In this document: piece by piece, positions 1-64,000 of the stretch
How positions within the stretch are numbered: the first letter of the stretch is position 1
Layout of the letters: each line of letters begins with the position of its first letter
From: Spartobacteria bacterium LR76
Lineage (GTDB): Bacteria > Verrucomicrobiota > Verrucomicrobiia > Chthoniobacterales > Terrimicrobiaceae
Direction of reading: 5' to 3'
NCBI GenBank assembly: GCA_003054655.1
Contig: QAYZ01000013.1
Coordinates: 372,001-436,000 of the forward strand
Length of the DNA stretch: 64,000 nucleotides
Notes under the pieces: model-generated
What the model saw: only the letters and a program-made list of their open reading frames with translations
Told to the model about the DNA's origin: nothing
The model's database searches: none
Position numbers and translations under genes: made by a program

Positions 1-1599
1 GAGCTGGCGGCAGGGGAGATTGCCATGCAGCGAGTAGGCGCGGAAGACGGGCAGGGCGAAGAGCGCCTCATTGCCCCGCACCACCGCCGCAGCGTAGGGC
101 GAGGTTTCCGGGACGTTCGGCGTTTGCGCGTGGGAGGAAAATTTCTCCCAACCGCGCTCGAAGTAGGGTTCGACGATACGAGCGAGCACGTCATCTCCCG
201 CCTGCGGAACGAGGCGGTTCCCGCGTTCGTAAAAGACATGCACCGTGTCAGCGAGCGTACCGCGCTTGTCGGCATCGAAACGCAGGTAGACGGCGGAGAA
301 AGGAGATTCCTCACCCGGCAGGCCGTCACGGATCACCTTGCCGCCCGACGCCATGTAGGCCGCGAGGCGTTGTTCGAGTTCAGGAGTCACGATCAGCGAC
401 TCCGGCACGATCACAACCGCGTAAGAGGACCAATCCGCATCGGGATCGATGAAGGCGAACTGGTAGCGAAGCTGGCTGAGCGCCTTGGTGATTCCGTCAA
501 AACACTGGTTGCCGTTGCGCTCGGAAACAGGAGTGCTGAGCAGGATGGCGATTTCGCTGGTCGTCACGACATCGCGGCACCACGGCTCGCACTTTTCCAC
601 ATGGCGGTAGACCTGGCCGATCACGTCGTAAACGCCGCGGTCGATGGAGCCCGAGGGATGAAGCTGATCGCCTACACTGCACCCGCCTCCGTGAGCGAGC
701 GCCTGGGCGCAATCGTACAGGAGCGAGGCCGGAGTGCGCAGACCGCCGAAGTCGGCCCAGCTCTTGTGAAACCGCCCGGTCATTCCGATCATGGGCAGGC
801 CGAGCGTCTTGGCATAGCGCACCCAGATGGGGAAATACGAGTATCCCCACTGGCCGCTCGGGAGCGCCTCGATCTCGATATGGCGGAGGAACTGTCTCTC
901 CCTGCTCGCATTGGAAATCGGGCGGCTGTTGAACCAGATCGGCACGTCCTGCTGGTACTTCGCGGCCACCGCAGTCAGACGCTCCATGTAGCGCTGCGTC
1001 ACGCGGTTGGCGTAGAGGGCGCGGTCGGCGGGACTGGCCGGATCGAGATTCTCACGCTGCATGCCGGCGATGGCCCATTTGGACACACTCACCTGATCCC
1101 AGCACATGTCGAAAAACAGCCCGTCGACCGGAGCGAATTTCTTCATCACCTCCTCGGTCTGCGCCTCGAGGTACTCCAGGTAAGGGCTCGACATGTCGAG
1201 AATCCGCCAGGTGAACGAGTCATTACCAAGAGGTTTCTGGCCGACGAAGCTGCCGTCGGGATTGACGGCGCGCCACTCCGGGTGGGTGTTGGCGGCGTAT
1301 TCGTCGCACTGGACACTGAGGTAGATCGGACACTTGATGTTGCGGCTGTGCAGAGCCTCGATCTGCTTTTCCAGCAGCCCCTCCCCCATGCTCGGATGCC
1401 GGGCAGGGTGCTCCGTGTCGTAATAGAGATGCCCGTGGTGGCACTTGGCGAAAAGCGTCATGCTATCGACCCTCGCCTCCTCGATCACCCGGCCAAACTC
1501 CTCCGCGTCGAACGCCGAACCCACGGCGGGAATGAAGGGGCTGGTATGGAAATCGAGGTGAACCTGGCGCGCCCTCGAGGGGAAGGTCGAAAAACTCAT
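1..1599 (-). CDS. GHL6-like putative glycoside hydrolase (3' end missing)
   Basis: Read on the minus strand from the ATG at 1599; the frame is open to the window edge, so 533 codons are visible and the C-terminus is missing. The protein opens with MSFSTFPSRARQVHLDFHTS and carries AKCHHGHLYY near residue 50, then SVQCDEYAANTHPEWRA; these are hallmarks, as I recall them, of hypothetical glycosyl hydrolase family 6 (GHL6), a TIM-barrel group related to alpha-amylase and GH42 folds. The region around residues 340-430 looks like a beta-galactosidase trimerisation-type Rossmann domain (VVIVPESLIVTPELEQRLAAY). There is no signal peptide, so it should be cytoplasmic. It is divergent from an AraC regulator across a 71-bp gap, which suggests local control. 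Substrate cannot be told from sequence. Confidence 0.75.
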   Translation of the reverse strand, partial: MSFSTFPSRARQVHLDFHTSPFIPAVGSAFDAEEFGRVIEEARVDSMTLFAKCHHGHLYYDTEHPARHPSMGEGLLEKQIEALHSRNIKCPIYLSVQCDEYAANTHPEWRAVNPDGSFVGQKPLGNDSFTWRILDMSSPYLEYLEAQTEEVMKKFAPVDGLFFDMCWDQVSVSKWAIAGMQRENLDPASPADRALYANRVTQRYMERLTAVAAKYQQDVPIWFNSRPISNASRERQFLRHIEIEALPSGQWGYSYFPIWVRYAKTLGLPMIGMTGRFHKSWADFGGLRTPASLLYDCAQALAHGGGCSVGDQLHPSGSIDRGVYDVIGQVYRHVEKCEPWCRDVVTTSEIAILLSTPVSERNGNQCFDGITKALSQLRYQFAFIDPDADWSSYAVVIVPESLIVTPELEQRLAAYMASGGKVIRDGLPGEESPFSAVYLRFDADKRGTLADTVHVFYERGNRLVPQAGDDVLARIVEPYFERGWEKFSSHAQTPNVPETSPYAAAVVRGNEALFALPVFRAYSLHGNLPCRQL

Positions 1600-1642
1600 G
1601 GAGCAAACGTAGCGCAAACGCCTGCGGGATTGGTATGGCTAA

Positions 1643-1655
1643 AGCTGGCAACGAT
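1643..1655 (-). promoter_or_regulatory. Conserved TTGCCAGCTTT promoter element before the GHL6 gene
   Basis: On the minus strand the divergent promoter gap carries CGTTGCCAGCTTT, followed by AGCCATACC. Almost the same string, CGGTTGCCAGCTTTGCGCTACC broken only by one short gap, lies before the GH16 operon at 29961-29981. Its place about 45 nt before the GHL6 start suggests an activator site or a -35 region. Only two copies were found, so the role is inferred. Confidence 0.35.
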
Positions 1656-1670
1656 ATGTAAATTCGCGCC

Positions 1671-2525
1671 ATGGACATCGGCTCACCGCTCTCAACGGAG
1701 GACGAGGCCTTTTTCCGTAACCTGACTCTCAAGGTCCTCTTAACCCGCAGAGCGCTCCTCGCGGACGACTGGAGCTTCGATCTCTGCTCCCCCTACTGGC
1801 GCCTCTATGTAAATAAAGAGCGTGGCGGATTCATTACCATGGGAGATGCCCGTATCCCGCTCCAGCCCGGGATGCTCTATCTCATCCCCGCATGGCTGCG
1901 CTTCTCGACGGGCGTGGCTTCGCCAGCAGTTCAAAATTACATCCATTTTGAATTTCAAAATTTTCCGTCAGGACTTCATCGGACTCACTTTTCCCGCATG
2001 CTGGCGCTGCCGTTGACCGGCGAACTCCGCCACATCTGCACTCGTTGGGAAAAGGCCCTGATGCATGAGAAGGCCCCGCCCTGGCTGGTCCTCGCTCATG
2101 CCCATGCCCTGGTTTACTCCTCCATGGCGCTGGCACTCGAAACCTCGCCGGAGGGCCGGAACTGTTTCGCCTGGGCGGCGGGGTCGGGACGGTTCAAGCC
2201 CGCGCTGGACTTCATCACCGATCATCTCGCCGAGCCGATCCGCAATAAAGAGCTGGCGCGCCTTTGCGGGATGAGCACGAGCCACTTCATCCGCACGTTT
2301 CGCGGAGCGCTGGGAATGACACCGACGCAATATGTGATGGATCGCCGCATTGCCTCATCCGCGGAGATGCTGACCTGCACGGAGCGAAGCATCGAGGATA
2401 TCGCGGAGGCGCTGGGCTTCTCCGATCGCTTCCACTTCTCCAAGGCATTCGCGCAGCGGCTGAATGCCACGCCTGCGGCCTACCGACGCTCGCTACGGTC
2501 AGCGAGCGTCTTTGGCGCGACCTGA
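1671..2525 (+). CDS. AraC family transcriptional regulator
   Basis: 284 aa from the ATG at 1671. The N-terminal part (about residues 20-130) has the cupin-like sensory region usual for sugar-responsive AraC proteins (DARIPLQPGMLYLIPAWLRF). The C-terminal 100 residues hold both helix-turn-helix motifs of the AraC DNA-binding domain: ELARLCGMSTSHFIRTF and the second with IAEALGFSDRFHFSKAF, the latter being the family signature. It is divergent from the GHL6-like glycosidase and so is its most likely activator. It ends 1 nt before the convergent uxaE stop, leaving no room for a separate terminator. The ligand is unknown. Confidence 0.9.
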   Translation: MDIGSPLSTEDEAFFRNLTLKVLLTRRALLADDWSFDLCSPYWRLYVNKERGGFITMGDARIPLQPGMLYLIPAWLRFSTGVASPAVQNYIHFEFQNFPSGLHRTHFSRMLALPLTGELRHICTRWEKALMHEKAPPWLVLAHAHALVYSSMALALETSPEGRNCFAWAAGSGRFKPALDFITDHLAEPIRNKELARLCGMSTSHFIRTFRGALGMTPTQYVMDRRIASSAEMLTCTERSIEDIAEALGFSDRFHFSKAFAQRLNATPAAYRRSLRSASVFGAT

Positions 2526-2526
2526 C

Positions 2527-3756
2527 CTATCCCTGGCAGAGCAGCGAGAGGTGCTTGCGGAAGTGCCTCTCGAGCAGTTCCTCGTGCAGGGCGGCGTTTT
2601 TGGTCAGGCGGTCGAGGATGGCCTCTCGGAAGGTCTGCCCGTCCGGACGGCGGCCCACCGTGAGCACGGAGCCAAAGGTCACGTGCAGCAACTGCCGGCC
2701 GGGCCGCAGATCGAGATAAAGCTCCTCCCAGTCCTGCTGGGCGGAACCCTCCAGGGCCTGCACCTCGGCGTCGGTGGTCGAGATGTGATAGCTGGCGCGG
2801 TCGGTGGAGAACCGCGTGTGCGAATACGCCGCAATCTCGGAGAAAAGGACGGGATCAACCCGCAGCACGGCGCGCAGGGCCTCGAGGTAGCTCGTGCCGG
2901 CGGTCTTCACATGCAGCAGGTCGCCGCAGACACGGCCGATGATGGGATAGACGGTGAATTTATCCGACCCGCTGTGGATACTGATCTTATAGGGGCCGCA
3001 CAGCTCGGCGATCTGGCGGTGCAGGACGAGCTGGCGCTCGAACTCGGCGAGGTCGCCCTTGTAGTCAATACCCTTCTCAAAATCGCCCACGAAACGGGGA
3101 GCAAGTCCGGTCACAACCACACCGCGACGCTTCAGCTCCAGACCGACGAAAAGATGCTCGTGCGGTGTGGTCGCAAAATCCGTCTCATCGACCGATATCT
3201 CGATATCGGCATCGGAGCGATGGGAGCGGATCTCCGCCGCCATGTTGGCGCTGTGCGCGATGGCGCGCCCGTATTTGACCGCCGTGCGGGTGAGCGTCTC
3301 GGGCGAGAAGGTCAGGGATTGCGAGCCGAATTCAAAAGTCTTCCCGAGGTAATCGGACGGGTGAAAGATGTCCTCGCGCTCGATCTGCGCGGCCAGCGGC
3401 TCCAACTGGCTCGCCGACATCGTATCGGCCCGATTGTTGACGTAGGAGGACGGGTCGATGGTGAAAAACGTGAACCCTGCGGCAGCGGTGACCTGCACGT
3501 CCTCGGGGGTCTTGAGGTGGTCGGCATCCGCACCCCATGCGCCATTGAACCCGGCGGCTTGCAGCGCCGTCTCGGCGGCGGTCATGACCTCGGTCGGAGT
3601 CCGCTGGGTGCGCGCCATTTCGCGGATCGATTGCTGGGCGAAAATCGGGGCGAAGTCATAGCCGAGGGCGGCGGCGAGATGGCCTGGTGTCGCCACGCCG
3701 AGGCGGTCGCCAAAACCAAAGGATTTCGTCAGGGAGAGCGGGGAGGCTTTTTGCAT
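2527..3756 (-). CDS. uxaE: Tagaturonate/fructuronate epimerase
   Basis: 409 aa from the ATG at 3756. The whole protein resembles the UxaE family: FGFGDRLGVATPGH at the N-terminus, FTFFTIDPSSYVNN, SVDETDFATTPHEHLF, YKISIHSGSDKFTVYPIIGR and HVKTAGTSYLEALR. UxaE interconverts D-tagaturonate and D-fructuronate, which joins the galacturonate branch of uronic acid breakdown to the glucuronate branch. It is a metal-dependent sugar-acid epimerase of about this length and is cytoplasmic. It is divergent from a second AraC regulator at 3855 with about 100 bp between, which may control it. No other uronate catabolic gene (uxaC, kdgK, kdgA) is in this window, so the pathway must be completed elsewhere. 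Confidence 0.85.
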   Translation of the reverse strand: MQKASPLSLTKSFGFGDRLGVATPGHLAAALGYDFAPIFAQQSIREMARTQRTPTEVMTAAETALQAAGFNGAWGADADHLKTPEDVQVTAAAGFTFFTIDPSSYVNNRADTMSASQLEPLAAQIEREDIFHPSDYLGKTFEFGSQSLTFSPETLTRTAVKYGRAIAHSANMAAEIRSHRSDADIEISVDETDFATTPHEHLFVGLELKRRGVVVTGLAPRFVGDFEKGIDYKGDLAEFERQLVLHRQIAELCGPYKISIHSGSDKFTVYPIIGRVCGDLLHVKTAGTSYLEALRAVLRVDPVLFSEIAAYSHTRFSTDRASYHISTTDAEVQALEGSAQQDWEELYLDLRPGRQLLHVTFGSVLTVGRRPDGQTFREAILDRLTKNAALHEELLERHFRKHLSLLCQG

Positions 3757-3807
3757 ACGATGATGCAGGACTATTGAGCCGACCTGCCGACACGGGAAAC
3801 AAATCGG

Positions 3808-3843
3808 GATAGCATTATGGTAGAGATGACTGATATTGCTATC
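3808..3843. promoter_or_regulatory. Inverted repeat in the uxaE/AraC divergent gap
   Basis: Seven-base arms GATAGCA (3808-3814) and TGCTATC (3837-3843) form a perfect interrupted palindrome with a 22-base spacer between uxaE and the AraC gene. It lies 12 nt before the AraC start. It is a plausible operator for the neighbouring regulator; binding is inferred. Confidence 0.35.
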
Positions 3844-3854
3844 GTCTACGTATC

Positions 3855-4685
3855 GTGACGATCAAAGCCATCTACCCCCCTCCGGCAGGCCGCCCCCGGT
3901 GGTCGAGTAAAGCCACCATCGACGCGGGGCTGGACTATCTTTCCTGGGGATGGCGGGAATACGGACGTCACCCGATCCCCCTCGCCCGGCATGATGGATG
4001 GACCTATCAGGTCGTCGTGGAGGGTACGGTCCACCTGAGATTGGAGCACGCAGAAGTACCGATCCAAGATGGCACGATGGTGCTGGTTTCTCCGGAGTGC
4101 GCCTATGGGTGGAGCGGGCAAGCGAGCAATCGCTGCAAGATCCTCAGTTGGATCTGGCGTGACGCACCAGTGATCCCCGGCTTGGGAAACAACGAACATG
4201 GCTGGCGCGCCATTTCACTCTCCCCGGCGGCTCTTCGCACCCTCGGCCAGTTGAACCGCGAGACACGATCGGAAGCGACCCTCGGCGGGGAGCTGGCAGC
4301 CCAGGCTCTGGGAACGATCCGCACTCGCATGGATATCCTGCTCGCCCGTGCTCCCTCGCTGGATGGAGAGGACTCCCGCTTCCAGCTCGCCTGGCGCTGG
4401 TTGGCGGATCACCCTGGCGAACTCCGTCCAGTGCGGGCGCTCTCCGATTACCTCCAGATTTCGCCCGCCTCACTGCAACGGTTGTTCGAGAAACGCAAGG
4501 GCATCTCTGTGCGGGAGGCTGCTCTCGCGATTCGAATGCAGGCCGCCCGGCAGGCGCTGCAAAATCCCATTCTTTCGGTCAAAGAAATCGCCCTGCAACT
4601 CGGCTATGCCCATGCCGGTGATTTTTCCCGGGCCTACAAAAGCTTCTGGGGGAAAGCTCCTTCCGCAGATCGAAAGACTGGTTAA
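3855..4685 (+). CDS. AraC family transcriptional regulator
   Basis: 276 aa beginning with GTG at 3855; no in-frame ATG fits the N-terminus. Residues about 40-95 form a cupin-like ligand domain (GTVHLRLEHAEVPIQDGTMV). Residues about 175-275 hold the AraC-type DNA-binding domain, with LSDYLQISPASLQRLFEKRKG as the first helix-turn-helix and IALQLGYAHAGDFSRAYKSF as the second. It is divergent from uxaE and probably senses a uronate or related sugar, though the ligand is not visible in sequence. Its last codons overlap the convergent Rrf2 gene by 4 bp. Confidence 0.88.
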   Translation: MTIKAIYPPPAGRPRWSSKATIDAGLDYLSWGWREYGRHPIPLARHDGWTYQVVVEGTVHLRLEHAEVPIQDGTMVLVSPECAYGWSGQASNRCKILSWIWRDAPVIPGLGNNEHGWRAISLSPAALRTLGQLNRETRSEATLGGELAAQALGTIRTRMDILLARAPSLDGEDSRFQLAWRWLADHPGELRPVRALSDYLQISPASLQRLFEKRKGISVREAALAIRMQAARQALQNPILSVKEIALQLGYAHAGDFSRAYKSFWGKAPSADRKTG

Positions 4686-5122
4686 GGCACAGCGTTGCCG
4701 CGTTCGGAAACAGACGTCCGATAAACTGATTCCAGCGTCGCCCCGTCCAGCAAACGTGCGGCATAATCCCGAATATCGACAAACAGCCAGCGAAAATGGC
4801 ACGCACTCTCGTGAGGACAGGTCTCGACGCGACAATCCAGGCACGCACATGGAGCAGGCCCGTGAAGGCCGTCAAAATGTCGCACCACCTGGCCGACAGA
4901 GATTTCCGCCGCTGGCCGGGCGAGCCGATATCCGCCATGTTTGCCCGGAATGCTCTGCACGACACCCTGCTCCTTGAGCTCGCGCATGATCTGCTCGAGA
5001 AACTTGCGGGGAATCTTGCTCCTCTCGGCAATCTCGCGAGCCGAAACCGTCTTTTCCTCCGGCGGAGCCACCAGGGCAAAAAGCGCTCTCAGCGCATAGT
5101 CTGTTTTGTTGGTAATTCTCAC
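4682..5122 (-). CDS. Rrf2 family regulator with a cysteine cluster
   Basis: 146 aa from a GTG at 5122 (MRITNKTDYALRALFAL, the usual Rrf2 start). The winged helix spans about residues 1-80 (SAREIAERSKIPRKFLEQIM, then GGYRLARPAAEISVGQVV). Five cysteines follow at about 92, 94, 97, 102 and 108. Rrf2 proteins such as IscR, NsrR and RsrR bind an iron-sulfur cluster through three cysteines at this place, while CymR-type sulfur regulators have none, so a redox or Fe-S sensor is likely. It is divergent from the DUF3034 barrel gene, which precedes metY; a role in sulfur control is an inference from that context. Confidence 0.85.
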   Translation of the reverse strand: MRITNKTDYALRALFALVAPPEEKTVSAREIAERSKIPRKFLEQIMRELKEQGVVQSIPGKHGGYRLARPAAEISVGQVVRHFDGLHGPAPCACLDCRVETCPHESACHFRWLFVDIRDYAARLLDGATLESVYRTSVSERGNAVP

Positions 5123-5134
5123 AGGCGGGCTGGC

Positions 5135-5160
5135 AAATTTCTACTATGTCCGTGAAATTT
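5135..5160. promoter_or_regulatory. Palindrome between the Rrf2 gene and the barrel gene
   Basis: Arms AAATTTC (5135-5141) and GAAATTT (5154-5160) are a perfect inverted repeat 13 bp upstream of the Rrf2 start, in A+T-rich DNA unlike its surroundings. A second pair, TTACTT (5253-5258) and AAGTAA (5272-5277), lies 14 bp before the barrel gene. Either could be an Rrf2 operator; the assignment is inferred from position. Confidence 0.35.
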
Positions 5161-5290
5161 CCGACGTCAACGCCTCCGCAGAAGATTTCTTAAGGCTCTC
5201 ATATCCAACGGAGTAAGACATTAAACCCAGTTACGCTCTCAAAAAGCGCTATTTACTTTCAAATAACTACCAAGTAAGTCGCTATTAGTT

Positions 5291-6322
5291 ATGAAAGCCC
5301 AAACTCATACCGCCAAAGGAACGTTCCCTCTCCAGGAACATCTCGTATCTCGCCGCTCGTATCGCTCCTTAATTGGGGCCTTGGCCGTCGCGACATCATT
5401 GATCGCAAGCCCCCATTTGCTGGCTGGGACCGCCATTGACACCTCCAAGGACGTCTCGAAGAACCCTCCGGTGACACCGGAAAAGGGTCCCCCGCTGCCG
5501 CTGCACGAAATCGAGGGCAATGGCGGCGTCCTCACCACGCTGTCGGCCTACATTGTGAATCCTCCGCGAAACGGAGAACCCGTGGGGCGCCCGGCCATCG
5601 GATCGGGATTTATCAGCTTGGGAAATGGCTGGGCGCTGGTTCCCGCCACGGTCACATGGAGTCCCTGGGAACGAATCGAACTCGGCTATGGCTTCAACTG
5701 GCTCTCGCTGGGAAACCTCCCGACGGACATCCGCAATGCTACCGGAATCAGCATTGGGAACACCTCAGTCGCGGTGCATAATTTCAATGCCCGGTTCCAG
5801 CTCCTTAAAGAAAATGAGTTCAACCAAAAGTGGCTTCCGGCGCTGACCTTCGGCGTTCATTACAAGTACAACGCGGGCATCAGCGAGATCAACGATGACC
5901 TCGGCGGCGCGCTCGATCAGGCCGGACTCTCCGGGAACAATGGCGTGGACTTCACCCTCTACGCCAGCAAGCTCATCACCTTCCTGCCGCGCCCGGTCCT
6001 GATCAATGTCGGCGGTCGCGCCACCCGGGCGCAGGAGCTTGGATTCCTCGGCTTTTCCAATGAGTACAGCTTCCTGTTCGAGGGAAATGTAGCCATTTTC
6101 CTGACGGACTGGCTCATCCTCGCCGGCGAATACCGGCAGCAGCCGAATTCCTACACGCCGATTCCGGGTCTGATCGGAAAATCCGGTGACTGGTGGACCG
6201 TCGACCTGGCCTGGGTGGTGAACAAACACTTTACCGTCGCCGGAGGATACGGCTACTTTGGGACCGTGGCCAACAACGTCGCCAATGGCGTGTGGGGCTT
6301 CACCCTCAAGTACGAATTCTAA
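5291..6322 (+). CDS. DUF3034-like outer-membrane beta-barrel protein
   Basis: 343 aa from the ATG at 5291. An exported protein: a basic N-terminus is followed by a hydrophobic run (LIGALAVATSLIASPHLLAG). The body alternates polar and aromatic residues in strand-like segments (WSPWERIELGYGFNWLSLG, WLILAGEYRQQPNS) and the protein ends in YEF, the C-terminal Phe signature of outer-membrane barrels. The overall pattern matches DUF3034, a porin-like family of unknown substrate. It lies 51 bp before metY on the same strand and divergent from the Rrf2 regulator, so a transport or envelope role connected with sulfur compounds is possible, but no substrate can be read from the sequence. Confidence 0.7.
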   Translation: MKAQTHTAKGTFPLQEHLVSRRSYRSLIGALAVATSLIASPHLLAGTAIDTSKDVSKNPPVTPEKGPPLPLHEIEGNGGVLTTLSAYIVNPPRNGEPVGRPAIGSGFISLGNGWALVPATVTWSPWERIELGYGFNWLSLGNLPTDIRNATGISIGNTSVAVHNFNARFQLLKENEFNQKWLPALTFGVHYKYNAGISEINDDLGGALDQAGLSGNNGVDFTLYASKLITFLPRPVLINVGGRATRAQELGFLGFSNEYSFLFEGNVAIFLTDWLILAGEYRQQPNSYTPIPGLIGKSGDWWTVDLAWVVNKHFTVAGGYGYFGTVANNVANGVWGFTLKYEF

Positions 6323-6340
6323 GTCGGCAAACTCCCTTAA

Positions 6341-7669
<1,329 letters not shown>

Positions 7670-7693
7670 CGACGCATCCTGTCCAGCCTTGCG

Positions 7694-7732
7694 CGGCGCT
7701 TCCCGGTTCACGGGGAGCGCCGTTTGCTTTTC
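7694..7732. terminator. Intrinsic terminator between metY and metX
   Basis: Arms CGGCGCTTCCC (7694-7704) and GGGGAGCGCCG (7712-7722) pair over 11 bp with one G-U and a 7-base loop, followed by TTTGCTTTT on the plus strand. It ends metY and may also slow read-through from convergent metX. Confidence 0.8.
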
Positions 7733-7734
7733 CC

Positions 7735-8958
7735 TCAATCCTTGCCCGCGAGGATGTGCGAGAGGTGCGGGGTGAAGAGAGCGGGTTCCAGCAGGAAGGC
7801 GTCGTGCCCTTTGCTGGAATGCACGCTGATCCAGGTCACGGGAACCTCCGCCGCCTCGAGGTGGTGGACGAGACGGCCTTGCTCGGCGGGTTCAAAGGAA
7901 CCGTCGGAGTCGATGCTGAAAACGAGGTAACGCTGGGCGCGGCAGCGGGAGAACAGCTCCTTGTAGGAACTCGCATGGCCCTCGGCCACGAGGTCGAACC
8001 ACTGCCAGGCATCGAGGATGCGCAGATAAGAGTTCGCATCGAAGCGGGCGGCAAATTTCTCCCCCTGGTGAAACATGTACGACTCCACCGGATGATTGAT
8101 CTGGTACCAGCCGAAAGGCAGCGCATTCACCACGACCTCGCCCCGTGCACGCTCACGGAGGTGCTGAAGGGAGACGAAGGTCTTGTGCGCCGTGCGCCGG
8201 GCCGAGGCCAGGCCGCGCACAGGCTGGGTGGTGTAGTGGCCACCAGCAAAGTCCGGGTCCTGCTCGATGGCGGCGATCTGCTCGAAATTCATCAGCCGCT
8301 GGAGCATCGTCGTGCCCGGTCCCGTGGCGATGGGAACTACAGTCCGCACGCGCTCGGGATACCGCGTGGCGAGGCTCAGGGTGAGGAATCCCCCGATGGA
8401 CGCGCCGACGGCGGCATGCAGGGTCTGGATGCCGAGATGATCCAGGAGCCGCATCTGGGAATCCACGATATCGGAAATGCGGATCGGCGGGAAATCCGCC
8501 CCCCAGCGTTCGCCGCCCGGTTGGCGAGGCGAGGCCGGGCCGGTCGATCCGTAGCAGCCCCCGAGGTAGTTCGCGCAAACGACGAAATACTTGTCCGTAT
8601 CAATGGCCAGGCCGGGACCGATGAAGTTATCCCACCAGCCACCAAACATCTCCTCGGTCCAGCGTCCATCTAGGCCCGGCACGGAGGGATTGAATCCCGC
8701 GGCATGCTGGCTGCCGGTCATGGCATGGAAGATGAGGACGGCATTGGACCGGTCGGCGTTCAGGGTGCCGTAGGTTTCGTAAGCGAGGGTGAACTCCTCG
8801 AGGCGATCTCCACAGCGAAGGTCAAATGGCTCTGTCGATTGAAAGAAGAAGGTCGAGACGCGCCCGGGCAGGTGTTCTCCAGCAGGAGCTGCTGAAGATT
8901 CTGCGCCATGGGTACCGTGGTCGGCGCGATTGCGGGTGGTGGCGGGTTTCGAGGACAA
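7735..8958 (-). CDS. metX: Homoserine O-acetyltransferase
   Basis: An alpha/beta-hydrolase acyltransferase that acetylates homoserine, feeding metY. The nucleophile serine lies in AAVGASIGGFLTLSLA (about residue 187), the acid in SIDSDGSFEP and the histidine in SSKGHDAFLLE. NAVLIFHAMTGSQHAAG and the Gly-rich YLGGCYGSTGP are typical MetX blocks. The open frame begins at a TTG (8958), giving 407 aa, but the first 30 residues look unlike a protein start. In another frame an ATG at 8910 gives MAQNLQQLLLENTCPG, which reads like a real MetX N-terminus and would join the main frame near 8870 by a one-base shift. A frameshift or base error there is possible. True start therefore uncertain. Confidence 0.88.
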   Translation of the reverse strand: MSSKPATTRNRADHGTHGAESSAAPAGEHLPGRVSTFFFQSTEPFDLRCGDRLEEFTLAYETYGTLNADRSNAVLIFHAMTGSQHAAGFNPSVPGLDGRWTEEMFGGWWDNFIGPGLAIDTDKYFVVCANYLGGCYGSTGPASPRQPGGERWGADFPPIRISDIVDSQMRLLDHLGIQTLHAAVGASIGGFLTLSLATRYPERVRTVVPIATGPGTTMLQRLMNFEQIAAIEQDPDFAGGHYTTQPVRGLASARRTAHKTFVSLQHLRERARGEVVVNALPFGWYQINHPVESYMFHQGEKFAARFDANSYLRILDAWQWFDLVAEGHASSYKELFSRCRAQRYLVFSIDSDGSFEPAEQGRLVHHLEAAEVPVTWISVHSSKGHDAFLLEPALFTPHLSHILAGKD

Positions 8959-9340
8959 AACGTACTAAAATGGCAGAAATAAAGTATTCCGATCCCGGTC
9001 GCGGTCAGTGCATCCCGCGAGAAAGCGGAGAGGAAAGCATAGACCGCTCAGGGCAGCGGGTAAAGGTTCGCTTGCCGCCGAAGTCCGGCGGTCGAGAGCC
9101 AGATCAACATCGACGGCGTCGCGATCCGGCGACTGCGTCTGGCTTTCGGATCTTCTTCATACCGGATGGGCATGAATTCATAAGACGATTAATATAGTCG
9201 TAGATTTTCGCCCCGTCAATTTCTCCCTGACTGAGAGACGAAAGCCTCCCTCTGCCGAGTCATCCCGCTTTACCTGAACCATCGACTGGTGTGAAAAGAA
9301 TGTCCGCGCAGACAGTCATCCGAATGCGCGCATCGAACTC
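8959..9340. other. 382-bp gap before metX and the SGNH hydrolase gene
   Basis: No open frame here is supported. The gap holds the promoters of two divergent genes and a nested set of inverted repeats at 9075-9152 (see separate entry). The stretch 9180-9200 is A+T-rich (agacgattaatatagtcgta, itself nearly palindromic) and is a good place for a promoter. No SAM riboswitch consensus was recognised. Confidence 0.5.
9075..9152 (-). ncRNA. Candidate structured leader upstream of metX
   Basis: Several inverted repeats are stacked in 78 bp: CCGCCG/CGGCGG (9075-9080, 9086-9091), AGCCAGA/TCTGGCT (9097-9103, 9138-9144) enclosing CGAC/GTCG (9111-9114, 9118-9121), and a competing pair GATCCG/CGGATC (9123-9128, 9147-9152). 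Two exclusive folds would be a switch-like arrangement upstream of a methionine gene. It matches no riboswitch class I know; it could equally be chance in GC-rich DNA or serve the plus-strand gene. Confidence 0.25.
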
Positions 9341-10519
9341 ATGAAGAGCCTCTCCCTATTTTTCTCACTCCTCCTCGCCATGACCTCATATGCCACCGCC
9401 GCGCCTTCGCCTGAATTTGCCACTTTTGACCAGAAGGCCAAGGCGGGCGACACCCTGCGCGTCGTCTTCCTGGGAGGCAGCCTGACATGGGGCGCACAGT
9501 CGACGAATCCGCAACAAACGTCCTATCGCGCCATCGTTCAGCGCAGGCTGGAGGAAGCCTACCCGAAAGCGCATTTCCAGTTTCACGATGCAGCAATCGG
9601 CGGCACCGGATCGCAGCTCGCCTCCTTTCGCCTGGAGCGCGACGTCCTCGCGTACAAGCCCGACCTTGTCTTTCTCGACTACACCATCAACGACAACCCC
9701 TATGTCGAGCCGAGCCCTCATCGCCTGGCCTCGTATGAGGGACTGGTCCGCCGTATTGTTAAATCGGGGGCAGCCATGGTGGCGGTCATCCTGCCCGCCA
9801 AAAAGGATGTGGAAGCCAACCCGCCATCCCGTCCCCTCGATGCCCGGCACAAGGAAATCGCCGCCGCCTATGGATTGCCCATCGCAGATGCGGTAGCACT
9901 CGCTCAGTCGTGCGTGGCCGCTAGAAAGACGACGCCGGATTTGCTCTGGGATCTGCCGGAGGACCAGACGCATCCCGGTGATGCCGGATATGCCCTTTAC
10001 GCGGATGCCGCCTGGGCCGCCTACCAGGAGGGCGTCGCCAGATCCGCCAAGTGCGCGGTGCCGGAAAAGATGATCCATGCCGACACGTATATGACAGTGA
10101 CGCGTTTCGTGCTGGCCGCCCAGCCCTCGCTGCCCGAGGGATGGGCCAAGGGCAAGCCTCATCGCAATGCCGTCGCCCATGACTTTGTGTGTTCCCGCTG
10201 GATGGACTCGCTCGCCATCGCTGCTCCGGGAGCCAGGCCGCTGCGCTTCCGCGTACAGGGCAGCGACCTGATGCTTTTCGGCGAACAGACGAAGATATCC
10301 GGCAGCTATGTGGTCAAGATCGACGACCGCGAACCAAAGAAATACTCCGCAGTGTGTGCCGATGGCAACATGCGCCTCGTGCAGATCATCGCCGAGGGAC
10401 TCGACCCCGCCATCGAGCATATGGTCGAGATTTCACCGGATCTTGCCAAAGGCCAGGAACTGCGGCTGGAAAGCCTCTGCGTGGCCGGAGGGAAAGCCTC
10501 GGTGCAGTTGCTCGATTAG
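9341..10519 (+). CDS. Exported SGNH/GDSL hydrolase
   Basis: 392 aa with a signal peptide (MKSLSLFFSLLLAMTSYATA, cleavage after about residue 20). The SGNH block I is VVFLGGSLTWG with the nucleophile serine near residue 47; block II glycine is in DAAIGGTGSQLA; block III is LDYTINDNP; block V is DQTHPGDAGY with Asp208 and His211. Residues about 230-392 form a C-terminal beta-rich domain of unknown type. Family members deacetylate or de-esterify polysaccharides and xylan, or act on lipids. Its position before a GH1 beta-glucosidase favours a carbohydrate esterase acting outside the cytoplasm; the ester is unknown. Confidence 0.85.
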   Translation: MKSLSLFFSLLLAMTSYATAAPSPEFATFDQKAKAGDTLRVVFLGGSLTWGAQSTNPQQTSYRAIVQRRLEEAYPKAHFQFHDAAIGGTGSQLASFRLERDVLAYKPDLVFLDYTINDNPYVEPSPHRLASYEGLVRRIVKSGAAMVAVILPAKKDVEANPPSRPLDARHKEIAAAYGLPIADAVALAQSCVAARKTTPDLLWDLPEDQTHPGDAGYALYADAAWAAYQEGVARSAKCAVPEKMIHADTYMTVTRFVLAAQPSLPEGWAKGKPHRNAVAHDFVCSRWMDSLAIAAPGARPLRFRVQGSDLMLFGEQTKISGSYVVKIDDREPKKYSAVCADGNMRLVQIIAEGLDPAIEHMVEISPDLAKGQELRLESLCVAGGKASVQLLD

Positions 10520-10745
10520 GGCCGATCAATCTGCAGCCACCACTCGGCGGCGGCGAGTACCGTTCCGTCGTGGCGGTCACTCGGGCAGCATGTCTCCAGA
10601 CAGCCTGCTCGCAACCACCGCGCCATGCCGTGCCGAGGCGCTCACCGAGCAGGAGCTGCATCTGCTCAAAAGTCAGGAAAAAGCACTCCTTTCGTCGGGA
10701 GGGGAACTTACGCCGCATGGCGGGATTGGAGTATTCTTCCCGGGC

Positions 10746-12119
10746 TTGAATACGTCATCCTCTCTTCAATTTCCGGCAGGTTTCACCTGGGGCGCGGCGA
10801 CCGCCTCCTATCAGATCGAAGGCGGGTGGAACGCCGACGGCAAAGGTCCATCGATCTGGGATATGTTCTCCCACGACGGCAAAGTCTGGGAGGGACATAC
10901 CGGCGATGTCGCCTGCGATCACTATCACCGCTATCCCGAGGATGTCGCGCTCATGCGGCAGATCGGTCTGCAAGCGTACCGCTTCAGCTTCGCGTGGCCG
11001 CGCATCATTCCCGATGGCGCGGGAGCCATCAATGCGAAGGGGCTCGATTTTTACGATCGCCTGGTGGATGCCCTGCTGGAGGCTGGCATCACGCCCTGGG
11101 CGACGCTTTACCATTGGGATCTCCCGTATCAGCTCTTCCTCCGCGGAGGATGGCTGAACCCGGACGCTCCGAAGTGGTTTGCCGACTATGCCGCGGTCGT
11201 GGCGGGCCGATTCTCCGACCGCATCCGCCACTGGATCACCTTGAACGAGCCGCAGTGCTTCATCGGACTCGGGTATTTCACAGGCGCACAACATGCGCCA
11301 GGCCTGAAGGTCGGGCTCCGCGAAACGTTGCTGGCCGCCCATCACTGCCTGATCGCCCATGGACTCGCGACTCAGGCGATCCGAGCCGAGACAAAAGCCC
11401 CCGCAAAAATCGGCTGGGCTCCCGTGGGAGCGGGATATTCTCCCGCCACGGATTCCCTGGCAGACCAGGCCGCAGCCATGGCTGCCATGGCCGAGGTGCA
11501 TACGGACAGCGTCTGGAACTCCACCTGGTGGGCCGACCCTGTCGTGCTCGGCCACTATCCGGAGGCAGGGCTGAAGGCATACGGACAGGCCGTACCGAAA
11601 TTCACCGAAGAGGAGATGCAGACCATCTGCCAGCCGCTGGATTTCTATGGCTGCAATGTCTACAGCAATGGCCTCGTAAAAGCCGGGCCGGACGGACAGC
11701 CCGTCGCAGCAAAGCTCCCGGCCGGATATCCGCACACGCACTTCATGTGGGCCGTCACCCCGGACGCGCTGTACTGGACGCCAAAGTTTCTCCACGAGCG
11801 TTACAAGCTCCCGATCATCATCACCGAAAACGGCCTGTCCCATGCCGACTGGGTGGCCGGCGACGGGAGGGTGCACGACGCAGGTCGTATTGACTTTCTC
11901 GCCAGGTATCTGCGCCAGCTCCGCCGGGCCATAGCCGATGGCGTTCGGGTGGAGGGGTATTTTCACTGGTCGCTCATGGATAACTTTGAATGGGGCGAGG
12001 GGTACAAGCACCGGTTTGGACTGATCCACATCGACTATCAAACCCTCCAGCGCACGCTGAAGGATTCCGGATCGTGGTATGCGGAAGTGATTCGCAGCAA
12101 CGGTGCAGCGGTCGGTTGA
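10746..12119 (+). CDS. GH1 beta-glucosidase
   Basis: Clear glycoside hydrolase family 1: FPAGFTWGAATASYQIEGGW at the start, the acid/base glutamate in TLNEP (about residue 168) and the nucleophile in ITENG (about 361), with the usual spacing of about 190. It releases glucose or related sugars from the non-reducing end of beta-linked oligosaccharides and, lacking a signal peptide, works in the cytoplasm. I chose the TTG at 10746 because it gives 457 aa, the usual family length (MNTSSSLQFPAGF). An in-frame ATG at 10590 would add 52 residues that do not resemble GH1. It follows the esterase gene by about 225 bp and precedes a small exported protein. Confidence 0.88.
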   Translation: MNTSSSLQFPAGFTWGAATASYQIEGGWNADGKGPSIWDMFSHDGKVWEGHTGDVACDHYHRYPEDVALMRQIGLQAYRFSFAWPRIIPDGAGAINAKGLDFYDRLVDALLEAGITPWATLYHWDLPYQLFLRGGWLNPDAPKWFADYAAVVAGRFSDRIRHWITLNEPQCFIGLGYFTGAQHAPGLKVGLRETLLAAHHCLIAHGLATQAIRAETKAPAKIGWAPVGAGYSPATDSLADQAAAMAAMAEVHTDSVWNSTWWADPVVLGHYPEAGLKAYGQAVPKFTEEEMQTICQPLDFYGCNVYSNGLVKAGPDGQPVAAKLPAGYPHTHFMWAVTPDALYWTPKFLHERYKLPIIITENGLSHADWVAGDGRVHDAGRIDFLARYLRQLRRAIADGVRVEGYFHWSLMDNFEWGEGYKHRFGLIHIDYQTLQRTLKDSGSWYAEVIRSNGAAVG

Positions 12120-12163
12120 GACCGGCGCCCAAGCTGCCGCCTGAAGCAAGCACCCCTCCCATC

Positions 12164-12676
12164 ATGAACAAACGCCGCCCCATCGTCATCCTCATCATGG
12201 CCGTACTTTCTCTGTCCTGCCTGTCCGCAGAGCAGATCAGCAATGACTGGCTGGAGGAAGGAGAGGCTGCATGGAGGACAAAACATGCCCCCGGCTTGGG
12301 TGTATCGGCATCCGTGATCACCGAAGAGGGTAAAACCGTCTTGCAGGTGGCCGTGGCCGGCGTGGCGGCTGAATCAGGTTCGCCAGGGGATGCCCGTGCG
12401 TACCGCACGTTTGGCGGTTTGGAAGCCGGGCAGGATTACACCATCCGTTTCCAGGCCAGGGCGGAGGAGCCGGGCAAAGTGATCGTCTTCATTCATCCGC
12501 AGGATGCCCCGCAGCAGGTCTTGCTGCGCAAGGATATCCTGGTGAACCAGGACTGGGGCGACTTCGCGATCAAGTTTGCCGTCAAGCAGACCGCCAGCCA
12601 TTGCGTGCTGGGCTTCGCCGGACTCGGGCAAAGCAACAACACCTTCACCTTCCGGGATATCTTGATGGAGCGCTAA
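12164..12676 (+). CDS. Small exported protein with a carbohydrate-binding-like fold
   Basis: 170 aa from the ATG at 12164, 44 bp after the GH1 gene. A signal peptide is evident (MNKRRPIVILIMAVLSLSCL); the Cys near residue 20 gives only a weak lipobox. The rest is one all-beta domain with the rhythm of CBM4/9 modules: YRTFGGLEAGQDYTIRFQAR, QDWGDFAIKFAVKQ and a closing FRDILMER. These modules usually bind glycans or pack beside an enzyme. It is probably transcribed with the GH1 gene. Function beyond binding is not visible. Confidence 0.65.
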   Translation: MNKRRPIVILIMAVLSLSCLSAEQISNDWLEEGEAAWRTKHAPGLGVSASVITEEGKTVLQVAVAGVAAESGSPGDARAYRTFGGLEAGQDYTIRFQARAEEPGKVIVFIHPQDAPQQVLLRKDILVNQDWGDFAIKFAVKQTASHCVLGFAGLGQSNNTFTFRDILMER

Positions 12677-12693
12677 GCCGCGCCGAAAGCCCG

Positions 12694-14133
12694 CTATATA
12701 TTGACTAGCACCCCGGCGGCTGCCTCCGGGAGGTACGCTCCCATCTCCCGGAGACGCGAACGCAGCCGCTCCGTATCGACGGCATGCACATCCACCTGCG
12801 GCAGGCGGCTGGCATGCACGGCGGCCATGCCCGCAGCTTCGCCGGTGGCCAGGCAGACGGGCATGATGCGCACGCTGCCCTGCACGGCGCGGTCACAGGA
12901 GATCGAGCGCCCGGCTACCAGGACATTTTTGAGTCCGAGCGGAGTGAGACACCGATAGGGTATGCCGTGGGACTCGCCCTTCATGTACCGATCAAAGCGC
13001 AGGGCGGCCTCCAGCTCTCCTTTGCTCCTGGCCTCCTCCTTGGTGAGATGCATGTCGATGAAGTAGCAGTTGCGGCAGATTTCATCCTCAAAGCCGCGGC
13101 GCTCCAGATAGTCCTCCGCCCGCAAAACGTAGTCTCCGACGATGCGGCGCGTCTCGCGAATGCCCAGCACGGAGCCGGTGGCCACGAGGAAGGCATTGCC
13201 GAAGGCGGAGGCATGGAACTCGGCCAGGGCGTTGCGATAGGCGAGCGCGAGTCTGCGCCCCTTGATAATACCGCGGGAAATGGTCCAGGGATCGGTATTG
13301 TCGACATCCCACACGTGACCGGCATTGAACCCAACGGTGCCGGGTCCGACAAGATTGTGGCACATATGCTTGTCGGGGATCTCCGGGTAGCGGCCTGAGG
13401 CGATGATGGCGTGGATGGGGCTTTCGGGATTCCACCATCCCAGATCGGGTCCGCTCAAGTAGGCGTTTTCGTCGACGTTCGAAAGAGTGAAGCAAAGCGT
13501 GCCGGGCTGCATCTGGCCAAGGCTGTCGCCCTTTTGGAAGTCCGCACCCGCCCACGCGCAAAGATCCGCGTCGCCGCTGCAGTCCACATAGACAGCCGCC
13601 TGGAAAGCGGTCAGCCCCTTCTTGTTTGCCGCCAGGATGGAGGTGACGCGGCCATCGTCATCTGTCTCCACTCCGGCCAGGACAGTCTGGAAGAGAATCT
13701 GCGCACCGGACTCCGTCACGATCTGATCGTACACGCGCTTCAGCCGCTCGGCGTCGATCGGGACCCAATCGAGATCCTCATCTTTCACATGCGCCATGCC
13801 TTCCTTGGCCGTGGCAAAGACTTTCTCCGCGATGCCGCAGTAGATGATCCGTTCCTGGTCCGAGAACGGCGTCCACGCAGGCACCAGCGCACTCGTGCCC
13901 GACCCTCCGAGGCAGGCGGTGGATTCTATCAGGAGCGTCCGCGCGCCCTCGCGGGCGGCTGCGGTTGCAGCAGCCGAGCCCGAGGGTCCGCCGCCGACGA
14001 CGATGACATCCCAGGAATCATCGAGCGGCACGTCGCGGTCCGCCAATCGCCGGACCGGCGATGCTCCCTGAGATGAAGTAATGGAGGGCAGATCATCTGC
14101 CAGATGAGAGAAAGTCTCGGAATAGTTAGGCAT
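12694..14133 (-). CDS. FAD-dependent oxidoreductase (FAD_oxidored type)
   Basis: 479 aa from the ATG at 14133; the frame is open further upstream but would cross the divergent regulator gene. The dinucleotide-binding motif is DVIVVGGGPSGSAAATAAAREG (GxGxxG near residue 50), followed by ACLGGSGTSALVPAW and, in mid-protein, VYVDCSGDADLCAWAGAD, all features of the FAD_oxidored family found beside verrucomicrobial and planctomycete glycoside hydrolases. NVLVAGRSISCDRAVQGSVR near the C-terminus is also typical. The substrate is unknown; sugar or sugar-acid oxidation is often suggested. No signal peptide. Divergent from a PocR-AraC regulator that probably controls it. A double-module relative is encoded at 30148. 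Confidence 0.8.
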   Translation of the reverse strand: MPNYSETFSHLADDLPSITSSQGASPVRRLADRDVPLDDSWDVIVVGGGPSGSAAATAAAREGARTLLIESTACLGGSGTSALVPAWTPFSDQERIIYCGIAEKVFATAKEGMAHVKDEDLDWVPIDAERLKRVYDQIVTESGAQILFQTVLAGVETDDDGRVTSILAANKKGLTAFQAAVYVDCSGDADLCAWAGADFQKGDSLGQMQPGTLCFTLSNVDENAYLSGPDLGWWNPESPIHAIIASGRYPEIPDKHMCHNLVGPGTVGFNAGHVWDVDNTDPWTISRGIIKGRRLALAYRNALAEFHASAFGNAFLVATGSVLGIRETRRIVGDYVLRAEDYLERRGFEDEICRNCYFIDMHLTKEEARSKGELEAALRFDRYMKGESHGIPYRCLTPLGLKNVLVAGRSISCDRAVQGSVRIMPVCLATGEAAGMAAVHASRLPQVDVHAVDTERLRSRLREMGAYLPEAAAGVLVNI

Positions 14134-14236
14134 GGCTCTGAGCAAAGATCCGGCTTTGCCGGTTGATAAAAGGGATATTGTATGCTTTGATCTTAAGTCG
14201 TTAGTCTCATGCCGATTCGTCTTGTGTCGTCTTCCG

Positions 14237-15235
14237 ATGACTGCCTCCACCTCCCTCCCTCCAGCATCGCCAGAGCCGCTTCTTGAGAAGGTTCCGTTGA
14301 TCCAGGCCGTCATGGCCGCCTTCGAGCAGGAGACCGGACTGCATATGAGTTTCGATGACTTCACCGGCTGGAGTACGGGCTGGCACGAGGACGTCCCGCA
14401 GATGAAGCTCGACTGGCTGCATCTCACGCACTCATGCGATTTTTGTGAGTTTATCAAATCCGAAGCCCATGGCCGAAAGCACTGCATCCGCAACAAGGCC
14501 GCAGTAAACCGTCTCGTGCATCAGCGACGCGAAGGCATCTCCGGATACTGTCATCTCGGTCTGTTTGACATGGCCGAACCGCTGATCTTCCGGGGCTGGA
14601 TGCTTGGCGTTTTCTACTACGGCTCCGTGCTGGTGAAGGGCAAGGAAGGCGCATCCCGCCGCCGCATTCGCCGTCATTGCACACGCTTTGGCATCGACCC
14701 CGACACCTACCTGAAGGAACTGGGCGGGATCGCGGTGATCGAGCCATCTTCCATCCCCCGGCACCGGGAAACCCTGAAGACGGTGGTCCGTCTTGCCGAG
14801 TATTTTTGCGAGGCTGCGGGTGTGCGCCCTGATCTTTATCGCCGCCGATCTCAGAGATTCCCCTATGACGATCCGGAGTCCTCTCCCTACGTGGTGAAGG
14901 AAGCGATGCATTTCATCACCTCGCACATCGACGAGCCGCTGATCGTGAAAGACCTGGCCGCTCACCTGCGCTGCCATCCGGATTTTCTCAGCCGGAAATT
15001 CAAACAGCATACCGGCACTGATCTCAGCGTCTACATCCAGCACACCCGCATCGAGCGCGCCAAGCTGCTGCTGGAGAACCCCAAGATCGACATCGGCATG
15101 GCCGCAGACCAGGCAGGGTTCTCCGATCGCGTTCATTTCAGCAAGGTTTTCCGGCGCGTCACGGGAAAGACACCCGGGCAGTATCAAAAGGAAGCCCTGG
15201 GCAAAGTCCCGACGCGACAAACGCAAGAACCCTGA
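14237..15235 (+). CDS. AraC regulator with an N-terminal PocR sensor domain
   Basis: 332 aa from the ATG at 14237. Residues about 20-180 form a PocR-type ligand-binding domain, shown by LTHSCDFCEFIKSEAHGRKH and then CIRNKAAV, in which several cysteines sit together as in PocR of propanediol use. Residues about 230-325 form the AraC DNA-binding domain: LAAHLRCHPDFLSRKFKQHT and AADQAGFSDRVHFSKVFRR. Divergent from the FAD oxidoreductase at 14133 across 103 bp. The sensed molecule is unknown; PocR domains are thought to bind small hydrocarbon derivatives. Its stop codon lies inside a hairpin that probably ends transcription. Confidence 0.85.
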   Translation: MTASTSLPPASPEPLLEKVPLIQAVMAAFEQETGLHMSFDDFTGWSTGWHEDVPQMKLDWLHLTHSCDFCEFIKSEAHGRKHCIRNKAAVNRLVHQRREGISGYCHLGLFDMAEPLIFRGWMLGVFYYGSVLVKGKEGASRRRIRRHCTRFGIDPDTYLKELGGIAVIEPSSIPRHRETLKTVVRLAEYFCEAAGVRPDLYRRRSQRFPYDDPESSPYVVKEAMHFITSHIDEPLIVKDLAAHLRCHPDFLSRKFKQHTGTDLSVYIQHTRIERAKLLLENPKIDIGMAADQAGFSDRVHFSKVFRRVTGKTPGQYQKEALGKVPTRQTQEP

Positions 15236-15261
15236 TGAACCCGCAAGCGGAATTCATCAGG
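15231..15261. terminator. Hairpin between the PocR-AraC and PEP-CTERM genes
   Basis: Arms CCTGATGAA (15231-15239) and TTCATCAGG (15253-15261) pair perfectly, with an inner CCGC-AA-GCGG stem. It contains the AraC stop codon and separates two convergent genes. There is no T-run, so the stem is clear but termination is inferred. Confidence 0.55.
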
Positions 15262-15287
15262 GGCTTATCCCTCCCTCTTCGGTCAGG

Positions 15288-16133
15288 CTAGCGGGAGATC
15301 AAACCCTTCCGACGACGGACATAGACCGTCATGGCACCCAGTCCCAGCCCGAGCAGGACACAGGTGCCAGGCTCCGGAACCGTCGTCGTGTAATTCAACA
15401 CCGAGACACTTGAGAGTCCGGAGGTCGACATGGTGCCGCCAAGCAACATTCCACCGTACAATGCGGTGGAAAGATCACCCGCCGAAATGTCGTTTTTCGA
15501 ATAGGTGACGATCTGCGCGCCGGTCGTCACGTTGTACAACGTCGCGGTGCCGCTCCAGGTGGTTGAGTTCACCGCATTGAGAGTGATGGTCATCCGGATC
15601 ACATCCGAGAGGGTATCGGATGAAGCCGAGTCGAGACCTAGCTGCGCGCCGGTAACGGTCAGAGAGCCGGCGCTGAACGCCGCCAGGCGGTAGCTGTCGG
15701 TACCGGCTGAACGCCCCAGATAGACCGCCGACGTGCCTCGTAATGCCGAGGACTGGCCTGCGGAAAACCCGAGTCCAAAGGCGCTGGTGGCACCGGCAGC
15801 AGTGGACGAAGATTGATTAAATTGAAACTCCATCGACATCGTCACGGGTCCGCTCGAAAGGAAAGAAACCTGCGACGAATAGCCCGCGATCTTTGAATTT
15901 GCAGTGGTACTCAGCGCGACGGACCCCCCATCGGAGGTGTTCACTTGAAACTCGGCATATGAAGCGCCTGTCGTCGTCTTCCATGTTCCCGAGGTGCCGG
16001 GCTGGTTATTAAGGACGCCATTTGCATAGCCCTCCGTCGTGGTAAAATCGACGATGGCGGCAGCCTGAGCGTAGCCAGCAGCAAGGTAAATACCGAGGAG
16101 GGATGCGGCGAGGGATTTGAGACTTCGGTTCAT
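15288..16133 (-). CDS. PEP-CTERM sorted exported protein
   Basis: 281 aa from the ATG at 16133 (MNRSLKSLAASLLGIYLAAG), preferred over an earlier start because it opens a normal signal peptide. The mature part is rich in Ser, Thr, Gly and Ala and looks all-beta (about residues 30-245). The C-terminus carries the PEP-CTERM sorting signal: VPEP near residue 252, a hydrophobic stretch, then VRRRKG. Exosortase processes such proteins at the envelope; no exosortase is in this window. It is divergent from pseudopilin cassette 1. Specific function unknown; a surface or matrix role is usual for the class. Confidence 0.85.
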   Translation of the reverse strand: MNRSLKSLAASLLGIYLAAGYAQAAAIVDFTTTEGYANGVLNNQPGTSGTWKTTTGASYAEFQVNTSDGGSVALSTTANSKIAGYSSQVSFLSSGPVTMSMEFQFNQSSSTAAGATSAFGLGFSAGQSSALRGTSAVYLGRSAGTDSYRLAAFSAGSLTVTGAQLGLDSASSDTLSDVIRMTITLNAVNSTTWSGTATLYNVTTGAQIVTYSKNDISAGDLSTALYGGMLLGGTMSTSGLSSVSVLNYTTTVPEPGTCVLLGLGLGAMTVYVRRRKGLISR

Positions 16134-16618
16134 GGTGAGGTGGGTGGACTCGACGCATCCTGCCCCCAAAGCGTCTCAAAGCGTGAGTCTCATCCCGACG
16201 CCAGATGTGTCATTTCATGTCGCTCTCCAGCCGAAACCGGGCCTTTCCTGGAAAACGGTCCGGCTCTGTTCGGCAAGCCCGCAACCGGAGAAAAATGAGA
16301 GCAGGTTGCACACGGCTCGCGGAAACGGTATATTTGATGATCCCCCTTTTTTTGCCACGGGTTGGCACCCATCTGCCCGGGAAGCGCCTGTTTCCTGAAT
16401 ACCTCAGCCTTTATCCGCTCATGCCCAATCGGAAAACGACATAATGGGAATCGGCATCCGACTACCGTCCGTCCAGGCCGCAGATTACAGTGGATTCGCA
16501 GTTTCCTAGCATTAGGCAATCCCCCGGCCAACCCGAATCTCCGAGCCCAAGCACTCGAAAAATCCGGACCGGAAGGGGCAGATGGCGCCTCGTGCAGAGT
16601 AAAAACAAAAAGCCCCTC
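16134..16618. other. 485-bp gap between the PEP-CTERM gene and cassette 1
   Basis: No convincing open frame. It must hold two divergent promoters. Features seen: a small hairpin GACGC/GCGTC just before the PEP-CTERM gene (about 16150-16173), a repeated AAAGCGT nearby, an A+T-rich tract at 16326-16356 ending in a C5T7 run, and CCTAGCATTAGG, a 12-bp near-palindrome at about 16504-16516. None of the palindromes found at the second pseudopilin cassette occurs here, so cassette 1 is probably under different control. No riboswitch was recognised. Confidence 0.45.
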
Positions 16619-17305
16619 ATGAAAACCACCGCTCGCAAACAAGGCCGCGGCTTCACCCTGGTGGAGCTCCTGACGGTGATCGCCGTGATGAGCGTCCTCG
16701 TCTCCCTCGCCGCACCCGCCCTGAGCTCCATGGCCAAAGGCAGCCAGATGACTCAATCGCTCATCGAACTCTCCGGCACCCTGGACCAGGCGCGCCAGCA
16801 TGCCATTTCCCGCAACACCTACGTCTGGGTGGCCCTGCGCCCCAATCCCGACGGCCCCAACGGAGACGAACTCAGCATGGTGGTTCTCGCCTCAAAGTCC
16901 GGCACCGATCCCCTGCCGTGGTCAAACTACGGCACCGTGCCCAACGACGAGATCGACCTGATCACGCGCCCCCGCACCTTTGACCAAATGCGCTTTGAGG
17001 AGGCCGGAAAATACACCAAGAGCGATATCCCGAGACTGGACGGCAAGAGCACGACCTCGATCGCCAATACGCCATCGGATAATACAGCCGTCTTCCGGAT
17101 CAAGCTCCCCGGCGCCGCCTCCCTGGTCGATTTCGACCGCGTCATCCAATTCACCCCCACCGGCGAGGCCCGAGTCTCCTCGAGCGTCATCGACGTCATC
17201 GAGTTTGGCCTGCATCCGACCCGGGGCAAGACCGGGGATGCCAGCAATGTCGCCGTGCTGCGCGTCAACGGACTCACGGGCCAGACTGCGGTATACCGCC
17301 CCTGA
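16619..17305 (+). CDS. Verru_Chthon cassette 1 protein D (GspH-like pseudopilin)
   Basis: 228 aa from the ATG at 16619. A type III signal sequence is clear: a basic leader ending in Gly, then FTLVELLTVIAVMSVLVSLA with Glu at +5, as required for prepilin peptidase cleavage. The soluble domain (about residues 50-228) resembles GspH/FimT minor pseudopilins in layout: a helix with QSLIELSGTLDQARQHAISR, then beta-strands. First gene of a tight D-B-C-A-E operon; the next start is 2 nt away. Probable inner-membrane anchored member of a pseudopilus tip. The Verru_Chthon cassette is a known verrucomicrobial gene set of unknown function. Confidence 0.8.
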   Translation: MKTTARKQGRGFTLVELLTVIAVMSVLVSLAAPALSSMAKGSQMTQSLIELSGTLDQARQHAISRNTYVWVALRPNPDGPNGDELSMVVLASKSGTDPLPWSNYGTVPNDEIDLITRPRTFDQMRFEEAGKYTKSDIPRLDGKSTTSIANTPSDNTAVFRIKLPGAASLVDFDRVIQFTPTGEARVSSSVIDVIEFGLHPTRGKTGDASNVAVLRVNGLTGQTAVYRP

Positions 17306-17307
17306 AA

Positions 17308-17766
17308 ATGAAAAAGCACCTGATGCGGGGTTTTTCATTGGTCGAGGTGGTGTTGGCTCTCGGCATCTGCGCCTTTGTCCTGGTCGCCCTGCTCGGTTTG
17401 TTCAGCACCGGGCTGCGGGCCGGGAGGGAGTCTGAGGAACAGGTGCAGGCCGCCAATCTCGCATCGCAGATCCTCGCCACCCGCATCGCCGCGCCCAGCG
17501 ACACCAACCTCACCAGCTTTGCCATCCCGGCCGCAGCCCTGACCAATGCCTTTGCCGACATCTCTCCCTCCGGCGGCGGGTTGGTCGGGTTGGACGGGCG
17601 AACCAACAGCACCCCTGCGTATCGCATCGTCTGCCGGGCGGGAACCGACTCTGAGACGGGACCCCGGCTCGCCCGGGTGTATCTCATGCTAAGCTGGCCA
17701 TACCAGGCCGCTCTGTCCAATGCCGCCGGACGATACGAGATCTCCTCCTATGTCACATTGTATTGA
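17308..17766 (+). CDS. Verru_Chthon cassette 1 protein B (GspI-like pseudopilin)
   Basis: 152 aa. MKKHLMRG is the leader and cleavage before FSLVEVVLALGICAFVLVAL leaves Glu at +5. After the transmembrane helix comes VQAANLASQILATRI, the AxxLAxxxL pattern of GspI (minor pseudopilin I) proteins. The C-terminal half is a small beta domain. It starts 2 nt after the D gene and overlaps the C gene by 17 bp, so the products are likely made in fixed proportion. Expected to pair with the J- and K-like partners at a pseudopilus tip; this is by analogy with the type II secretion system. Confidence 0.8.
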   Translation: MKKHLMRGFSLVEVVLALGICAFVLVALLGLFSTGLRAGRESEEQVQAANLASQILATRIAAPSDTNLTSFAIPAAALTNAFADISPSGGGLVGLDGRTNSTPAYRIVCRAGTDSETGPRLARVYLMLSWPYQAALSNAAGRYEISSYVTLY

Positions 17767-18529
17767 CACACCCCTCCATCGCAAGCCGGACCGCGGAGGC
17801 TTCACGCTCATCGAGCTCCTGGTGGCCACCGCGGTGCTGGCGCTGATCTCCGTGGTCCTCGCGCAGATGCTCTCGGCGACCAGCCAGACCTGGATCACCG
17901 GGCAGGCCAAGGTGAACAATTTCACGAAAGGCCGTGCAATGATGGATCTGCTGACCCGCGACCTGCAGGGCGGCGTATACCGCAGGGATCTGCCGGCCTT
18001 TCCCAACCAAACGGTCGCATTCTTCACCGAGCGGCCGGGATTCGGGGGCAATGCCTCGCTCACGCGCAACCTGTCCTGGGTGCAGTATGATCTCGGCCCC
18101 TCGACCAACACAGTCCTCCAGCGTGCGGACCTGGCACAGGCATGGAACGCGACTGGGACACCCGCCTTCGGCGAGAGCAATGCCCCGACGGGCGCGGTAG
18201 CCCGCGATACCGCACCGGGGATCGTCGGATTCCAGATCCAGTTCGTCTACGCAGACGGTTCGATGTCGACAACCTACGTCGCGACCAACCGGCCCAAGGC
18301 TGTCTCCGTGGGGATCGCCGTGGTTGACGACAAGACGCTGGAACTCCTCGCTCTCAACTCCGAGGATATCGCTGCGCTGCGCAAAGGCTTCTCCTCCCAT
18401 GCCTCCGGCACCAACAGCGTGAAATCCGACTGGGAGAAGTACCTGCGAAGCGATCTCGACTGGAGCGCATACCCAAAGAGCCTGGCGAGCGGACTCAAGA
18501 TTTTTGAACGTTATGTCTCGCTCCCCTGA
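17750..18529 (+). CDS. Verru_Chthon cassette 1 protein C (GspJ-like pseudopilin)
   Basis: 259 aa from the ATG at 17750. The leader runs to PDRGG, then FTLIELLVATAVLALISVVL with Glu at +5. The region after the helix (NNFTKGRAMMDLLTRDLQGG) follows the GspJ pattern, in which a helix with an Arg-Asp pair precedes a beta domain. Overlaps B upstream by 17 bp and A downstream by 17 bp. Within the operon it holds the third place, as gspJ does in H-I-J-K clusters. Role inferred as a minor pseudopilin. Confidence 0.8.
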   Translation: MSHCIDTPLHRKPDRGGFTLIELLVATAVLALISVVLAQMLSATSQTWITGQAKVNNFTKGRAMMDLLTRDLQGGVYRRDLPAFPNQTVAFFTERPGFGGNASLTRNLSWVQYDLGPSTNTVLQRADLAQAWNATGTPAFGESNAPTGAVARDTAPGIVGFQIQFVYADGSMSTTYVATNRPKAVSVGIAVVDDKTLELLALNSEDIAALRKGFSSHASGTNSVKSDWEKYLRSDLDWSAYPKSLASGLKIFERYVSLP

Positions 18530-21500
18530 CCGGTTCCCGCGCAGCACTCCGGACCTCCGCACCCGGGGCGTAGCGCTCATCACCGTGCTGTCCCTGGTGG
18601 TGATCGTGTGTCTCATCCTGGTCGCCTTTGTGGCGGCGATGCGCATCGAGCGCACGGCATCGTACAGCTACGGCCAGTCCATCTCGGCCGAGCAGATCGG
18701 CCAGGGCGGCCTGCGCCGGATCATAGCAGAGCTCCAGTACGAAATGGGCAAGGACGCCGCACCGCTCCTCGACTATCCACGGAAGCCGGTCTACACGAAC
18801 GTCACCGCCACCAACATCATGCCTCAGTACGTGGGGACGAATGCGGACATGCCCAATCTGATCAAGATCAGCACCACGACTCCTCCCTACACCGGCGCGC
18901 TATCCTCCGGCCAGCTCATCGCTACTAAAGTCAATACATCCATCACCGCACAGAACGGGCGGTTCGTCGGCACCAACCGCTGGAACCTGCCTGAGCTGGG
19001 CAGATTTCCCGGTACCAACAGCACGCCAAACTGGATCCTTATGACCCGCTCGGGCGTCACGGATGGCAGCAGCGGCGGCTTCGGAACGACCGGCAACACC
19101 CTGAACAACGCATCTCCGGGCAACACGAATTTCGTCATCGGACGCTTTGCCTATGCCATCTATGACACCGGGGGCCTGCTCGATATCACCCAGGCCGGAT
19201 ATCCCTCCTCCCTGCCCCCCTCAGATATCCAGCAGATCAAGGGCTTACTCCCCGGCACATCGCTGAGCGACACCAACCTCGCCATCGACGTGCAAAAGCT
19301 GACTGCCTGGCGCAACGCCGCGAGCCGGTCGGGCTATGTCCAGTATGTCACAAACTTCCTTGCCACCAACTCGGGACAGACGGTCTATCCGGGGGACAAT
19401 ACCTTTCTCAGCCGCCAGGACCTGATCAAGGCGGCAAAGGACGCGGTCGCCGGACTGACGACCAACGCCCTGCCCAACCTCACCACCTTTTCGCGCGACC
19501 GCAACGCGCCCAGTTGGGGTCCGATGTTCAATGCCACTGATCTCGGCGGCACCAACTCAGCGTCATACGCCTATCGAAACAATGCCGGTATTTCCACCTC
19601 CTCGCCTTTCACCGCTGTGAATCGCAATCCGAACCGCCTCCTGCCGGGAGTGCGCTATGGATCTGCCTATACCATTACCGACTACAATAGCACAGGAGCA
19701 GCTTATACATACCAGGTGCAACCTGGAGACGCCGTCGTGCAGCGCCGTTTTCCGCTGGCCCGCCTCGCCTGGGTGGGGCCCAATGGTCCCACCGGGGCGT
19801 CTGTGACCGCCATCCGGGCCTGCTTCGGCCTCTCCTGGGGACCGTCGGCAGACCCGAACCTTCCCGGGGTCAACGTCTGGAAATACGAGGAGCTGACGGC
19901 CAAATCGACGATCAAGACTCTCGACCAGGTGGCGAGCGAGGGGCGCGCACCCAATTTCTTCGAGCTGCTCCAGGCCGCCATCCTCCGCGGATCGCTCGGG
20001 GTGAATGGCAACGCCGGCGTCACGAGCGGCACTACCTACAACATGAGCATTCATCAGAGCTTCCCGGCCTTTCAGATCCTGCGGATGGGAGCTGCCGCCA
20101 TCGACCAGGCGGATGCGGATTCCTTTCCCACTGTGATCGAGTACCAGCAAAGCGGCAGCCCATGGCAGGCCTGCGGCGTGGAGAGCCTCCCCGGGATCAT
20201 CTCCGTCACCCCGGTCCTCGGCGTACCCAACTCGTCGCCGCAAACCGAGGGGGAAACCAGCGCCACAGCCGCAGTCTATCTTTCCTTCAACCTCTGGAAC
20301 CCGCACCGCACGACGCCAGCCAGCATACCCGAACTCCGCATCCGCGTGCGGGGCTCGGTGGGGGTCTATAACATGCACGGCGATCCTGCCATCCTAACCT
20401 CCACGCTCGGCTCCAAGTCAGAACCTGGATTCTCTGCCGACCTCGATGAAGCCATCGAACTCAGCGTGGCGGCACGGACCGGATTCACCACGCCATCCAC
20501 CCTCATGGTTTCGGATCTCCAGGGAACCAAGCCGATCTCTACCACACCTTCGGATTTTGACAAGGGCGAGTGGGTGGAGGCTCTGCCCCTCGGGGCCAGC
20601 CTGACGACAAATATCGCCACTCTCCGACTGCATGATTTTCCGTACAAACTTGGCCTCAACAGCGCCATCACCACCGACCGCTATCAAAGTACAAAGGTGG
20701 CGCTGGGATACGATAGCGTTAGCCCGTTCAACGCCGTCATGGAGTTCAGGGCACCCTCCGGATCATGGATTCCCTATCAATTTGCCACCGGTATGAACAA
20801 CAACCTCACGTGGTTCAACTCTCTCGGCGGCAACTTCTACATCGTCTCAGCAAACGCCCGCACCGATGGAAAATATTACGCAAACTTTATTGCCTATCTG
20901 GGCGGTGCATATCCGGCTGGATGGACGACAAATGCATCCTCCGGCGCCGTGTATCATTCGGTCGCCAATGACCCTTGGGGCACCCCCGCTGGGACGGGAA
21001 TCGTCTATTTGACTTATAACAACACATGGGACCGGTCGTTGATGTATGCCTCCAATGATCCCCGCTCTACGCGACTTAACACCTGGATGTTTACGCGCTC
21101 GGGACCGCTCTCGATCTCCGCGACGCAAAAAATGATCCTGTGGTCTTCAACCAACATTGCAACGCTGTTTGAGAAAGGCTTCGGCGGCGACAGTAACTAC
21201 GTCCAACTGAAACCGACTGTCTTTGGAACCTCGTATTTCCCCGCCCAGCTCGCCCGGAACAACTACGGCAGCGACACAGCGATCTCCTCCACCAGCAACA
21301 CCGTCACGCGCACGGGCAGCGGGTCGGACACCAGCTACACCGACAACGATGGTCTGCGGCGGACTGCGGACTCAGGACTCTTCGGCGATGCCAACGCTAC
21401 GACCGGAAATCCCTTCGAGCGAACCCTCGACAAACCCGTCATCCTGAACCGCCCCTTCCGCTCGGTCGGTGAAATAGGCTATGTCTTCCGGGACAATCCC

Positions 21501-22073
21501 TGGCGCACCGCAGACTTTTTCTCCTCGAAGAGCGCCGACTCCGCCCTCCTCGATATATTTACCGTGCAGGACTCCACCGAGCGTGTCGTCTCCGGTCGCG
21601 TCAACCTGAACACCCGCAATGCCAATGTCCTGAAGGCGCTGTTCACGGAAACCATGATCGATCCTGTGACCAATACCACGCTCTCCGCGACGGAGGCCGC
21701 CACGCTGGCCGCAACTATCACGCAATTCACCTCGACAAACAGGATCGTCAACAAGAGCGACCTCGCCAACGTGGTCAGCCCGTTCCTGAGCCCCACAACA
21801 GGCTCCACGCTGAGTACAAACTTCACATCACTCGATAATCAGAACCTCAAGCTGAGACGCGAGGCCTTTGTGCGCGCATTGACTGATACGACGCAGACAC
21901 GCACCTGGAACCTCATGATCGATATCATCGCCCAAGCCGGACGCTATGGCCCCGCCGCGAATACGCTCGATAAATTCATCGTCGAAAGCGAGCGACGGTA
22001 CTGGCTCCATGTCGCCATCGACCGCTTCACCGGCGAGGTGCTGGATCAAAAACTGGAGGCAGTGACAGAATGA
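18513..22073 (+). CDS. Verru_Chthon cassette 1 protein A (giant GspK-like protein)
   Basis: 1186 aa from the ATG at 18513 (a TTG nine bases earlier is also possible). After TRG comes VALITVLSLVVIVCLILVAF, a prepilin-like segment whose +5 residue is Thr instead of Glu. GspK of type II secretion is the one pseudopilin known to lack Glu+5 and to be much larger than the rest, so this is the K-like member, though about four times longer than GspK. The remaining 1100 residues are rich in Asn, Ser, Thr and Gly and end with a segment (SGRVNLNTRNANVLKALF) like the GspK repeat that precedes its helical domain. Likely caps a pseudopilus or presents a large surface domain. Confidence 0.8.
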   Translation: MSRSPDRFPRSTPDLRTRGVALITVLSLVVIVCLILVAFVAAMRIERTASYSYGQSISAEQIGQGGLRRIIAELQYEMGKDAAPLLDYPRKPVYTNVTATNIMPQYVGTNADMPNLIKISTTTPPYTGALSSGQLIATKVNTSITAQNGRFVGTNRWNLPELGRFPGTNSTPNWILMTRSGVTDGSSGGFGTTGNTLNNASPGNTNFVIGRFAYAIYDTGGLLDITQAGYPSSLPPSDIQQIKGLLPGTSLSDTNLAIDVQKLTAWRNAASRSGYVQYVTNFLATNSGQTVYPGDNTFLSRQDLIKAAKDAVAGLTTNALPNLTTFSRDRNAPSWGPMFNATDLGGTNSASYAYRNNAGISTSSPFTAVNRNPNRLLPGVRYGSAYTITDYNSTGAAYTYQVQPGDAVVQRRFPLARLAWVGPNGPTGASVTAIRACFGLSWGPSADPNLPGVNVWKYEELTAKSTIKTLDQVASEGRAPNFFELLQAAILRGSLGVNGNAGVTSGTTYNMSIHQSFPAFQILRMGAAAIDQADADSFPTVIEYQQSGSPWQACGVESLPGIISVTPVLGVPNSSPQTEGETSATAAVYLSFNLWNPHRTTPASIPELRIRVRGSVGVYNMHGDPAILTSTLGSKSEPGFSADLDEAIELSVAARTGFTTPSTLMVSDLQGTKPISTTPSDFDKGEWVEALPLGASLTTNIATLRLHDFPYKLGLNSAITTDRYQSTKVALGYDSVSPFNAVMEFRAPSGSWIPYQFATGMNNNLTWFNSLGGNFYIVSANARTDGKYYANFIAYLGGAYPAGWTTNASSGAVYHSVANDPWGTPAGTGIVYLTYNNTWDRSLMYASNDPRSTRLNTWMFTRSGPLSISATQKMILWSSTNIATLFEKGFGGDSNYVQLKPTVFGTSYFPAQLARNNYGSDTAISSTSNTVTRTGSGSDTSYTDNDGLRRTADSGLFGDANATTGNPFERTLDKPVILNRPFRSVGEIGYVFRDNPWRTADFFSSKSADSALLDIFTVQDSTERVVSGRVNLNTRNANVLKALFTETMIDPVTNTTLSATEAATLAATITQFTSTNRIVNKSDLANVVSPFLSPTTGSTLSTNFTSLDNQNLKLRREAFVRALTDTTQTRTWNLMIDIIAQAGRYGPAANTLDKFIVESERRYWLHVAIDRFTGEVLDQKLEAVTE

Positions 22074-22816
22074 AAATCTTGATTGGTCTTGTCGGCATGT
22101 TCCTGGGTGCGACGATCGCGGGTGCCGCCCCTCCCGGCCCGAATCTGGCGAGTTTCCCGCCGCCGCATGCGCCATTCGTCAAGCCGGTGGCCGAAAAGGC
22201 GAGCTGGACGATCACGACGCAGGAGATCCCTTCGACCGAGAAAAAGGAATCCGCGCCGCCTCAGCCAAAATCCCTCGTGACCAGCATCGATTCGTTTCGC
22301 AATGGAGAGTTCAAGCGCGACCTCATCACCTATGCCAGCGGGCAGAGGGAGGAGGTGTGGTATTTCCAGGGGCAGGTGCTGTCCGCCGCCTCATCGCGCC
22401 CGGAAAAGGTCGTCATCCAATCCTTCGCCGCTCTCGAGGAAGGGTATGACCAGACGGAGATCTTTCGCCTCGTGGGAAATCCCGTGAAATCTCCCGGCTA
22501 CCCCGGTCTCAACTGGGTGGATAAAAAGTACTATGACGCCGTGACCCTCTTCAACAAGACCGTACCGGCCTATCACTACGTCCTCCGAGGCAAGGTGGAC
22601 GGTCAGGACCTCGTCGCGGCCGAGGCCTGGGTCGACGCCCAGACCGGGCTGCCCCTGGGTTATACGTCGGATGGGGCTCTCTACGTTTATCGCTTCGGGG
22701 AGGCTCCGACCGGCAGCGCAACCCTCCCGCCCGCTTTTGCCGCCGCCCTCCAGAAGGTGAAGCAACGGCAGGACCTCCTGCGCCGGCTCCAGGCGGACGC
22801 CGCCGCCCTCCGCTAG
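22070..22816 (+). CDS. Exported protein linked to cassette 1, function unknown
   Basis: 248 aa, starting with an ATGA overlap with protein A, so translation is probably coupled. A signal peptide is evident (MKILIGLVGMFLGATIAGAA). The next 45 residues are Pro-rich and probably flexible. The folded part (about residues 70-225) has alternating strands (DLITYASGQREEVWYFQGQV, YHYVLRGKVDGQDLVAAEAW) and resembles no family I can name. The C-terminus is a charged helix (LQKVKQRQDLLRRLQADAA). Cassette 2 has no counterpart. It may be a periplasmic partner of the large A protein. Confidence 0.65.
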   Translation: MKILIGLVGMFLGATIAGAAPPGPNLASFPPPHAPFVKPVAEKASWTITTQEIPSTEKKESAPPQPKSLVTSIDSFRNGEFKRDLITYASGQREEVWYFQGQVLSAASSRPEKVVIQSFAALEEGYDQTEIFRLVGNPVKSPGYPGLNWVDKKYYDAVTLFNKTVPAYHYVLRGKVDGQDLVAAEAWVDAQTGLPLGYTSDGALYVYRFGEAPTGSATLPPAFAAALQKVKQRQDLLRRLQADAAALR

Positions 22817-22853
22817 GGTATTAGTCGATACATTAGTCCGCGTCGGAAAAAAA

Positions 22854-22881
22854 CACATGAAAGATCGGCCCGCGGCTAACA
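22854..22881 (+). promoter_or_regulatory. Motif B copy 1, before the GH50 gene
   Basis: CACATG (22854), TCGGC (22865), CGG (22873) and TAAC (22877) keep exactly the same spacing as the copies at 30064 and 36680. It ends 41 nt before the GH50 start. Twenty of 27 positions agree with the 30064 copy. Probably an activator or repressor site for a shared regulator. Confidence 0.55.
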
Positions 22882-22921
22882 CGTCGCAGGCGCTTTCCGG
22901 CATGATGAACCCTGCCTCTCC

Positions 22922-25006
22922 ATGTCCCTCCGATATCTAGCCCTCTGGTGCATTCCCGCGGCGCTCCACGCCCAGGATGTGCTTAAAACCGACACTCGCT
23001 CCCTCGACAGTTTCGAGGGCGACCGGCCTGGCATCACGACAAAGCATGCCGAATATGCCCCGACGACCGACGGGGCGACCGATGGGAGCAAAGCGCTCCG
23101 GCTGACTTTTCACACCCCGGCGGCATACCCCTCGGTGGCCTTTACCTTCGATCCGCCGCAGGATTTTCGCGGCTACGGAGGGCTTGCCTTTGACGTGTAC
23201 AACCCCGGGCGCAACACCGTCGCCTTCAACACCCGCATCGACAGCTCCGACCAGGCCGATGGTGGCGGCAACCACTCCCGCACCGGGCGCGGATCGATCG
23301 ACGGGGGCCAGCGGGCCACGTTTGTCATACCCTTTGGCACGGATCCCTCGACCCTGGGCGTCAAGGCGCTGCCTGGCTTCGGGGCATTCCGCAGCGTGGG
23401 AGCATCGGGCAAGGGGCCTTTCGATCTCGGCCACATTGTCAACTGGCAGGTCTTCCTCAATCTCCCCGCCGAGGATCGCGAGATCATAATCGACACCGTC
23501 CGGCTCGTGCCGGGGCACAAGGAGGACTTCTCCAACCTGGTCGACAAATACGGCCAGTACACCCGGGAAACCTGGCCGGGCAAGGTCACGGCTGATACCG
23601 ACTTCGCCGCGCAGCTCGCGGTAGAAGATCGCGACATCGCCGCCCACCCCGCGCCGAAGGATCGAGACATTTACGGCGGCTGGGCCGCAGGCCCTAAGCT
23701 CGACGCCACCGGGTTTTTCCGGGTGGCCGAATACGATGGCAAATGGGCCTTCGTCGATCCCGAGGGACGGCTGTTCCTCTCCTTTGGCCCGACCTGCGTC
23801 GGCACCACGGATGAGACCACGATCAAGGGGCGCGAGGAACTCTTCAACGGACTGCCGACAGATGATCCGGCGCTCAACGCGGCCCGTACCGAAGGCGGAG
23901 AGGATTTCCTCAAGGCCAATCTGATCCGAAAGTATGGCCAGCCCTACATCAAACCCTGGCTCGAGCGCTCCTACACGCGTCTGCTTTCCTGGGGCTTCAA
24001 TACCATCGCGGCGTTTTCCTCGTGGGAGAGCATCGGCAACGGGCGCGTGCCTTATACCCTGACCATCTGGCCCGCGAACAAACATCCTCGCGTCACCTGG
24101 GGGACGGGCTATGTCCGCGGCATGGACGATCCCTTCGATCCCCGGTTCGCCGCAGATGTGGCATCCGCTGTCGAGGCCCAGGCCGCGCGCGCCAAGGACG
24201 ATCCGTTTTGTATTGGCTACTTCGTCGGCAATGAGGAAGCGTGGGGATTTTACAAGAACGATCCGGCCAATCACTACGGCCTCGCGCTGGGCGCTCTCAA
24301 GGCGACGACAGCGGACTCGCCTGCGAAACAGGCCCTGCTCAAGCAACTGCGGGAGAAATACACGGATATCGGCGCTTTGAACTCAGCGTGGGGCACCACA
24401 TTTGCCGACTGGAACGTGCTCGATGCCCCGGTATCTCTGCAGGACAAGCTGAAGGGCGCCGTGCTTGCGAACTTATCCGCCTTCCTCTCGCTGTACGCCG
24501 AGAAATATTTCCGCACGGTCAGCGAAGCCATCAAGAAAGCCGACCCCAATCACCTCTACCTCGGGTGCCGGTTTGCAGGATATTCGCCCGAGGTGCTAGC
24601 CGCTGCGGCAAAGTACTGCGATGTGCTTTCCTTCAACATCTACCGGGAGAAGCTGAGCGCGAGCGAATGGGCGATCCTCGATGCATACAACAAGCCCGTG
24701 CTCATCGGTGAGTTTCACTTCGGCTCCACGGACCGCGGAGTTTTCGACACGGGGCTATTTGCCGCCGCCGACCAGGCTTCGCGGGGCGGGAGCTACGAGA
24801 CCTACGTCTGGAGCGCGCTCGATCATCCGAAGTTCGTCGGCGCGCACTGGTTCCAATATGCCGACCAGCCCGCCACGGGCCGCTCCATGGATGGTGAGAA
24901 TGCAGGCATCGGCATTGTGAGCATCACCGATACGCCCCACCAGGAGTTCATCGATTCCATCCGCCAGACCAATGCGGACATCTATTCCTACCGCTTTCAA
25001 AAATGA
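22922..25006 (+). CDS. GH50-like exported beta-agarase family enzyme
   Basis: 694 aa with a short signal peptide (MSLRYLALWCIPAALHAQ). Residues about 20-200 form a beta-sandwich module like the one in the two GH16 enzymes nearby and at the N-terminus of GH50 agarases. The catalytic part starts at VDKYGQYTRETWPGKV and GGWAAGPKLDATGFFRV, both typical of GH50. The expected glutamates are in YFVGNEEAWG (Glu438, acid/base) and IGEFHFG (Glu597, nucleophile). GH50 enzymes release neoagaro-oligosaccharides from agarose, but soil verrucomicrobia carry GH50-like enzymes whose substrates are untested, so a beta-galactan is the safest statement. Overlaps the GH5 gene by 4 bp. Confidence 0.8.
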   Translation: MSLRYLALWCIPAALHAQDVLKTDTRSLDSFEGDRPGITTKHAEYAPTTDGATDGSKALRLTFHTPAAYPSVAFTFDPPQDFRGYGGLAFDVYNPGRNTVAFNTRIDSSDQADGGGNHSRTGRGSIDGGQRATFVIPFGTDPSTLGVKALPGFGAFRSVGASGKGPFDLGHIVNWQVFLNLPAEDREIIIDTVRLVPGHKEDFSNLVDKYGQYTRETWPGKVTADTDFAAQLAVEDRDIAAHPAPKDRDIYGGWAAGPKLDATGFFRVAEYDGKWAFVDPEGRLFLSFGPTCVGTTDETTIKGREELFNGLPTDDPALNAARTEGGEDFLKANLIRKYGQPYIKPWLERSYTRLLSWGFNTIAAFSSWESIGNGRVPYTLTIWPANKHPRVTWGTGYVRGMDDPFDPRFAADVASAVEAQAARAKDDPFCIGYFVGNEEAWGFYKNDPANHYGLALGALKATTADSPAKQALLKQLREKYTDIGALNSAWGTTFADWNVLDAPVSLQDKLKGAVLANLSAFLSLYAEKYFRTVSEAIKKADPNHLYLGCRFAGYSPEVLAAAAKYCDVLSFNIYREKLSASEWAILDAYNKPVLIGEFHFGSTDRGVFDTGLFAAADQASRGGSYETYVWSALDHPKFVGAHWFQYADQPATGRSMDGENAGIGIVSITDTPHQEFIDSIRQTNADIYSYRFQK

Positions 25007-26043
25007 AAACCCATCCCTGCCTCCGAGGCACCAATATCTCCCACTGGCTCAGCCAAAGCGACCGTCGCGGAGCGGAACGCCGCGAGTGGTTCACGCCGGA
25101 GGACATCCGCATCATCGCCGACTTCGGCTTCGATCACATCCGCCTGCCCATCGACGAGGAGCAGATGTGGGACGAACAGGGGCGGCAGGAGAACGAAGCC
25201 TTCGACCTTCTCGATAATGCCATCGACTGGGCGGCGGCGGAGGGTCTCGGGGTGATCCTCGACCTGCACATCCTACGCGGGCATTCCTTCGGGCAGATGA
25301 CGGAGCCGAAGCTCTTCACCGATCCCGCCGAAGAGGCGCACTTTGCCAGGATGTGGCATCAGCTATCCTCACGGTTTGCCTCGCGCCCCACAGAAGTGCT
25401 CGCCTACGAGCTCCTGAACGAGCCAGTGGCCGACAACCCTGCGGACTGGAACCGCGTCGCGGCTGCGGCCATGCGCCTCGTGCGCGAACGCGAACCCAGG
25501 CGCACCATTCTCATCGGCTCAAACCGCTGGAACTCGGTCTTCACCCTGCACGAGCTCGACCTGCCGGACACGAGCGACACGATCCTCACGTTTCACTACT
25601 ACCATCCGATGCTCGTCACCCATCACCGGGCAGGATGGAGCCAGGAGGGGCGCATGTATGACGGCCCCATCCAATACCCTGGCAGGCCCATCGCCGACGA
25701 ACACCTGCCCCTGGTTCGCCCGCCTGAGCCGACAAAATTCGGCGCGCTGGATTTTTCGGAACTCAACAAACCGTTCACCCGCGCAAACATGGTGGCCGAT
25801 TTCGCCGGGGCCGTCGAGGTCTCGCGCAAAACCGGCTGCCCGCTTTATTGCGGTGAATTTGGCGTGGTAAACTACGCCCCCATGCCAGTGCGCGAAGCCT
25901 GGTATCGCGACATCATCTCGGTCTTCGAGGAGTACGGTATTGGCTGGGCCAACTGGGACTACAAGGGCCAGTTTGGCATCGTCGACGGTGATCACCAGAG
26001 CACGGGCATCGCCGAGGCCATGCTCGGGAGTGTAGTTCGCTAA
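25003..26043 (+). CDS. GH5 family glycoside hydrolase
   Basis: 346 aa, start overlapping the GH50 stop (ATGA), so the two are co-translated. A cellulase-type TIM barrel: LRGTNISHWLSQSDRRGA at strand 1, FDHIRLPIDEEQMW, the acid/base glutamate in ELLNEPVAD (Glu140) and the nucleophile in LYCGEFGVV (Glu285), with HYYHPMLVTHH between. No signal peptide, so it probably acts on imported oligosaccharides. GH5 covers beta-glucanases, mannanases and others; the subfamily cannot be fixed by eye. A strong terminator follows. Confidence 0.85.
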   Translation: MKTHPCLRGTNISHWLSQSDRRGAERREWFTPEDIRIIADFGFDHIRLPIDEEQMWDEQGRQENEAFDLLDNAIDWAAAEGLGVILDLHILRGHSFGQMTEPKLFTDPAEEAHFARMWHQLSSRFASRPTEVLAYELLNEPVADNPADWNRVAAAAMRLVREREPRRTILIGSNRWNSVFTLHELDLPDTSDTILTFHYYHPMLVTHHRAGWSQEGRMYDGPIQYPGRPIADEHLPLVRPPEPTKFGALDFSELNKPFTRANMVADFAGAVEVSRKTGCPLYCGEFGVVNYAPMPVREAWYRDIISVFEEYGIGWANWDYKGQFGIVDGDHQSTGIAEAMLGSVVR

Positions 26044-26049
26044 ATATTA

Positions 26050-26086
26050 CGGACCGGCGGAAGAGTGTCCCGCCGGTCCGCTTTTC
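26050..26086. terminator. Bidirectional terminator between GH5 and GH16
   Basis: Arms CGGACCGGCGG (26050-26060) and CCGCCGGTCCG (26070-26080) pair perfectly over 11 bp with a 9-base loop. A CTTTTC tail lies on the plus side and an A+T-rich TAATATTTA on the minus side, so it can serve both convergent operons. Confidence 0.85.
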
Positions 26087-26094
26087 AAAATTCC

Positions 26095-28008
26095 CTAGTT
26101 CCTGCCAGCCTCCATGAGGTCCTTGCGCTGCCATACGCGCACATAATCGATCTGAAGGTCGGCCGGGAGCTTGGCCGGGTCGAGCGGGTCGTATTCAAAT
26201 CCCCCGGGCAGCATGTCAAAGATCAGGAAGGAGGGGACAGAGCCGACCCGCGGAGAATCCCAGCTCCCCTGGAGCCGGCCTTGGGAATACACCGAGATAT
26301 GGCCCGGCAGCCAGAGCATGCCGATCGTCAGGTAGCCATCCTTGTCGGGGCGGTTGTAGTGGGACGAGGTGCCGGCGCTCTTATGGTACTTCACGTAGTC
26401 GTCCCAGTGGACGCCAAAGGTCGTCCGATACGGCCCCCACATCGACTGACCCTCGAAAACATCAAACTCCATCCCGCCATCCTTCGTGCTCGCCTGGCGA
26501 TACCTCGGCCACTCGGCCGGGCCACGCTGCGGCATAAGCCAGAAGGCGGGAAACATGCTCGGCGCAGTCGGCAATTTCACCCGCACCTCGTAGTAGCCAT
26601 AGGTCTGCCGCCACTTGCCATAAGTGTCGAGCCACCCGGTCGCAAACTCCGTCGCCCGGGCGTTCGGGTCGTCGTTATGAAAACCCGCCCGCTTTTCAAT
26701 GCGCAGGCGCGCGAGGCCGTCGCCGATGAGGACGTTTTGCTTCGAGAAACCAACGCGCTTGTCCCAGTGGTTGTCAGAATACACGTTCCACTTGGATTCA
26801 TCGAGGGTCGTGCCATCGAAGCTGTCCTCAAATGTCTTCACCCATTCGCCTTCCACCGGAGGACGCTGACCCAGCCATTCCGGGCGCGGGTCTCCCTCGG
26901 GCATGCCCGCAGTGACAGCCAGCACCTCGAAGGATGAGGGGGCCTGCCCGGCTGCCGGGGAGAGGATCAGCCCATTCGTCTGGTGGCTGAAATACCGGGC
27001 TCCCGGAGTCGGCTCCAGGCCCCAGCTCTTCTTGCCTTCCAACTGGTTTTGCTCGGGAACCGAGACGATCTTGAAGGGAGTGCCAGGGATAAAGGGAACC
27101 ACCAGATCCACGGTTTCGCCGGGAGCGATCGGCTTGTCCGGAGTCGCTATCTCCGACTTGTCGGCCTGGCTGGAAAGCTGCGCCGTGAGCGACGCCGGGT
27201 GAGAGCCAGCGTTCTTCACCTTCACCGTCACCTGAAGAAAATCCCCGAGGTCCCAATATCCCTTCACAGGCTTCAGTTGCACGCTTTCATCTGGCTTGCC
27301 GGTGAAATCCACGCGGATCGTCCTGGCGCTCGTTACCTCTGCCTTTGCTCCATTGCGACCGGTCAGTTGGGAACCGGCCGAGATCGGCACGGCGGGAGAA
27401 AAGATCACGCCATTCTGCGGCTTGACCCGGACGGTATTGGGATTGATCGGGACCGTGTCTCCCTCGCGGCCTCCCGCCATGAGAGACTCGATGCGGAATG
27501 CCCGCGCCGTCGTCTCGTTCTTCCCGACGAAGATCAGGATCTGCGTGATCCTGGCCGGGTCGAGCGGATTGGAGCCCCTGCCGGGCGAAGCAAAGTATGC
27601 CCGGGCCGTTCCCGTTTCCCCTGGTTTCAGGTAGGTCGAGCCACTCGCGTTATTCTCCCCGGAATCGATGCGGACCGTGGCATTGATAATAATGGAGCCG
27701 GTATTCGTGATCCGAGACTCGACAAATCCCGCGCCGGACAGATCAAAGGCCCCGTTCGGAGGGACGATACGCACGCCGGGAAAGCCCGCAGGCCCGGCGG
27801 CAATGGAGATGTCAATACCCTTTCCGCCCATGGCCGGCTGCACCTGGACCTGGGAGGCATGGCTCGGCTGCAAGAGCTTCTCGACGCCGGGCGGGGCAAG
27901 GTCGATCACAGGGCGCAAGGGAGCCTCCGTGGTCGGAGCGGGCATGGTGCTTTCCCCCAGAAGCAGGGAGGGGAGACACAGGGCGGGGATGAGGAGGAGG
28001 AACTTCAT
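26095..28008 (-). CDS. Exported GH16 endo-beta-glycanase
   Basis: 637 aa from the ATG at 28008 with a signal peptide (MKFLLLIPALCLPSLLLGES). Residues about 55-180 form a beta-sandwich module (FPGVRIVPPNGAFDLSGAGF) like that of the GH50 and second GH16 enzymes; a further beta domain spans about 195-370. The GH16 catalytic domain begins near FEDSFDGTTLDESKW (about 395) and holds the E-x-D-x-x-E signature as GGMEFDVFEGQ, giving nucleophile Glu514, Asp516 and acid/base Glu519. GH16 enzymes cut beta-1,3/1,4-glucans, agarose, carrageenan or porphyran; pairing with GH50 suggests a beta-galactan. Second gene of a two-gene operon, 3 nt after its partner. Confidence 0.85.
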   Translation of the reverse strand: MKFLLLIPALCLPSLLLGESTMPAPTTEAPLRPVIDLAPPGVEKLLQPSHASQVQVQPAMGGKGIDISIAAGPAGFPGVRIVPPNGAFDLSGAGFVESRITNTGSIIINATVRIDSGENNASGSTYLKPGETGTARAYFASPGRGSNPLDPARITQILIFVGKNETTARAFRIESLMAGGREGDTVPINPNTVRVKPQNGVIFSPAVPISAGSQLTGRNGAKAEVTSARTIRVDFTGKPDESVQLKPVKGYWDLGDFLQVTVKVKNAGSHPASLTAQLSSQADKSEIATPDKPIAPGETVDLVVPFIPGTPFKIVSVPEQNQLEGKKSWGLEPTPGARYFSHQTNGLILSPAAGQAPSSFEVLAVTAGMPEGDPRPEWLGQRPPVEGEWVKTFEDSFDGTTLDESKWNVYSDNHWDKRVGFSKQNVLIGDGLARLRIEKRAGFHNDDPNARATEFATGWLDTYGKWRQTYGYYEVRVKLPTAPSMFPAFWLMPQRGPAEWPRYRQASTKDGGMEFDVFEGQSMWGPYRTTFGVHWDDYVKYHKSAGTSSHYNRPDKDGYLTIGMLWLPGHISVYSQGRLQGSWDSPRVGSVPSFLIFDMLPGGFEYDPLDPAKLPADLQIDYVRVWQRKDLMEAGRN

Positions 28009-28011
28009 AGA

Positions 28012-29910
28012 CTACTTTTTGGCTGGGATGCTGAGATCGACGTTCTTTGCAGCCTCGGCGAGGTCCGTGCGCTGCCAGACTTTGACATAATCAATATCGA
28101 AAGTTTCGCCGATTTTCGAAAGATCGATATCCTTTGTCGCCCAGCCGCCAAGTTGCAGGCTGAGCAGGAGATGGCCGGGAACGGAGCCGACCCGCGGATT
28201 TTCCCACTCCGCAGTCTTCTTGCCGTCAATGTACCACGTGAGCTTGCCCGGCTCCCAGAGCATGCCAAAGACATGCCAGCCATCGGGCGTGGGGCCATAG
28301 TAAACATTGGCATCCCCCCAGGCCTGATGCTGGTCGCCATAGCCATCCCAGTGCACGGCGATATTGTGGCGGCCCGGCCCCCATTCGCTCAGGTGCTCGA
28401 GAATGTCGAACTCCATCCCTCCCCATTTGGTCGAGTTGCGATTCCAAATCGACTGTTGATCGGTCGGACCGTTTACATCGCGATCCGGCATGAGCCAGAA
28501 GGCGGGCCAGAAACCACGCGTGGTGGGGAGCTTCACCCGCGCCTCGAAGTATCCGTAGCTCTGCGCCCATTTGCCAAAGCCGGTCACCTGGCCGGAAATG
28601 TACTCGCGCCCCTCGACCTCCTTCTTCTCCGCGCCCAGCTTCAACACGCCATTCTCAACTCGCGCCTTCTCCTTCTGGTAATAGAAAAACTTGCTGAAGT
28701 GGCTGTTGCTGGCCTCCCATTTTGAACTGTCGAGCGAGGCGCCATCGAAGTTGTCTTCAAACGTCAGCGTCCAGTCGCCCTCCACCGGCGGGCGCTTGCC
28801 CAGCCAGTCGGGAGGAGTGACCGGAATATCGCGATCTGCGGGCGCGGTGAGCGTAGACTTGCCTGCGACGGCCCCGGGACTGCCGTAGGCCTTGAGGTTG
28901 CCGAGGAGCAGAGTGATTCCCTCCTTGGGTTTGGCGAGGAAAACCTGGATGGCCGAGACCCTCTTGGCATCCAAAGGATACCCTGGCTGGCCGTTGGTTT
29001 TTCCAAACACCACCTGGATCGTCTGGGTCGCTCCGGGGGCGATTTTCATGCTCTGCGAGTTCCAGGGACTTTGCTTCGAGTCCCCGGGATTGTCGACCCG
29101 CAGAACGGCGGTGACCGGTGTGCTCGAGGTGTTTGTCGCGGTGACCTCCACGCCGCCAAAGGCCGAGAGATTCCATCCGCCAGCCGGGATCGGGAAATGC
29201 ACGGCCGGGTAGTCCACGCCAGTGGAGAAGGTCGCCTTGATCCTGCCTCCCTCCACCGAACCGTCGGCGTGGGAAAACCTGAAGCCTGCCGTGCCCTTGG
29301 CGGGATCGAGCAATTCCCCGCCGATGCTTGGCGAGGTCGTGGCCTCCGCGCCAGTCGCCGCCGGTCGGGCTGCGGCCGCCGGCGATGGAGCACCCTCCTC
29401 CTTGAAGGGGGTAATGCTCTTGATGACAAATGCTCCGCCATCAGTCGGTTTGCCGACAAAGACCAGAAGTGCGACGATCGCGGAGGGGTCGAGCTGGTAG
29501 GAGGGATTTCCTCCGTAGGAATAGCCAAACCGCACCCGGACCTTCTTGGTTTCGCCGGGGCCGAGCTTCACCGACTCGGTGTTGCTGAAGTTGCTGCCGC
29601 CTTTGTTGTCGATGCGCAAGGCGATGGATTTCGCGGTCGCTCCTTCATTGACGATCTCCGCCTCGACTCCCGTAAAGCCGGAAAGATCCCACCCCTCCGG
29701 CGGAGCGGCCAGATGCACGCCGGGAAATCCTTTGTCGGCTCCGTACTCCACCCGTATCACCCCGTCCTCCCCCGGAGGAGTGACTGCGGATTTCTGTTCC
29801 TTGAGCGAAGTTGGATCAGACTTCGCATTCTCCAGAAGATCCGGTGCATCTGCCCACAGGGGGATGCCGGAAAATGTGAGTGCAAGCAGAGCAAAGGCAG
29901 ATATCTTCAT
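28012..29910 (-). CDS. Exported GH16 endo-beta-glycanase with tandem N-terminal modules
   Basis: 632 aa from the ATG at 29910 (the open frame extends to a TTG nine bases earlier). Signal peptide MKISAFALLALTFSGIPLWA. Two copies of one 125-residue beta-sandwich module follow: the first contains FPGVHLAAPPEGWDLSGFTG, the second YPAVHFPIPAGGWNLSAFGG, and both have a closing strand of the LLVFVGKP or IQVFLAKP type. The GH16 domain carries GGMEFDILEHLSEW, with Glu500, Asp502 and Glu505. The acceptor cleft residues differ from its neighbour, so the two enzymes probably attack different stretches of the polymer. First gene of the minus-strand GH16 operon. Confidence 0.85.
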   Translation of the reverse strand: MKISAFALLALTFSGIPLWADAPDLLENAKSDPTSLKEQKSAVTPPGEDGVIRVEYGADKGFPGVHLAAPPEGWDLSGFTGVEAEIVNEGATAKSIALRIDNKGGSNFSNTESVKLGPGETKKVRVRFGYSYGGNPSYQLDPSAIVALLVFVGKPTDGGAFVIKSITPFKEEGAPSPAAAARPAATGAEATTSPSIGGELLDPAKGTAGFRFSHADGSVEGGRIKATFSTGVDYPAVHFPIPAGGWNLSAFGGVEVTATNTSSTPVTAVLRVDNPGDSKQSPWNSQSMKIAPGATQTIQVVFGKTNGQPGYPLDAKRVSAIQVFLAKPKEGITLLLGNLKAYGSPGAVAGKSTLTAPADRDIPVTPPDWLGKRPPVEGDWTLTFEDNFDGASLDSSKWEASNSHFSKFFYYQKEKARVENGVLKLGAEKKEVEGREYISGQVTGFGKWAQSYGYFEARVKLPTTRGFWPAFWLMPDRDVNGPTDQQSIWNRNSTKWGGMEFDILEHLSEWGPGRHNIAVHWDGYGDQHQAWGDANVYYGPTPDGWHVFGMLWEPGKLTWYIDGKKTAEWENPRVGSVPGHLLLSLQLGGWATKDIDLSKIGETFDIDYVKVWQRTDLAEAAKNVDLSIPAKK

Positions 29911-29960
29911 CGGAAGCAAAGAATGGGGATGCAGACGGGGGTTGAGATTTCACGGTCACG

Positions 29961-29981
29961 GTAGCGCAAAGCTGGCAACCG
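29961..29981 (-). promoter_or_regulatory. Conserved TTGCCAGCTTT promoter element before the GH16 operon
   Basis: On the minus strand this reads GGTTGCCAGCTTTGCGCTAC. It nearly repeats the element before the GHL6 gene at 1643-1655 and lies about 55-70 nt before the GH16 start. The two glycosidase operons may answer to the same AraC-type activator. Two copies only. Confidence 0.35.
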
Positions 29982-30063
29982 GGTGAGCAGTCTCCTGTTT
30001 ACCGATGTGTTGATTTCTGACTTTCCTCCGTCCGGCGGCGAGCCCGCCGTCATCAGGAAATAG

Positions 30064-30091
30064 CACATGCGAGGTCGGCTTCCGGTTAACG
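30064..30091 (+). promoter_or_regulatory. Motif B copy 2, before the FAD oxidoreductase-GH3 operon
   Basis: CACATG (30064), TCGGC (30075), CGG (30083) and TAAC (30087), with the same internal spacing as the copy before GH50. It ends 57 nt before the start codon of the FAD oxidoreductase gene. Confidence 0.55.
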
Positions 30092-30147
30092 CCGCCCGCC
30101 TCCGCCATCCTATAGTGAAGCGCCACAGACCTCTGGCGGTCCTCTCC

Positions 30148-33012
30148 ATGCCTTCACTTTCCGTAGCCCTTTATCGCGATGTCGATGTCCTCGTCGTCGG
30201 CTCATCGACTGCCGCCGTCGCCGCATCGATCGAGATGCAGCAAGCTGGAACCTCCGCCATGCTGATCAGCGACCTGCCTTATGTCGGCAGTGACTTTGCC
30301 GGAACATTGCGGCTCTGGCCGGGTGACTGGACCGCTGCGGACCCCTTGCTGCAAGCCGCCTTCGCCGGATCAGCGCCCGCCCGGCCCGGCGCGATCAAGC
30401 GCTCCCTGGAAGGAGCCTTGCTGGCGGCAGGCATCCCTTTCCTTTTCCAAAGCCGCCCCATCGCGATCCTGCGAGACGAGTCGGGGGAGATCGGCGGCGC
30501 GATCCTGGCCATCCGCTCCGCCCTCCTCGCTGTGACGTGCCGGGCCATTCTCGATGCGTCGGAACATGGCATCGTCGCCCGGCTCGCGAGCCTTCCGGTT
30601 CAGGAACGTACAGGCACCACATCGCTCGTCGAGTGGACGGTTCTCGCCAGGGACCGCCCCTCCGCATGGCCCGGAGAACTCACCGAACTCATGCCCGCGT
30701 TCACTTTTCCTTCCGAGAAGGGCGGCGGAGAAATGACCTGCCGTGCGTTCCAGCTTTCCCTCGATGCTGCCGCTCTCGGAGAGAACCCCATGCTCGAGGA
30801 ACACGCGGCCCGCGCGCTCCTCGTAGATGAGGCGATTCTCCTCACCGCCGACCTCCTGGTCCGTCCGCCGTCCCGCATGGTGACACCGGCAATCGGCGCT
30901 CCCCGGGGCCGCCTCGCAGATCTCAGCGAGGAGGATCTCCAGTCCGCCTCCGGTCTGTGGCTGCTAAACAGCCTGCTCCCCGTCTCTGCAAAAGGCGTTG
31001 GAGAATGTGCGAATCCAGGCGCTTGGATTCCCTTCGCCCGCCAGCTCGGCCGGAAACTAGCCGCCCAGGTCAGACCGCGAGCAGCCGGAGAAGCCTTTCA
31101 CGCGCAGACTGGCGGCGATGCGAGCGGACACTACCAGTTTGCCCCAGTCTTCCTGCGCACGGATCATGGAACTCTTGATTTTCCGGAATGGAGTTTTCCC
31201 GTCCTCGGGGAGTACGATGTCGTCGTCTCCGGTGGAGGTACAGGCGGAGCGCCGGCCGGAATCGCCGCCGCCCGGTCTGGCGCATCCACCCTGGTCCTGG
31301 AAACCCAGCACGGACTCGGCGGCGTCGGCACGCTCGGCCTCATCAGCGCCTACTGGTTTGGCAACCGCACGGGATTCACCTCGGAGCTGGATCGGGAGGT
31401 CAGCCAATACGATGCCTGGAGCCGCAGCAAGGGAGGTTCGGGCTGGAGTCCCGAGGTCAAGTCGCGGGTCTACCAGCGCCTCCTCCGCGATGCGTGCGGC
31501 GACGCGTGGCTCGGCTCGTTCGCCTTCGGAGTGAAGATGACCGGACCGCAGATCGACGGACTGCTCGTTTCCACGCCCTTTGGGAGCGGGCTCGTTCGCA
31601 CCCGGGCCGTGGTGGATGCTACGGGAGATTCCGACGTCGCAGCGGCAGCCGGGGCACCCTGCCGCCTCATCGGCGGAGAGCACCTCGCCGTCCAAGGCAC
31701 CGGGCTATCGCCTCGCAGGACCTTGACCTCGCAGTATCAAAACTCCGACCACACCTTCATCGACGACACCGATCCCGTCGGCGTCACGAGCGCCTTTGTC
31801 GAGGCCCGGGCCAAGTATCCCGACGCCTTCGACACGGTGTCCATCGTGAGTTCCCGAGAGCGCCGCCAGATCATCGGCGAGATCGAGATTTCACCACTGG
31901 ACATTCTCGCCGGGCGCACGTTCCCGGATACCGTGTACATTGCACGCAGCAATTTCGATACGCATGGCTTCACGGTGCACCCCATGTTCATGATGGTCGC
32001 TCCGGGCCACGATCCGATGTCGGCGCAGGTGCCGTACCGCTGTATGGTGCCTCGGGGGATCGACGGCGTGCTCGTCACCGGGCTGGGAATGAGCGCCCAT
32101 CGCGACGCCCTGCCCCTGCTGCGCATGCAAGCCGACGTGCAAAACCAAGGTTTCGCCGCCGGGCTGGCGGTTGCGGAATGCGCCCGGACCGGCATATCCC
32201 CCCGTCACCTCGACATTCGCGCGCTCCAGCGCAAGCTTGTCGCGATCGGCATCATCGAGCCGGTAAACCTGGAGCAGGAAGATTCCTTTCCGCTCGATAC
32301 CGCCGCTCTGGAGCAGGCTCTCGCCGGAGATTGGCGGGATCTGAAAAACATCGCGATCCTGCTAGCCCACCCGGAGGAGACCCGGGCGCATCTCACGGAA
32401 ATCCTGCACTCCGACGAAGGTCGACGCCCCGATGCGGCACGGATTCTCGGCATGATGGGCGACCCGGTGGCCGCGCCCGCTCTGGCGGCCATCGTACGAG
32501 CCACGCCATGGGACGAGGGATGGGATTACCAGGGCATGGGGCAGTTTGGCGCGAGCATGAGCTGGCTGGACTCCGTCCTTATCGCTCTCGGGAAAACCCG
32601 TGCCTCCATCGCTGTCGACGCCATCGAACTCAAGATCCACACGCTCGATGAGAACGCTGCGTTCTCCCATTGCCGGGCCGCAGCTCTCGCCTCGGCGATG
32701 ATGCCCCATCCGACACTCGCCCGAGCGCTGGAGGAGCTGCTCCGCAGGCCGGGTATGGCCGGTCACTCCATCACCGACCTTGCAGCACTGCAAAGCCGGG
32801 CCACGGACAATCTCATCGAGACCAGTCCGCGCAATCTGTCACTGCGGGAGGTCTACCTCGCCATGGGGCTGCTCCTCTCGGGCGATCCCAAAGCCACCGG
32901 CCGCAGCATCCTTCAATCCTACACCCATGACCTGCGGGGACACTTTGCGCGTTATGCGCAGGCCCTGCTCGCCGAAAAGAACCACGACGCCCTGCGCCTT
33001 CGTATTGCCTGA
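30148..33012 (+). CDS. Double FAD oxidoreductase with a C-terminal HEAT-like region
   Basis: 954 aa from the ATG at 30148. Two FAD_oxidored-type modules stand in tandem. The first starts with DVDVLVVGSSTAAVAASIEM, where the usual GxGxxG is changed to GSSTAA; the second, near residue 355, has the intact EYDVVVSGGGTGGAPAGIAA, then GLGGVGTLGLISAYWFGNRT and VVDATGDSDVAAAAGAP. Only the second probably binds FAD well. From about residue 728 to the end lies an alpha-helical region with HEAT-repeat character (DAARILGMMGDPVAAPALAA). No signal peptide. It is 3 nt before the GH3 gene, so it acts with an intracellular glucosidase; the substrate is unknown but sugar oxidation is a fair guess. Confidence 0.75.
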   Translation: MPSLSVALYRDVDVLVVGSSTAAVAASIEMQQAGTSAMLISDLPYVGSDFAGTLRLWPGDWTAADPLLQAAFAGSAPARPGAIKRSLEGALLAAGIPFLFQSRPIAILRDESGEIGGAILAIRSALLAVTCRAILDASEHGIVARLASLPVQERTGTTSLVEWTVLARDRPSAWPGELTELMPAFTFPSEKGGGEMTCRAFQLSLDAAALGENPMLEEHAARALLVDEAILLTADLLVRPPSRMVTPAIGAPRGRLADLSEEDLQSASGLWLLNSLLPVSAKGVGECANPGAWIPFARQLGRKLAAQVRPRAAGEAFHAQTGGDASGHYQFAPVFLRTDHGTLDFPEWSFPVLGEYDVVVSGGGTGGAPAGIAAARSGASTLVLETQHGLGGVGTLGLISAYWFGNRTGFTSELDREVSQYDAWSRSKGGSGWSPEVKSRVYQRLLRDACGDAWLGSFAFGVKMTGPQIDGLLVSTPFGSGLVRTRAVVDATGDSDVAAAAGAPCRLIGGEHLAVQGTGLSPRRTLTSQYQNSDHTFIDDTDPVGVTSAFVEARAKYPDAFDTVSIVSSRERRQIIGEIEISPLDILAGRTFPDTVYIARSNFDTHGFTVHPMFMMVAPGHDPMSAQVPYRCMVPRGIDGVLVTGLGMSAHRDALPLLRMQADVQNQGFAAGLAVAECARTGISPRHLDIRALQRKLVAIGIIEPVNLEQEDSFPLDTAALEQALAGDWRDLKNIAILLAHPEETRAHLTEILHSDEGRRPDAARILGMMGDPVAAPALAAIVRATPWDEGWDYQGMGQFGASMSWLDSVLIALGKTRASIAVDAIELKIHTLDENAAFSHCRAAALASAMMPHPTLARALEELLRRPGMAGHSITDLAALQSRATDNLIETSPRNLSLREVYLAMGLLLSGDPKATGRSILQSYTHDLRGHFARYAQALLAEKNHDALRLRIA

Positions 33013-33015
33013 TTC

Positions 33016-35154
33016 ATGACCATCGAAAACCGCATCCAGCATCTCCTTTCCCAAATGACCCTGCGCGAAAAAATCGGGCAGATGGTCCAGACCCACTCAA
33101 CCAGCGACGCCAACAAGGATCTCGTGCGCCAGGGCCTCATCGGAAGTCTTTTCAACGAGGCCGACGTGGAAAAGGTCGCCGAGTTTCAACGCGTGAGCAT
33201 CGAGGAGTCGCGCCTCGGCATCCCGCTCCTCATCGGGCGCGATGTGATTCATGGGTTTCGCACCATCTTCCCCATTCCGCTGGGACAGGCGGCGTCCTGG
33301 AATACGGATCTCGTGGAAAAGGCGGCCCGAGCAGCGGCCCGGGAAGTCGCCCCGACCGGCGTTCGCTGGACCTTCAGCCCGATGGTCGACATCGCGCGCG
33401 ACCCGCGTTGGGGCCGCATCGCAGAGGGAGCAGGCGAGGACCCCGTGCTCGCCAGCGCAATGGGCGCGGCCATGGTGCGCGGATACCAGGGCGAGGACCT
33501 CTCGCACCCCGACTCCATCGCCGCCTGCGCAAAGCACTTTGTCGGCTATGGCGCGACCGAGGGCGGACGCGACTACAATACCGCCGACATCCCGGAGCGA
33601 ACGCTGCGCGATGTGTACCTGAAGCCTTTCAAGGCCTGCGTCGATGCCGGGGTCTCGACGCTCATGGCGGGCTTCAACGAGATCGACGGCGTGCCCGCCA
33701 GCGGCAATGCCTTTACCCTGCGCCAGATCCTGCGGGAGGAATGGAAGTTCGATGGTTTCGTCGTCAGCGACTGGACCTCCATCCTGGAAATGATCGTGCA
33801 CGGTTTTTGCGCGGATGCGCGCGAGGCCGCGAGGGAGGGAACTCTCGCCGGTGTCGACATGGAGATGGAGAGCACCTGCTACCTCGATCACCTCGAGTCA
33901 CTTGTCGCCAGCGGCGAGATTCCGCAGGCACGCATCGACGATGCCGTCCGCGCCATCCTGCGCATCAAGTTCCGCCTCGGGCTTTTTGAAAATGCGATGC
34001 CGGCAGTCCCTCAAGCGCCCTTTGCCGCCAGAGAGGATGACCTCGCTCTCGCCCGGCGACTGGCCCGCGAGAGCTGCGTGCTGCTGAAGAACGATGCCGA
34101 CCTGCTCCCGCTTGGCAAGTCCATGCGTTCCCTCGCCGTGATCGGAGCGCTGGCTGACAGCCCGGCTGACCAGATCGGCTGCTGGTCCTTTGACCGCCAT
34201 CTGCCCGATATTCGCACCCCGCTGGCGGCGATTCGGGATGCCGTCGGGGAAGCTACCGAGGTTCGTTACGTCCGCGCCCTTGCCGACGAGCCGGCACAGA
34301 GCCGCGAGGCGGACGATGCCGCGATCGAGGCAACCTCCTCGTCCGACGCAGCGGTGCTTTTCCTCGGCGAAGGCGAGCGACTCAGTGGAGAGTCCCACTG
34401 CCGGGCCTTCCTGGATCTCCCGGCACATCACCTCGACCTCGTGAAAAAGATTCATGCTCTCGGCAAACCGGTGGTCGTCGTGTTGATCACCGGCCGGCCG
34501 TTGACCATCCCATGGGTCGCGGAAAACATCCCGGCGCTGCTGGTGGCATGGCATCCCGGCACGATGGGCGGCCCGGCGATAGCCGATCTTTTATTCGGAG
34601 ATCATGCGCCATCGGGGAAGCTGCCCGTGACATTTCCGCGGACGGTCGGACAAATCCCGCTCTACTACAATCACAAGAACACCGGCCGCCCGCCCATCGA
34701 GGTCGAGCGCAAGATGCCGATGGGTACTCCGCTTGACCCGGTGGGCTTTTGCTCGTGCTATCTCGATGCGGAAACCACGCCGCAGTTTCCCTTTGGCTTC
34801 GGACTCAGCTATTCCTCCATCTCGTATGGGCCGACGGAGGCGACAGTCGAGGGCGATTCCTTCCACATCACCGCACAGATCACCAATATAGGCAGCCGTG
34901 CCATCACAGAGGTCGTGCAGCTTTATGTCCGCGACCTCGCGGGCAGCGTCACCCGCCCGGTGAAGGAGCTCAAGGCCTTCCAAAAAATCTCGCTGGCAGC
35001 CGGGGAATCACGCATAGCCAGCTTCCTGCTCAGGCCGGACGACCTCGCCTTTCACCACCGGGATGGCACGTATGGCCCCGAGCCTGGTGAGTTCCAGGCC
35101 TGGATCGCTCCGGATTCCCAGGGCGGCACAGCCGCGAGGTTTACTCTGAGCTGA
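33016..35154 (+). CDS. GH3 beta-glycosidase
   Basis: 712 aa, 3 nt after the FAD oxidoreductase gene. Complete three-part family 3 enzyme: barrel with FSPMVDIARDPRWGRIAEGA and the KHFVGYG motif, the nucleophile Asp252 in VVSDWTS, an alpha/beta sandwich (about residues 340-560) and a C-terminal fibronectin-III-like domain (from about 600, IGSRAITEVVQLYVRD). It resembles BglX but has no signal peptide, so it should be cytoplasmic and trim imported oligosaccharides. Its stop is 1 nt from the convergent MFS gene. Confidence 0.9.
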   Translation: MTIENRIQHLLSQMTLREKIGQMVQTHSTSDANKDLVRQGLIGSLFNEADVEKVAEFQRVSIEESRLGIPLLIGRDVIHGFRTIFPIPLGQAASWNTDLVEKAARAAAREVAPTGVRWTFSPMVDIARDPRWGRIAEGAGEDPVLASAMGAAMVRGYQGEDLSHPDSIAACAKHFVGYGATEGGRDYNTADIPERTLRDVYLKPFKACVDAGVSTLMAGFNEIDGVPASGNAFTLRQILREEWKFDGFVVSDWTSILEMIVHGFCADAREAAREGTLAGVDMEMESTCYLDHLESLVASGEIPQARIDDAVRAILRIKFRLGLFENAMPAVPQAPFAAREDDLALARRLARESCVLLKNDADLLPLGKSMRSLAVIGALADSPADQIGCWSFDRHLPDIRTPLAAIRDAVGEATEVRYVRALADEPAQSREADDAAIEATSSSDAAVLFLGEGERLSGESHCRAFLDLPAHHLDLVKKIHALGKPVVVVLITGRPLTIPWVAENIPALLVAWHPGTMGGPAIADLLFGDHAPSGKLPVTFPRTVGQIPLYYNHKNTGRPPIEVERKMPMGTPLDPVGFCSCYLDAETTPQFPFGFGLSYSSISYGPTEATVEGDSFHITAQITNIGSRAITEVVQLYVRDLAGSVTRPVKELKAFQKISLAAGESRIASFLLRPDDLAFHHRDGTYGPEPGEFQAWIAPDSQGGTAARFTLS

Positions 35155-35155
35155 C

Positions 35156-36619
35156 TCAGGAAACCTCGACCGGGCAGCTTTTCTGTGGCGGCTTGTCCTT
35201 CTGGTGGCCGGGAATCGGAGCGACGTAGTGGTCGAACCCGCCGTATCGCTGCCAGCTCCGATAGAGCAGGAAGAGGCAGACAATCGTGATCGAGAGTCCG
35301 ATGATGCTCCAGAACGGAAGGAAAAGATAAACGCGCTCGCCAAACTTTCCATACAGATGATCCAGGACCACGCCCGTCGTCGCGCCGGCGGTGATGCCGA
35401 AAAAGCTGCCGCACATCGCTCGTGCAGAGCAGAACTGCCCATACTGCGCACGAGGAAAGATGCGCATGAGCAAGGGGATCTCCACAATGGCCTGCAAGGC
35501 GCCAATCGCCGTCGTTCCCACCATTCCCAGCACGGCGTAGAAGTAGAATACCACCTCGGCGGAGGGCCTCCAGAACAGCCAGATCAACCCCAGCGGAGCC
35601 AGGCAAAGCGCGGCGATCTTGCCAATGATCGTAATGCGCAGAGGGTGATACCGGTCGGCCAGGAATCCCAGAATGGCAATCCAGACGATGTACGAGATGT
35701 TATTAATCGCGCTCAGCTTGCCGATATGCTCGAGATCCAGGCCAAGGTATTTCTGCTGAAAGATGGTATACAGAGCGGCGCTTCCCGATATCGCTCCGCC
35801 GAAGGTCGTGAGATAAAGATACCAGTAGTGGCGGATGGTCATGCACTCGGTGAAATAGGTCTTCACGGAGGCCACCGCGCCTTTCTTGTTCCCGATATTC
35901 TCTGGCGGCGGAGCGTACTTCCCCTCCTTCACCATCAGGCACATGAGTCCGAACCCAATGAGGTAGAGCACGGCCGCACCAACGAAAATCTCCAGGAAGT
36001 GCGTCTCGGCGTGCTTGAAGATGAACCAGTTGTAGAGCGTGCTGGCCCCGGCATTAACGATGCGGAACCAGGAGACGAATCGCGCCATGAGCTTCTCCGG
36101 CACCACATCGTTGAAGAAATACCAGAAGATGCAACTGACGAAGATGTTGAAGAAATTGAAGATCAGCAGGAAGAAGCAGATGTAGATCAGCAGCACCGTC
36201 GGCAGCGACAGGCCGGAGAACCAGGAGCTGGCGATTGACTGAATCCACCCCCCGACCGGTCCCTGCACTCCCAGCGCCAGCAGGGCGAGACTGAGAAACG
36301 GCACCGTACCAAGGAGATAGGGAATACGCCGCCCCCACTTGGTCCGGGTGCGATCGCTCCGGAAACTGATGATCGGGTTGAAAACCGTGCTGAGCAGGCT
36401 CGGCACGCTGGTCATGACCAGGGCCATGAGGGTGTTGCTGGCCCCGAGCTCCTTGAACTTCAGCGGCATGATGCTCGGAATGACCTGCTCCATGATGGTG
36501 AAGCAGAAGTCTCCCCAGAGCAGCCAGGCAAACAGGCCGACGAGGCCCGCCTTCGTATAGGTCAGCGTACCAACTTTCCAGGTTTTCGTATCGGGGGGTG
36601 CGGTAGGGGAGGAGTCCAT
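35156..36619 (-). CDS. MFS sugar permease
   Basis: 487 aa from the ATG at 36619. About twelve hydrophobic segments are visible (for example LVGLFAWLLWGDFCFTIMEQ, FLLIFNFFNIFVSCIFWYFF). The RSDRTRTKWGRRIPYLLG loop between helices 2 and 3 is the MFS signature, and the GPH-like spacing fits sugar transport. It is a paralogue of the permease at 36769, sharing TWKVGTLTYT-type N-termini. Likely imports products of the GH50/GH16 enzymes. It carries motif B upstream, together with the GH50 and FAD oxidoreductase-GH3 operons. Confidence 0.8.
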   Translation of the reverse strand: MDSSPTAPPDTKTWKVGTLTYTKAGLVGLFAWLLWGDFCFTIMEQVIPSIMPLKFKELGASNTLMALVMTSVPSLLSTVFNPIISFRSDRTRTKWGRRIPYLLGTVPFLSLALLALGVQGPVGGWIQSIASSWFSGLSLPTVLLIYICFFLLIFNFFNIFVSCIFWYFFNDVVPEKLMARFVSWFRIVNAGASTLYNWFIFKHAETHFLEIFVGAAVLYLIGFGLMCLMVKEGKYAPPPENIGNKKGAVASVKTYFTECMTIRHYWYLYLTTFGGAISGSAALYTIFQQKYLGLDLEHIGKLSAINNISYIVWIAILGFLADRYHPLRITIIGKIAALCLAPLGLIWLFWRPSAEVVFYFYAVLGMVGTTAIGALQAIVEIPLLMRIFPRAQYGQFCSARAMCGSFFGITAGATTGVVLDHLYGKFGERVYLFLPFWSIIGLSITIVCLFLLYRSWQRYGGFDHYVAPIPGHQKDKPPQKSCPVEVS

Positions 36620-36679
36620 CTCTCGGGCTTCAGCGGCAGGGCGGCTGACCAGTCACTTTAGTGGAGAAGACGGGGTGAG

Positions 36680-36707
36680 CGTTAATCAATATCCGCTCCC
36701 AAATGTG
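36680..36707 (-). promoter_or_regulatory. Motif B copy 3, before the first MFS gene
   Basis: On the minus strand it reads CACAT (from 36707), CGG (at offset 12), then TTAACG ending at 36680, keeping the register of the copies at 22854 and 30064. It ends about 60 nt before the permease start codon. Weaker than the other two but identically spaced. Confidence 0.5.
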
Positions 36708-36732
36708 CCTTTTCCCGACCACCGCCCGGCCA

Positions 36733-36765
36733 GAGGCGAAGCCTCCGAGGCCTGCAAGAGGCCTC
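36733..36765 (-). terminator. Double hairpin after the second MFS gene
   Basis: Two adjacent stems, GAGGC/GCCTC (36733-36737 and 36741-36745) and GAGGCC/GGCCTC (36747-36752 and 36760-36765), lie just past the stop of the minus-strand permease at 36769. There is no T-run. They may end its transcript, leaving the next permease to its own promoter. Confidence 0.45.
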
Positions 36766-36768
36766 CCG

Positions 36769-38187
36769 CTACTCGGGAGCGGTGTAGTCTTTCGGACCTC
36801 CGAGCTTCCGGAATTTCACGTAAACCAAACCCGCACAGACCAGCGCGACCGTGGCCGTGAGGCAGCCGATGACAAAGGTGTACCGATATGCCCGGCCCGT
36901 CTGGTCGATCAACAAACCGACCGCAGGGGTGTAGGCCATGCCGACGAGCGCCCCCACGATGGTCGCGGCCGAGGCAAACTGGGCAAAGCGCGAATGGGGG
37001 TAGAGCCGCTGGCCGAGTGAGGCCGCGCTCGTGAAGTAACACCCGGAAATGACCCCATGCGCCACCCAGGCAAAGAGAAAGGCTCCCGCAGACTTTGCAA
37101 AGAACATGCCCCAGCCCGTGACCAGCACATACAAGACGAGCACGCCAATAGCGAGGCGTAGGGGGTGGAGCAGGTCGGCCAGCCAGCCCAGGGGATAGGC
37201 CAGCACGAGCGAGATGCAAAAGGTCAGCGCGAGGAATTTCCCATAGGTATCCATCGAGATGCCGAGGCTGGCCGCGTAGGGAATGGCGAAGGTGTTGACT
37301 GGCCCGAAGGAAAGCCCCGCCACCATCATCATGACAAAGATGGAGATGTAGTAGGAGTTGGTAAAACATTCGCGGAAGTAGGTCGCGAAACTGCCGCGGA
37401 GATTCGCCAGGAACCTTCTTCCGTCTGCTGCCCCCGGCTCCGGAACGACAATCGGCGCTGGAGGCGGATACTCGCCCTCCTTGACCTTGAGGCACACCCA
37501 GGTGAAGGCGACGCCATAATAAACTCCGACGATCACCATGATGAGGGTGAAGTGGTCGGGCACCTTGCCCATCAGCCAGTAGTTGAAGATCATCCCGTCG
37601 ATGAGGCTGATGGCTCGGAACAAGCCAAAGAACCGGCCCACCATCTCCCTGGGCACCACGTCATTGATCAGCCCTCCAAAGACCGCGCTCCCTGCGATGG
37701 CGGCAAACTCAAAGAGCGCCCAGAACACGCCAAAGCACACCAGCGTGACAAGCAGCTCGCTCTGGTCGGGAAAATGGCTGTGCACCCACTGTGCGATATG
37801 AGGAGTGAGTCCCAGGCCGATCATTCCTGCCGCAGCCAGCGGGGTCGTAATGATGAGAAACGGGATGCGCCGCCCCCAGCGGGAACGCAGCCGATCCGAC
37901 TTGAAGCTGATGATCGGGCAAAGGATGAGGGCGAGGGCTGCGGGGAAGGAACTCAGCAGGATCGCGTAAAGATAGTTCGGGACCTGGAGATGGTTGAGAT
38001 ACCAGTGAACGATCGGCGAGACCGAGCGATCCCGCATGGAGAGCGCGAAGTCGCCAAAGATCAGAAAGCTGAAAAGCGCGACCAAGCCGCCGGAGGTATA
38101 GACCAGCGTACCCACCCGCCAGGTCTTCCTGGGAGGCACGGCCTCAGGCGAGGCTTTGACAACTGGCGCGGGAGAGAGTGTGGACAT
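36769..38187 (-). CDS. MFS sugar permease
   Basis: 472 aa from the ATG at 38187. About twelve membrane segments, with KSDRLRSRWGRRIPFLIITT as the MFS loop 2-3 signature. The N-terminus (KTWRVGTLVYTSGGLVALFS) is shared with the permease at 35156, so the two arose by duplication. Unlike that one, it has a GTATAC-AC-GTAAAC palindrome 80 bp upstream, placing it with the lyase and PEP-CTERM genes. This split suggests that each permease imports a different product. Confidence 0.8.
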   Translation of the reverse strand: MSTLSPAPVVKASPEAVPPRKTWRVGTLVYTSGGLVALFSFLIFGDFALSMRDRSVSPIVHWYLNHLQVPNYLYAILLSSFPAALALILCPIISFKSDRLRSRWGRRIPFLIITTPLAAAGMIGLGLTPHIAQWVHSHFPDQSELLVTLVCFGVFWALFEFAAIAGSAVFGGLINDVVPREMVGRFFGLFRAISLIDGMIFNYWLMGKVPDHFTLIMVIVGVYYGVAFTWVCLKVKEGEYPPPAPIVVPEPGAADGRRFLANLRGSFATYFRECFTNSYYISIFVMMMVAGLSFGPVNTFAIPYAASLGISMDTYGKFLALTFCISLVLAYPLGWLADLLHPLRLAIGVLVLYVLVTGWGMFFAKSAGAFLFAWVAHGVISGCYFTSAASLGQRLYPHSRFAQFASAATIVGALVGMAYTPAVGLLIDQTGRAYRYTFVIGCLTATVALVCAGLVYVKFRKLGGPKDYTAPE

Positions 38188-38266
38188 GATCTGGGGAGGC
38201 GAGAGATTTGGTGCGCGGCAAGTTCAACCCTGCAACACCGACCCACCCCCCGCAATGGCCTGCGGA

Positions 38267-38280
38267 GTATACACGTAAAC
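38267..38280. promoter_or_regulatory. LacI-type operator 1, before the second MFS gene
   Basis: GTATACACGTAAAC, a 14-bp near-palindrome 80 bp upstream of the minus-strand permease. Member of the family with GTTTAC-N2-GTAAAC symmetry found in the gaps from 38 to 55 kb. Confidence 0.6.
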
Positions 38281-38359
38281 CGCCCCGGCCTGATCGGATT
38301 TCCCTACCGCCAGCATCCTCCGAGGTAGCAAGCGCGACGGGCGCGGTGCGAACCGGTCC

Positions 38360-38383
38360 CAAGGCTTCAGGGTGAAAGCCTTG
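38360..38383 (-). terminator. Hairpin at the end of the PEP-CTERM gene at 38367
   Basis: Arms CAAGGCTT (38360-38367) and AAGCCTTG (38376-38383) overlap the last codons of the minus-strand PEP-CTERM gene. The stem is perfect over 8 bp but has no T-run, so termination is only possible. Confidence 0.4.
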
Positions 38384-40241
38384 CAGCACGGACCGACCGA
38401 CCTCGCCAGAGCAGACCGACGAGACCGACACCCGCGAGCAGGCAGGTCGCGGGTTCCGGTACGGCGGTGATGACGAGGTCATTGCCGTCGCCTCCCGTGT
38501 AGGACAGCTCATACTGGAAGGAACCCTGATCATTGGTGAGGAAAAATGTATTGCCCACTCCGACGGCCGCGCCATTGATCGTGCCGAAGATGCCGCTGAT
38601 CGCCTCGGCGGCATCATTGCTCACCAGAACGAAGCTCGCGCCGGGCGCAAATCCATCGGCGAGGCTCAGTTGGAGATTCGACGTGCCGCTCAGGCTGAGC
38701 AGGCCGGTGAGATTCAGCGTGGTGAAGCTGGGATCGATGCCAAACTCCAGCGAGGAGCTGTTGAGCAGGCTCAGCCCGCCGGTGGTCGCCGCCGAAAAGG
38801 AGGCCACGTTCTTCAAGGCACCGCCGGTGAAGCTGAAAGTGTCCACGGAGATATTGCCATGCGTGAGATCGATGGTGCCGCCGCTGAGATTCACCGTCGA
38901 GTTTACGTTGGCGGCGCCACTGCCCTCGGCAAGATTTCCGCCGATGAGCAGCGTACCGGCGCTCACCTCCACGGTGGCGCTGACCGCCGCCGTACCGGAG
39001 CGAGACCCTGTCGTGAGGTTGTTGTTCACCGTTACCGAGGTATTCGCCCCGGAGACTCGGAAAGTACCATTCGTCGCGATCGCCCCGGCCGTCTGATTGC
39101 CAAGGAGGATGGAATCCGCCGTGAAGGATGCCCCGCCCGTGACATTGAGGATGCCGCTCAGCGTACCATTTGTGCCGCCTGTCGTTTCTCCCACGGTAAC
39201 CTGTCCAGATGCATTGAACACGCTGGCCGAGCCATCAACAGTGAGGGTGGCCGAGACCGAGTTCGCATTGTTGTTCGTAGTTGTCGTACCGACCTTCAGG
39301 GTCGTCACCTTCGCGTCGACGGTCCCTCCGGTCAGGTCGACCACGCTGCTCCCATTGGCTGCAAAAGCTCCCGTCCATCCTCCGACCAGCATGGCCGCCC
39401 CGCTCACGCCATCCGCGCCACGGATCTTGAGAGTTCCTCCGGTCACCGCGGAGGAATTCGCCCCGCCCGACGAAGCCGGGCGAAACTTCACCTGCCCAAA
39501 GGTGCGGGTTCCCGCCAGGGAGAGCGTCCCGACATTCAGCGTGGTCGTCGTTCCGAGATAGATCGTGTTCGAGGTGTTGCCATTGTAAATGGATGCGCTT
39601 CCGCCGCTCGTAAAGGTGCTGGCCGTGATGGTGCTGGTATCGGCCAGGTACAAGGTGCCGTATCCCGCACCGTTTCCGGAGCCGACGCCAAAGGTGCTTA
39701 CATTCGCCGTGAAGGTGGAAAGCGCCGAAAGGTCGAGGACCGCCCTCGCCTGCAAATTGCCAGTGCCTCCGCTGGTGTTGGAGCCATTCGACACGAGAAA
39801 GCTCGAGGAGGAGGCATTGATATTCAGGGCGCCTCCGCCGGTGAATGCCGTCTGCGTGAAGTTATTGCCGCTGGTGTAGCCGCCGACGGTGAAGGCTCCG
39901 TTCACCGTGAGAGTTTGTCCCGAGCCGATCTGCGTCACCTGCCAGGCGGTGGCGGAGGTGGCTGACTGGTTGTAGAGCAATGAGGAGAGCGCATTCGCCC
40001 CCGTAAAGCTCGTGTCGACGATGTTTCCCACCGTGGTGGAATTCGCCGTTGTGCCGGTGTTTCCAAAGATCACGGCTGTACCGGCCGGGCTGGCATCGGT
40101 GGACCAGTTCGTCACGGTCGACCAATTTTTGTCCGGGGTTGCGCTGTAGTCCCAGGTAGACTGGGCATGACCGGCAGCGAGCGAGGCTAGCAGCAGGGAT
40201 GCCGAGCAGAGGACTTTGTGGGTGGGGAGGTGAATTTCCAC
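38367..40241 (-). CDS. PEP-CTERM protein with autotransporter-like beta-helix
   Basis: 624 aa if it starts at the GTG at 40241, which has AAGAAAGG seven bases upstream; a TTG at 40268 would add nine residues. Signal peptide: VLCSASLLLASLAAGHAQ. The N-terminus (STWDYSATPDKNWSTVTNWS) is the usual opening of autotransporter-associated beta-strand proteins, and the body is made of Gly/Ser/Thr-rich strands ending with the common LSLADGFAPGASFVLVSNDA block. The sorting signal VPEP lies near residue 594, followed by a hydrophobic stretch, but the tail (WRGRSVRAARLSP) has scattered arginines rather than one RRR block. Probably a surface or matrix protein. Two palindromes lie between it and the divergent lyase gene. 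Confidence 0.8.
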   Translation of the reverse strand: MEIHLPTHKVLCSASLLLASLAAGHAQSTWDYSATPDKNWSTVTNWSTDASPAGTAVIFGNTGTTANSTTVGNIVDTSFTGANALSSLLYNQSATSATAWQVTQIGSGQTLTVNGAFTVGGYTSGNNFTQTAFTGGGALNINASSSSFLVSNGSNTSGGTGNLQARAVLDLSALSTFTANVSTFGVGSGNGAGYGTLYLADTSTITASTFTSGGSASIYNGNTSNTIYLGTTTTLNVGTLSLAGTRTFGQVKFRPASSGGANSSAVTGGTLKIRGADGVSGAAMLVGGWTGAFAANGSSVVDLTGGTVDAKVTTLKVGTTTTNNNANSVSATLTVDGSASVFNASGQVTVGETTGGTNGTLSGILNVTGGASFTADSILLGNQTAGAIATNGTFRVSGANTSVTVNNNLTTGSRSGTAAVSATVEVSAGTLLIGGNLAEGSGAANVNSTVNLSGGTIDLTHGNISVDTFSFTGGALKNVASFSAATTGGLSLLNSSSLEFGIDPSFTTLNLTGLLSLSGTSNLQLSLADGFAPGASFVLVSNDAAEAISGIFGTINGAAVGVGNTFFLTNDQGSFQYELSYTGGDGNDLVITAVPEPATCLLAGVGLVGLLWRGRSVRAARLSP

Positions 40242-40310
40242 GGGGAGCCTTTCTTGGTTGGTTTTCAAAAAGCAAAAGCCCTGCGCGACTGGTCGACAAC
40301 ATGTCCAAAG

Positions 40311-40324
40311 GTTTAGTCGTAAAC
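40311..40324. promoter_or_regulatory. LacI-type operator 2, PEP-CTERM/lyase divergent gap
   Basis: GTTTAGTCGTAAAC: 5-bp arms GTTTA and TAAAC are perfect. It lies 70 bp before the PEP-CTERM start and 80 bp before the lyase start, 17 bp from operator 3. Confidence 0.7.
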
Positions 40325-40341
40325 CCGGAAACCTGATCCCG

Positions 40342-40355
40342 GTTTACTGATAAAC
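40342..40355. promoter_or_regulatory. LacI-type operator 3, PEP-CTERM/lyase divergent gap
   Basis: GTTTACTGATAAAC: outer 5 bp of each arm are perfect. Centres of operators 2 and 3 are 31 bp apart, almost three helical turns, so both dimers would sit on the same face of the DNA. Confidence 0.7.
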
Positions 40356-40403
40356 CTATGAGCCATTGGATTCCTGCGTTAAGGATGCCGTAAGTCTCGG
40401 CTG

Positions 40404-41771
40404 ATGATTGTTCACTCCTCCCTAAGATTCCTCCTGGCCGCATCAGTGGCAGCCAGCATCGCAATGACCCCCGGCTCCGCCCGTGCGCAGGCGGTGGACG
40501 TTCCGCTCACCAACCCTGATTTCAAGGACGGTGATGGCGACGGACTGCCCGACGGATGGAAGCCCGCGCCCGGCGGCGACGGCACGACGACCATCATCAA
40601 GGTCGACGGCGGTGCGCTGAAATTCACCGACAACAGCGAGGGCGTCGGCCTCGGTCTCGCGCAGTGGGTCGATGTGAATCCCGGAGACGAATACACCGCC
40701 AAGGCCGACCTGGAAGGTACGGGCAGTGTGATGTTCCTGATGGTCTTCGTCCCGAAGATCCCCGCCCGCGAGGGAGACATGAACAAGGTGAAGATCGGGG
40801 AAGCCAAGATTTCGCTGCCAGCCAAGGATGGCGTGACGGAGCTCAAGGCCGTCGCGCCAGCCGGAGCCACCAAGGCCCGGCTCATGCTGTATTGCCCGAA
40901 GATCGGGAAGTGCGATGTCACCGTAAAATCCGTTTCGCTGAAGAAAACCGGCTCCGGCCCCGCACCAACGCCCATTCCGTCCGCCGCAGCCGCCGGTCCC
41001 ACGCCCAAGCCGCGCAACGATCATGGCCGGGACCATCCTGACAGCATGATCCAGCCGGGGACGGTGGCGAAGATCGACTTCGAGACCGGCGACTTCTCGC
41101 AGGTGCGTCTCCAGGAGGGCGGCAAGAAGGAGGTCGTCAGCGCGCCCGACCCGGTGCGCTCCGGCCAGCATGCGATGAAGGTGATGCTCACGCACGACCA
41201 GCACCGCACGGAGGTGACCGGGCCGCGCAGCCAGCCCTACGGGGAGTTCAAGTACGGCTGGAGCATTTACCTGCCGAAGGAATTCGACGGCAACTCGTGG
41301 TTCAGCATCATCACGCAGTGGCATACCTGGGGCAGCGGCAAGGAGTATGTCATCAACCCTCCCGGCCCGCCGACCTGCCTCACCGTTTCCAAGGGCAACT
41401 GGGATCTCCTCCTGCGTTACCAGGACGGCGACACGGACAACGCCGCCGTGAAACATTTCGACTTCGGCCCGATCGAGCCCGACCTCGGCCGTTGGGTGGA
41501 TTTTGTGATGGAGGTCAACTGGCAGTCGCCCAAGAGCGGCGGCGGATACCTGAAGCTGTGGAAGGACGGCAAGCTGGTCGTCGACTACACAGGGCCGACG
41601 TGGTTTGAAGACAAGACGAGCGGGCCGTTCTTCAAGATGGGCATCTATAAAGGCGCCGGATCATGGAAAGGCGAGGAGAGCGGCGCGATCGTGTACTTCG
41701 ACGAGTTCCGCATGGGTGACAAGTCCATCCCGCACGATGCTGTCGACCCGGCCAAGCAGGCTGGCAAGTAA
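40404..41771 (+). CDS. Exported polysaccharide lyase (Polysacc_lyase family) with N-terminal module
   Basis: 455 aa with a signal peptide (LRFLLAASVAASIAMTPGSA). Residues about 30-190 form an all-beta module (NSEGVGLGLAQWVDVNPGDE) also present in the lyase at 52233 and alone at 42859. A Pro/Ala linker follows. Residues about 215-440 resemble the Polysacc_lyase (PF14099-type, heparin-lyase-I-like jelly roll) family: HDQHRTEVTGPRSQPYG, FSIITQWHTWGSG, MEVNWQSPKSGGGYLKLW and FFKMGIYKG. Such enzymes cut uronate-containing glycans by beta-elimination; members include glucuronan lyases. The substrate is not fixed by sequence. Followed at once by a LacI regulator gene. Confidence 0.75.
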   Translation: MIVHSSLRFLLAASVAASIAMTPGSARAQAVDVPLTNPDFKDGDGDGLPDGWKPAPGGDGTTTIIKVDGGALKFTDNSEGVGLGLAQWVDVNPGDEYTAKADLEGTGSVMFLMVFVPKIPAREGDMNKVKIGEAKISLPAKDGVTELKAVAPAGATKARLMLYCPKIGKCDVTVKSVSLKKTGSGPAPTPIPSAAAAGPTPKPRNDHGRDHPDSMIQPGTVAKIDFETGDFSQVRLQEGGKKEVVSAPDPVRSGQHAMKVMLTHDQHRTEVTGPRSQPYGEFKYGWSIYLPKEFDGNSWFSIITQWHTWGSGKEYVINPPGPPTCLTVSKGNWDLLLRYQDGDTDNAAVKHFDFGPIEPDLGRWVDFVMEVNWQSPKSGGGYLKLWKDGKLVVDYTGPTWFEDKTSGPFFKMGIYKGAGSWKGEESGAIVYFDEFRMGDKSIPHDAVDPAKQAGK

Positions 41772-41777
41772 GCTGAA

Positions 41778-41790
41778 GTTTATTGTAAAC
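41778..41790. promoter_or_regulatory. LacI-type operator 4, before the first LacI gene
   Basis: GTTTATTGTAAAC has the same GTTTA/TAAAC arms but with a 3-base spacer instead of 4. It lies between the lyase stop and the LacI start, so the regulator probably controls its own gene. Confidence 0.55.
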
Positions 41791-41829
41791 CCAGATAATC
41801 GGTGAAACGATGACGGGGTGAGCGCAGTG

Positions 41830-42834
41830 ATGCCGACGATGAAAACCATCGCCGCCGAGGCGGGGGTGAGCGTGATGACCGTCTCCCTCGCCCTGCGCAA
41901 TCACCCGCGAATCTCGACCGCCACCCGGCAGAAGGTGAAGGAAGTCGCCGAGCGCCTGGGCTACCGGTCCAATCCGATGGTGGCGAGTCTGATGACGCAC
42001 ATCCGCTCATCGCGCCCGGTCTCCTATCAGGCCAACCTCGGCTTCCTCGTCGACGATAGCAAGAAGCTCAACGCCCACCGCATGATCGAGATGGCGCATC
42101 GCGGCATCATCAAACGGGCGGGCGAGCTTGGCTTCCTCGTCGATGTCTTCTCGCTGCAGGAGCACGGACCGCGCAAGGGACGCCTTGAGCACGTCCTGCG
42201 CTCGCGCAACATCCAGGGCGTCATCCTCGCCCCGCTGCGCCAGGCGGGCAACCTCGACGGTATGGACTGCTCCCACTGGAGCGCCGCCGCGCTAGGCAAT
42301 ACCGTGCTCAGCCCGCATTTTCACAAGGTGACGCCGCACCAGTACCAGGGCCTGCAGCTCGTGATCGAGAATCTCGAGCGAAAAGGCTACAGGCGCATCG
42401 GCCTCGCGGTCGAGCCACTGGTCGATGACAAGGTGAACCATTACTGGTCCTCCTGCATGGCTGGCTATCACCTGCGCATCCCGGCCCGGCAGCGGGTGCC
42501 TGTTTTCCTGGCCGATCTCACAGCCGCGCCATTGAAAGCCTGGCTGGACAAACACAAGCCGGATGTGGTGGTGGGTCACGACGGGCTGCACTTCTGGCTG
42601 CGCGAACTCGGTATGCGCGTGCCGGAGGACATCGCCTTTGCCTGTGTGTCCGTACCCTCCGAGAGCCACCCGAGTTTTTCCGGCCTGAACCAGAACTGGC
42701 AGATGATCGGCTCCGCCGCCGTTGACTCCGTGGTGGCGCAGATCTACCGCAACGAACGCGGTGTGCCCGAGAGCCCGAAGACCATCATGCTCGAGGGCTT
42801 CTGGGAGGAGGGCACCACTGCTCCGGGCCTCTAG
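41830..42834 (+). CDS. LacI family transcriptional regulator 1
   Basis: 334 aa from the ATG at 41830; a GTG at 41818 would add four residues. The helix-turn-helix is MKTIAAEAGVSVMTVSLALR and the hinge is RQKVKEVAERLGYRSNPMVA. Residues about 60-330 form the periplasmic-binding-protein-like sensor domain (IQGVILAPL, PDVVVGHDGLHFWLRELG). Its recognition helix is identical to that of the regulator at 51006 (SVMTVSLALRN), with Leu in place of the Arg usual after VS. It should bind the GTTTAC-N2-GTAAAC palindromes nearby. Effector unknown, probably an oligosaccharide or uronate. Confidence 0.9.
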   Translation: MPTMKTIAAEAGVSVMTVSLALRNHPRISTATRQKVKEVAERLGYRSNPMVASLMTHIRSSRPVSYQANLGFLVDDSKKLNAHRMIEMAHRGIIKRAGELGFLVDVFSLQEHGPRKGRLEHVLRSRNIQGVILAPLRQAGNLDGMDCSHWSAAALGNTVLSPHFHKVTPHQYQGLQLVIENLERKGYRRIGLAVEPLVDDKVNHYWSSCMAGYHLRIPARQRVPVFLADLTAAPLKAWLDKHKPDVVVGHDGLHFWLRELGMRVPEDIAFACVSVPSESHPSFSGLNQNWQMIGSAAVDSVVAQIYRNERGVPESPKTIMLEGFWEEGTTAPGL

Positions 42835-42858
42835 GACGTTCCCACCGCGCTCCCGCGA

Positions 42859-43461
42859 TTACTTCTTTTCCGGGGCCGCAACGGCGGCAGGGACCTGCTC
42901 TGCGGGTACCGCGCCGAGATCTTCCACTTTCACCGATTTGATCACCACGTGCGCGTCGGTCCTGGCCGCGGTGGGGCTGTAGATCCAGATCCATGCCTTC
43001 GTCGCCTCGAGCGGAGCGATGCCCTCGAGCACTCCGGTCTCTCCCGCCTCCACCCACTTGCGGGCTTCACCCACCTGGCACTGACGCATCTGGCCGGCTT
43101 TCGGCGGGATCTTGGTGGTGAATGTCATGGAAAAAAACACCCCTCCTGTTCCATCCTTGGTCTCCAGGATGGCTCGATATTTATAGCCAGGATTAACACT
43201 GACCCACTGGCCCGCGCCGACGCCATTGGCCTTGTCGGCATCGATGATCACAATCCCGCCAGCGGGAGCAGCTTCAAAGATCGTTCCCGATCCGTTGGGG
43301 GGTGGAAAGGCCTTCCAGTCAATGGGCAGACCGTCCAACCCGAGCTGCAGCGTCCCATTCTTGAGGTCGACCTGCGCGGCCTGGGCAAAGAGCATGCCGG
43401 GGCACAGGAGGAAAAGGAGAGTCAGTTTGCGCACGGGTTGAGGAGGGGTTGGATATGTCAT
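42859..43461 (-). CDS. Exported free-standing lyase-associated beta-module
   Basis: 200 aa from the ATG at 43461 with a signal peptide (LTLLFLLCPGMLFAQAAQ). It consists of one domain that matches the N-terminal module of the lyases at 40404 and 52233: KANGVGAGQWVSVNPGYKYR, then FTTKIPPKAGQMRQCQVGEA and WIWIYSPTAARTDAHVVIKS. No catalytic domain is attached. It may bind the same polymer, or cap the lyases. The C-terminus is a short Ala/Pro/Glu tail. It lies on the other strand from the lyase, with palindrome GTTTACCCGTAAAG 36 bp before its start, so it belongs to the same regulon. Confidence 0.7.
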   Translation of the reverse strand: MTYPTPPQPVRKLTLLFLLCPGMLFAQAAQVDLKNGTLQLGLDGLPIDWKAFPPPNGSGTIFEAAPAGGIVIIDADKANGVGAGQWVSVNPGYKYRAILETKDGTGGVFFSMTFTTKIPPKAGQMRQCQVGEARKWVEAGETGVLEGIAPLEATKAWIWIYSPTAARTDAHVVIKSVKVEDLGAVPAEQVPAAVAAPEKK

Positions 43462-43496
43462 CGAAGATAAGGGGGCACTCTGCAAATTCCCCGCAA

Positions 43497-43510
43497 GTTT
43501 ACCCGTAAAG
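43497..43510. promoter_or_regulatory. LacI-type operator 5, before the free-standing module gene
   Basis: GTTTACCCGTAAAG, palindromic except for the last base, 36 bp upstream of the minus-strand gene. It abuts the end of pseudopilin cassette 2 (43512). Confidence 0.65.
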
Positions 43511-43511
43511 G

Positions 43512-44147
43512 TCAGCGGCTATTGGGTTGAAACGTCCGCGTTCGGCCCGTCTCGGGGATCAACTGCACGGCGACGAAATTATCCGGCGGCGTCTGCCCGG
43601 CAGGCGGGCGGCGCGAGTCGTAAAGCATGACGTGCCACGTGTCGCCCTGCTTCGTGAGGCTCGGCAGGCTGGCGCTGCCATCGGGGCGGAAGACAAAGTA
43701 GCGGTAGTGGAATTGCTTGCTGCGGTCGATGGCGGGGAGATTGGTTTGTCCCGCGGACAGCTCGCTCAACAAAGTGCCAAATGCATCCGTCTCGGACATG
43801 ACGATGCTGTTCTGAAGATAAGCCAGCCGCCCAAGCGGGGACGGACCGTCGTCTCCCAGGAGGTAAATGCCGATGGCACGATAAGCGAGCGTCGCGTCGG
43901 TCGAGCGCGGCACTTCGTAAAACCGCACCTCGACCGGGCGGTTCGCGCTCACGGCAGACTGCCGGGCGAGGTTCAGCGTATCGACCATCTGGTCGCCCGA
44001 GATGTTCAGCTCGGTGGAGGACGAGAGGCCGCTTAGCGAGGGAATGGTGACCGCAACGAGGATGCCGATGATCGCGATCACGGTCAGCAGCTCGACCAGA
44101 GAGAAGGCCGCGTCGCGAACTTTCCTAATGGAGCCTGGCCGGTTCAT
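43512..44147 (-). CDS. Verru_Chthon cassette 2 protein D (GspH-like pseudopilin)
   Basis: 211 aa; its ATG overlaps the stop of protein A (ATGA). Leader MNRPGSIRKVRDAA, then FSLVELLTVIAIIGILVAVT with Glu at +5 (cleavage after Ala). The soluble part (SGDQMVDTLNLARQSAVSAN) follows GspH/FimT. It is the last gene of this B-C-A-D operon, whereas D is first in cassette 1, so the gene order has changed while the set is kept. Confidence 0.8.
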   Translation of the reverse strand: MNRPGSIRKVRDAAFSLVELLTVIAIIGILVAVTIPSLSGLSSSTELNISGDQMVDTLNLARQSAVSANRPVEVRFYEVPRSTDATLAYRAIGIYLLGDDGPSPLGRLAYLQNSIVMSETDAFGTLLSELSAGQTNLPAIDRSKQFHYRYFVFRPDGSASLPSLTKQGDTWHVMLYDSRRPPAGQTPPDNFVAVQLIPETGRTRTFQPNSR

Positions 44148-47100
44148 TGGGGGAGAAACTGACGGGATGATCTGATCCGGAATTTATAGTAAGGATAGAT
44201 CGTTTTCGAGAAATTCGCGGCCTGCGCAAAATCAGGGATCGAGGTGTCAGCCGAGTCAAGATAGCGCTCGACGTCGAAAGAGCCGCGGTACTCTCCGGTC
44301 ACCCGCAGGCGGCTCTCGGGTATGCTGCCAAGCGAGATATCCGGCGCAACCTGGATCGTCTGGGCTTTCACGTAAACGGTGTAGGTATTCGACTGGGTGG
44401 TCAGGCGCGGGTAGAGGTTGTTGTAGGGTGCCTCCCATGCATTGTCACCGGTGAGCGTGTTCCTGGCCCAGAAACTCTTGATAGCCGTGCGCAGCGCCCC
44501 GGCGTCGGAGGCCCCGGCGATGTTGACGGAGCTGATGGGATGCTCCGGCGCGTCCTCGGAATGCCCCGTGCCGATCACGCTGTTGACATTATGTTTCGGC
44601 GCGAGCGGGATCGAGCAGATCTCCGAGGCCGACTGAAAGACATCCCGGCTCGGGTCGCTGTCGGCGAAGCGCTCCTTGAAAAACAGCAGCGTCTGGCTCG
44701 CGTCGACATCATAGAGGTACGAGATGGCCCAGCGGCTCTTCGACGCGTCCACCGTGTAGCCGGACCACTTGTAGTACCCGGCGTGTTCCTTGGGGAAAGC
44801 CAATACGCGCACCGATTTGAGGGCGCCCATGAGGGCGGTGGTCCGCTCAACGTAGGTGAAGGGAGCGATCTGGCAGTTCATGTTGACCTTTCCGGCGGTG
44901 GAGAAGGTCCGGCTGATCGGGTAGGGATCGACCACAGGCATCCAGAAGAGATCGAGCAGCGCGCTATCGGCCGGGGAGGCAGCGCCAGGGTGCGCCATCG
45001 GCGCGATGTCGGGACGGAAAAGCAGCGTCTCCCACGGGATGCCGGAGCCCGCACGGGAGGGCAGCGTGCCGAGCTGCACCGCCGAGGCGACCTGCCGGTT
45101 CGGGGAAAACGCCGTGGTGAGATTGTCGTCCCAGGGAAAGAGCTGGTTCTGGTAGGGTATGCGGGCGCTCTGACCCCAGTTGAACCCTTCGAGGCTGGAG
45201 TTCCCCTCGTCCGCCTTCAGGATGGCCGGCCCGTCGCCCTCCGAGGCAAGGCTGGTGGTGAAGTCTCCGGGCGCGGGCACGTTTGTCATCTGGCTCGGAG
45301 CCTGCGGGAGATAGTTCAGCGGCGTGCCGCTGGAAAAGGCGGTCGCCGTGCCATTGACCAGCGTGCCGCGGCGGACGGCTACCGTAGTGGCCGGTGTCGC
45401 GTTGGCCGGTGTCTTCAAGGCGAGATTCGATGTGGACCAGAATTGCCCGCACGCGCCGAGGAGCGAGTGCGCCTGGGGGAAGCCGGTGTTGGTGTAGTCC
45501 TTGTGGGGGATGAATTTGCTGGTGGTGTCGGTGCCGGTAAGGGCCAGCAGGCGCAGGTCTCCATGCTCCAGCTCAAGACCGCGGATGACGTCGTTGGCGC
45601 CGATGACGATTTTTTTCATCGCCCAGCTTTCGCCTGAGTCTTTCTCGATGAGCTTGCAGGCGTCGGCGAGCTGGTTGACGCGGATCTGGAGCGAGGAAGC
45701 CAGCTTTGCATTGCCAGCCGCTGCATCACCGTCGCCCGGAAAGGCTCCCACGAGCGGGCCAAAGCCTGGAAACGACAGATCGTAGGAGGAGATCGTGTCG
45801 CCGCCCATGTCCTGAAGCTTTACCGTGACCATGTGCGAGCTGCCTCCGCCGGAAGGCCGCAGCCCGACGCGGATCGTGTCCTTGATGTCGGCACCGGACG
45901 AGTTCGTCTTCGGATAGATCACCTGAAACTGCGCCGAGACGAAGGGATAGCCCTTCAGGCTGTCACCCGAGCCGATGGTGCGGGGCGAAAGCTGGTAGTT
46001 GGCTGCCGGATCGCTGTAGAGGAAGAGATTATTGTACCCCTGCGTGCCTCCCCAGGCTCGGCCAGTGAAGGGCTCGACATTGGCGGGCACGTTGACCTCG
46101 ATGGTCCCGTCGCCGAAGGACAGCGGCGAGACGATGGTCGACCCGGTGATGGTCGGCACATCCGTCACGGCCTCGAATCCCCCCGCCAGTCCATTCACCG
46201 CGATCTGGTAATCCGGGACATACCCGGCAAACCCCATCATCGGCACAAAGGTCTCCATGAGAAAGACGGCGCGGTATTTCACCGTCACCTGGCCGGGGAT
46301 GGGCTTGTCGACCAGCTCCTCCTCACGAATGACGGCCAGCGCGCCCTTGGACAGCGTAGGGAAGCGCCCGTAGCCGCTCGTCGCCTTGATCTTGATGGGC
46401 AGCACCTGGCCGCTGCCCGGCAGCCCGGGCGGATTCGTCGTGCCGTTGGCTGCGGGATTGTTCTGCCAGGCGTAGGGCTTCACTGCGCCCTGCTTGTCGC
46501 GATAGGCGAGATTGACGGTGCGCACCCAGTCAAAGATCGAGGTGAGAAGCTGCTCGCGGTCGGCGACAGGGTACTTCGACGAAAAGCTGCCGCCGATGCC
46601 GGGGATCGGCGTCGCCGTGAGGCTGTCGAGATAGCTGAGGAGCGTCTGGTTGCGGGTGATCTTGTCGTAGTCATCGGTGCGGCTCGCCGGGTTCTGCCGC
46701 TGGAAATAGTATTCGCTGCCATCGAGCGTCGCGCACATGGCCAGCAGGCGATCGGAGGCGCTCTGGTAGTCCGGGCGCGTGTCGACGGGCCAGAGGCTCA
46801 CGCGGGGTTTGCCGAAGAGGTTGATCTCCGGGGCATTGCTATCCACGGTGAGAAAGAACCGGACCAGCTCAAGGCGCTCGGGATCGAGGAGGAAGTCATC
46901 GGTGAAGGAGTACGTCGTCCCGGACATCTGTCTGCTGCTGCCGGTGAACTTGAAATCCAGCTCGCCCTCCTTGAGGGCCTTCATGTTCTGCGTCGTCATC
47001 CGGTAGCGCTGGCCGGTCCCGCCGTCGTACTTGGGCAGGAAGAGCAGTTCATCGACGCTGGCGTACAGCCGGTCCTGGTCGTTCTGGACGGGAAAGCTGT

Positions 47101-48130
47101 ACCCGATCATGCGGGTGCCGACCTGTGAACCCCGGCCGGCGACGCGCGGCGTGAGCGAGTAGATGAAATTGCTCAGGTCGGATTTGTTTGTGGTGAGGAA
47201 ATCCAGCACGGGGCTGAGCGAGGTCGTCGCCGGGTGGCCGGGATAACGCTGGTATTCACGAGCATTGACTTGTCCGGAACTGAGCGAGTCATCCGCGCCC
47301 GCGATGACGGGGAGCGTCCAGAAGGATCCCTCCGAGGCCGTGTTGACATTCAGCCGGCAGGTGTCGTCATCGGTCCAGAAGGCGATGCGCGCCACGGGCG
47401 GGTTGCCATCCGGCACGGTGTTCCCATTGGGCAGGACGAGCCGCACCGTCTTGCCTCCGGAGGCCGTAGCCAGGCTGCCATCCTTGAGCACGTAGATCCA
47501 CCGCACCGGCATCGGGATCTGGCCGATCTCGGTTGTATCGCCGTCTCCATCGAGATCGTCCTTGTCAGGCAGCGCGTAGTTTGGGGAGACATCAAAACCC
47601 TGGATGCGCGTGTCGGCATCCAGCCCGCCGGGGTTCAGGATGGGATAGCTGGGCCTTTTGTCGATGGTGACGGGAGAGTTCAGGTCGGTGTAGACGCCGG
47701 GGGCGGCGTTCCAGGGGAGCTGATCCTTGCTCGACGACGAGGACCAGGCAGGCACGTCGGAGGGCTGGCTGCCGGAGATCAGGGAAAAACCCGCACCATC
47801 GACCATCTTGTCCGAGCTGTAGAGCTTGAAAACCTGCGTCTGCTTTCCCTGGTTGTTAAAGGTGCGCAGCAGCCCGGGCTGGCTGGTCCACGTCTGCGAA
47901 GCATCGTCCACCGTGGTGGCGGCACGGAGCTGGCCGAGCACGACATTGACGGCGGCGTCGGCATAGATCCGCGCCGAAACGCCGGAGGCGTAGCTCTTGG
48001 ATGCGCTCAGCTCCTTGTTCGTACTGGCAAGGAAGGCCACGCACAGCAGCGTGATGAGCACCAGCGCGCCAAGCACGATGACCAGGGCCATGCCCCGCCG
48101 CGAGAATGATGGAAGCGGTCGCATCATCAT
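44144..48130 (-). CDS. Verru_Chthon cassette 2 protein A (giant GspK-like protein)
   Basis: 1328 aa, starting at one of three consecutive ATG codons (48130, 48127, 48124). After RRG comes MALVIVLGALVLITLLCVAF; the +5 position is Ile rather than Glu, as expected for the K-like member. The extracellular part is rich in Asp, Ser, Thr and Pro and contains NVNTASEGSF and KVNMNCQIAP stretches similar to protein A of cassette 1, but overall identity is low. Start overlaps the C stop (ATGA). Probably exposed on the outer face of the envelope. Confidence 0.8.
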   Translation of the reverse strand: MMMRPLPSFSRRGMALVIVLGALVLITLLCVAFLASTNKELSASKSYASGVSARIYADAAVNVVLGQLRAATTVDDASQTWTSQPGLLRTFNNQGKQTQVFKLYSSDKMVDGAGFSLISGSQPSDVPAWSSSSSKDQLPWNAAPGVYTDLNSPVTIDKRPSYPILNPGGLDADTRIQGFDVSPNYALPDKDDLDGDGDTTEIGQIPMPVRWIYVLKDGSLATASGGKTVRLVLPNGNTVPDGNPPVARIAFWTDDDTCRLNVNTASEGSFWTLPVIAGADDSLSSGQVNAREYQRYPGHPATTSLSPVLDFLTTNKSDLSNFIYSLTPRVAGRGSQVGTRMIGYSFPVQNDQDRLYASVDELLFLPKYDGGTGQRYRMTTQNMKALKEGELDFKFTGSSRQMSGTTYSFTDDFLLDPERLELVRFFLTVDSNAPEINLFGKPRVSLWPVDTRPDYQSASDRLLAMCATLDGSEYYFQRQNPASRTDDYDKITRNQTLLSYLDSLTATPIPGIGGSFSSKYPVADREQLLTSIFDWVRTVNLAYRDKQGAVKPYAWQNNPAANGTTNPPGLPGSGQVLPIKIKATSGYGRFPTLSKGALAVIREEELVDKPIPGQVTVKYRAVFLMETFVPMMGFAGYVPDYQIAVNGLAGGFEAVTDVPTITGSTIVSPLSFGDGTIEVNVPANVEPFTGRAWGGTQGYNNLFLYSDPAANYQLSPRTIGSGDSLKGYPFVSAQFQVIYPKTNSSGADIKDTIRVGLRPSGGGSSHMVTVKLQDMGGDTISSYDLSFPGFGPLVGAFPGDGDAAAGNAKLASSLQIRVNQLADACKLIEKDSGESWAMKKIVIGANDVIRGLELEHGDLRLLALTGTDTTSKFIPHKDYTNTGFPQAHSLLGACGQFWSTSNLALKTPANATPATTVAVRRGTLVNGTATAFSSGTPLNYLPQAPSQMTNVPAPGDFTTSLASEGDGPAILKADEGNSSLEGFNWGQSARIPYQNQLFPWDDNLTTAFSPNRQVASAVQLGTLPSRAGSGIPWETLLFRPDIAPMAHPGAASPADSALLDLFWMPVVDPYPISRTFSTAGKVNMNCQIAPFTYVERTTALMGALKSVRVLAFPKEHAGYYKWSGYTVDASKSRWAISYLYDVDASQTLLFFKERFADSDPSRDVFQSASEICSIPLAPKHNVNSVIGTGHSEDAPEHPISSVNIAGASDAGALRTAIKSFWARNTLTGDNAWEAPYNNLYPRLTTQSNTYTVYVKAQTIQVAPDISLGSIPESRLRVTGEYRGSFDVERYLDSADTSIPDFAQAANFSKTIYPYYKFRIRSSRQFLPQ

Positions 48131-49167
48131 CCACCCTCCTTCGTGCTGATCGTGGTGGAAAAGACGCGGTAGTTCAGGCGCGGGCCGCCGCGGTTGCCCG
48201 CCAGCACGGACTCGAGCTCCGCGAGGTCGTGGTCATAGCTCGCGATGGTCTGGAACGCTCCGGCGGGAACGAGCGGCGGCTGGCTCGTGCCGTAGACATC
48301 ACGCAGGCGCTGCGCGGAGTCCTCGTCGATGGCTACCATCGTCACCTGGAGCAGCGGCGGCAGCAGGTAGCTGCGATCCTCCACATAAGTCGCCGTCGTG
48401 GAGTCGTAGGAATACTTTATCCCCAACGCGGCATTGTCCGCACCCCTTGGCAAGATGACGAGGGCGATGATGTTCTCCGCCATCACCCGGCAATACTGAT
48501 GGCTCGCGAGCGCCTGCTGAAACCACGCCCACTGCTGGCCTGCGTTGTACGAGGAATCATACAGCGTCAGCTTTTCGGAAGGCTGCACCCACTCAATGAG
48601 CCGAAACCCCGGGTGATCCGAGGCCGTCCGGCCCTGGAGAAATCTCGGGATCTGGCTATACGTCGACGCCGGCCCAAACTCGACGAAGTACCCGGCGGCA
48701 TTCAGCATCCCGGGGGACTCGATGCGGAGATCTTCATCATCCGTGCGCCCGAGCGGAGCCTGAAAAAACACGGCATGCGTCACCTTGCCGGAAGCCGACG
48801 GGAGCAGCTCAGCCGCCGGGCCGCTGACAAACTCCAGCTCGGAAAACCGCCCGTAGTTCGCGGCCTGCCCGCCGGCCGCCGTGGTGTGCCTCCAGTTGGC
48901 ATCATAATAGTCGATATAATGGTTCAAGGTCGCCTGGCTCAGGTTGCGCGTCACCGCTTCGAAAGCCGCCCGCGCGCTCTGGAAGGCCGTGATCTTCGAG
49001 CTGGTGCTCCGCCAGAGATTGCTCGTCTGGCTGACGATATTGAAGATCACCACCAGGATCGTCATCAGTACCGCGCACGCGACCAGCAGCTCCACCAGGG
49101 TGAATCCGTCGGCTTTGCTGGTCTGTGGGAAACGATGGTAATGGCTCACGTTTTCGCCCGGCTGCAT
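48127..49167 (-). CDS. Verru_Chthon cassette 2 protein C (GspJ-like pseudopilin)
   Basis: 346 aa from the ATG at 49167; a GTG at 49149 would also fit. Leader to KADG, then FTLVELLVACAVLMTILVVI with Glu at +5. After the helix, SARAAFEAVTRNLSQATLNH follows the GspJ pattern. It is 87 residues longer than protein C of cassette 1, with the extra length in the beta domain. Starts 35 nt after the B gene and overlaps the A gene by 4 bp. Confidence 0.8.
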   Translation of the reverse strand: MQPGENVSHYHRFPQTSKADGFTLVELLVACAVLMTILVVIFNIVSQTSNLWRSTSSKITAFQSARAAFEAVTRNLSQATLNHYIDYYDANWRHTTAAGGQAANYGRFSELEFVSGPAAELLPSASGKVTHAVFFQAPLGRTDDEDLRIESPGMLNAAGYFVEFGPASTYSQIPRFLQGRTASDHPGFRLIEWVQPSEKLTLYDSSYNAGQQWAWFQQALASHQYCRVMAENIIALVILPRGADNAALGIKYSYDSTTATYVEDRSYLLPPLLQVTMVAIDEDSAQRLRDVYGTSQPPLVPAGAFQTIASYDHDLAELESVLAGNRGGPRLNYRVFSTTISTKEGG

Positions 49168-49202
49168 GGCCGGGATCCGTTATTGACTATGCCTAATGCC
49201 CG

Positions 49203-49673
49203 TTAGTTGGCCACCACGCGGGACTTCGCCGCGATGTAGGTCACAAACGTCTTCGAGGCTCCCGTGGCGGCCTCGCCCATGCGACGAAAGGTGATCGTCA
49301 CACCAGTCAGCCCTCCATCCGCCCTTCCCCCAGAGCCCGGCAGGACTGGCTGCGGCGTAATCGCGATGCTGGCGGAGTAGATGCATCCGGGACTCCGTTC
49401 CGAAACAAAGTTTCCCGCATCGTCAAACCAGAAACTGTTGCCCTCGTATTGCGAGATCTCCGCGTACGGCGTCTGGCTGATGCGACCCACGATATGCTGC
49501 ACCATCTGCCCCTCCATCGAGGTATCCATCGCCTTGCGAAAGACCTGCAAACCGCAGGGCAGCATCCCCAGGATGGCGACGAAGGCAAAGCTCACGATGC
49601 CGATCGCAAGGACTGTTTCGACCAGCGTGAAGGCGCGTATCTCGCGAATGCTGTCTTTGAACCGGATGTTCAT
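49203..49673 (-). CDS. Verru_Chthon cassette 2 protein B (GspI-like pseudopilin)
   Basis: 156 aa from the ATG at 49673. Leader MNIRFKDSIREIRA, then FTLVETVLAIGIVSFAFVAI with Glu at +5 and Ala at -1. The following helix contains GQMVQHIVGRI. First gene of the operon, 69 bp downstream of the palindrome at 49742. The gene set B-C-A-D matches cassette 1 in content, and each member is about the same length as its counterpart or longer. Confidence 0.8.
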   Translation of the reverse strand: MNIRFKDSIREIRAFTLVETVLAIGIVSFAFVAILGMLPCGLQVFRKAMDTSMEGQMVQHIVGRISQTPYAEISQYEGNSFWFDDAGNFVSERSPGCIYSASIAITPQPVLPGSGGRADGGLTGVTITFRRMGEAATGASKTFVTYIAAKSRVVAN

Positions 49674-49741
49674 GAGGGAGGGGGGAGAGTTAAGTAACTA
49701 GAATCTATTTCACCGGAAATCGAGTCTCAAGATGGAGCTAG

Positions 49742-49755
49742 GATTAACCGTAAAA
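49742..49755. promoter_or_regulatory. LacI-type operator 6, before pseudopilin cassette 2
   Basis: GATTAACCGTAAAA keeps the TTA...TAA core and the CCGTAAA half of operators 5 and 2, with two mismatches to perfect symmetry. It lies 69 bp before the first cassette gene and is the only such site that could control the operon. Confidence 0.5.
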
Positions 49756-49779
49756 TGGCGGGGGTCCGAGGAGTGCTCC

Positions 49780-50862
49780 TCAGGTGGAGCGATCGTAGAT
49801 TTCCTCCGTAACGACGCCCTGGAGAGGGAGCCCTTGCAGATAGGATGAAATGTTTTTCATGGCAAAGTCCCAGAGCAGCGCAAAGGCATCCTCCGTGGGA
49901 CCGGCGATGTGTGGAGAAAGAATCGCTCCCGGCAGGGTGCGCAGCGGAGAGTCCATCGCGGGAGGCTCATCGCGAAACACGTCGAGTCCCACCCGCAGAC
50001 CGCGTTCGCGGGCCACGCGCGCCAGCGCGTCCTCGTCGACGACCTGACCGCGACCGACGTTGACAAACACCGCACCCGGCGGCAGGAGCAGAAGCATGCG
50101 TTCGTCAACGACACCCTGCGTGCAGGAGTTCAGAGCCTCGCACTCCACCAGGATGTCGCTGCGGGAAAAAAGCGTCTCCAGACTGTCACAGGATCTCACA
50201 GCATGTTCGTGATACATGGCGGATGGCACCCCATGCGAAAACGCAACCACCTCCGCGCCAAAGGGCCGCAGCATCGCGATCAACTCGCGGGCGATCGCGC
50301 CAAATCCATGCACTCCCACGCGCTTGCCTCGCAGGCTGCGGGTGGCCAGTACGCGACGGCGGGTCCATTGCTCCATGTAATGCGGCCACTGCGGCATGCT
50401 GCGCAGGCACGCCAGCACGAGCAGCATCGCATGCTCGGCGATGGTGTGGCTGATGGCGTTGCCCCAGTTGGTCACGACGACCCCCCTCTCGATGAGGACG
50501 CGCGGCACCACCTCGCGGACGGACCCCGTGAGATGACAGACATAACGCAGCGCGCACTCTTCCGCGGGCAGGTAATCCTCGGGCACCCGGCGCGACCGCC
50601 AGCCCGTCACGAGCACGGTGGGGTTGAGCTCTCGCAGTTCCCTCTCCCAATCCGCCAGCGTGAGTCCGTCCATGGTGAGCCAGCGCACGTCCACCTCGGG
50701 AAATTGCGCCGGGTCAAATCCCGGCCGGAAGCAGGTCTGCGATTCCTGTCCCAGGGCAAAAACCAGACGGCTCGTCCGTGGGGATTCCCAAGGGCGCTCC
50801 ACCGCAGTTGAGCCGTCGAACCCTGGGATGATAGAAGATCTCATGTCGTGCGTAAGTCCCAT
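49780..50862 (-). CDS. D-2-hydroxyacid dehydrogenase family protein 1
   Basis: 360 aa from the ATG at 50862 (another at 50844). NAD-binding motif RVGVHGFGAIARELIAMLRP in mid-protein, then FVNVGRGQVVDEDAL, GLDVFRDEPP (with the catalytic Glu pair partner) and LSPHIAGPTED with the active-site His. The catalytic Arg is the one in the GRGQVVDE block. Members reduce or oxidise 2-keto acids such as glyoxylate, hydroxypyruvate and 2-keto sugar acids. Near a lyase, reduction of an unsaturated-uronate-derived 2-keto acid is plausible but not shown. A palindrome sits 38 bp upstream. Confidence 0.82.
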   Translation of the reverse strand: MGLTHDMRSSIIPGFDGSTAVERPWESPRTSRLVFALGQESQTCFRPGFDPAQFPEVDVRWLTMDGLTLADWERELRELNPTVLVTGWRSRRVPEDYLPAEECALRYVCHLTGSVREVVPRVLIERGVVVTNWGNAISHTIAEHAMLLVLACLRSMPQWPHYMEQWTRRRVLATRSLRGKRVGVHGFGAIARELIAMLRPFGAEVVAFSHGVPSAMYHEHAVRSCDSLETLFSRSDILVECEALNSCTQGVVDERMLLLLPPGAVFVNVGRGQVVDEDALARVARERGLRVGLDVFRDEPPAMDSPLRTLPGAILSPHIAGPTEDAFALLWDFAMKNISSYLQGLPLQGVVTEEIYDRST

Positions 50863-50899
50863 TTAGGACCGGGAGCGCATAGATTCAAGGGAGCCTCAG

Positions 50900-50913
50900 G
50901 TTTACTCGTATAA
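50900..50913. promoter_or_regulatory. LacI-type operator 7, before dehydrogenase 1
   Basis: GTTTACTCGTATAA, mixed between the GTTTAC and ATTAC flavours of the family. It lies 38 bp upstream of the minus-strand dehydrogenase, where a repressor would block the promoter. Confidence 0.6.
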
Positions 50914-51005
50914 CAATACCCCCGCACCGCCGCTCCGTGAGGCTTCCGAAAACGGCGGTATCGTCGAGGCCGCGCCGCGACCCCGGGAGAGCAGCCTGGA
51001 GCGCT

Positions 51006-52037
51006 TCAACGAACGCTCTCGCGTCCCGGCGTCGTCGTCCCCTCGTACCATGCCCCTTCGAGCATGATCGTCTTGGGTTCCCGCGAAATCCCCCGCTCGT
51101 TGCGATAGAGCTGGGCGACGACAGAGTCGACCGCTGCGGCGGCGGCTGCTCGCCATTGCTGATTGAGGCCGGATACATCGATCTCCGGGAAGGCGACGTA
51201 CGGCACGCTGAGATGCACGAACGCCACGTCACCGGGAATGCCGATGCCCAGCTCCATCAGCGAGTCGAGCGCGCGATCGAGACCGATGACGACATCGGGC
51301 CGGTGCCGCGTCATCCACTTGCGCACGTCATCGGGATAGATCAGCCCGAGGAGCGGGGGCACCCTTTCCTTTACCGGCCACCGCAACTGGTATCCGGTCA
51401 GCCCCGAGGACCAGGTGCGGTCCACCTTGTCATCGACAAAGGTTTCCAGCGCAAGACCGATGCGGCGGTAGCCCTTGGCCCGCAGGGTTTCCAGGATGAG
51501 CTGCATGCCGTGGTACTGGTGATTTGTCACGCGATGGAGACGGGGCGAGATCACGGTATTACCGATCGCCACCGAACTCAGGTCCTCCCAATGGATGGCA
51601 TCGAGTACTCCGGTCTCCGGCAGCGGCGCGACGACCGCCCCCTGAATGTTACGCGAGCGCAGGATCTTTTGCAGCCGGTCCGGCGAGCCCTCCGAGCCAT
51701 CGAGCCAGATCTTGTCGACAAGGAAGCCCAACTCCTCTGCCCTGTCTCGCACACCGCCGTACAGTTCCTCGGAGACCCAGCTTTGCCTCCACACCTCGCG
51801 GGCGGCGAGGAAGGCGATATTCGCCTGATGCACCACGGGACGCGAGGTGCTGAGATGCGTCATGAGGGCCGAGACCATGGGATTTGGCCGATAGCCGAGC
51901 CGCCGGGCGACCTCCTGCACGTGTCGGCGGGTATCCGCCGAGATGCGGTGGCTGTTGCGCAATGCCAGCGAGACGGTCATGACGCTGCAACCCGCCTCCC
52001 GGGCGATCTCTCTCATGGTCGGAGCGGGTTTCGGCAT
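51006..52037 (-). CDS. LacI family transcriptional regulator 2
   Basis: 343 aa from the ATG at 52037. HTH MREIAREAGCSVMTVSLALR, hinge RRHVQEVARRLGYRPNPMVS, then a sensor domain closely resembling that of the regulator at 41830 along its whole length (LRSRNIQGAVVAPLPETGVL; LNQQWRAAAAAAVDSVVAQL). It is a paralogue of that protein with an identical recognition helix, so the two could compete for the same sites. It sits between dehydrogenase 1 and the second lyase. Confidence 0.9.
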   Translation of the reverse strand: MPKPAPTMREIAREAGCSVMTVSLALRNSHRISADTRRHVQEVARRLGYRPNPMVSALMTHLSTSRPVVHQANIAFLAAREVWRQSWVSEELYGGVRDRAEELGFLVDKIWLDGSEGSPDRLQKILRSRNIQGAVVAPLPETGVLDAIHWEDLSSVAIGNTVISPRLHRVTNHQYHGMQLILETLRAKGYRRIGLALETFVDDKVDRTWSSGLTGYQLRWPVKERVPPLLGLIYPDDVRKWMTRHRPDVVIGLDRALDSLMELGIGIPGDVAFVHLSVPYVAFPEIDVSGLNQQWRAAAAAAVDSVVAQLYRNERGISREPKTIMLEGAWYEGTTTPGRESVR

Positions 52038-52101
52038 GGCTCATCAATGTTCAGGCTGCGACGCGGCGGCCCTCAGCCATAGCGACCGACGCTTCATGAA
52101 G

Positions 52102-52118
52102 GGATGCATGAAGCATCC
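52102..52118. promoter_or_regulatory. Perfect inverted repeat upstream of LacI gene 2
   Basis: GGATGC (52102-52107) and GCATCC (52113-52118) flank ATGAA, 65 bp before the LacI start and 115 bp after the lyase stop. Another TTCATGAA palindrome adjoins at 52093-52100. Possible terminator stem of the lyase gene or an operator. Confidence 0.35.
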
Positions 52119-52134
52119 ACCCTACCGATGTGAG

Positions 52135-52148
52135 TTTTACGTGTCGAA
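52135..52148. promoter_or_regulatory. Weak LacI-type operator 8, before LacI gene 2
   Basis: TTTTACGTGTCGAA keeps only part of the palindrome family (TTTAC half intact, right half degenerate). It is the only candidate for self-control of this regulator and should be treated as doubtful. Confidence 0.3.
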
Positions 52149-52232
52149 TACAAAGGCCCGCCCCCCGCGGTCAGGCAGCATGGGAGGCAGGCCATGATCA
52201 TCTGCGAGGCGTCACCCAACGCGACAGACGCC

Positions 52233-53630
52233 TCAGGACTTCTGCCTGCCTGGGTCGATCTGCTCGCGCGTGGTGTCCTTGTCCCCCATGCGAAACTCGT
52301 CGAAGAACATGATCGTACCCTGCTCTTCGCCCCGCCATGAGGCGCCACCCTTGTAGCTGCCCATTTTGAAGAACGGCCCCTTCGTCTTGTCGTCGAACCA
52401 CGTCGGCCCGGTGTAGTCGACCACCTTCTCGCCGTTTTTCCACAGGCGGAAGTACCCGCCGCCGCTCTTCGCCGACTGCCAGTTCACCTCGAGGTAAAAA
52501 TCCGTCCACTTGCCCTTGTCGCCCTCGATGCTGCCGAAGGAAATCGACTCCTTGGCGGTCTTGAACTGCTCGCCATCCTGGTGCTGGATCTTCAGCAGCC
52601 ACTTGTCCCCGGCGATGGTGATCGAGGTCGGCGGACCGCCATCCGGCGGGTAATCCTTGCCCGAGCCCCAGGTGTGCCACTGCGTCACGATGCTGAAGAA
52701 TGTCTTCCCGTCAAAGTTCTCCGGGAGATAGACGCTCCAGCCGTACTTGTACTCCCCGTAAGGCTCGCTGCGCGGGCCGGTGATCTCGGTGCGGTGCTGG
52801 TCGTGCGTCATCATCACCTTCATCGAGTGCTTGCCCGCGCGCACCGGGTCCGGCGCGCCCACGATCCACTTCTTCCCGCCCTCCAGCAGCCGGCACTGGC
52901 TGAAATCGCCCGGCTCGAAGTCGATTGTATAGACTTTCCCCGGCGGCAGAGTCTCGGGCGCGCCCTGGAGCGCCATGGTGACGGGATTCCCGGCGAAATC
53001 CGTGCCCCATGCCCTCGGCCCCGAGGCCTGGGCGGCGGGAGACGCGGCGGGCGCGGGCGCAGGGGCTGCGGCGGCGGAATCCGTCGCAACGCCCTCGGCG
53101 GGCTTTATCTCGATCTCCTTCAGCACGAGGCTGCACTTCCCGGGCTTCGGGCTGTAGATAAAGACACGCATGTACTTCGCCCCATCGGGCACCGTCGCCA
53201 CGAGGGGGGTTTGCTTCGCCGCAGAAAAGTAGCCCGCGACCCGCTTGATCGCGATCTGGTCGATCATCGCCGCCTTGGCCGGGATATTCGGCGTGAAGAG
53301 GAGGTTCAGCGTGATGCTGCCCTCGCCCTCCACCACGAGCTTCGCCGAGATACGGTCGCCCGGGACCACCGGCACCCACTGCGCCAGCCCGAGGCCGTTG
53401 CCCTCATCCTGGTCCACCATGCTCACGCCGCCCGCGGCGACGATCTCGATTTTCTGGTTCGCCCCGGATGCCGGGGGGTAGGGCGTCCACTGGTCGGGGA
53501 TCTCTCCGGCGGCACCGGTAAACTTGGGATTCTGCACGCCTGTTGATTGCGCCTGCGTGCTGCCGGGCGTCGCCGATATCATCAGCGCGGTCGCCAGCAG
53601 GACGCCCAGGGGGGTTGCTAGGATTTTCAT
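52233..53630 (-). CDS. Exported polysaccharide lyase (Polysacc_lyase family), paralogue of 40404
   Basis: 465 aa from the ATG at 53630. Signal peptide ATPLGVLLATALMISATPGS. Residues about 30-175 are the shared beta-module (DEGNGLGLAQWVPVVPGDRI), then an Ala/Pro linker of about 25 residues, then the lyase domain (about 225-450): MTHDQHRTEITGPRSEPYGE, FFSIVTQWHTWGSG, EVNWQSAKSGGGYFRLWKNG, GPFFKMGSYKG. The lyase domains of this protein and the one at 40404 are highly alike while the linkers differ, which points to a fairly recent duplication. Divergent from dehydrogenase 2 with two palindromes between. Confidence 0.75.
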   Translation of the reverse strand: MKILATPLGVLLATALMISATPGSTQAQSTGVQNPKFTGAAGEIPDQWTPYPPASGANQKIEIVAAGGVSMVDQDEGNGLGLAQWVPVVPGDRISAKLVVEGEGSITLNLLFTPNIPAKAAMIDQIAIKRVAGYFSAAKQTPLVATVPDGAKYMRVFIYSPKPGKCSLVLKEIEIKPAEGVATDSAAAAPAPAPAASPAAQASGPRAWGTDFAGNPVTMALQGAPETLPPGKVYTIDFEPGDFSQCRLLEGGKKWIVGAPDPVRAGKHSMKVMMTHDQHRTEITGPRSEPYGEYKYGWSVYLPENFDGKTFFSIVTQWHTWGSGKDYPPDGGPPTSITIAGDKWLLKIQHQDGEQFKTAKESISFGSIEGDKGKWTDFYLEVNWQSAKSGGGYFRLWKNGEKVVDYTGPTWFDDKTKGPFFKMGSYKGGASWRGEEQGTIMFFDEFRMGDKDTTREQIDPGRQKS

Positions 53631-53678
53631 CTTCGCTGTCTATACCGAGTGCTCACGACTCACGCAAACGAGGCGGCA

Positions 53679-53692
53679 TTATACACGTAATA
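53679..53692. promoter_or_regulatory. LacI-type operator 9, before lyase 2
   Basis: TTATACACGTAATA, inside the longer imperfect repeat GCATTATACACGTAATACGC. It lies 49 bp upstream of the minus-strand lyase and belongs to the ATTAT/ATAAT flavour. Confidence 0.6.
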
Positions 53693-53750
53693 CGCTCCCT
53701 GGTTTTCCGCTCGATGGGCTCGGTCAATACCGAATCCTTGGGATGGATGA

Positions 53751-53764
53751 TATTACGCGTATAA
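53751..53764. promoter_or_regulatory. LacI-type operator 10, before dehydrogenase 2
   Basis: TATTACGCGTATAA, in which ATTAC-GCGT-ATAAT (53752-53765) is close to perfectly symmetric. It lies 78 bp upstream of the plus-strand dehydrogenase; centres of operators 9 and 10 are 72 bp apart. Confidence 0.7.
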
Positions 53765-53841
53765 TGGCGAGACCGTTGCACGCGCCTCCATTGCTGCATT
53801 ATGGGAGTTCCATCACGAAATCGTCCCCGCGGTCGTTCCCT

Positions 53842-54918
53842 ATGCTTAATACTGCCTCTCCGTTCCCCGCCGACACGACTCGCAGCACGGTCGCGGCCAG
53901 CGCCATGCCGAGACCTGCACAAAGGCCCCGAGCCGCCTTTGTGGTAGCCGAGTCGCTCTTTGAGCGCATTTATGGGCCCGATCAGCGCGCGGCTGTCGCG
54001 GCCATGACCGATCTTGACCCGCAGTTGCTTACCCCGGAGTGCTGGCGCGATCACCCGGACGTCACGCGCGAGGTGGAGTGGATCTTCTCCACCTGGTCGA
54101 TGCCCCCGGCCACGGAGGAGTTCCTCGCCGCCTTTCCGCGGCTGCGCACCATCTTTTACGCCGCAGGGACGGTGAAAACTTTCGCCACCGACGCCCTGTG
54201 GGAGCGCGGCATCGTCGTCACCAGCGCGCTCGCGGCAAATGCCGTCCCGGTGGCCGAGTTCACCGTCGCCCAGATCGTCCTCGCGCTGAAATCCGTCTGG
54301 CCCATGGCCCTGCAAATCCGCCAGACACGGATATTTCCTCATCCTGAGATTCCCACACCCGGCGTATTTCAATCCACCGTGGGGCTCATTTCTCTGGGAG
54401 CCATTGGCCGCCTCGTTGCGGAGTATCTGCAGCACTACGATCTGCATGTCATCGCCTACGACCCTTATGTAAGCGAGGCCGAGGCGCGGCGGCTCGGCGT
54501 GGGGCTGCGCAGCCTCGACGAGCTGTTTGCCTGCTCCGACGTGGTGAGCTGCCACGCGCCGCTCATCGACGAGACCCACCGCCTTATCCGCCAGCAACAC
54601 ATCGAGTCGATGAAGCCGCACGCCACCTTTATCAACACGGCGCGCGGCGCGATCGTGGATGAGCCGGGCCTCCTCGCCGCCCTGCGCAATCGCCCCGATC
54701 TCTTCGCCCTCCTCGACGTCACCTCGCCCGAGCCGCCCCCGCCGGACTCGCCCATCTTTGACGTGCCCAATCTCATCCTCACCCCGCACATCGCCGGGAG
54801 CACGAATCTCGAGTGCCGCCGCATGGCCGACTACATGATCGAGGAGGCCGCCCGCCTGCTGGCCGGGGAGCCGCTCCGGCACGTCGTCACCGCCGCCGAT
54901 CTCGATCGCCGCGCCTGA
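53842..54918 (+). CDS. D-2-hydroxyacid dehydrogenase family protein 2
   Basis: 358 aa from the ATG at 53842; the frame is open further upstream, but any earlier start up to 53764 would place coding sequence on operator 10. NAD-binding motif TVGLISLGAIGRLVAEYLQH, then FINTARGAIVDEPGLLAALR, LLDVTSPEPPPPDSPIF and LTPHIAGSTNLECRR with the active-site His. Divergent from lyase 2 and clearly a different branch from dehydrogenase 1, so the two need not share a substrate. Cytoplasmic. Confidence 0.82.
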   Translation: MLNTASPFPADTTRSTVAASAMPRPAQRPRAAFVVAESLFERIYGPDQRAAVAAMTDLDPQLLTPECWRDHPDVTREVEWIFSTWSMPPATEEFLAAFPRLRTIFYAAGTVKTFATDALWERGIVVTSALAANAVPVAEFTVAQIVLALKSVWPMALQIRQTRIFPHPEIPTPGVFQSTVGLISLGAIGRLVAEYLQHYDLHVIAYDPYVSEAEARRLGVGLRSLDELFACSDVVSCHAPLIDETHRLIRQQHIESMKPHATFINTARGAIVDEPGLLAALRNRPDLFALLDVTSPEPPPPDSPIFDVPNLILTPHIAGSTNLECRRMADYMIEEAARLLAGEPLRHVVTAADLDRRA

Positions 54919-54960
54919 CGGCACGTCACGGGCCGTACGGAGCGCGGGTTCTGTATTAGA

Positions 54961-54974
54961 TATTACGCGTAAAA
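54961..54974. promoter_or_regulatory. LacI-type operator 11, before the PEP-CTERM gene at 55041
   Basis: TATTACGCGTAAAA, sharing its left ten bases exactly with operator 10. It lies 67 bp upstream of the PEP-CTERM start. Confidence 0.65.
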
Positions 54975-55040
54975 TCGCGAGCGTCTTGATGGCTAACAGC
55001 ATCGCTCTCTAAGGTTTTCTCAAAGTTCCCCACCCCACTA

Positions 55041-56483
55041 ATGCAAACACCATCCTCATCCCGCCCCATGCGCACCGCACTCCTCCAGCACGGCTCCGGG
55101 CTGCGCCTCCTCGCCGCCCTCGCAGCTCTCGGCGCAGCCGCCATCCCCGCCTCCGCCGCGACCACGACCTACTCGTGGACCAACGTGGCCAACCAGGTCA
55201 ACTGGAGCAGCACGGCCTCCTGGGCGGGCGGCGTCGTGCCGACCAGCGGGCAGGACACGGCGATCTCCATCATCACGGGGCAGAACGCCGCGACCAACAA
55301 CGACCTCGGCCCCTTCACGCTGAACCGGCTCGTCATGCAAACCGGCGTCGGTTCCACCAAGACTCTCGGCGTCAAGGGCAGCGCCCTTCTCTTCGTCAAG
55401 GATAGCAACAACCTCGCCCCGACCATCCTGCTCCAGAATAAAAGCACCCAGGGCATGACGCTCGCCAACGCGCTCACCGTCACCGACGCCCTCACCATCA
55501 CGCACTCCGGCACCTCGAGCACGACCGTCTCGGGAGCGATCACCAACACGGGCGGCATCACCTTTGACGGCGCGGGCACGGGTGCCATCACCCTCGGCGG
55601 CGGCGTCACCTCCGGCGCGGGCGGCATTTCCTACACCGGCAGCTACGTCATCACCGTCACCGGGGCCAATACCTACACGGGCGTGACCACCTTTGGCGGC
55701 GGCACCGTTTCCACCAGCTCGATCACCAATGGCGGCAGCGCCAGTAACCTCGGCGGAGCCTCCAGCGACGCGGCAAACCTCGTCTTCGATGGCGGCGCGC
55801 TGCGCTACACCGGGGCCACCGCCGCCAGCGACCGCGCCTTTACCATCAACTCCGGCAAGACCGCCTCCATCGAGGTCACCAGCGCCGCCGCCACCCTCAC
55901 TCTCGCCGGGGCCACCGGAGCATCGACCAACGGAGGGTTGGCGAAATCCGGCGCGGGCATCCTCGCCCTCTCTGCCGCGAACACCTACACCGGCACCACC
56001 CAGGTCACCGCGGGCACGCTCCTCCTGAGCGCAGGCGGCTCGCTTCACGGCACCTCCACCGTCGTCTCCGACGGAGCCTCCCTCAGCCTCGCCGACGGCT
56101 CCGCCTACACCTTCACCCTCGGTGCGGATGGCTATGTCAACGGGATCGCCAGCGGCAAGGGCATCAGCGGCCTGGGAATCAATACCGTCTCGCTCGACGG
56201 CGACTTCGTCTTTGATCTCGCCAGCGCGGGCACGGCACTGGGCGACAGTTGGACGATCATCGACATCGCCTCCGTCGGCGAATCCTATCTCGCGGGCTTT
56301 TCCATCGCCAATGCCGGGGCGGTCCAGTCCGGCGGCGTCTGGACCTTCACCGACTCCGGCACACAATACGCCTTTGACCAGGGCACGGGCGTCCTGCAGG
56401 TCGTCCCCGAGCCCGCCGCCACCGCCCTCCTCGCCCTCGGCCTCACCGCCACTCTCCTCCTCCGCCGCCGCAAATCGGCCTGA
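55041..56483 (+). CDS. PEP-CTERM protein with autotransporter-associated beta-strand repeats
   Basis: 480 aa. A basic, hydrophobic leader (LRLLAALAALGAAAIPASA) precedes the mature part. Autotransporter-associated repeats are evident: VTGANTYTGVTTFGGGTVST and LSAANTYTGTTQVTAGTLLL share the NTYTG turn. The closing block LDGDFVFDLASAGTALGDSW is also usual. VPEP at about residue 455 is followed by a membrane stretch and LLRRRKSA, a complete PEP-CTERM signal. A beta-helical envelope or matrix protein; no enzyme domain is visible. It carries an operator of the lyase regulon and is followed by a strong terminator. Confidence 0.85.
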   Translation: MQTPSSSRPMRTALLQHGSGLRLLAALAALGAAAIPASAATTTYSWTNVANQVNWSSTASWAGGVVPTSGQDTAISIITGQNAATNNDLGPFTLNRLVMQTGVGSTKTLGVKGSALLFVKDSNNLAPTILLQNKSTQGMTLANALTVTDALTITHSGTSSTTVSGAITNTGGITFDGAGTGAITLGGGVTSGAGGISYTGSYVITVTGANTYTGVTTFGGGTVSTSSITNGGSASNLGGASSDAANLVFDGGALRYTGATAASDRAFTINSGKTASIEVTSAAATLTLAGATGASTNGGLAKSGAGILALSAANTYTGTTQVTAGTLLLSAGGSLHGTSTVVSDGASLSLADGSAYTFTLGADGYVNGIASGKGISGLGINTVSLDGDFVFDLASAGTALGDSWTIIDIASVGESYLAGFSIANAGAVQSGGVWTFTDSGTQYAFDQGTGVLQVVPEPAATALLALGLTATLLLRRRKSA

Positions 56484-56511
56484 CTGCAAAAGCCGCGCAA
56501 GTCTTGCTCGA

Positions 56512-56550
56512 CCGGAGCATCCTCGGGGTGGGGATGCTCCGGTTTTTTTT
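56512..56550 (+). terminator. Intrinsic terminator after the PEP-CTERM gene at 55041
   Basis: Arms CCGGAGCATCC (56512-56522) and GGATGCTCCGG (56532-56542) pair perfectly over 11 bp, followed by eight T residues. Confidence 0.92.
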
Positions 56551-56643
56551 GAACTATAGGAAACTGTCTCCTCACAATCGCTGAGGAGAATCTCTTGAGG
56601 ATTGCGGACGCGGCAGCGAGCGCAGCCCTTTGAGACAACCAGG

Positions 56644-56665
56644 CGCATTATTATCCTATAATGCG
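56644..56665. promoter_or_regulatory. Large palindrome upstream of the PEP-CTERM gene at 56751
   Basis: Eight-base arms CGCATTAT (56644-56651) and ATAATGCG (56658-56665) flank TATCCT. The arms resemble half-sites of operators 9 and 10 but the spacing is two bases longer, so it may bind another LacI-type repressor, perhaps the one at 58847. It lies 85 bp before the gene. Confidence 0.55.
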
Positions 56666-56750
56666 AATTTTAAGTCCCTCGCCACCCCGATGGGTGCCTG
56701 TTCCCCTCAAATAAACGGGTCTATAGACCCCCCACCAAAGAGCAGACACG

Positions 56751-58673
56751 ATGAAAAACCTCCTCCAATCCCTCATCCACTCCGCTGCGAAGCAGCGGGT
56801 CGCCATGGCCATGGCGTTGGGACTCACTCCTCTGGCCGCCCAGGCCCAGAATGTCTGGAACGGCGCTGGCGTGACCAGCGGCACGGCTGGCACCGACTGG
56901 ACCGACTCGGCGAACTATCTCGCCGCACCGACGTGGAGTTCGTCCACGGATCTGAAACTTTCCACCATCTCGACCACCGGTGCAGGGCTCACGCTCTCGG
57001 CGGGCACGGCGGGCACCTATGCCGTGAAGAGCTTGTATTTTGGCGAAGGCTCCACACTTTCCACCTCAGAGATCCTCACGCTCAATGGCAATGCAGGCGG
57101 AACGACGCTCGGGCTGTCGGGCAACATCTACATGCCCTCCACCAATGCCTCGAAGATCACGCTCGGCTCCGACCTCACTCTCGACCTGAGCAATGCAACT
57201 CACCAGATCCTCACCACGGCCAATAGCAACGTCACGTCCCAGTGGACGACCGCTCCGGTACTGGTGATAAACTCGCTCATCACGGGCGGCGGCAACAGCG
57301 CATCGCTCACTGCGAGATACTCCTCCTACGGCAGCAGCTCGGGCACGACGGCCATGGTATTGACTAATGATAACAACTCCTACGTCGCCAATCTCGTCGG
57401 CGCGGGGCAGCGTTACGACAGCTACATCGGTTACACCTCGATCAAGAATGTCGGCGAGGGAAACAGTTCCCTGGGCAATGCCACGAACGCCACCACGGGC
57501 ACGCTGGCCTTTGGCAATGGCGGATTCCTGAACTATATCGGCACGGGGAATCAAACCACCGATCGCAACATCAATCTCGCTGCCACCGTCAACTTGGGCA
57601 ACTCCTCGGCGGGAACGACCCTGACGTTCAACGGCTCGATCACAAATGTCGCGACCGGCTCGCCTCCGGGAGCGACAGTCGTAAAAACATCGGTCATCAC
57701 CGGAGCGACGGAGATCATCAATGCCAGCATCTCTGATGGCCCATCGGTCGTCTCGGTGCTAAAAGCAGGCTCAACCAACTACTATAGCACCTCGGGAAAT
57801 GTCGTTTCCAACGATGGTGGCGGATTGCTCGTGCTCAATGGCAACAACTCTTACACAGGCACAGTGACGGTGAGCGCCGGCACGCTCCGCATCGGCCATG
57901 CCAACGCTCTCGGCAGCACGGCTGCCGGCACGACGGTAAGCAATGGAGCGGTGCTCGATCTCAATGGCCAGGCGGTGGGAGCCGAGGCTCTGTCCATCAC
58001 CGGAACCGGCATCAGCAGCGGCGGCGCATTGATCAATAGCAGCGGAACGGCGGCGAGCTATGGCGGAGCTGTCACCTTGACCGGCAATACCAGCCTCGGC
58101 GGCGCGGGAGCCATCACGCTCTCCGGCAATATCGGGGAAAACAGCGCCGGGCGCACCTTTACCAAAGTCGGCGCGGGGACGATCACGCTCAGCGGTGCCA
58201 ATACCTACACTGGCGCGACGACCGTGAGCGCGGGCACGCTGCTCATCAATGGCTCCAACACCAGCACGGCCACCGTGACGGTCGCCTCGGGAGCAGCCAT
58301 CGGCGGCACGGGCACGATCGCGAGCAGCCTTTCGATCTCGGCGGGCGGCAAGTTTGTCTTCAACCTCACCGACGCCCTCACGGTCAATGGCGCGAGCGTC
58401 ACATTTGGCAGCGGCTTTGGCGTCGCAAGCCTCATCGGCCTCGACAGTTCGACCGCCAACGGCACATACAGTCTCATCGACGGCCTCGCCGCGGTAAACC
58501 TCTCCAATGTTTCGAATGTCGGCGAAGCCAATGCCTATGACCTCGGCTCGGGCAAGAGCGCATACTTCCTCTCGAGCGGCCTTCAAGTGGTCGTCGTTCC
58601 CGAGCCCTCGACGCTGGTGCTCCTGGCTGGCGCTCTCGGAGCCGTGATTATATTTCGTCGCCGCCGGGCTTAA
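56751..58673 (+). CDS. PEP-CTERM protein with autotransporter-associated beta-strand repeats
   Basis: 640 aa. Signal peptide QRVAMAMALGLTPLAAQAQ. The opening VWNGAGVTSGTAGTDWTDSA is typical, and several repeats are seen: LLVLNGNNSYTGTVTVSAGT, ITLSGANTYTGATTVSAGTL and VTLTGNTSLGGAGAITLSGN. VPEP is near residue 616, followed by a membrane stretch and FRRRRA. The body is long enough for one right-handed beta-helix of about 25 turns. Surface or matrix protein; no enzymatic motif seen. A perfect 13-bp terminator follows. Confidence 0.85.
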   Translation: MKNLLQSLIHSAAKQRVAMAMALGLTPLAAQAQNVWNGAGVTSGTAGTDWTDSANYLAAPTWSSSTDLKLSTISTTGAGLTLSAGTAGTYAVKSLYFGEGSTLSTSEILTLNGNAGGTTLGLSGNIYMPSTNASKITLGSDLTLDLSNATHQILTTANSNVTSQWTTAPVLVINSLITGGGNSASLTARYSSYGSSSGTTAMVLTNDNNSYVANLVGAGQRYDSYIGYTSIKNVGEGNSSLGNATNATTGTLAFGNGGFLNYIGTGNQTTDRNINLAATVNLGNSSAGTTLTFNGSITNVATGSPPGATVVKTSVITGATEIINASISDGPSVVSVLKAGSTNYYSTSGNVVSNDGGGLLVLNGNNSYTGTVTVSAGTLRIGHANALGSTAAGTTVSNGAVLDLNGQAVGAEALSITGTGISSGGALINSSGTAASYGGAVTLTGNTSLGGAGAITLSGNIGENSAGRTFTKVGAGTITLSGANTYTGATTVSAGTLLINGSNTSTATVTVASGAAIGGTGTIASSLSISAGGKFVFNLTDALTVNGASVTFGSGFGVASLIGLDSSTANGTYSLIDGLAAVNLSNVSNVGEANAYDLGSGKSAYFLSSGLQVVVVPEPSTLVLLAGALGAVIIFRRRRA

Positions 58674-58731
58674 ATCCGGACTCGGTAGTCACGTCCCGTT
58701 CGCCTGCTGGTGGGCAGGCGGCCGGACCGAA

Positions 58732-58770
58732 AAACGCCGCAGTGTTTCTGGCACTGCGGCGTTTACTTTT
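58732..58770. terminator. Intrinsic terminator between the PEP-CTERM gene and LacI gene 3
   Basis: Arms AAACGCCGCAGTG (58732-58744) and CACTGCGGCGTTT (58752-58764) pair perfectly over 13 bp with a 7-base loop and an ACTTTT tail. A smaller stem CGCCTGC/GCAGGCG lies at 58701-58720. It separates convergent genes. Confidence 0.88.
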
Positions 58771-58846
58771 GGACGCCGATGACTAATCGCGCACTGGTAA
58801 GGCGAGCACCGCCGGTACTGAAAGCGGAAACCCTGAGTGCATCCCT

Positions 58847-59878
58847 TCAGGCTTGGGCGAGGGTGTTCCCCTCATGCCACATGCCCTCGGTCAGGAGGGT
58901 GACGCGGCTTTTCGGAATGCCAAAATCGTTATGGTTCAGCTTTTCGATGACCAGCCTCACCGCCGCCGCCCCGATGCCGGGTGCATCCTGGCAAACCCCG
59001 GAGAGGTTCATGTCGGAATCCACATTGAGATTGAGCAATCCGACCTGCGACGGGACCCGGATGCGCTTGCGCTGGAGATAGTCCTGGATGGACGGCAGCA
59101 GGGTATTGGAAGAGATGATGACCTCCGGCCGCCATCGCTGCATCCAGCTCTCCATGGCATCCTCCTGCCACCCGGGAAGAATGAGGCGCGGAATCGCTGC
59201 GATGCGGCGGTCCTTTTCCCGGGCGAGGCTGTAGGCGGCGGAGAGCAGCCCTTCGTTGCGCTCGTCGACGACCTGCGCGAGGACAACTCCCAGTCGCGAA
59301 AAGCCATGGCGGCGGCACTCCGCTATAGCCATATTCATCGTCGCGTAGCTGTCGGTCACCACCCGGTCAAAGGCTGGCTGGGTAAAGGAATACTCGATGA
59401 CCACCGTGCAAAGACGGCTCCAGTCGAGGGTGAAATTTCCATGCGCTTCGGGGAGCGGCCCGACGATGACACCCTGGATATTGCGGGCCTGGAGAATCCC
59501 GTCGAGGCGTCCCTCGCGCAGATCGTCATCCATGACAAAAGGCTCCAGCCGAAATCCCCGTCGCTCCGCCGCCTGGCGTGCCCCCGAGAGATGCGCATCC
59601 AGAATCGCCCTGGCCGGTCCCGAGCGCATGATATAAGCCAGGCAGGTCTGATAAGCGACTGTCGCCCGCCGTCGCCGCATGGTTCCTAATGCAGCCAGCA
59701 GGGGATTGGGGCGGTAGCCAAGTTGCGCAGCAGCCGCCTCCACGCGCTCGCGCACGGCGAGTGTGATGCGCGGGTCATTGCGCAAGGCCCGCGAGACCGT
59801 GGTCTGATGCACGCCCGCCAGGCGGGCTACGTCACCCATACTGGGCGCGGAGGGACGCCTATCGTCGGGGATTTCCAT
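58847..59878 (-). CDS. LacI family transcriptional regulator 3
   Basis: 343 aa from the ATG at 59878; a GTG at 59887 would add three residues. HTH MGDVARLAGVHQTTVSRALR, with the recognition helix HQTTVSRALRN unlike that of the other two LacI proteins here, so it should read a different operator. The sensor domain follows the same plan (LQARNIQGVIVGPLPEAHGN; PEVIISSNTLLPSIQDYLQR). Convergent with the PEP-CTERM gene at 56751 and divergent from that at 60051, either of which it could regulate. Confidence 0.9.
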   Translation of the reverse strand: MEIPDDRRPSAPSMGDVARLAGVHQTTVSRALRNDPRITLAVRERVEAAAAQLGYRPNPLLAALGTMRRRRATVAYQTCLAYIMRSGPARAILDAHLSGARQAAERRGFRLEPFVMDDDLREGRLDGILQARNIQGVIVGPLPEAHGNFTLDWSRLCTVVIEYSFTQPAFDRVVTDSYATMNMAIAECRRHGFSRLGVVLAQVVDERNEGLLSAAYSLAREKDRRIAAIPRLILPGWQEDAMESWMQRWRPEVIISSNTLLPSIQDYLQRKRIRVPSQVGLLNLNVDSDMNLSGVCQDAPGIGAAAVRLVIEKLNHNDFGIPKSRVTLLTEGMWHEGNTLAQA

Positions 59879-60050
59879 AGGGTGCACGGTTCAGGGGGCA
59901 ACGATGCCGCCATGGTAAGTCGGGAGGACTGAAATGCAAAGGATTCCGCCGTTTGGCGGGCATTCATGCATCGGCAAGCACGGCATTTCTTTTGAACGTC
60001 CAACGAGGAGGAGCCTAGCTTGCGACAGATCGAGCGATCAACCACCCCTT

Positions 60051-60986
60051 ATGAATACCCTTCACAAAACCTTCCTGCTAGCCATCGCCACAGGCCTGCC
60101 TCTTATGCAGGGCAATCTCCACGCCCAGACGCTGATCCTGGATTATGATTTCAATCAAGTCACAGGCGGCGGCACCACTGCACCCAGCACGGGAGGCACC
60201 ACGACCAGCCTGAATCTTTATGACTCCGCCGGGACTCTCACCAATCTCCACGGGGCGGCAGGATCAGGTGTCTCCGGGAATGCGGGCGACCTCGCCTTTG
60301 ACAACTCCGCATCGACCGGCATGGGATCTGGCGGAACAGGAGGCCGGGCTCAGTCGGGAAACATCTCCGCAATCAACAGTCTCCAATCCTTCACTCTGAC
60401 GGGTTGGTTTAAGACCGGATCCACCACAGCGATCGGCAACAACGCATTCCTGATTAACAATCAAAGCGGCACCACCGACGGTTTCCGCCTGTATAGCGGC
60501 TCGACCGGTGCTCTCGCCCTGAACGTCAACGGAGTGGCGGTGGCATCCAGCGGAGCATCGACCTATGCGGCAACGGAAGCGTGGGTTTTCTTCGCCGTGA
60601 CTTATGACGGCACCCTGTCATCCAACAATGTCAAATTCTACATTGGCAACACCTCCACTGCGACGAGCCTGAACGTTACGCGAACCCTCGCGCAGGGGAC
60701 AGCCTCGGCAAACTCGGGAGGATTCGCCGTGGGCAACGTGCTCAGCTCCAACATCCGCCCCTTTGATGGCTATCTGGACAACATTTCCGTGTACGGGTCG
60801 CAGACGGATGGCTCGGGCGTCCTGAGCCTCGCTCAGATCGAGTCCGTGCGCCAAGCCGACCTCGTCCCGGAACCTGCCAACCTTGCTTTCCTCGGTTGCG
60901 GCGCCGGTTTGCTCGCCGCGATTTGCCGCCGGAGGTGCGCTTTGCAAAAGACTGCCAGTGCTCAAAGGCAGCATTTTTGTCTGTAA
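60051..60986 (+). CDS. PEP-CTERM protein with a LamG-like domain
   Basis: 311 aa from the ATG at 60051. Signal peptide KTFLLAIATGLPLMQGNLHA. Residues about 28-265 form a concanavalin-like (LamG, Laminin_G_3 type) domain: LQSFTLTGWFKTGSTTAIGN, EAWVFFAVTYDGTLSSNNVK and GYLDNISVYGSQTDG. Such domains bind sugars or proteins. VPEP near residue 272 and CRRR complete a PEP-CTERM signal, but about 20 residues follow the arginines, which is longer than usual. Upstream gap shares its promoter region with LacI gene 3. Confidence 0.82.
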   Translation: MNTLHKTFLLAIATGLPLMQGNLHAQTLILDYDFNQVTGGGTTAPSTGGTTTSLNLYDSAGTLTNLHGAAGSGVSGNAGDLAFDNSASTGMGSGGTGGRAQSGNISAINSLQSFTLTGWFKTGSTTAIGNNAFLINNQSGTTDGFRLYSGSTGALALNVNGVAVASSGASTYAATEAWVFFAVTYDGTLSSNNVKFYIGNTSTATSLNVTRTLAQGTASANSGGFAVGNVLSSNIRPFDGYLDNISVYGSQTDGSGVLSLAQIESVRQADLVPEPANLAFLGCGAGLLAAICRRRCALQKTASAQRQHFCL

Positions 60987-61023
60987 GGTCGCATGAATTA
61001 GTGACCCAATAGCTATTCAGGCC

Positions 61024-61704
61024 ATGCATACCTCCCGGCGGGCATTTACCTTGGTCGAGCTTTGTGCAGCGATCTGCATCCTTGCGATCCTCTGCGCCTT
61101 GATCTCCGGCGGTGTAAGCAACATCCGCAAGGCCGGGGAAAATGCCGGGTGCGTGTCAAATCTCCGGGCGATCGGCACCGCCGTCTCGCTCTATGTTTCG
61201 GACCATGACGGTAGCCTTCCTGGCCCGGCCTACGGCAACATGCCCGCCACGTACTCCTATGCTTTGAATGGTCCTTATACGCTGACGACTTATCTCGCTC
61301 CCTATCTGGACTGCCCCGCGCAGGAAAATGCCACCCCGCATACCTGCCCAACCATGATCTGCCCGGCCTTCAAGTACCGGAACGTGCTGCCCGCCAGCCA
61401 ATGGACGAAAGCCCGATCCTACACGCCAGTCTATCAGTTGTCTGGCGTCACGCTGCCGGGAGGCATGCTGCCAAACCCCTGGGGACGCCCCGCCACCGCA
61501 GGGCTCAACATGAATGACGCTCCGTTCAAGCTCGCCGCGATCTGCTCGCAGGTGAAGGCCTCCGCCACATGGATGATCATGGATGCAGACGTGACTTCCA
61601 ACATTGGCGGAGAGGGGCTGTCTCCCAAACCCGTCCATGGGACGCACTGGAACCGCCTCTTCTTCGACTTTCATGTCGAGGCGACTGCCACCCAAAAACC
61701 CTGA
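61024..61704 (+). CDS. Type IV pilin-like / GspG-like pseudopilin
   Basis: 226 aa from the ATG at 61024. Leader MHTSRRA, then FTLVELCAAICILAILCALI with Glu at +5. After the helix, AGCVSNLRAIGTAVSLYVSD and, near the C-terminus, HGTHWNRLFFDFHVEATA match the verrucomicrobial and planctomycete pilin-like proteins that close with an H-x-N-x-LF-x-D-x-HVE motif. Seven or more cysteines suggest disulfides. It is 13 nt before the beta-helix gene and may be exported together with it or help present it. It is not part of either cassette. Confidence 0.8.
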   Translation: MHTSRRAFTLVELCAAICILAILCALISGGVSNIRKAGENAGCVSNLRAIGTAVSLYVSDHDGSLPGPAYGNMPATYSYALNGPYTLTTYLAPYLDCPAQENATPHTCPTMICPAFKYRNVLPASQWTKARSYTPVYQLSGVTLPGGMLPNPWGRPATAGLNMNDAPFKLAAICSQVKASATWMIMDADVTSNIGGEGLSPKPVHGTHWNRLFFDFHVEATATQKP

Positions 61705-61717
61705 CTTCCTGATAAAG

Positions 61718-63526
61718 ATGACCCTGGCAAATACAGGCATACTATGCCTTCTCCTCGTTAGCACCCCGGCTTGGGCCGACGAAGCAAACCTCCCCATGCG
61801 CAGCCTCTCCCCAGTGGTTTCGCTGCCCGACGGATCGGAGTTCAAGACCTGGGAGAACGAGGCGCCCCTGACCTTCAGCAAGACCTATTACGTCGACCAG
61901 GGCAACTCCGCTGCGAGCGATGAAAACCCCGGCACGGAGGACAAACCCTTTGCCACCATCGGGAAGGCGGCGGCCGTTCTTCAACCTGGAGAGCGCGTCA
62001 TCATCAAGGACGGCATCTATCGTGAGTCCGTCGCTCCAGCCCGGGGCGGCTCCGATCCCGCCCATATGATCAGCTACGAAGCCGCGCCCGGCGCACACGT
62101 CGCGATCCGCGGGTCCCGTGTCTTCCGCGGCCCCTGGGAGCCTGCGCCAGAGGCTGGAAACCAGGTTTGGAAAGCCTCTCTCGGGCAGGAGGATTTTCAC
62201 GGATACAATCCCTTCCTCATCTCCAACGTGACGATCTTCAAGGACTGGATGGAGCAGCACCGTGGCAAGGCCCCTTTCAGCCTAAGCAGGGGGATGGTTT
62301 TTCAGGATGGCCGCGCTCTCAGGCAGGAGGCGGCCATGGAGAACCTCCGCTCAGCCGACGGGAGATTCTGGGTCGACCGAAAGCAAAATGCGATCTATGT
62401 CCATCCGCACAACGATGCCGAGCCAGGGACCAGTCATTACGAGCTTACGGATCGCGAGACGCTTTTCGCCCCGCCCATGCAGCCATGCCCGCGCTGCAGT
62501 CAGTCCCATCCGCAAACCAGCTTTGGATTTATCCGGCTGAAGGGACTCGTCTTTGAGCACGCCGCCGGGCCCTGGCCGCTCTACCAGTTCGGAGCCGTCT
62601 CCACTGGAGCAGGCCACCACTGGATCATCGAGGACAACATCATCCGCTGGTCCAATGGAATCGGCGTGGACCTGGGAACCATGCACGGCCATCAACCGGA
62701 TGCGGTCCGGCAGACTGTCGGCCATCACATCGTGCGCCGCAATCAGGTAACGGATTGTGGAATCTGCGGGATCGCCGGACTCGGAGCCCATGATAGCCGG
62801 GACTTCGGGCTACTGATCGAGGACAACGTCCTGCTGAGAAACTGCTACCACGACGTAGAAGCCACCCTTCAGGAAAGTGCGGCCATCAAGACTCACGTCA
62901 ACCAGCGGTGCCTGATTCGCCGCAACCTCATCGCCGACACTCTCGGCGGACCCGGCATCTGGATGGATTGGAAAAACGGGTTCTCCCGCTGCACTCAAAA
63001 CGTGATCCTGCGAACCAACTCCTATCATGGAGCCATCTTCTGCGAGCTCTCGATGGACCCGACGCTCTTCGACCGCAATGTCGTATGGGACTCGACCGGC
63101 AACGGCATCTACGAGCACGACACGCGGGGCAACATCTTTGCACACAACTTCGTGGGGAAAAGCGCCGAGAGCGCCTTTTGCCTGTTCGGGAAGAAAACCG
63201 AGCGCCAGTTGGAAGGCCGCGAGCAGTTGGTCGCCGGTGCGCACACTGTCATCAACAATCTCGAAGTCGCCAATGGAAAGCCCGACCACATCGCCGGCGC
63301 ACCCAGCAGAATCGAGGGAAATGCCGGCAGCAGCGTGACGGCTACACTCGCTGAGAACCCTCTCGCCCTGGAACTCTCAACCTCCTCGCCGCTGCCCGAG
63401 GTCTCGCCTGCGCCGGAGGTACGGTCGGACTTTTATGGAAAACCATTTCCTCCAGGACCCGTGGTTCCGGGCCCCTTCGGGCCATTCGGAGCCGATCCGA
63501 AAAAGTTCCCCCTCTCTCCGCACTAG
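61718..63526 (+). CDS. Exported right-handed beta-helix protein (DUF1565 type)
   Basis: 602 aa from the ATG at 61718. Signal peptide LANTGILCLLLVSTPAWA. The N-terminal DUF1565-like segment is YYVDQGNSAASDENPGTEDK, PFATIGKAAAVLQPGERVII, KDGIYRESV. Coils of a parallel beta-helix follow (IEDNIIRWSNGIGVDLGTMH; VVWDSTGNGIYEHDTRGNIF), a fold used by pectate lyases, GH28-type enzymes and mannuronan epimerases. A PCPRCSQSH cluster around residue 297 is unusual. No catalytic set can be assigned. The C-terminus is Pro-rich (PFPPGPVVPGPFGPFG). Probably acts on extracellular polysaccharide. Confidence 0.75.
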   Translation: MTLANTGILCLLLVSTPAWADEANLPMRSLSPVVSLPDGSEFKTWENEAPLTFSKTYYVDQGNSAASDENPGTEDKPFATIGKAAAVLQPGERVIIKDGIYRESVAPARGGSDPAHMISYEAAPGAHVAIRGSRVFRGPWEPAPEAGNQVWKASLGQEDFHGYNPFLISNVTIFKDWMEQHRGKAPFSLSRGMVFQDGRALRQEAAMENLRSADGRFWVDRKQNAIYVHPHNDAEPGTSHYELTDRETLFAPPMQPCPRCSQSHPQTSFGFIRLKGLVFEHAAGPWPLYQFGAVSTGAGHHWIIEDNIIRWSNGIGVDLGTMHGHQPDAVRQTVGHHIVRRNQVTDCGICGIAGLGAHDSRDFGLLIEDNVLLRNCYHDVEATLQESAAIKTHVNQRCLIRRNLIADTLGGPGIWMDWKNGFSRCTQNVILRTNSYHGAIFCELSMDPTLFDRNVVWDSTGNGIYEHDTRGNIFAHNFVGKSAESAFCLFGKKTERQLEGREQLVAGAHTVINNLEVANGKPDHIAGAPSRIEGNAGSSVTATLAENPLALELSTSSPLPEVSPAPEVRSDFYGKPFPPGPVVPGPFGPFGADPKKFPLSPH

Positions 63527-63559
63527 CTCCTCGCCCGAAATATCACCCCGCCATAGCTT

Positions 63560-64000
63560 ATGAAACTCCTCCTCCGTCTCTCACTGCTCTCCTTGATCGT
63601 TCTTTCACAGCCTTCCACGTCACGCGGGGCAGCCACCGCCAGCGAGGCCCTGGTCATGGTCTCCGGCGAGTCCATCAACGTGAGCGCGGTGGATGCCTCG
63701 GACGGCGAGCTGAAATCTCCCAAATGGGCCGGAGCCAATGCCTCGCGCGTCCTGCTGGGGACTTTCCCCAATACATCCGGCTGGCGCCAGAGCTCTTTCT
63801 CCTTCCTGCCGGAATCCGACGGGGTCGTCTCCATCCTCGCGAGGGGGCCGCTCGTCAAATCCGAGGAATCACCGGATCAACTTGTCCCGGCCTTTGTGGA
63901 TTTTGACGAGATCACCATCGACGGAGCCGAGATCGTGAACGGCAGTTTTGAAGAAACGACCACCAACGACGTCCCGGTGGGTTGGAAATACTACGTGCCG
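63560..64000 (+). CDS. Exported protein, 3' end missing
   Basis: From the ATG at 63560, 147 codons are visible, open to the window edge. Signal peptide MKLLLRLSLLSLIVLSQPST. The mature part shows beta-strand character (SILARGPLV; VDFDEITIDGAEIVNGSFEE), ending at VGWKYYV. The NGSFEE...PVGW pattern is common to carbohydrate-binding, jelly-roll modules at the start of exported enzymes and PEP-CTERM proteins. The rest of the protein, and hence its role, lies outside the window. Confidence 0.65.
   Translation, partial: MKLLLRLSLLSLIVLSQPSTSRGAATASEALVMVSGESINVSAVDASDGELKSPKWAGANASRVLLGTFPNTSGWRQSSFSFLPESDGVVSILARGPLVKSEESPDQLVPAFVDFDEITIDGAEIVNGSFEETTTNDVPVGWKYYVP

Follow-up and report, generated by a model that had tools for sequence, protein, structure and literature searches.

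Cassette 1 of the window (the whole 64,000-nucleotide stretch of DNA that was analysed) probably encodes an alternative minor-pseudopilin tip, in which proteins D, B, C and A would be of the H-I-J-K type, together with a periplasmic partner, E; this reading is held with moderate confidence. The cassette comprises the following genes:

16619..17305, + strand: gene D, GspH/GspG-like prepilin of 228 aa, leader TARKQGRG/FTLVE, Glu at +5
17308..17766, + strand: gene B, GspI-like prepilin of 152 aa, leader KKHLMRG/FSLVE, Glu at +5
17750..18529, + strand: gene C, GspJ-like prepilin of 259 aa, leader HRKPDRGG/FTLIE, Glu at +5 (the longest reading frame begins at 17720)
18513..22073, + strand: gene A, giant GspK-like prepilin of 1,186 aa, leader PDLRTRG/VALITV, Thr at +5
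22070..22816, + strand: gene E, 248 aa, signal-peptide-like start, predicted LolA/RseB-type half-barrel

The preliminary description was right that prepilin leaders occur in the order D, B, C, A, with Glu+5 in the first three and Thr+5 in A, and that the genes gspH-I-J-K stand in the corresponding order; the comparison here was with E. coli K-12. Its extent of the cassette, 16619-22073, does cover the four consecutive prepilin genes, all on the + strand, but the operon extends past 22073, because the start of gene E overlaps the stop codon of gene A (ATGA), and this fifth gene had been missed. A leader scan found four prepilin leaders in the 5.5 kb of cassette 1 versus one in five cassette-free 19.9-kb stretches of this genome (L053, L054, L056, L059 and L060, a choice that was not random), and the clustering is greater than chance. 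The same scan found no E+5 prepilin gene in the cassette other than D, B and C. Glu+5 in all D, B and C proteins of the homologue set is not independent evidence, since it was a condition of their selection. In 59 A proteins, counting that of the window, position +5 is occupied by I, L, V, T, A or M and never by Glu (0/59), with the cleavage site picked by script. The homologue set leaves out 19 frames for which no start could be assigned and 2 A frames that are overlong. Within a 20-residue N-terminal window, which is wider than position +5, Glu occurs anywhere in 11/68 type-1 A proteins, in 0/11 of the Verru_Chthon type proper (those over the TIGR02600 cut-off) and in 9/31 GspK proteins. Loss of Glu+5 is common to GspK and the type IV pilus protein PilX, according to the accessible part of one paper (PMC7541494).

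Predicted structure and profile comparison make A a homologue of GspK that carries an insertion of several hundred additional residues. The AF2 model (pLDDT 78.6, pTM 0.82) matches XcpX 5vtm_X in the PDB with Z 12.0 (230/259 residues aligned, rmsd 4.2) and other XcpX/GspK structures with Z 12.0 (6utu_C), 11.3 (9a1f_T) and 10.7 (GspK 3ci0_K), while the best row outside these structures has only Z 5.1. Foldseek alone returned nothing under E 0.001 for this model and ranked a GspK-type chain 38th (E 0.93). With the leader present, the best hhalign match of A is GspK; with leaders removed, its last 260 residues still align with the mature domain of GspK (P 95.7, E 9e-9), and the same comparison with G, H, I and J gave nothing (0.0-0.4). 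The NCBIfam GspK model recognises 32/40 A proteins (threshold E<=0.1, best hit 6.9e-10). The score of the A protein of the window against NF037980, 20.8 bits, is under the curated cut-off of 130, as is that of the GspK of the genome's own type II secretion system (T2SS), 68.2 bits. The Pfam T2SSK match of an A paralogue in locus L042 (26.1 bits, cut-off 24.2) was not counted as evidence and is considered weak, because an unrelated 882-aa frame, read as a Tex-type protein, also passes (24.4 bits). Thus, the K-like nature of A proposed in the preliminary description is borne out by the predicted XcpX/GspK fold and by the leader-free profile match. Two regions of A are distinguished in the model:

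20133..21422, + strand: large insertion relative to GspK, about residues 541-970 of A, placed by DSSP and pLDDT of the model and by the GspK match behind it
21444..21881, + strand: GspK-type segment 'NRPFRSV.EL ... VNLNT' with helices, about residues 978-1123 of A, placed by hhalign and the model

The insertion is predicted to be beta-rich to about residue 776 and then to consist mostly of low-confidence stretches, its boundaries being approximate. Ahead of it, a shorter stretch of A surrounding the motif 'YAIYDEGG' (64/68 proteins) aligns to GspK collinearly but not significantly (E 0.11); behind it, about residues 978-1123 align with GspK mature positions 143-244 in hhalign, where the model has helices. 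A thus resembles the GspK of T2SS both in the leader without Glu+5 and, on the AF2 model and hhalign, in a K fold with an inserted alpha-domain, although it is 3.5-4 times as large.

The assignment of the three smaller proteins is less uniform. Similarity of leaders was not accepted as proof of H/I/J/K identity, and hhalign was repeated with leaders removed. C appears from these comparisons to be closest to GspJ and is GspJ-like: its best match with the leader is GspJ (P 98.6 over 160 columns), and P 34 (E 4e-4, over 152 columns) is retained with the leader removed. The best match of B with the leader is GspI (P 97.0), while among its homologues the PilV model matches 32/48 and the gspI model 14/48. 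For D with the leader, GspG (97.4), GspJ (96.5) and GspH (95.7) score similarly, the gspH and gspG profiles holding only 2 sequences each; the NCBIfam GspH model gives 36.6 bits, under its cut-off of 80. Among D homologues, gspH matches 41/45 versus 37/45 for gspG (best E 7.6e-11 versus 7.6e-8), and Pfam GspH is found in 16/45 at E<=0.1. Without leaders, hhalign detected no match of B to GspI (P 3.4) or of D to GspH (P 0.2), and the putative assignments of B to GspI and of D to GspG/H depend on the sequence close to the leader and on the order of the genes. PDB sequence searches with profiles of A, B, C, D and E returned nothing beyond chance matches and matches to pilins through the leader. 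The H-I-J-K identification made earlier largely holds: A is K-like, C is closest to J, and B and D are matched only with the leader present and by order.

Protein E is predicted to have a LolA/RseB-type fold. Its AF2 model (pLDDT 89.9) shows a half-barrel over most of the protein, for which VIA-align gives Z 6.3-9.8 with LolA, 8.2-9.6 with RseB, 9.0-9.5 with ependymin-related proteins and 9.1-9.6 with VioE; the best row is an uncharacterised Thermus protein (Z 10.3). The half-barrel is what E would share with the LolA/RseB/ependymin-related fold; it differs in low sequence identity to the listed structural rows (3-16%), in low Foldseek TM-scores (0.24-0.36 relative to the query, for rows of LolA, RseB and ependymin) and in that no Pfam match was found for E. 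One Pfam match to a pore-forming toxin family (1/41 E proteins, E 0.0065) was taken as chance. A lipobox-like motif is present in only 2/50 E proteins.

Cassette 1 is a divergent sister of the uncharacterised 'Verru_Chthon' cassettes of NCBIfam. Like them it combines prepilin-type B, C and D genes and a giant A gene in one cluster; its scores stay under the curated cut-offs of all four models (D, TIGR02596, 45.4, cut-off 70; B, TIGR02598, 36.1, cut-off 51.4; C, TIGR02599, 45.9, cut-off 256.5; A, TIGR02600, 21.6 bits, cut-off 332.3). All scanned homologues of D (45/45), B (48/48) and C (48/48) match these models at E<=0.01, and 21/40 A homologues match the A model at E<=0.1. The genome holds 22 A genes, 11 of which exceed the TIGR02600 cut-off, and one of these 11 lies in the window, in a second cassette (locus L018):

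43512..49673, - strand: cassette of the Verru_Chthon type proper, order B-C-A-D, recognised by TIGR02600 and leaders
49203-49673, - strand: gene B
48127-49149, - strand: gene C
44144-48124, - strand: gene A, TIGR02600 832.8 bits (cut-off 332.3)
43512-44147, - strand: gene D

Unlike cassette 1, the type proper mostly has another gene order, and no E was found after A. In the LR76 genome the order D-B-C-A is seen in 9/11 type-1 loci versus 1/11 of the type proper, and E follows A in 9/11 type-1 loci (the E model was built with 7 of those 9 E proteins) and was found in 0/11 loci of the type proper. In other Verrucomicrobiota, 39/56 A loci with room on both sides have the order D-B-C-A; E adjoins A in 41/68 A loci with room downstream. 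The alignments took in 45/47 D, 48/52 B, 48/51 C, 53/59 A and 41/44 E proteins, near-identical, truncated or odd-length rows being left out. Computation shows parallel divergence of D, B, C and A among paralogous cassettes: their distances among 8 cassettes of the genome correlate with r 0.93-0.97, although nearest-neighbour agreement of A with D, B or C is only 18-19/45. Among 145 genomes of the phylum, type-1 A genes were recorded in 4 and the type proper in 3 (E<=1e-20), in a survey that scored at most 4 candidates per genome and gives no usable copy numbers. No description of Verru_Chthon-type cassettes was found in the titles and abstract starts of open-licence literature. In the available parts of the respective papers, the genome of Verruconatronum alginivorum has 67 homologues of one PulG-like pseudopilin, and a pseudopilin is among 17 genes over-expressed on alginate (PMC13274419); pilins and pseudopilins are greatly enriched in two Verrucomicrobiae populations (PMC12487129). 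The tip reading, if true, provides the uncharacterised Verru_Chthon proteins of NCBI with a role that can be tested.

Cassette 1 follows the T2SS GspH-I-J-K (E. coli gsp, Pseudomonas Xcp) in gene order and leader pattern, and C is comparable to GspJ, but it differs from T2SS in having no major pseudopilin or machine genes, in its many copies per genome and in the partner with a predicted LolA-type fold. In a genome-wide model search, no T2SSE-family ATPase or secretin gene was found in the window, which lies on contig C10; all 8 T2SSE-family and 5 secretin matches are on contigs C1, C9 and C11, in agreement with the earlier statement that no such gene is near. The prepilin peptidase, GspE and secretin genes which that description proposed to seek elsewhere are present outside cassette 1, with the single prepilin peptidase gene of the genome outside the window. 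A T2SS locus (L055) was identified from the best models of GspK, GspD and GspE, all below curated cut-offs, with G, H, I and J assigned by leader and order; for L, M and F the assignment was made by eye and from their position. This locus already has G-H-I-J-K of its own, the H-I-J-K of which could not be known from the window alone and count against the alternative-tip reading. Also on the opposing side, the genome carries PilB/GspE-type ATPases, PilT-like ATPases (by eye) and two pilus secretins that exceed the cut-off of the Amuc_1098-type model.

In the proposed mechanism, a shared prepilin peptidase would trim D, B, C and A, and the four would then come together in the inner membrane to form a capped tip that has A at its outer end. 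The tip might prime a pseudopilus whose major pseudopilin is supplied from another locus (GspG of the T2SS). With its enlarged head, A may present or select one specific secreted client, for which the neighbouring PEP-CTERM protein and the glycan hydrolases of the locus are candidates. In the periplasm, E might carry a lipid or lipid-like client, or guard the A head. Given 22 A genes in the genome, the tips may be interchangeable and each may be turned on together with the locus to which it belongs.

Another explanation, which we consider rather doubtful, could be that the cassette encodes the tip of a type IV pilus (T4P), equivalent to FimU-PilV-PilW-PilX and built by the genome's T4P machine, and that the giant K is an adhesin, the locus enabling the cell to bind the glycan which its hydrolases degrade. 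The PilV matches of 32/48 B proteins, against 14/48 for gspI, are consistent with this, as are the tandem PilB/GspE-type ATPases located about 3 kb from the cassette of locus L044, and PilX likewise lacks Glu+5. Amuc_1098-type secretin matches occur in 134/145 genomes of the phylum at E<=1e-20, this genome included; however, all genomes with type-1 or type-proper A genes, among them the four with type 1, have both GspK and Amuc_1098-type matches, and co-occurrence therefore does not discriminate T2SS from T4P. A precedent is Myxococcus xanthus, in which, in the accessible part of the report, three PilY1/minor pilin clusters serve one T4aP machine (PMC7541494). Clusters 1-3 resemble the cassettes as several tip gene sets in one genome with one machine, although they have a separate PilY1 instead of a giant K and number three sets versus about twenty. 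The GspK-type domain of A favours a T2SS-type tip, since the GspK insertion is absent from PilX of Pseudomonas, as far as the available part of the source tells (PMC7248040).

It is improbable that the cassette makes a short filament of its own, with D as the repeating subunit, B-C-A as a cap and a shared ATPase as the drive. D, B and C are the only E+5 prepilin genes of the cassette, and D with its leader matches GspG slightly better than GspH, but NCBIfam and Pfam place D closer to GspH and the two hhalign profiles are very small. That the four prepilin-type proteins make up a periplasmic receptor anchored in the membrane, never polymerised and using the leader only for complex assembly, would agree with a window devoid of T2SSE-family ATPase and secretin genes but is very improbable given the conserved prepilin cleavage sites and Glu+5 of D, B and C and the GspK-type fold of A.

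Substrate choice by type II secretion is a long-standing open question. An extension of the alternative-tip reading, which we offer tentatively and regard as unlikely in its full form, is that some twenty interchangeable H-I-J-K tips redirect one T2SS (or T4P) machine, each through a giant GspK head of its own that picks a specific client of its locus. E would be a dedicated periplasmic partner from which the head receives a client that bears a lipid or is lipid-like. If true, exchangeable tips would let one machine change what is handled, and some twenty client-picking heads would be a new principle of type II substrate choice. A genome with its own T2SS locus and about twenty spare GspK-type heads might serve as a natural experiment in which head-client pairs can be matched.

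Two neighbouring genes precede cassette 1:

14132..15235, + strand: AraC-type regulator with a PocR sensory domain, by model matches
15288..16169, - strand: gene for a PEP-CTERM protein, in divergent orientation to the cassette (25.0 bits with Pfam PEP-CTERM, cut-off 20.7)

Both are conserved in locus L061, at 92% and 87% identity, respectively. PEP-CTERM genes lie within 8 kb of 14/22 A genes (expected 8.0, p 0.008; p 0.029 when only type 1 is counted and p 0.07 for the type proper by itself), and their median distance to A genes gives p 0.03-0.08. PEP-CTERM genes are thus mildly enriched near A genes, and the client link is kept as a lead. As a separate observation, many of the spare GspK-type heads of the genome sit beside secreted-protein or glycan genes.

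The preliminary description had placed four consecutive prepilin genes, in the order D-B-C-A, in the first cassette of the window, and the gene and leader scan bore this out. Each leader ends in G, followed by FTLVE in D, FSLVE in B, FTLIE in C and VALIT in A. This cassette, a second one in the window and their surroundings comprise the following features:

16619-22073, plus strand: prepilin genes D, B, C and A (gene and leader scan)
start within the A stop codon, end 22816: gene E
upstream of cassette 1: AraC/PocR-type regulator gene (Pfam)
upstream of cassette 1, divergent: PEP-CTERM gene (Pfam)
near cassette 1: glycoside hydrolase genes (GH42-like, GH5, GH16, GH3), with GH1 upstream
around cassette 1: genes of sugar transporters and an FAD oxidoreductase
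40404-41771: polysaccharide lyase gene, near the second cassette
43512-49673, minus strand: second cassette, type proper, order B-C-A-D (TIGR02600 and leader scan)

A single prepilin gene (MHTSRRA/FTLVE in the leader scan) is located at 61024-61704, outside any cassette. The closest relative found, L061 (among the best 80 of 148 relatives, which were kept), has an A protein 86% identical and retains the region from the GH1 gene through the FAD oxidoreductase at 30067, including the cassette and the PEP-CTERM gene; the GH42-like gene has no match in L061, and GH5 only a short one.

The four genes had also been equated with gspH-I-J-K of type II secretion systems (T2SS), and this correspondence holds to a different degree for each. 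Among 40 A proteins, the NCBIfam GspK model was matched by 32 and the Verru_Chthon A model by 21 at E<=0.1, the sole other pilin-type model being ComGG (2/40). When leaders were included in hhalign, GspK was the best match of A (95.2), followed by GspI (48.6). Once leaders had been removed, the C-terminal 260 residues of A matched GspK (95.7, E 9e-9) and nothing else, 'LNRPFRSVGEIGYVFRD...VNLNT' of A lying opposite the GspK block 'N.PL.t..EL..V...vNiNtA'. The A of the cassettes of type proper gave a similar GspK match with leader (94.7), and its C-terminal part without leader only 4.9.

The AF2 model of A (53 sequences; pLDDT 78.6, pTM 0.82) had no Foldseek match below E 0.001; the XcpGHIJK pseudopilus model was represented by one chain at rank 38. 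After re-alignment of the top chains (994 aligned), four GspK/XcpX chains lead with Z of 12.0, 12.0, 11.3 and 10.7; next come a minor pilin of Streptococcus (5.1) and unrelated chains (<=4.5). These four matches extend from model residue 16-56 through 1185-1186 and cover 230-268 residues (rmsd 13.5 for the 268-residue match), so that most of A appears to be an insertion. Within it, the strands of residues ~541-776 make up a beta-rich region, and pLDDT drops below 50 in parts of 776-938. The evidence for A as a GspK-type head, from both hhalign and the re-aligned model, is good.

All homologues of D (45/45), B (48/48) and C (48/48) scanned matched the respective Verru_Chthon models at E<=0.01. 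GspJ was matched by 25/48 C homologues and was the best hhalign match of C with leaders (98.6 over 160 columns); without leaders it scored 34.1 (E 4e-4), and the assignment of C as a GspJ-type partner is fair to good. B homologues matched GspI in 14/48 cases, yet PilV in 32/48; GspI was best in hhalign with leaders (97.0). For D homologues the counts were 41/45 (GspH) and 37/45 (GspG), and the hhalign order with leaders was GspG (97.4), GspJ (96.5) and GspH (95.7), the GspG and GspH profiles holding two sequences each. Neither D nor B had a leader-free match, and their leaders and gene order suggest that B may be of GspI type and D of GspH type.

A PilX-type tip is the other possible reading, and the GspK-type domain in A favours a T2SS-type tip (PMC7248040). 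Across 45 four-gene loci, D, B, C and A show correlated pairwise distances (0.75-0.88, reached by 0 of 2000 permutations), as they do across eight cassettes of the own genome (0.93-0.97; 0 to 2 of 5000). The subunits change as sets, consistent with a dedicated complex, though an operon inherited together would give the same pattern. The evidence that D-B-C-A form a complex used by a machine is indirect.

Machinery genes elsewhere in the genome comprise one Peptidase_A24 gene (two matches within one frame), five secretin matches, eight T2SSE-family matches and a T2SS locus, L055. The latter carries four prepilin genes with E+5, assigned in the order G-H-I-J from leader and position; GspK (304 aa, 68.2 bits), GspD and GspE are the best models there, each below its own cut-off, and the assignment of L-, M- and F-like genes relies on position and inspection by eye. 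Two pilus secretins of Amuc_1098 type are above cut-off; two ATPases were judged PilT-like by eye only. Two tandem PilB/GspE-type ATPase genes adjoin the L044 cassette, which is of type proper, at a distance of ~3 kb (L044:4772-16932). Since T2SS and pilus components are both encoded, either a T2SS or a type IV pilus machine could serve the tips. In a further prepilin cluster, L057/L058 (C11:12000-45900), apart from L055 and the cassettes, a 767-aa frame encodes a T2SSE-type ATPase, and one prepilin has 818 residues and Glu+5.

The proposed cassette tips may be likened to the exchangeable tip sets of Myxococcus pili, a published precedent (PMC7541494). The giant A head might choose the client. 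The E model (AF2, 41 sequences; pLDDT 89.9) resembles LolA, RseB, ependymin-related proteins and VioE with Z of 6.3-9.8, and Foldseek gave only four matches at E<=0.001, with low TM-scores; a best Z of 7-8 is usual even without a true relative. This predicted LolA/RseB-type fold is not equivalent to a function; E might carry lipid or the client.

A TIGR02600 search of the own genome gave 23 matches in 22 A genes: 11 above the cut-off (one split in two pieces), named type proper, and 11 below it, named type 1, ten of which match only from position 1 onward, spanning 56-170 positions. By gene scan and HMMs built from own-genome type-1 proteins, the type-1 loci comprise nine D-B-C-A (D of L049 by HMM alone), one B-C-D-A (L051) and one A-E (L039), and E is present in 9/11. 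At L052, one of the nine D-B-C-A loci, the very divergent A is unmatched by the type-1 A HMM and scores 15.5 bits with TIGR02600; a 904-aa frame without Pfam match (L052:5302-8016) lies between it and C. Among the type-proper loci, the order B-C-D-A occurs five times, B-C-A-D three times and D-B-C-A once; L038 is a split set and L041 a lone A. The HMM search found E in none of the 11. Scan and HMMs detected no B, C or D between the A-E pair of L039 and the next cassette. Type-1 A and E stand without nearby D, B and C at L039:331-4349 and, in a relative, at L065:7962-11911; such heads may borrow other tip subunits. The genome also has 92 PEP-CTERM frames above the Pfam cut-off (one only together with in-frame neighbours), mildly enriched close to cassettes.

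A genome-collection scan, run with aligned type-1 A proteins, yielded 76 loci (L061-L136) from the best 80 of 148 relatives, all placed in Verrucomicrobiota by their titles. One of the cassettes, at L121, belongs to a cultured relative, Chthoniobacter flavus Ellin428. Within this set, 70 A genes (frame >900 aa) were judged; the D-B-C-A order occurs at 39 of the 56 with room on both sides, and E directly follows A in 41 of 68 with downstream room. In an even draw of 145 phylum genomes, type-1 A genes were found in four and type-proper ones in three (E<=1e-20); the cassettes are thus rare in the phylum and multiplied where present. Four phylum genomes (G015, G023, G039 and G093), for which neither cassette type was reported with at most four candidates scored per genome, have frames of 1,010-1,576 aa that match the N-terminal part of GspK; giant K-like pseudopilins may be distributed more widely.
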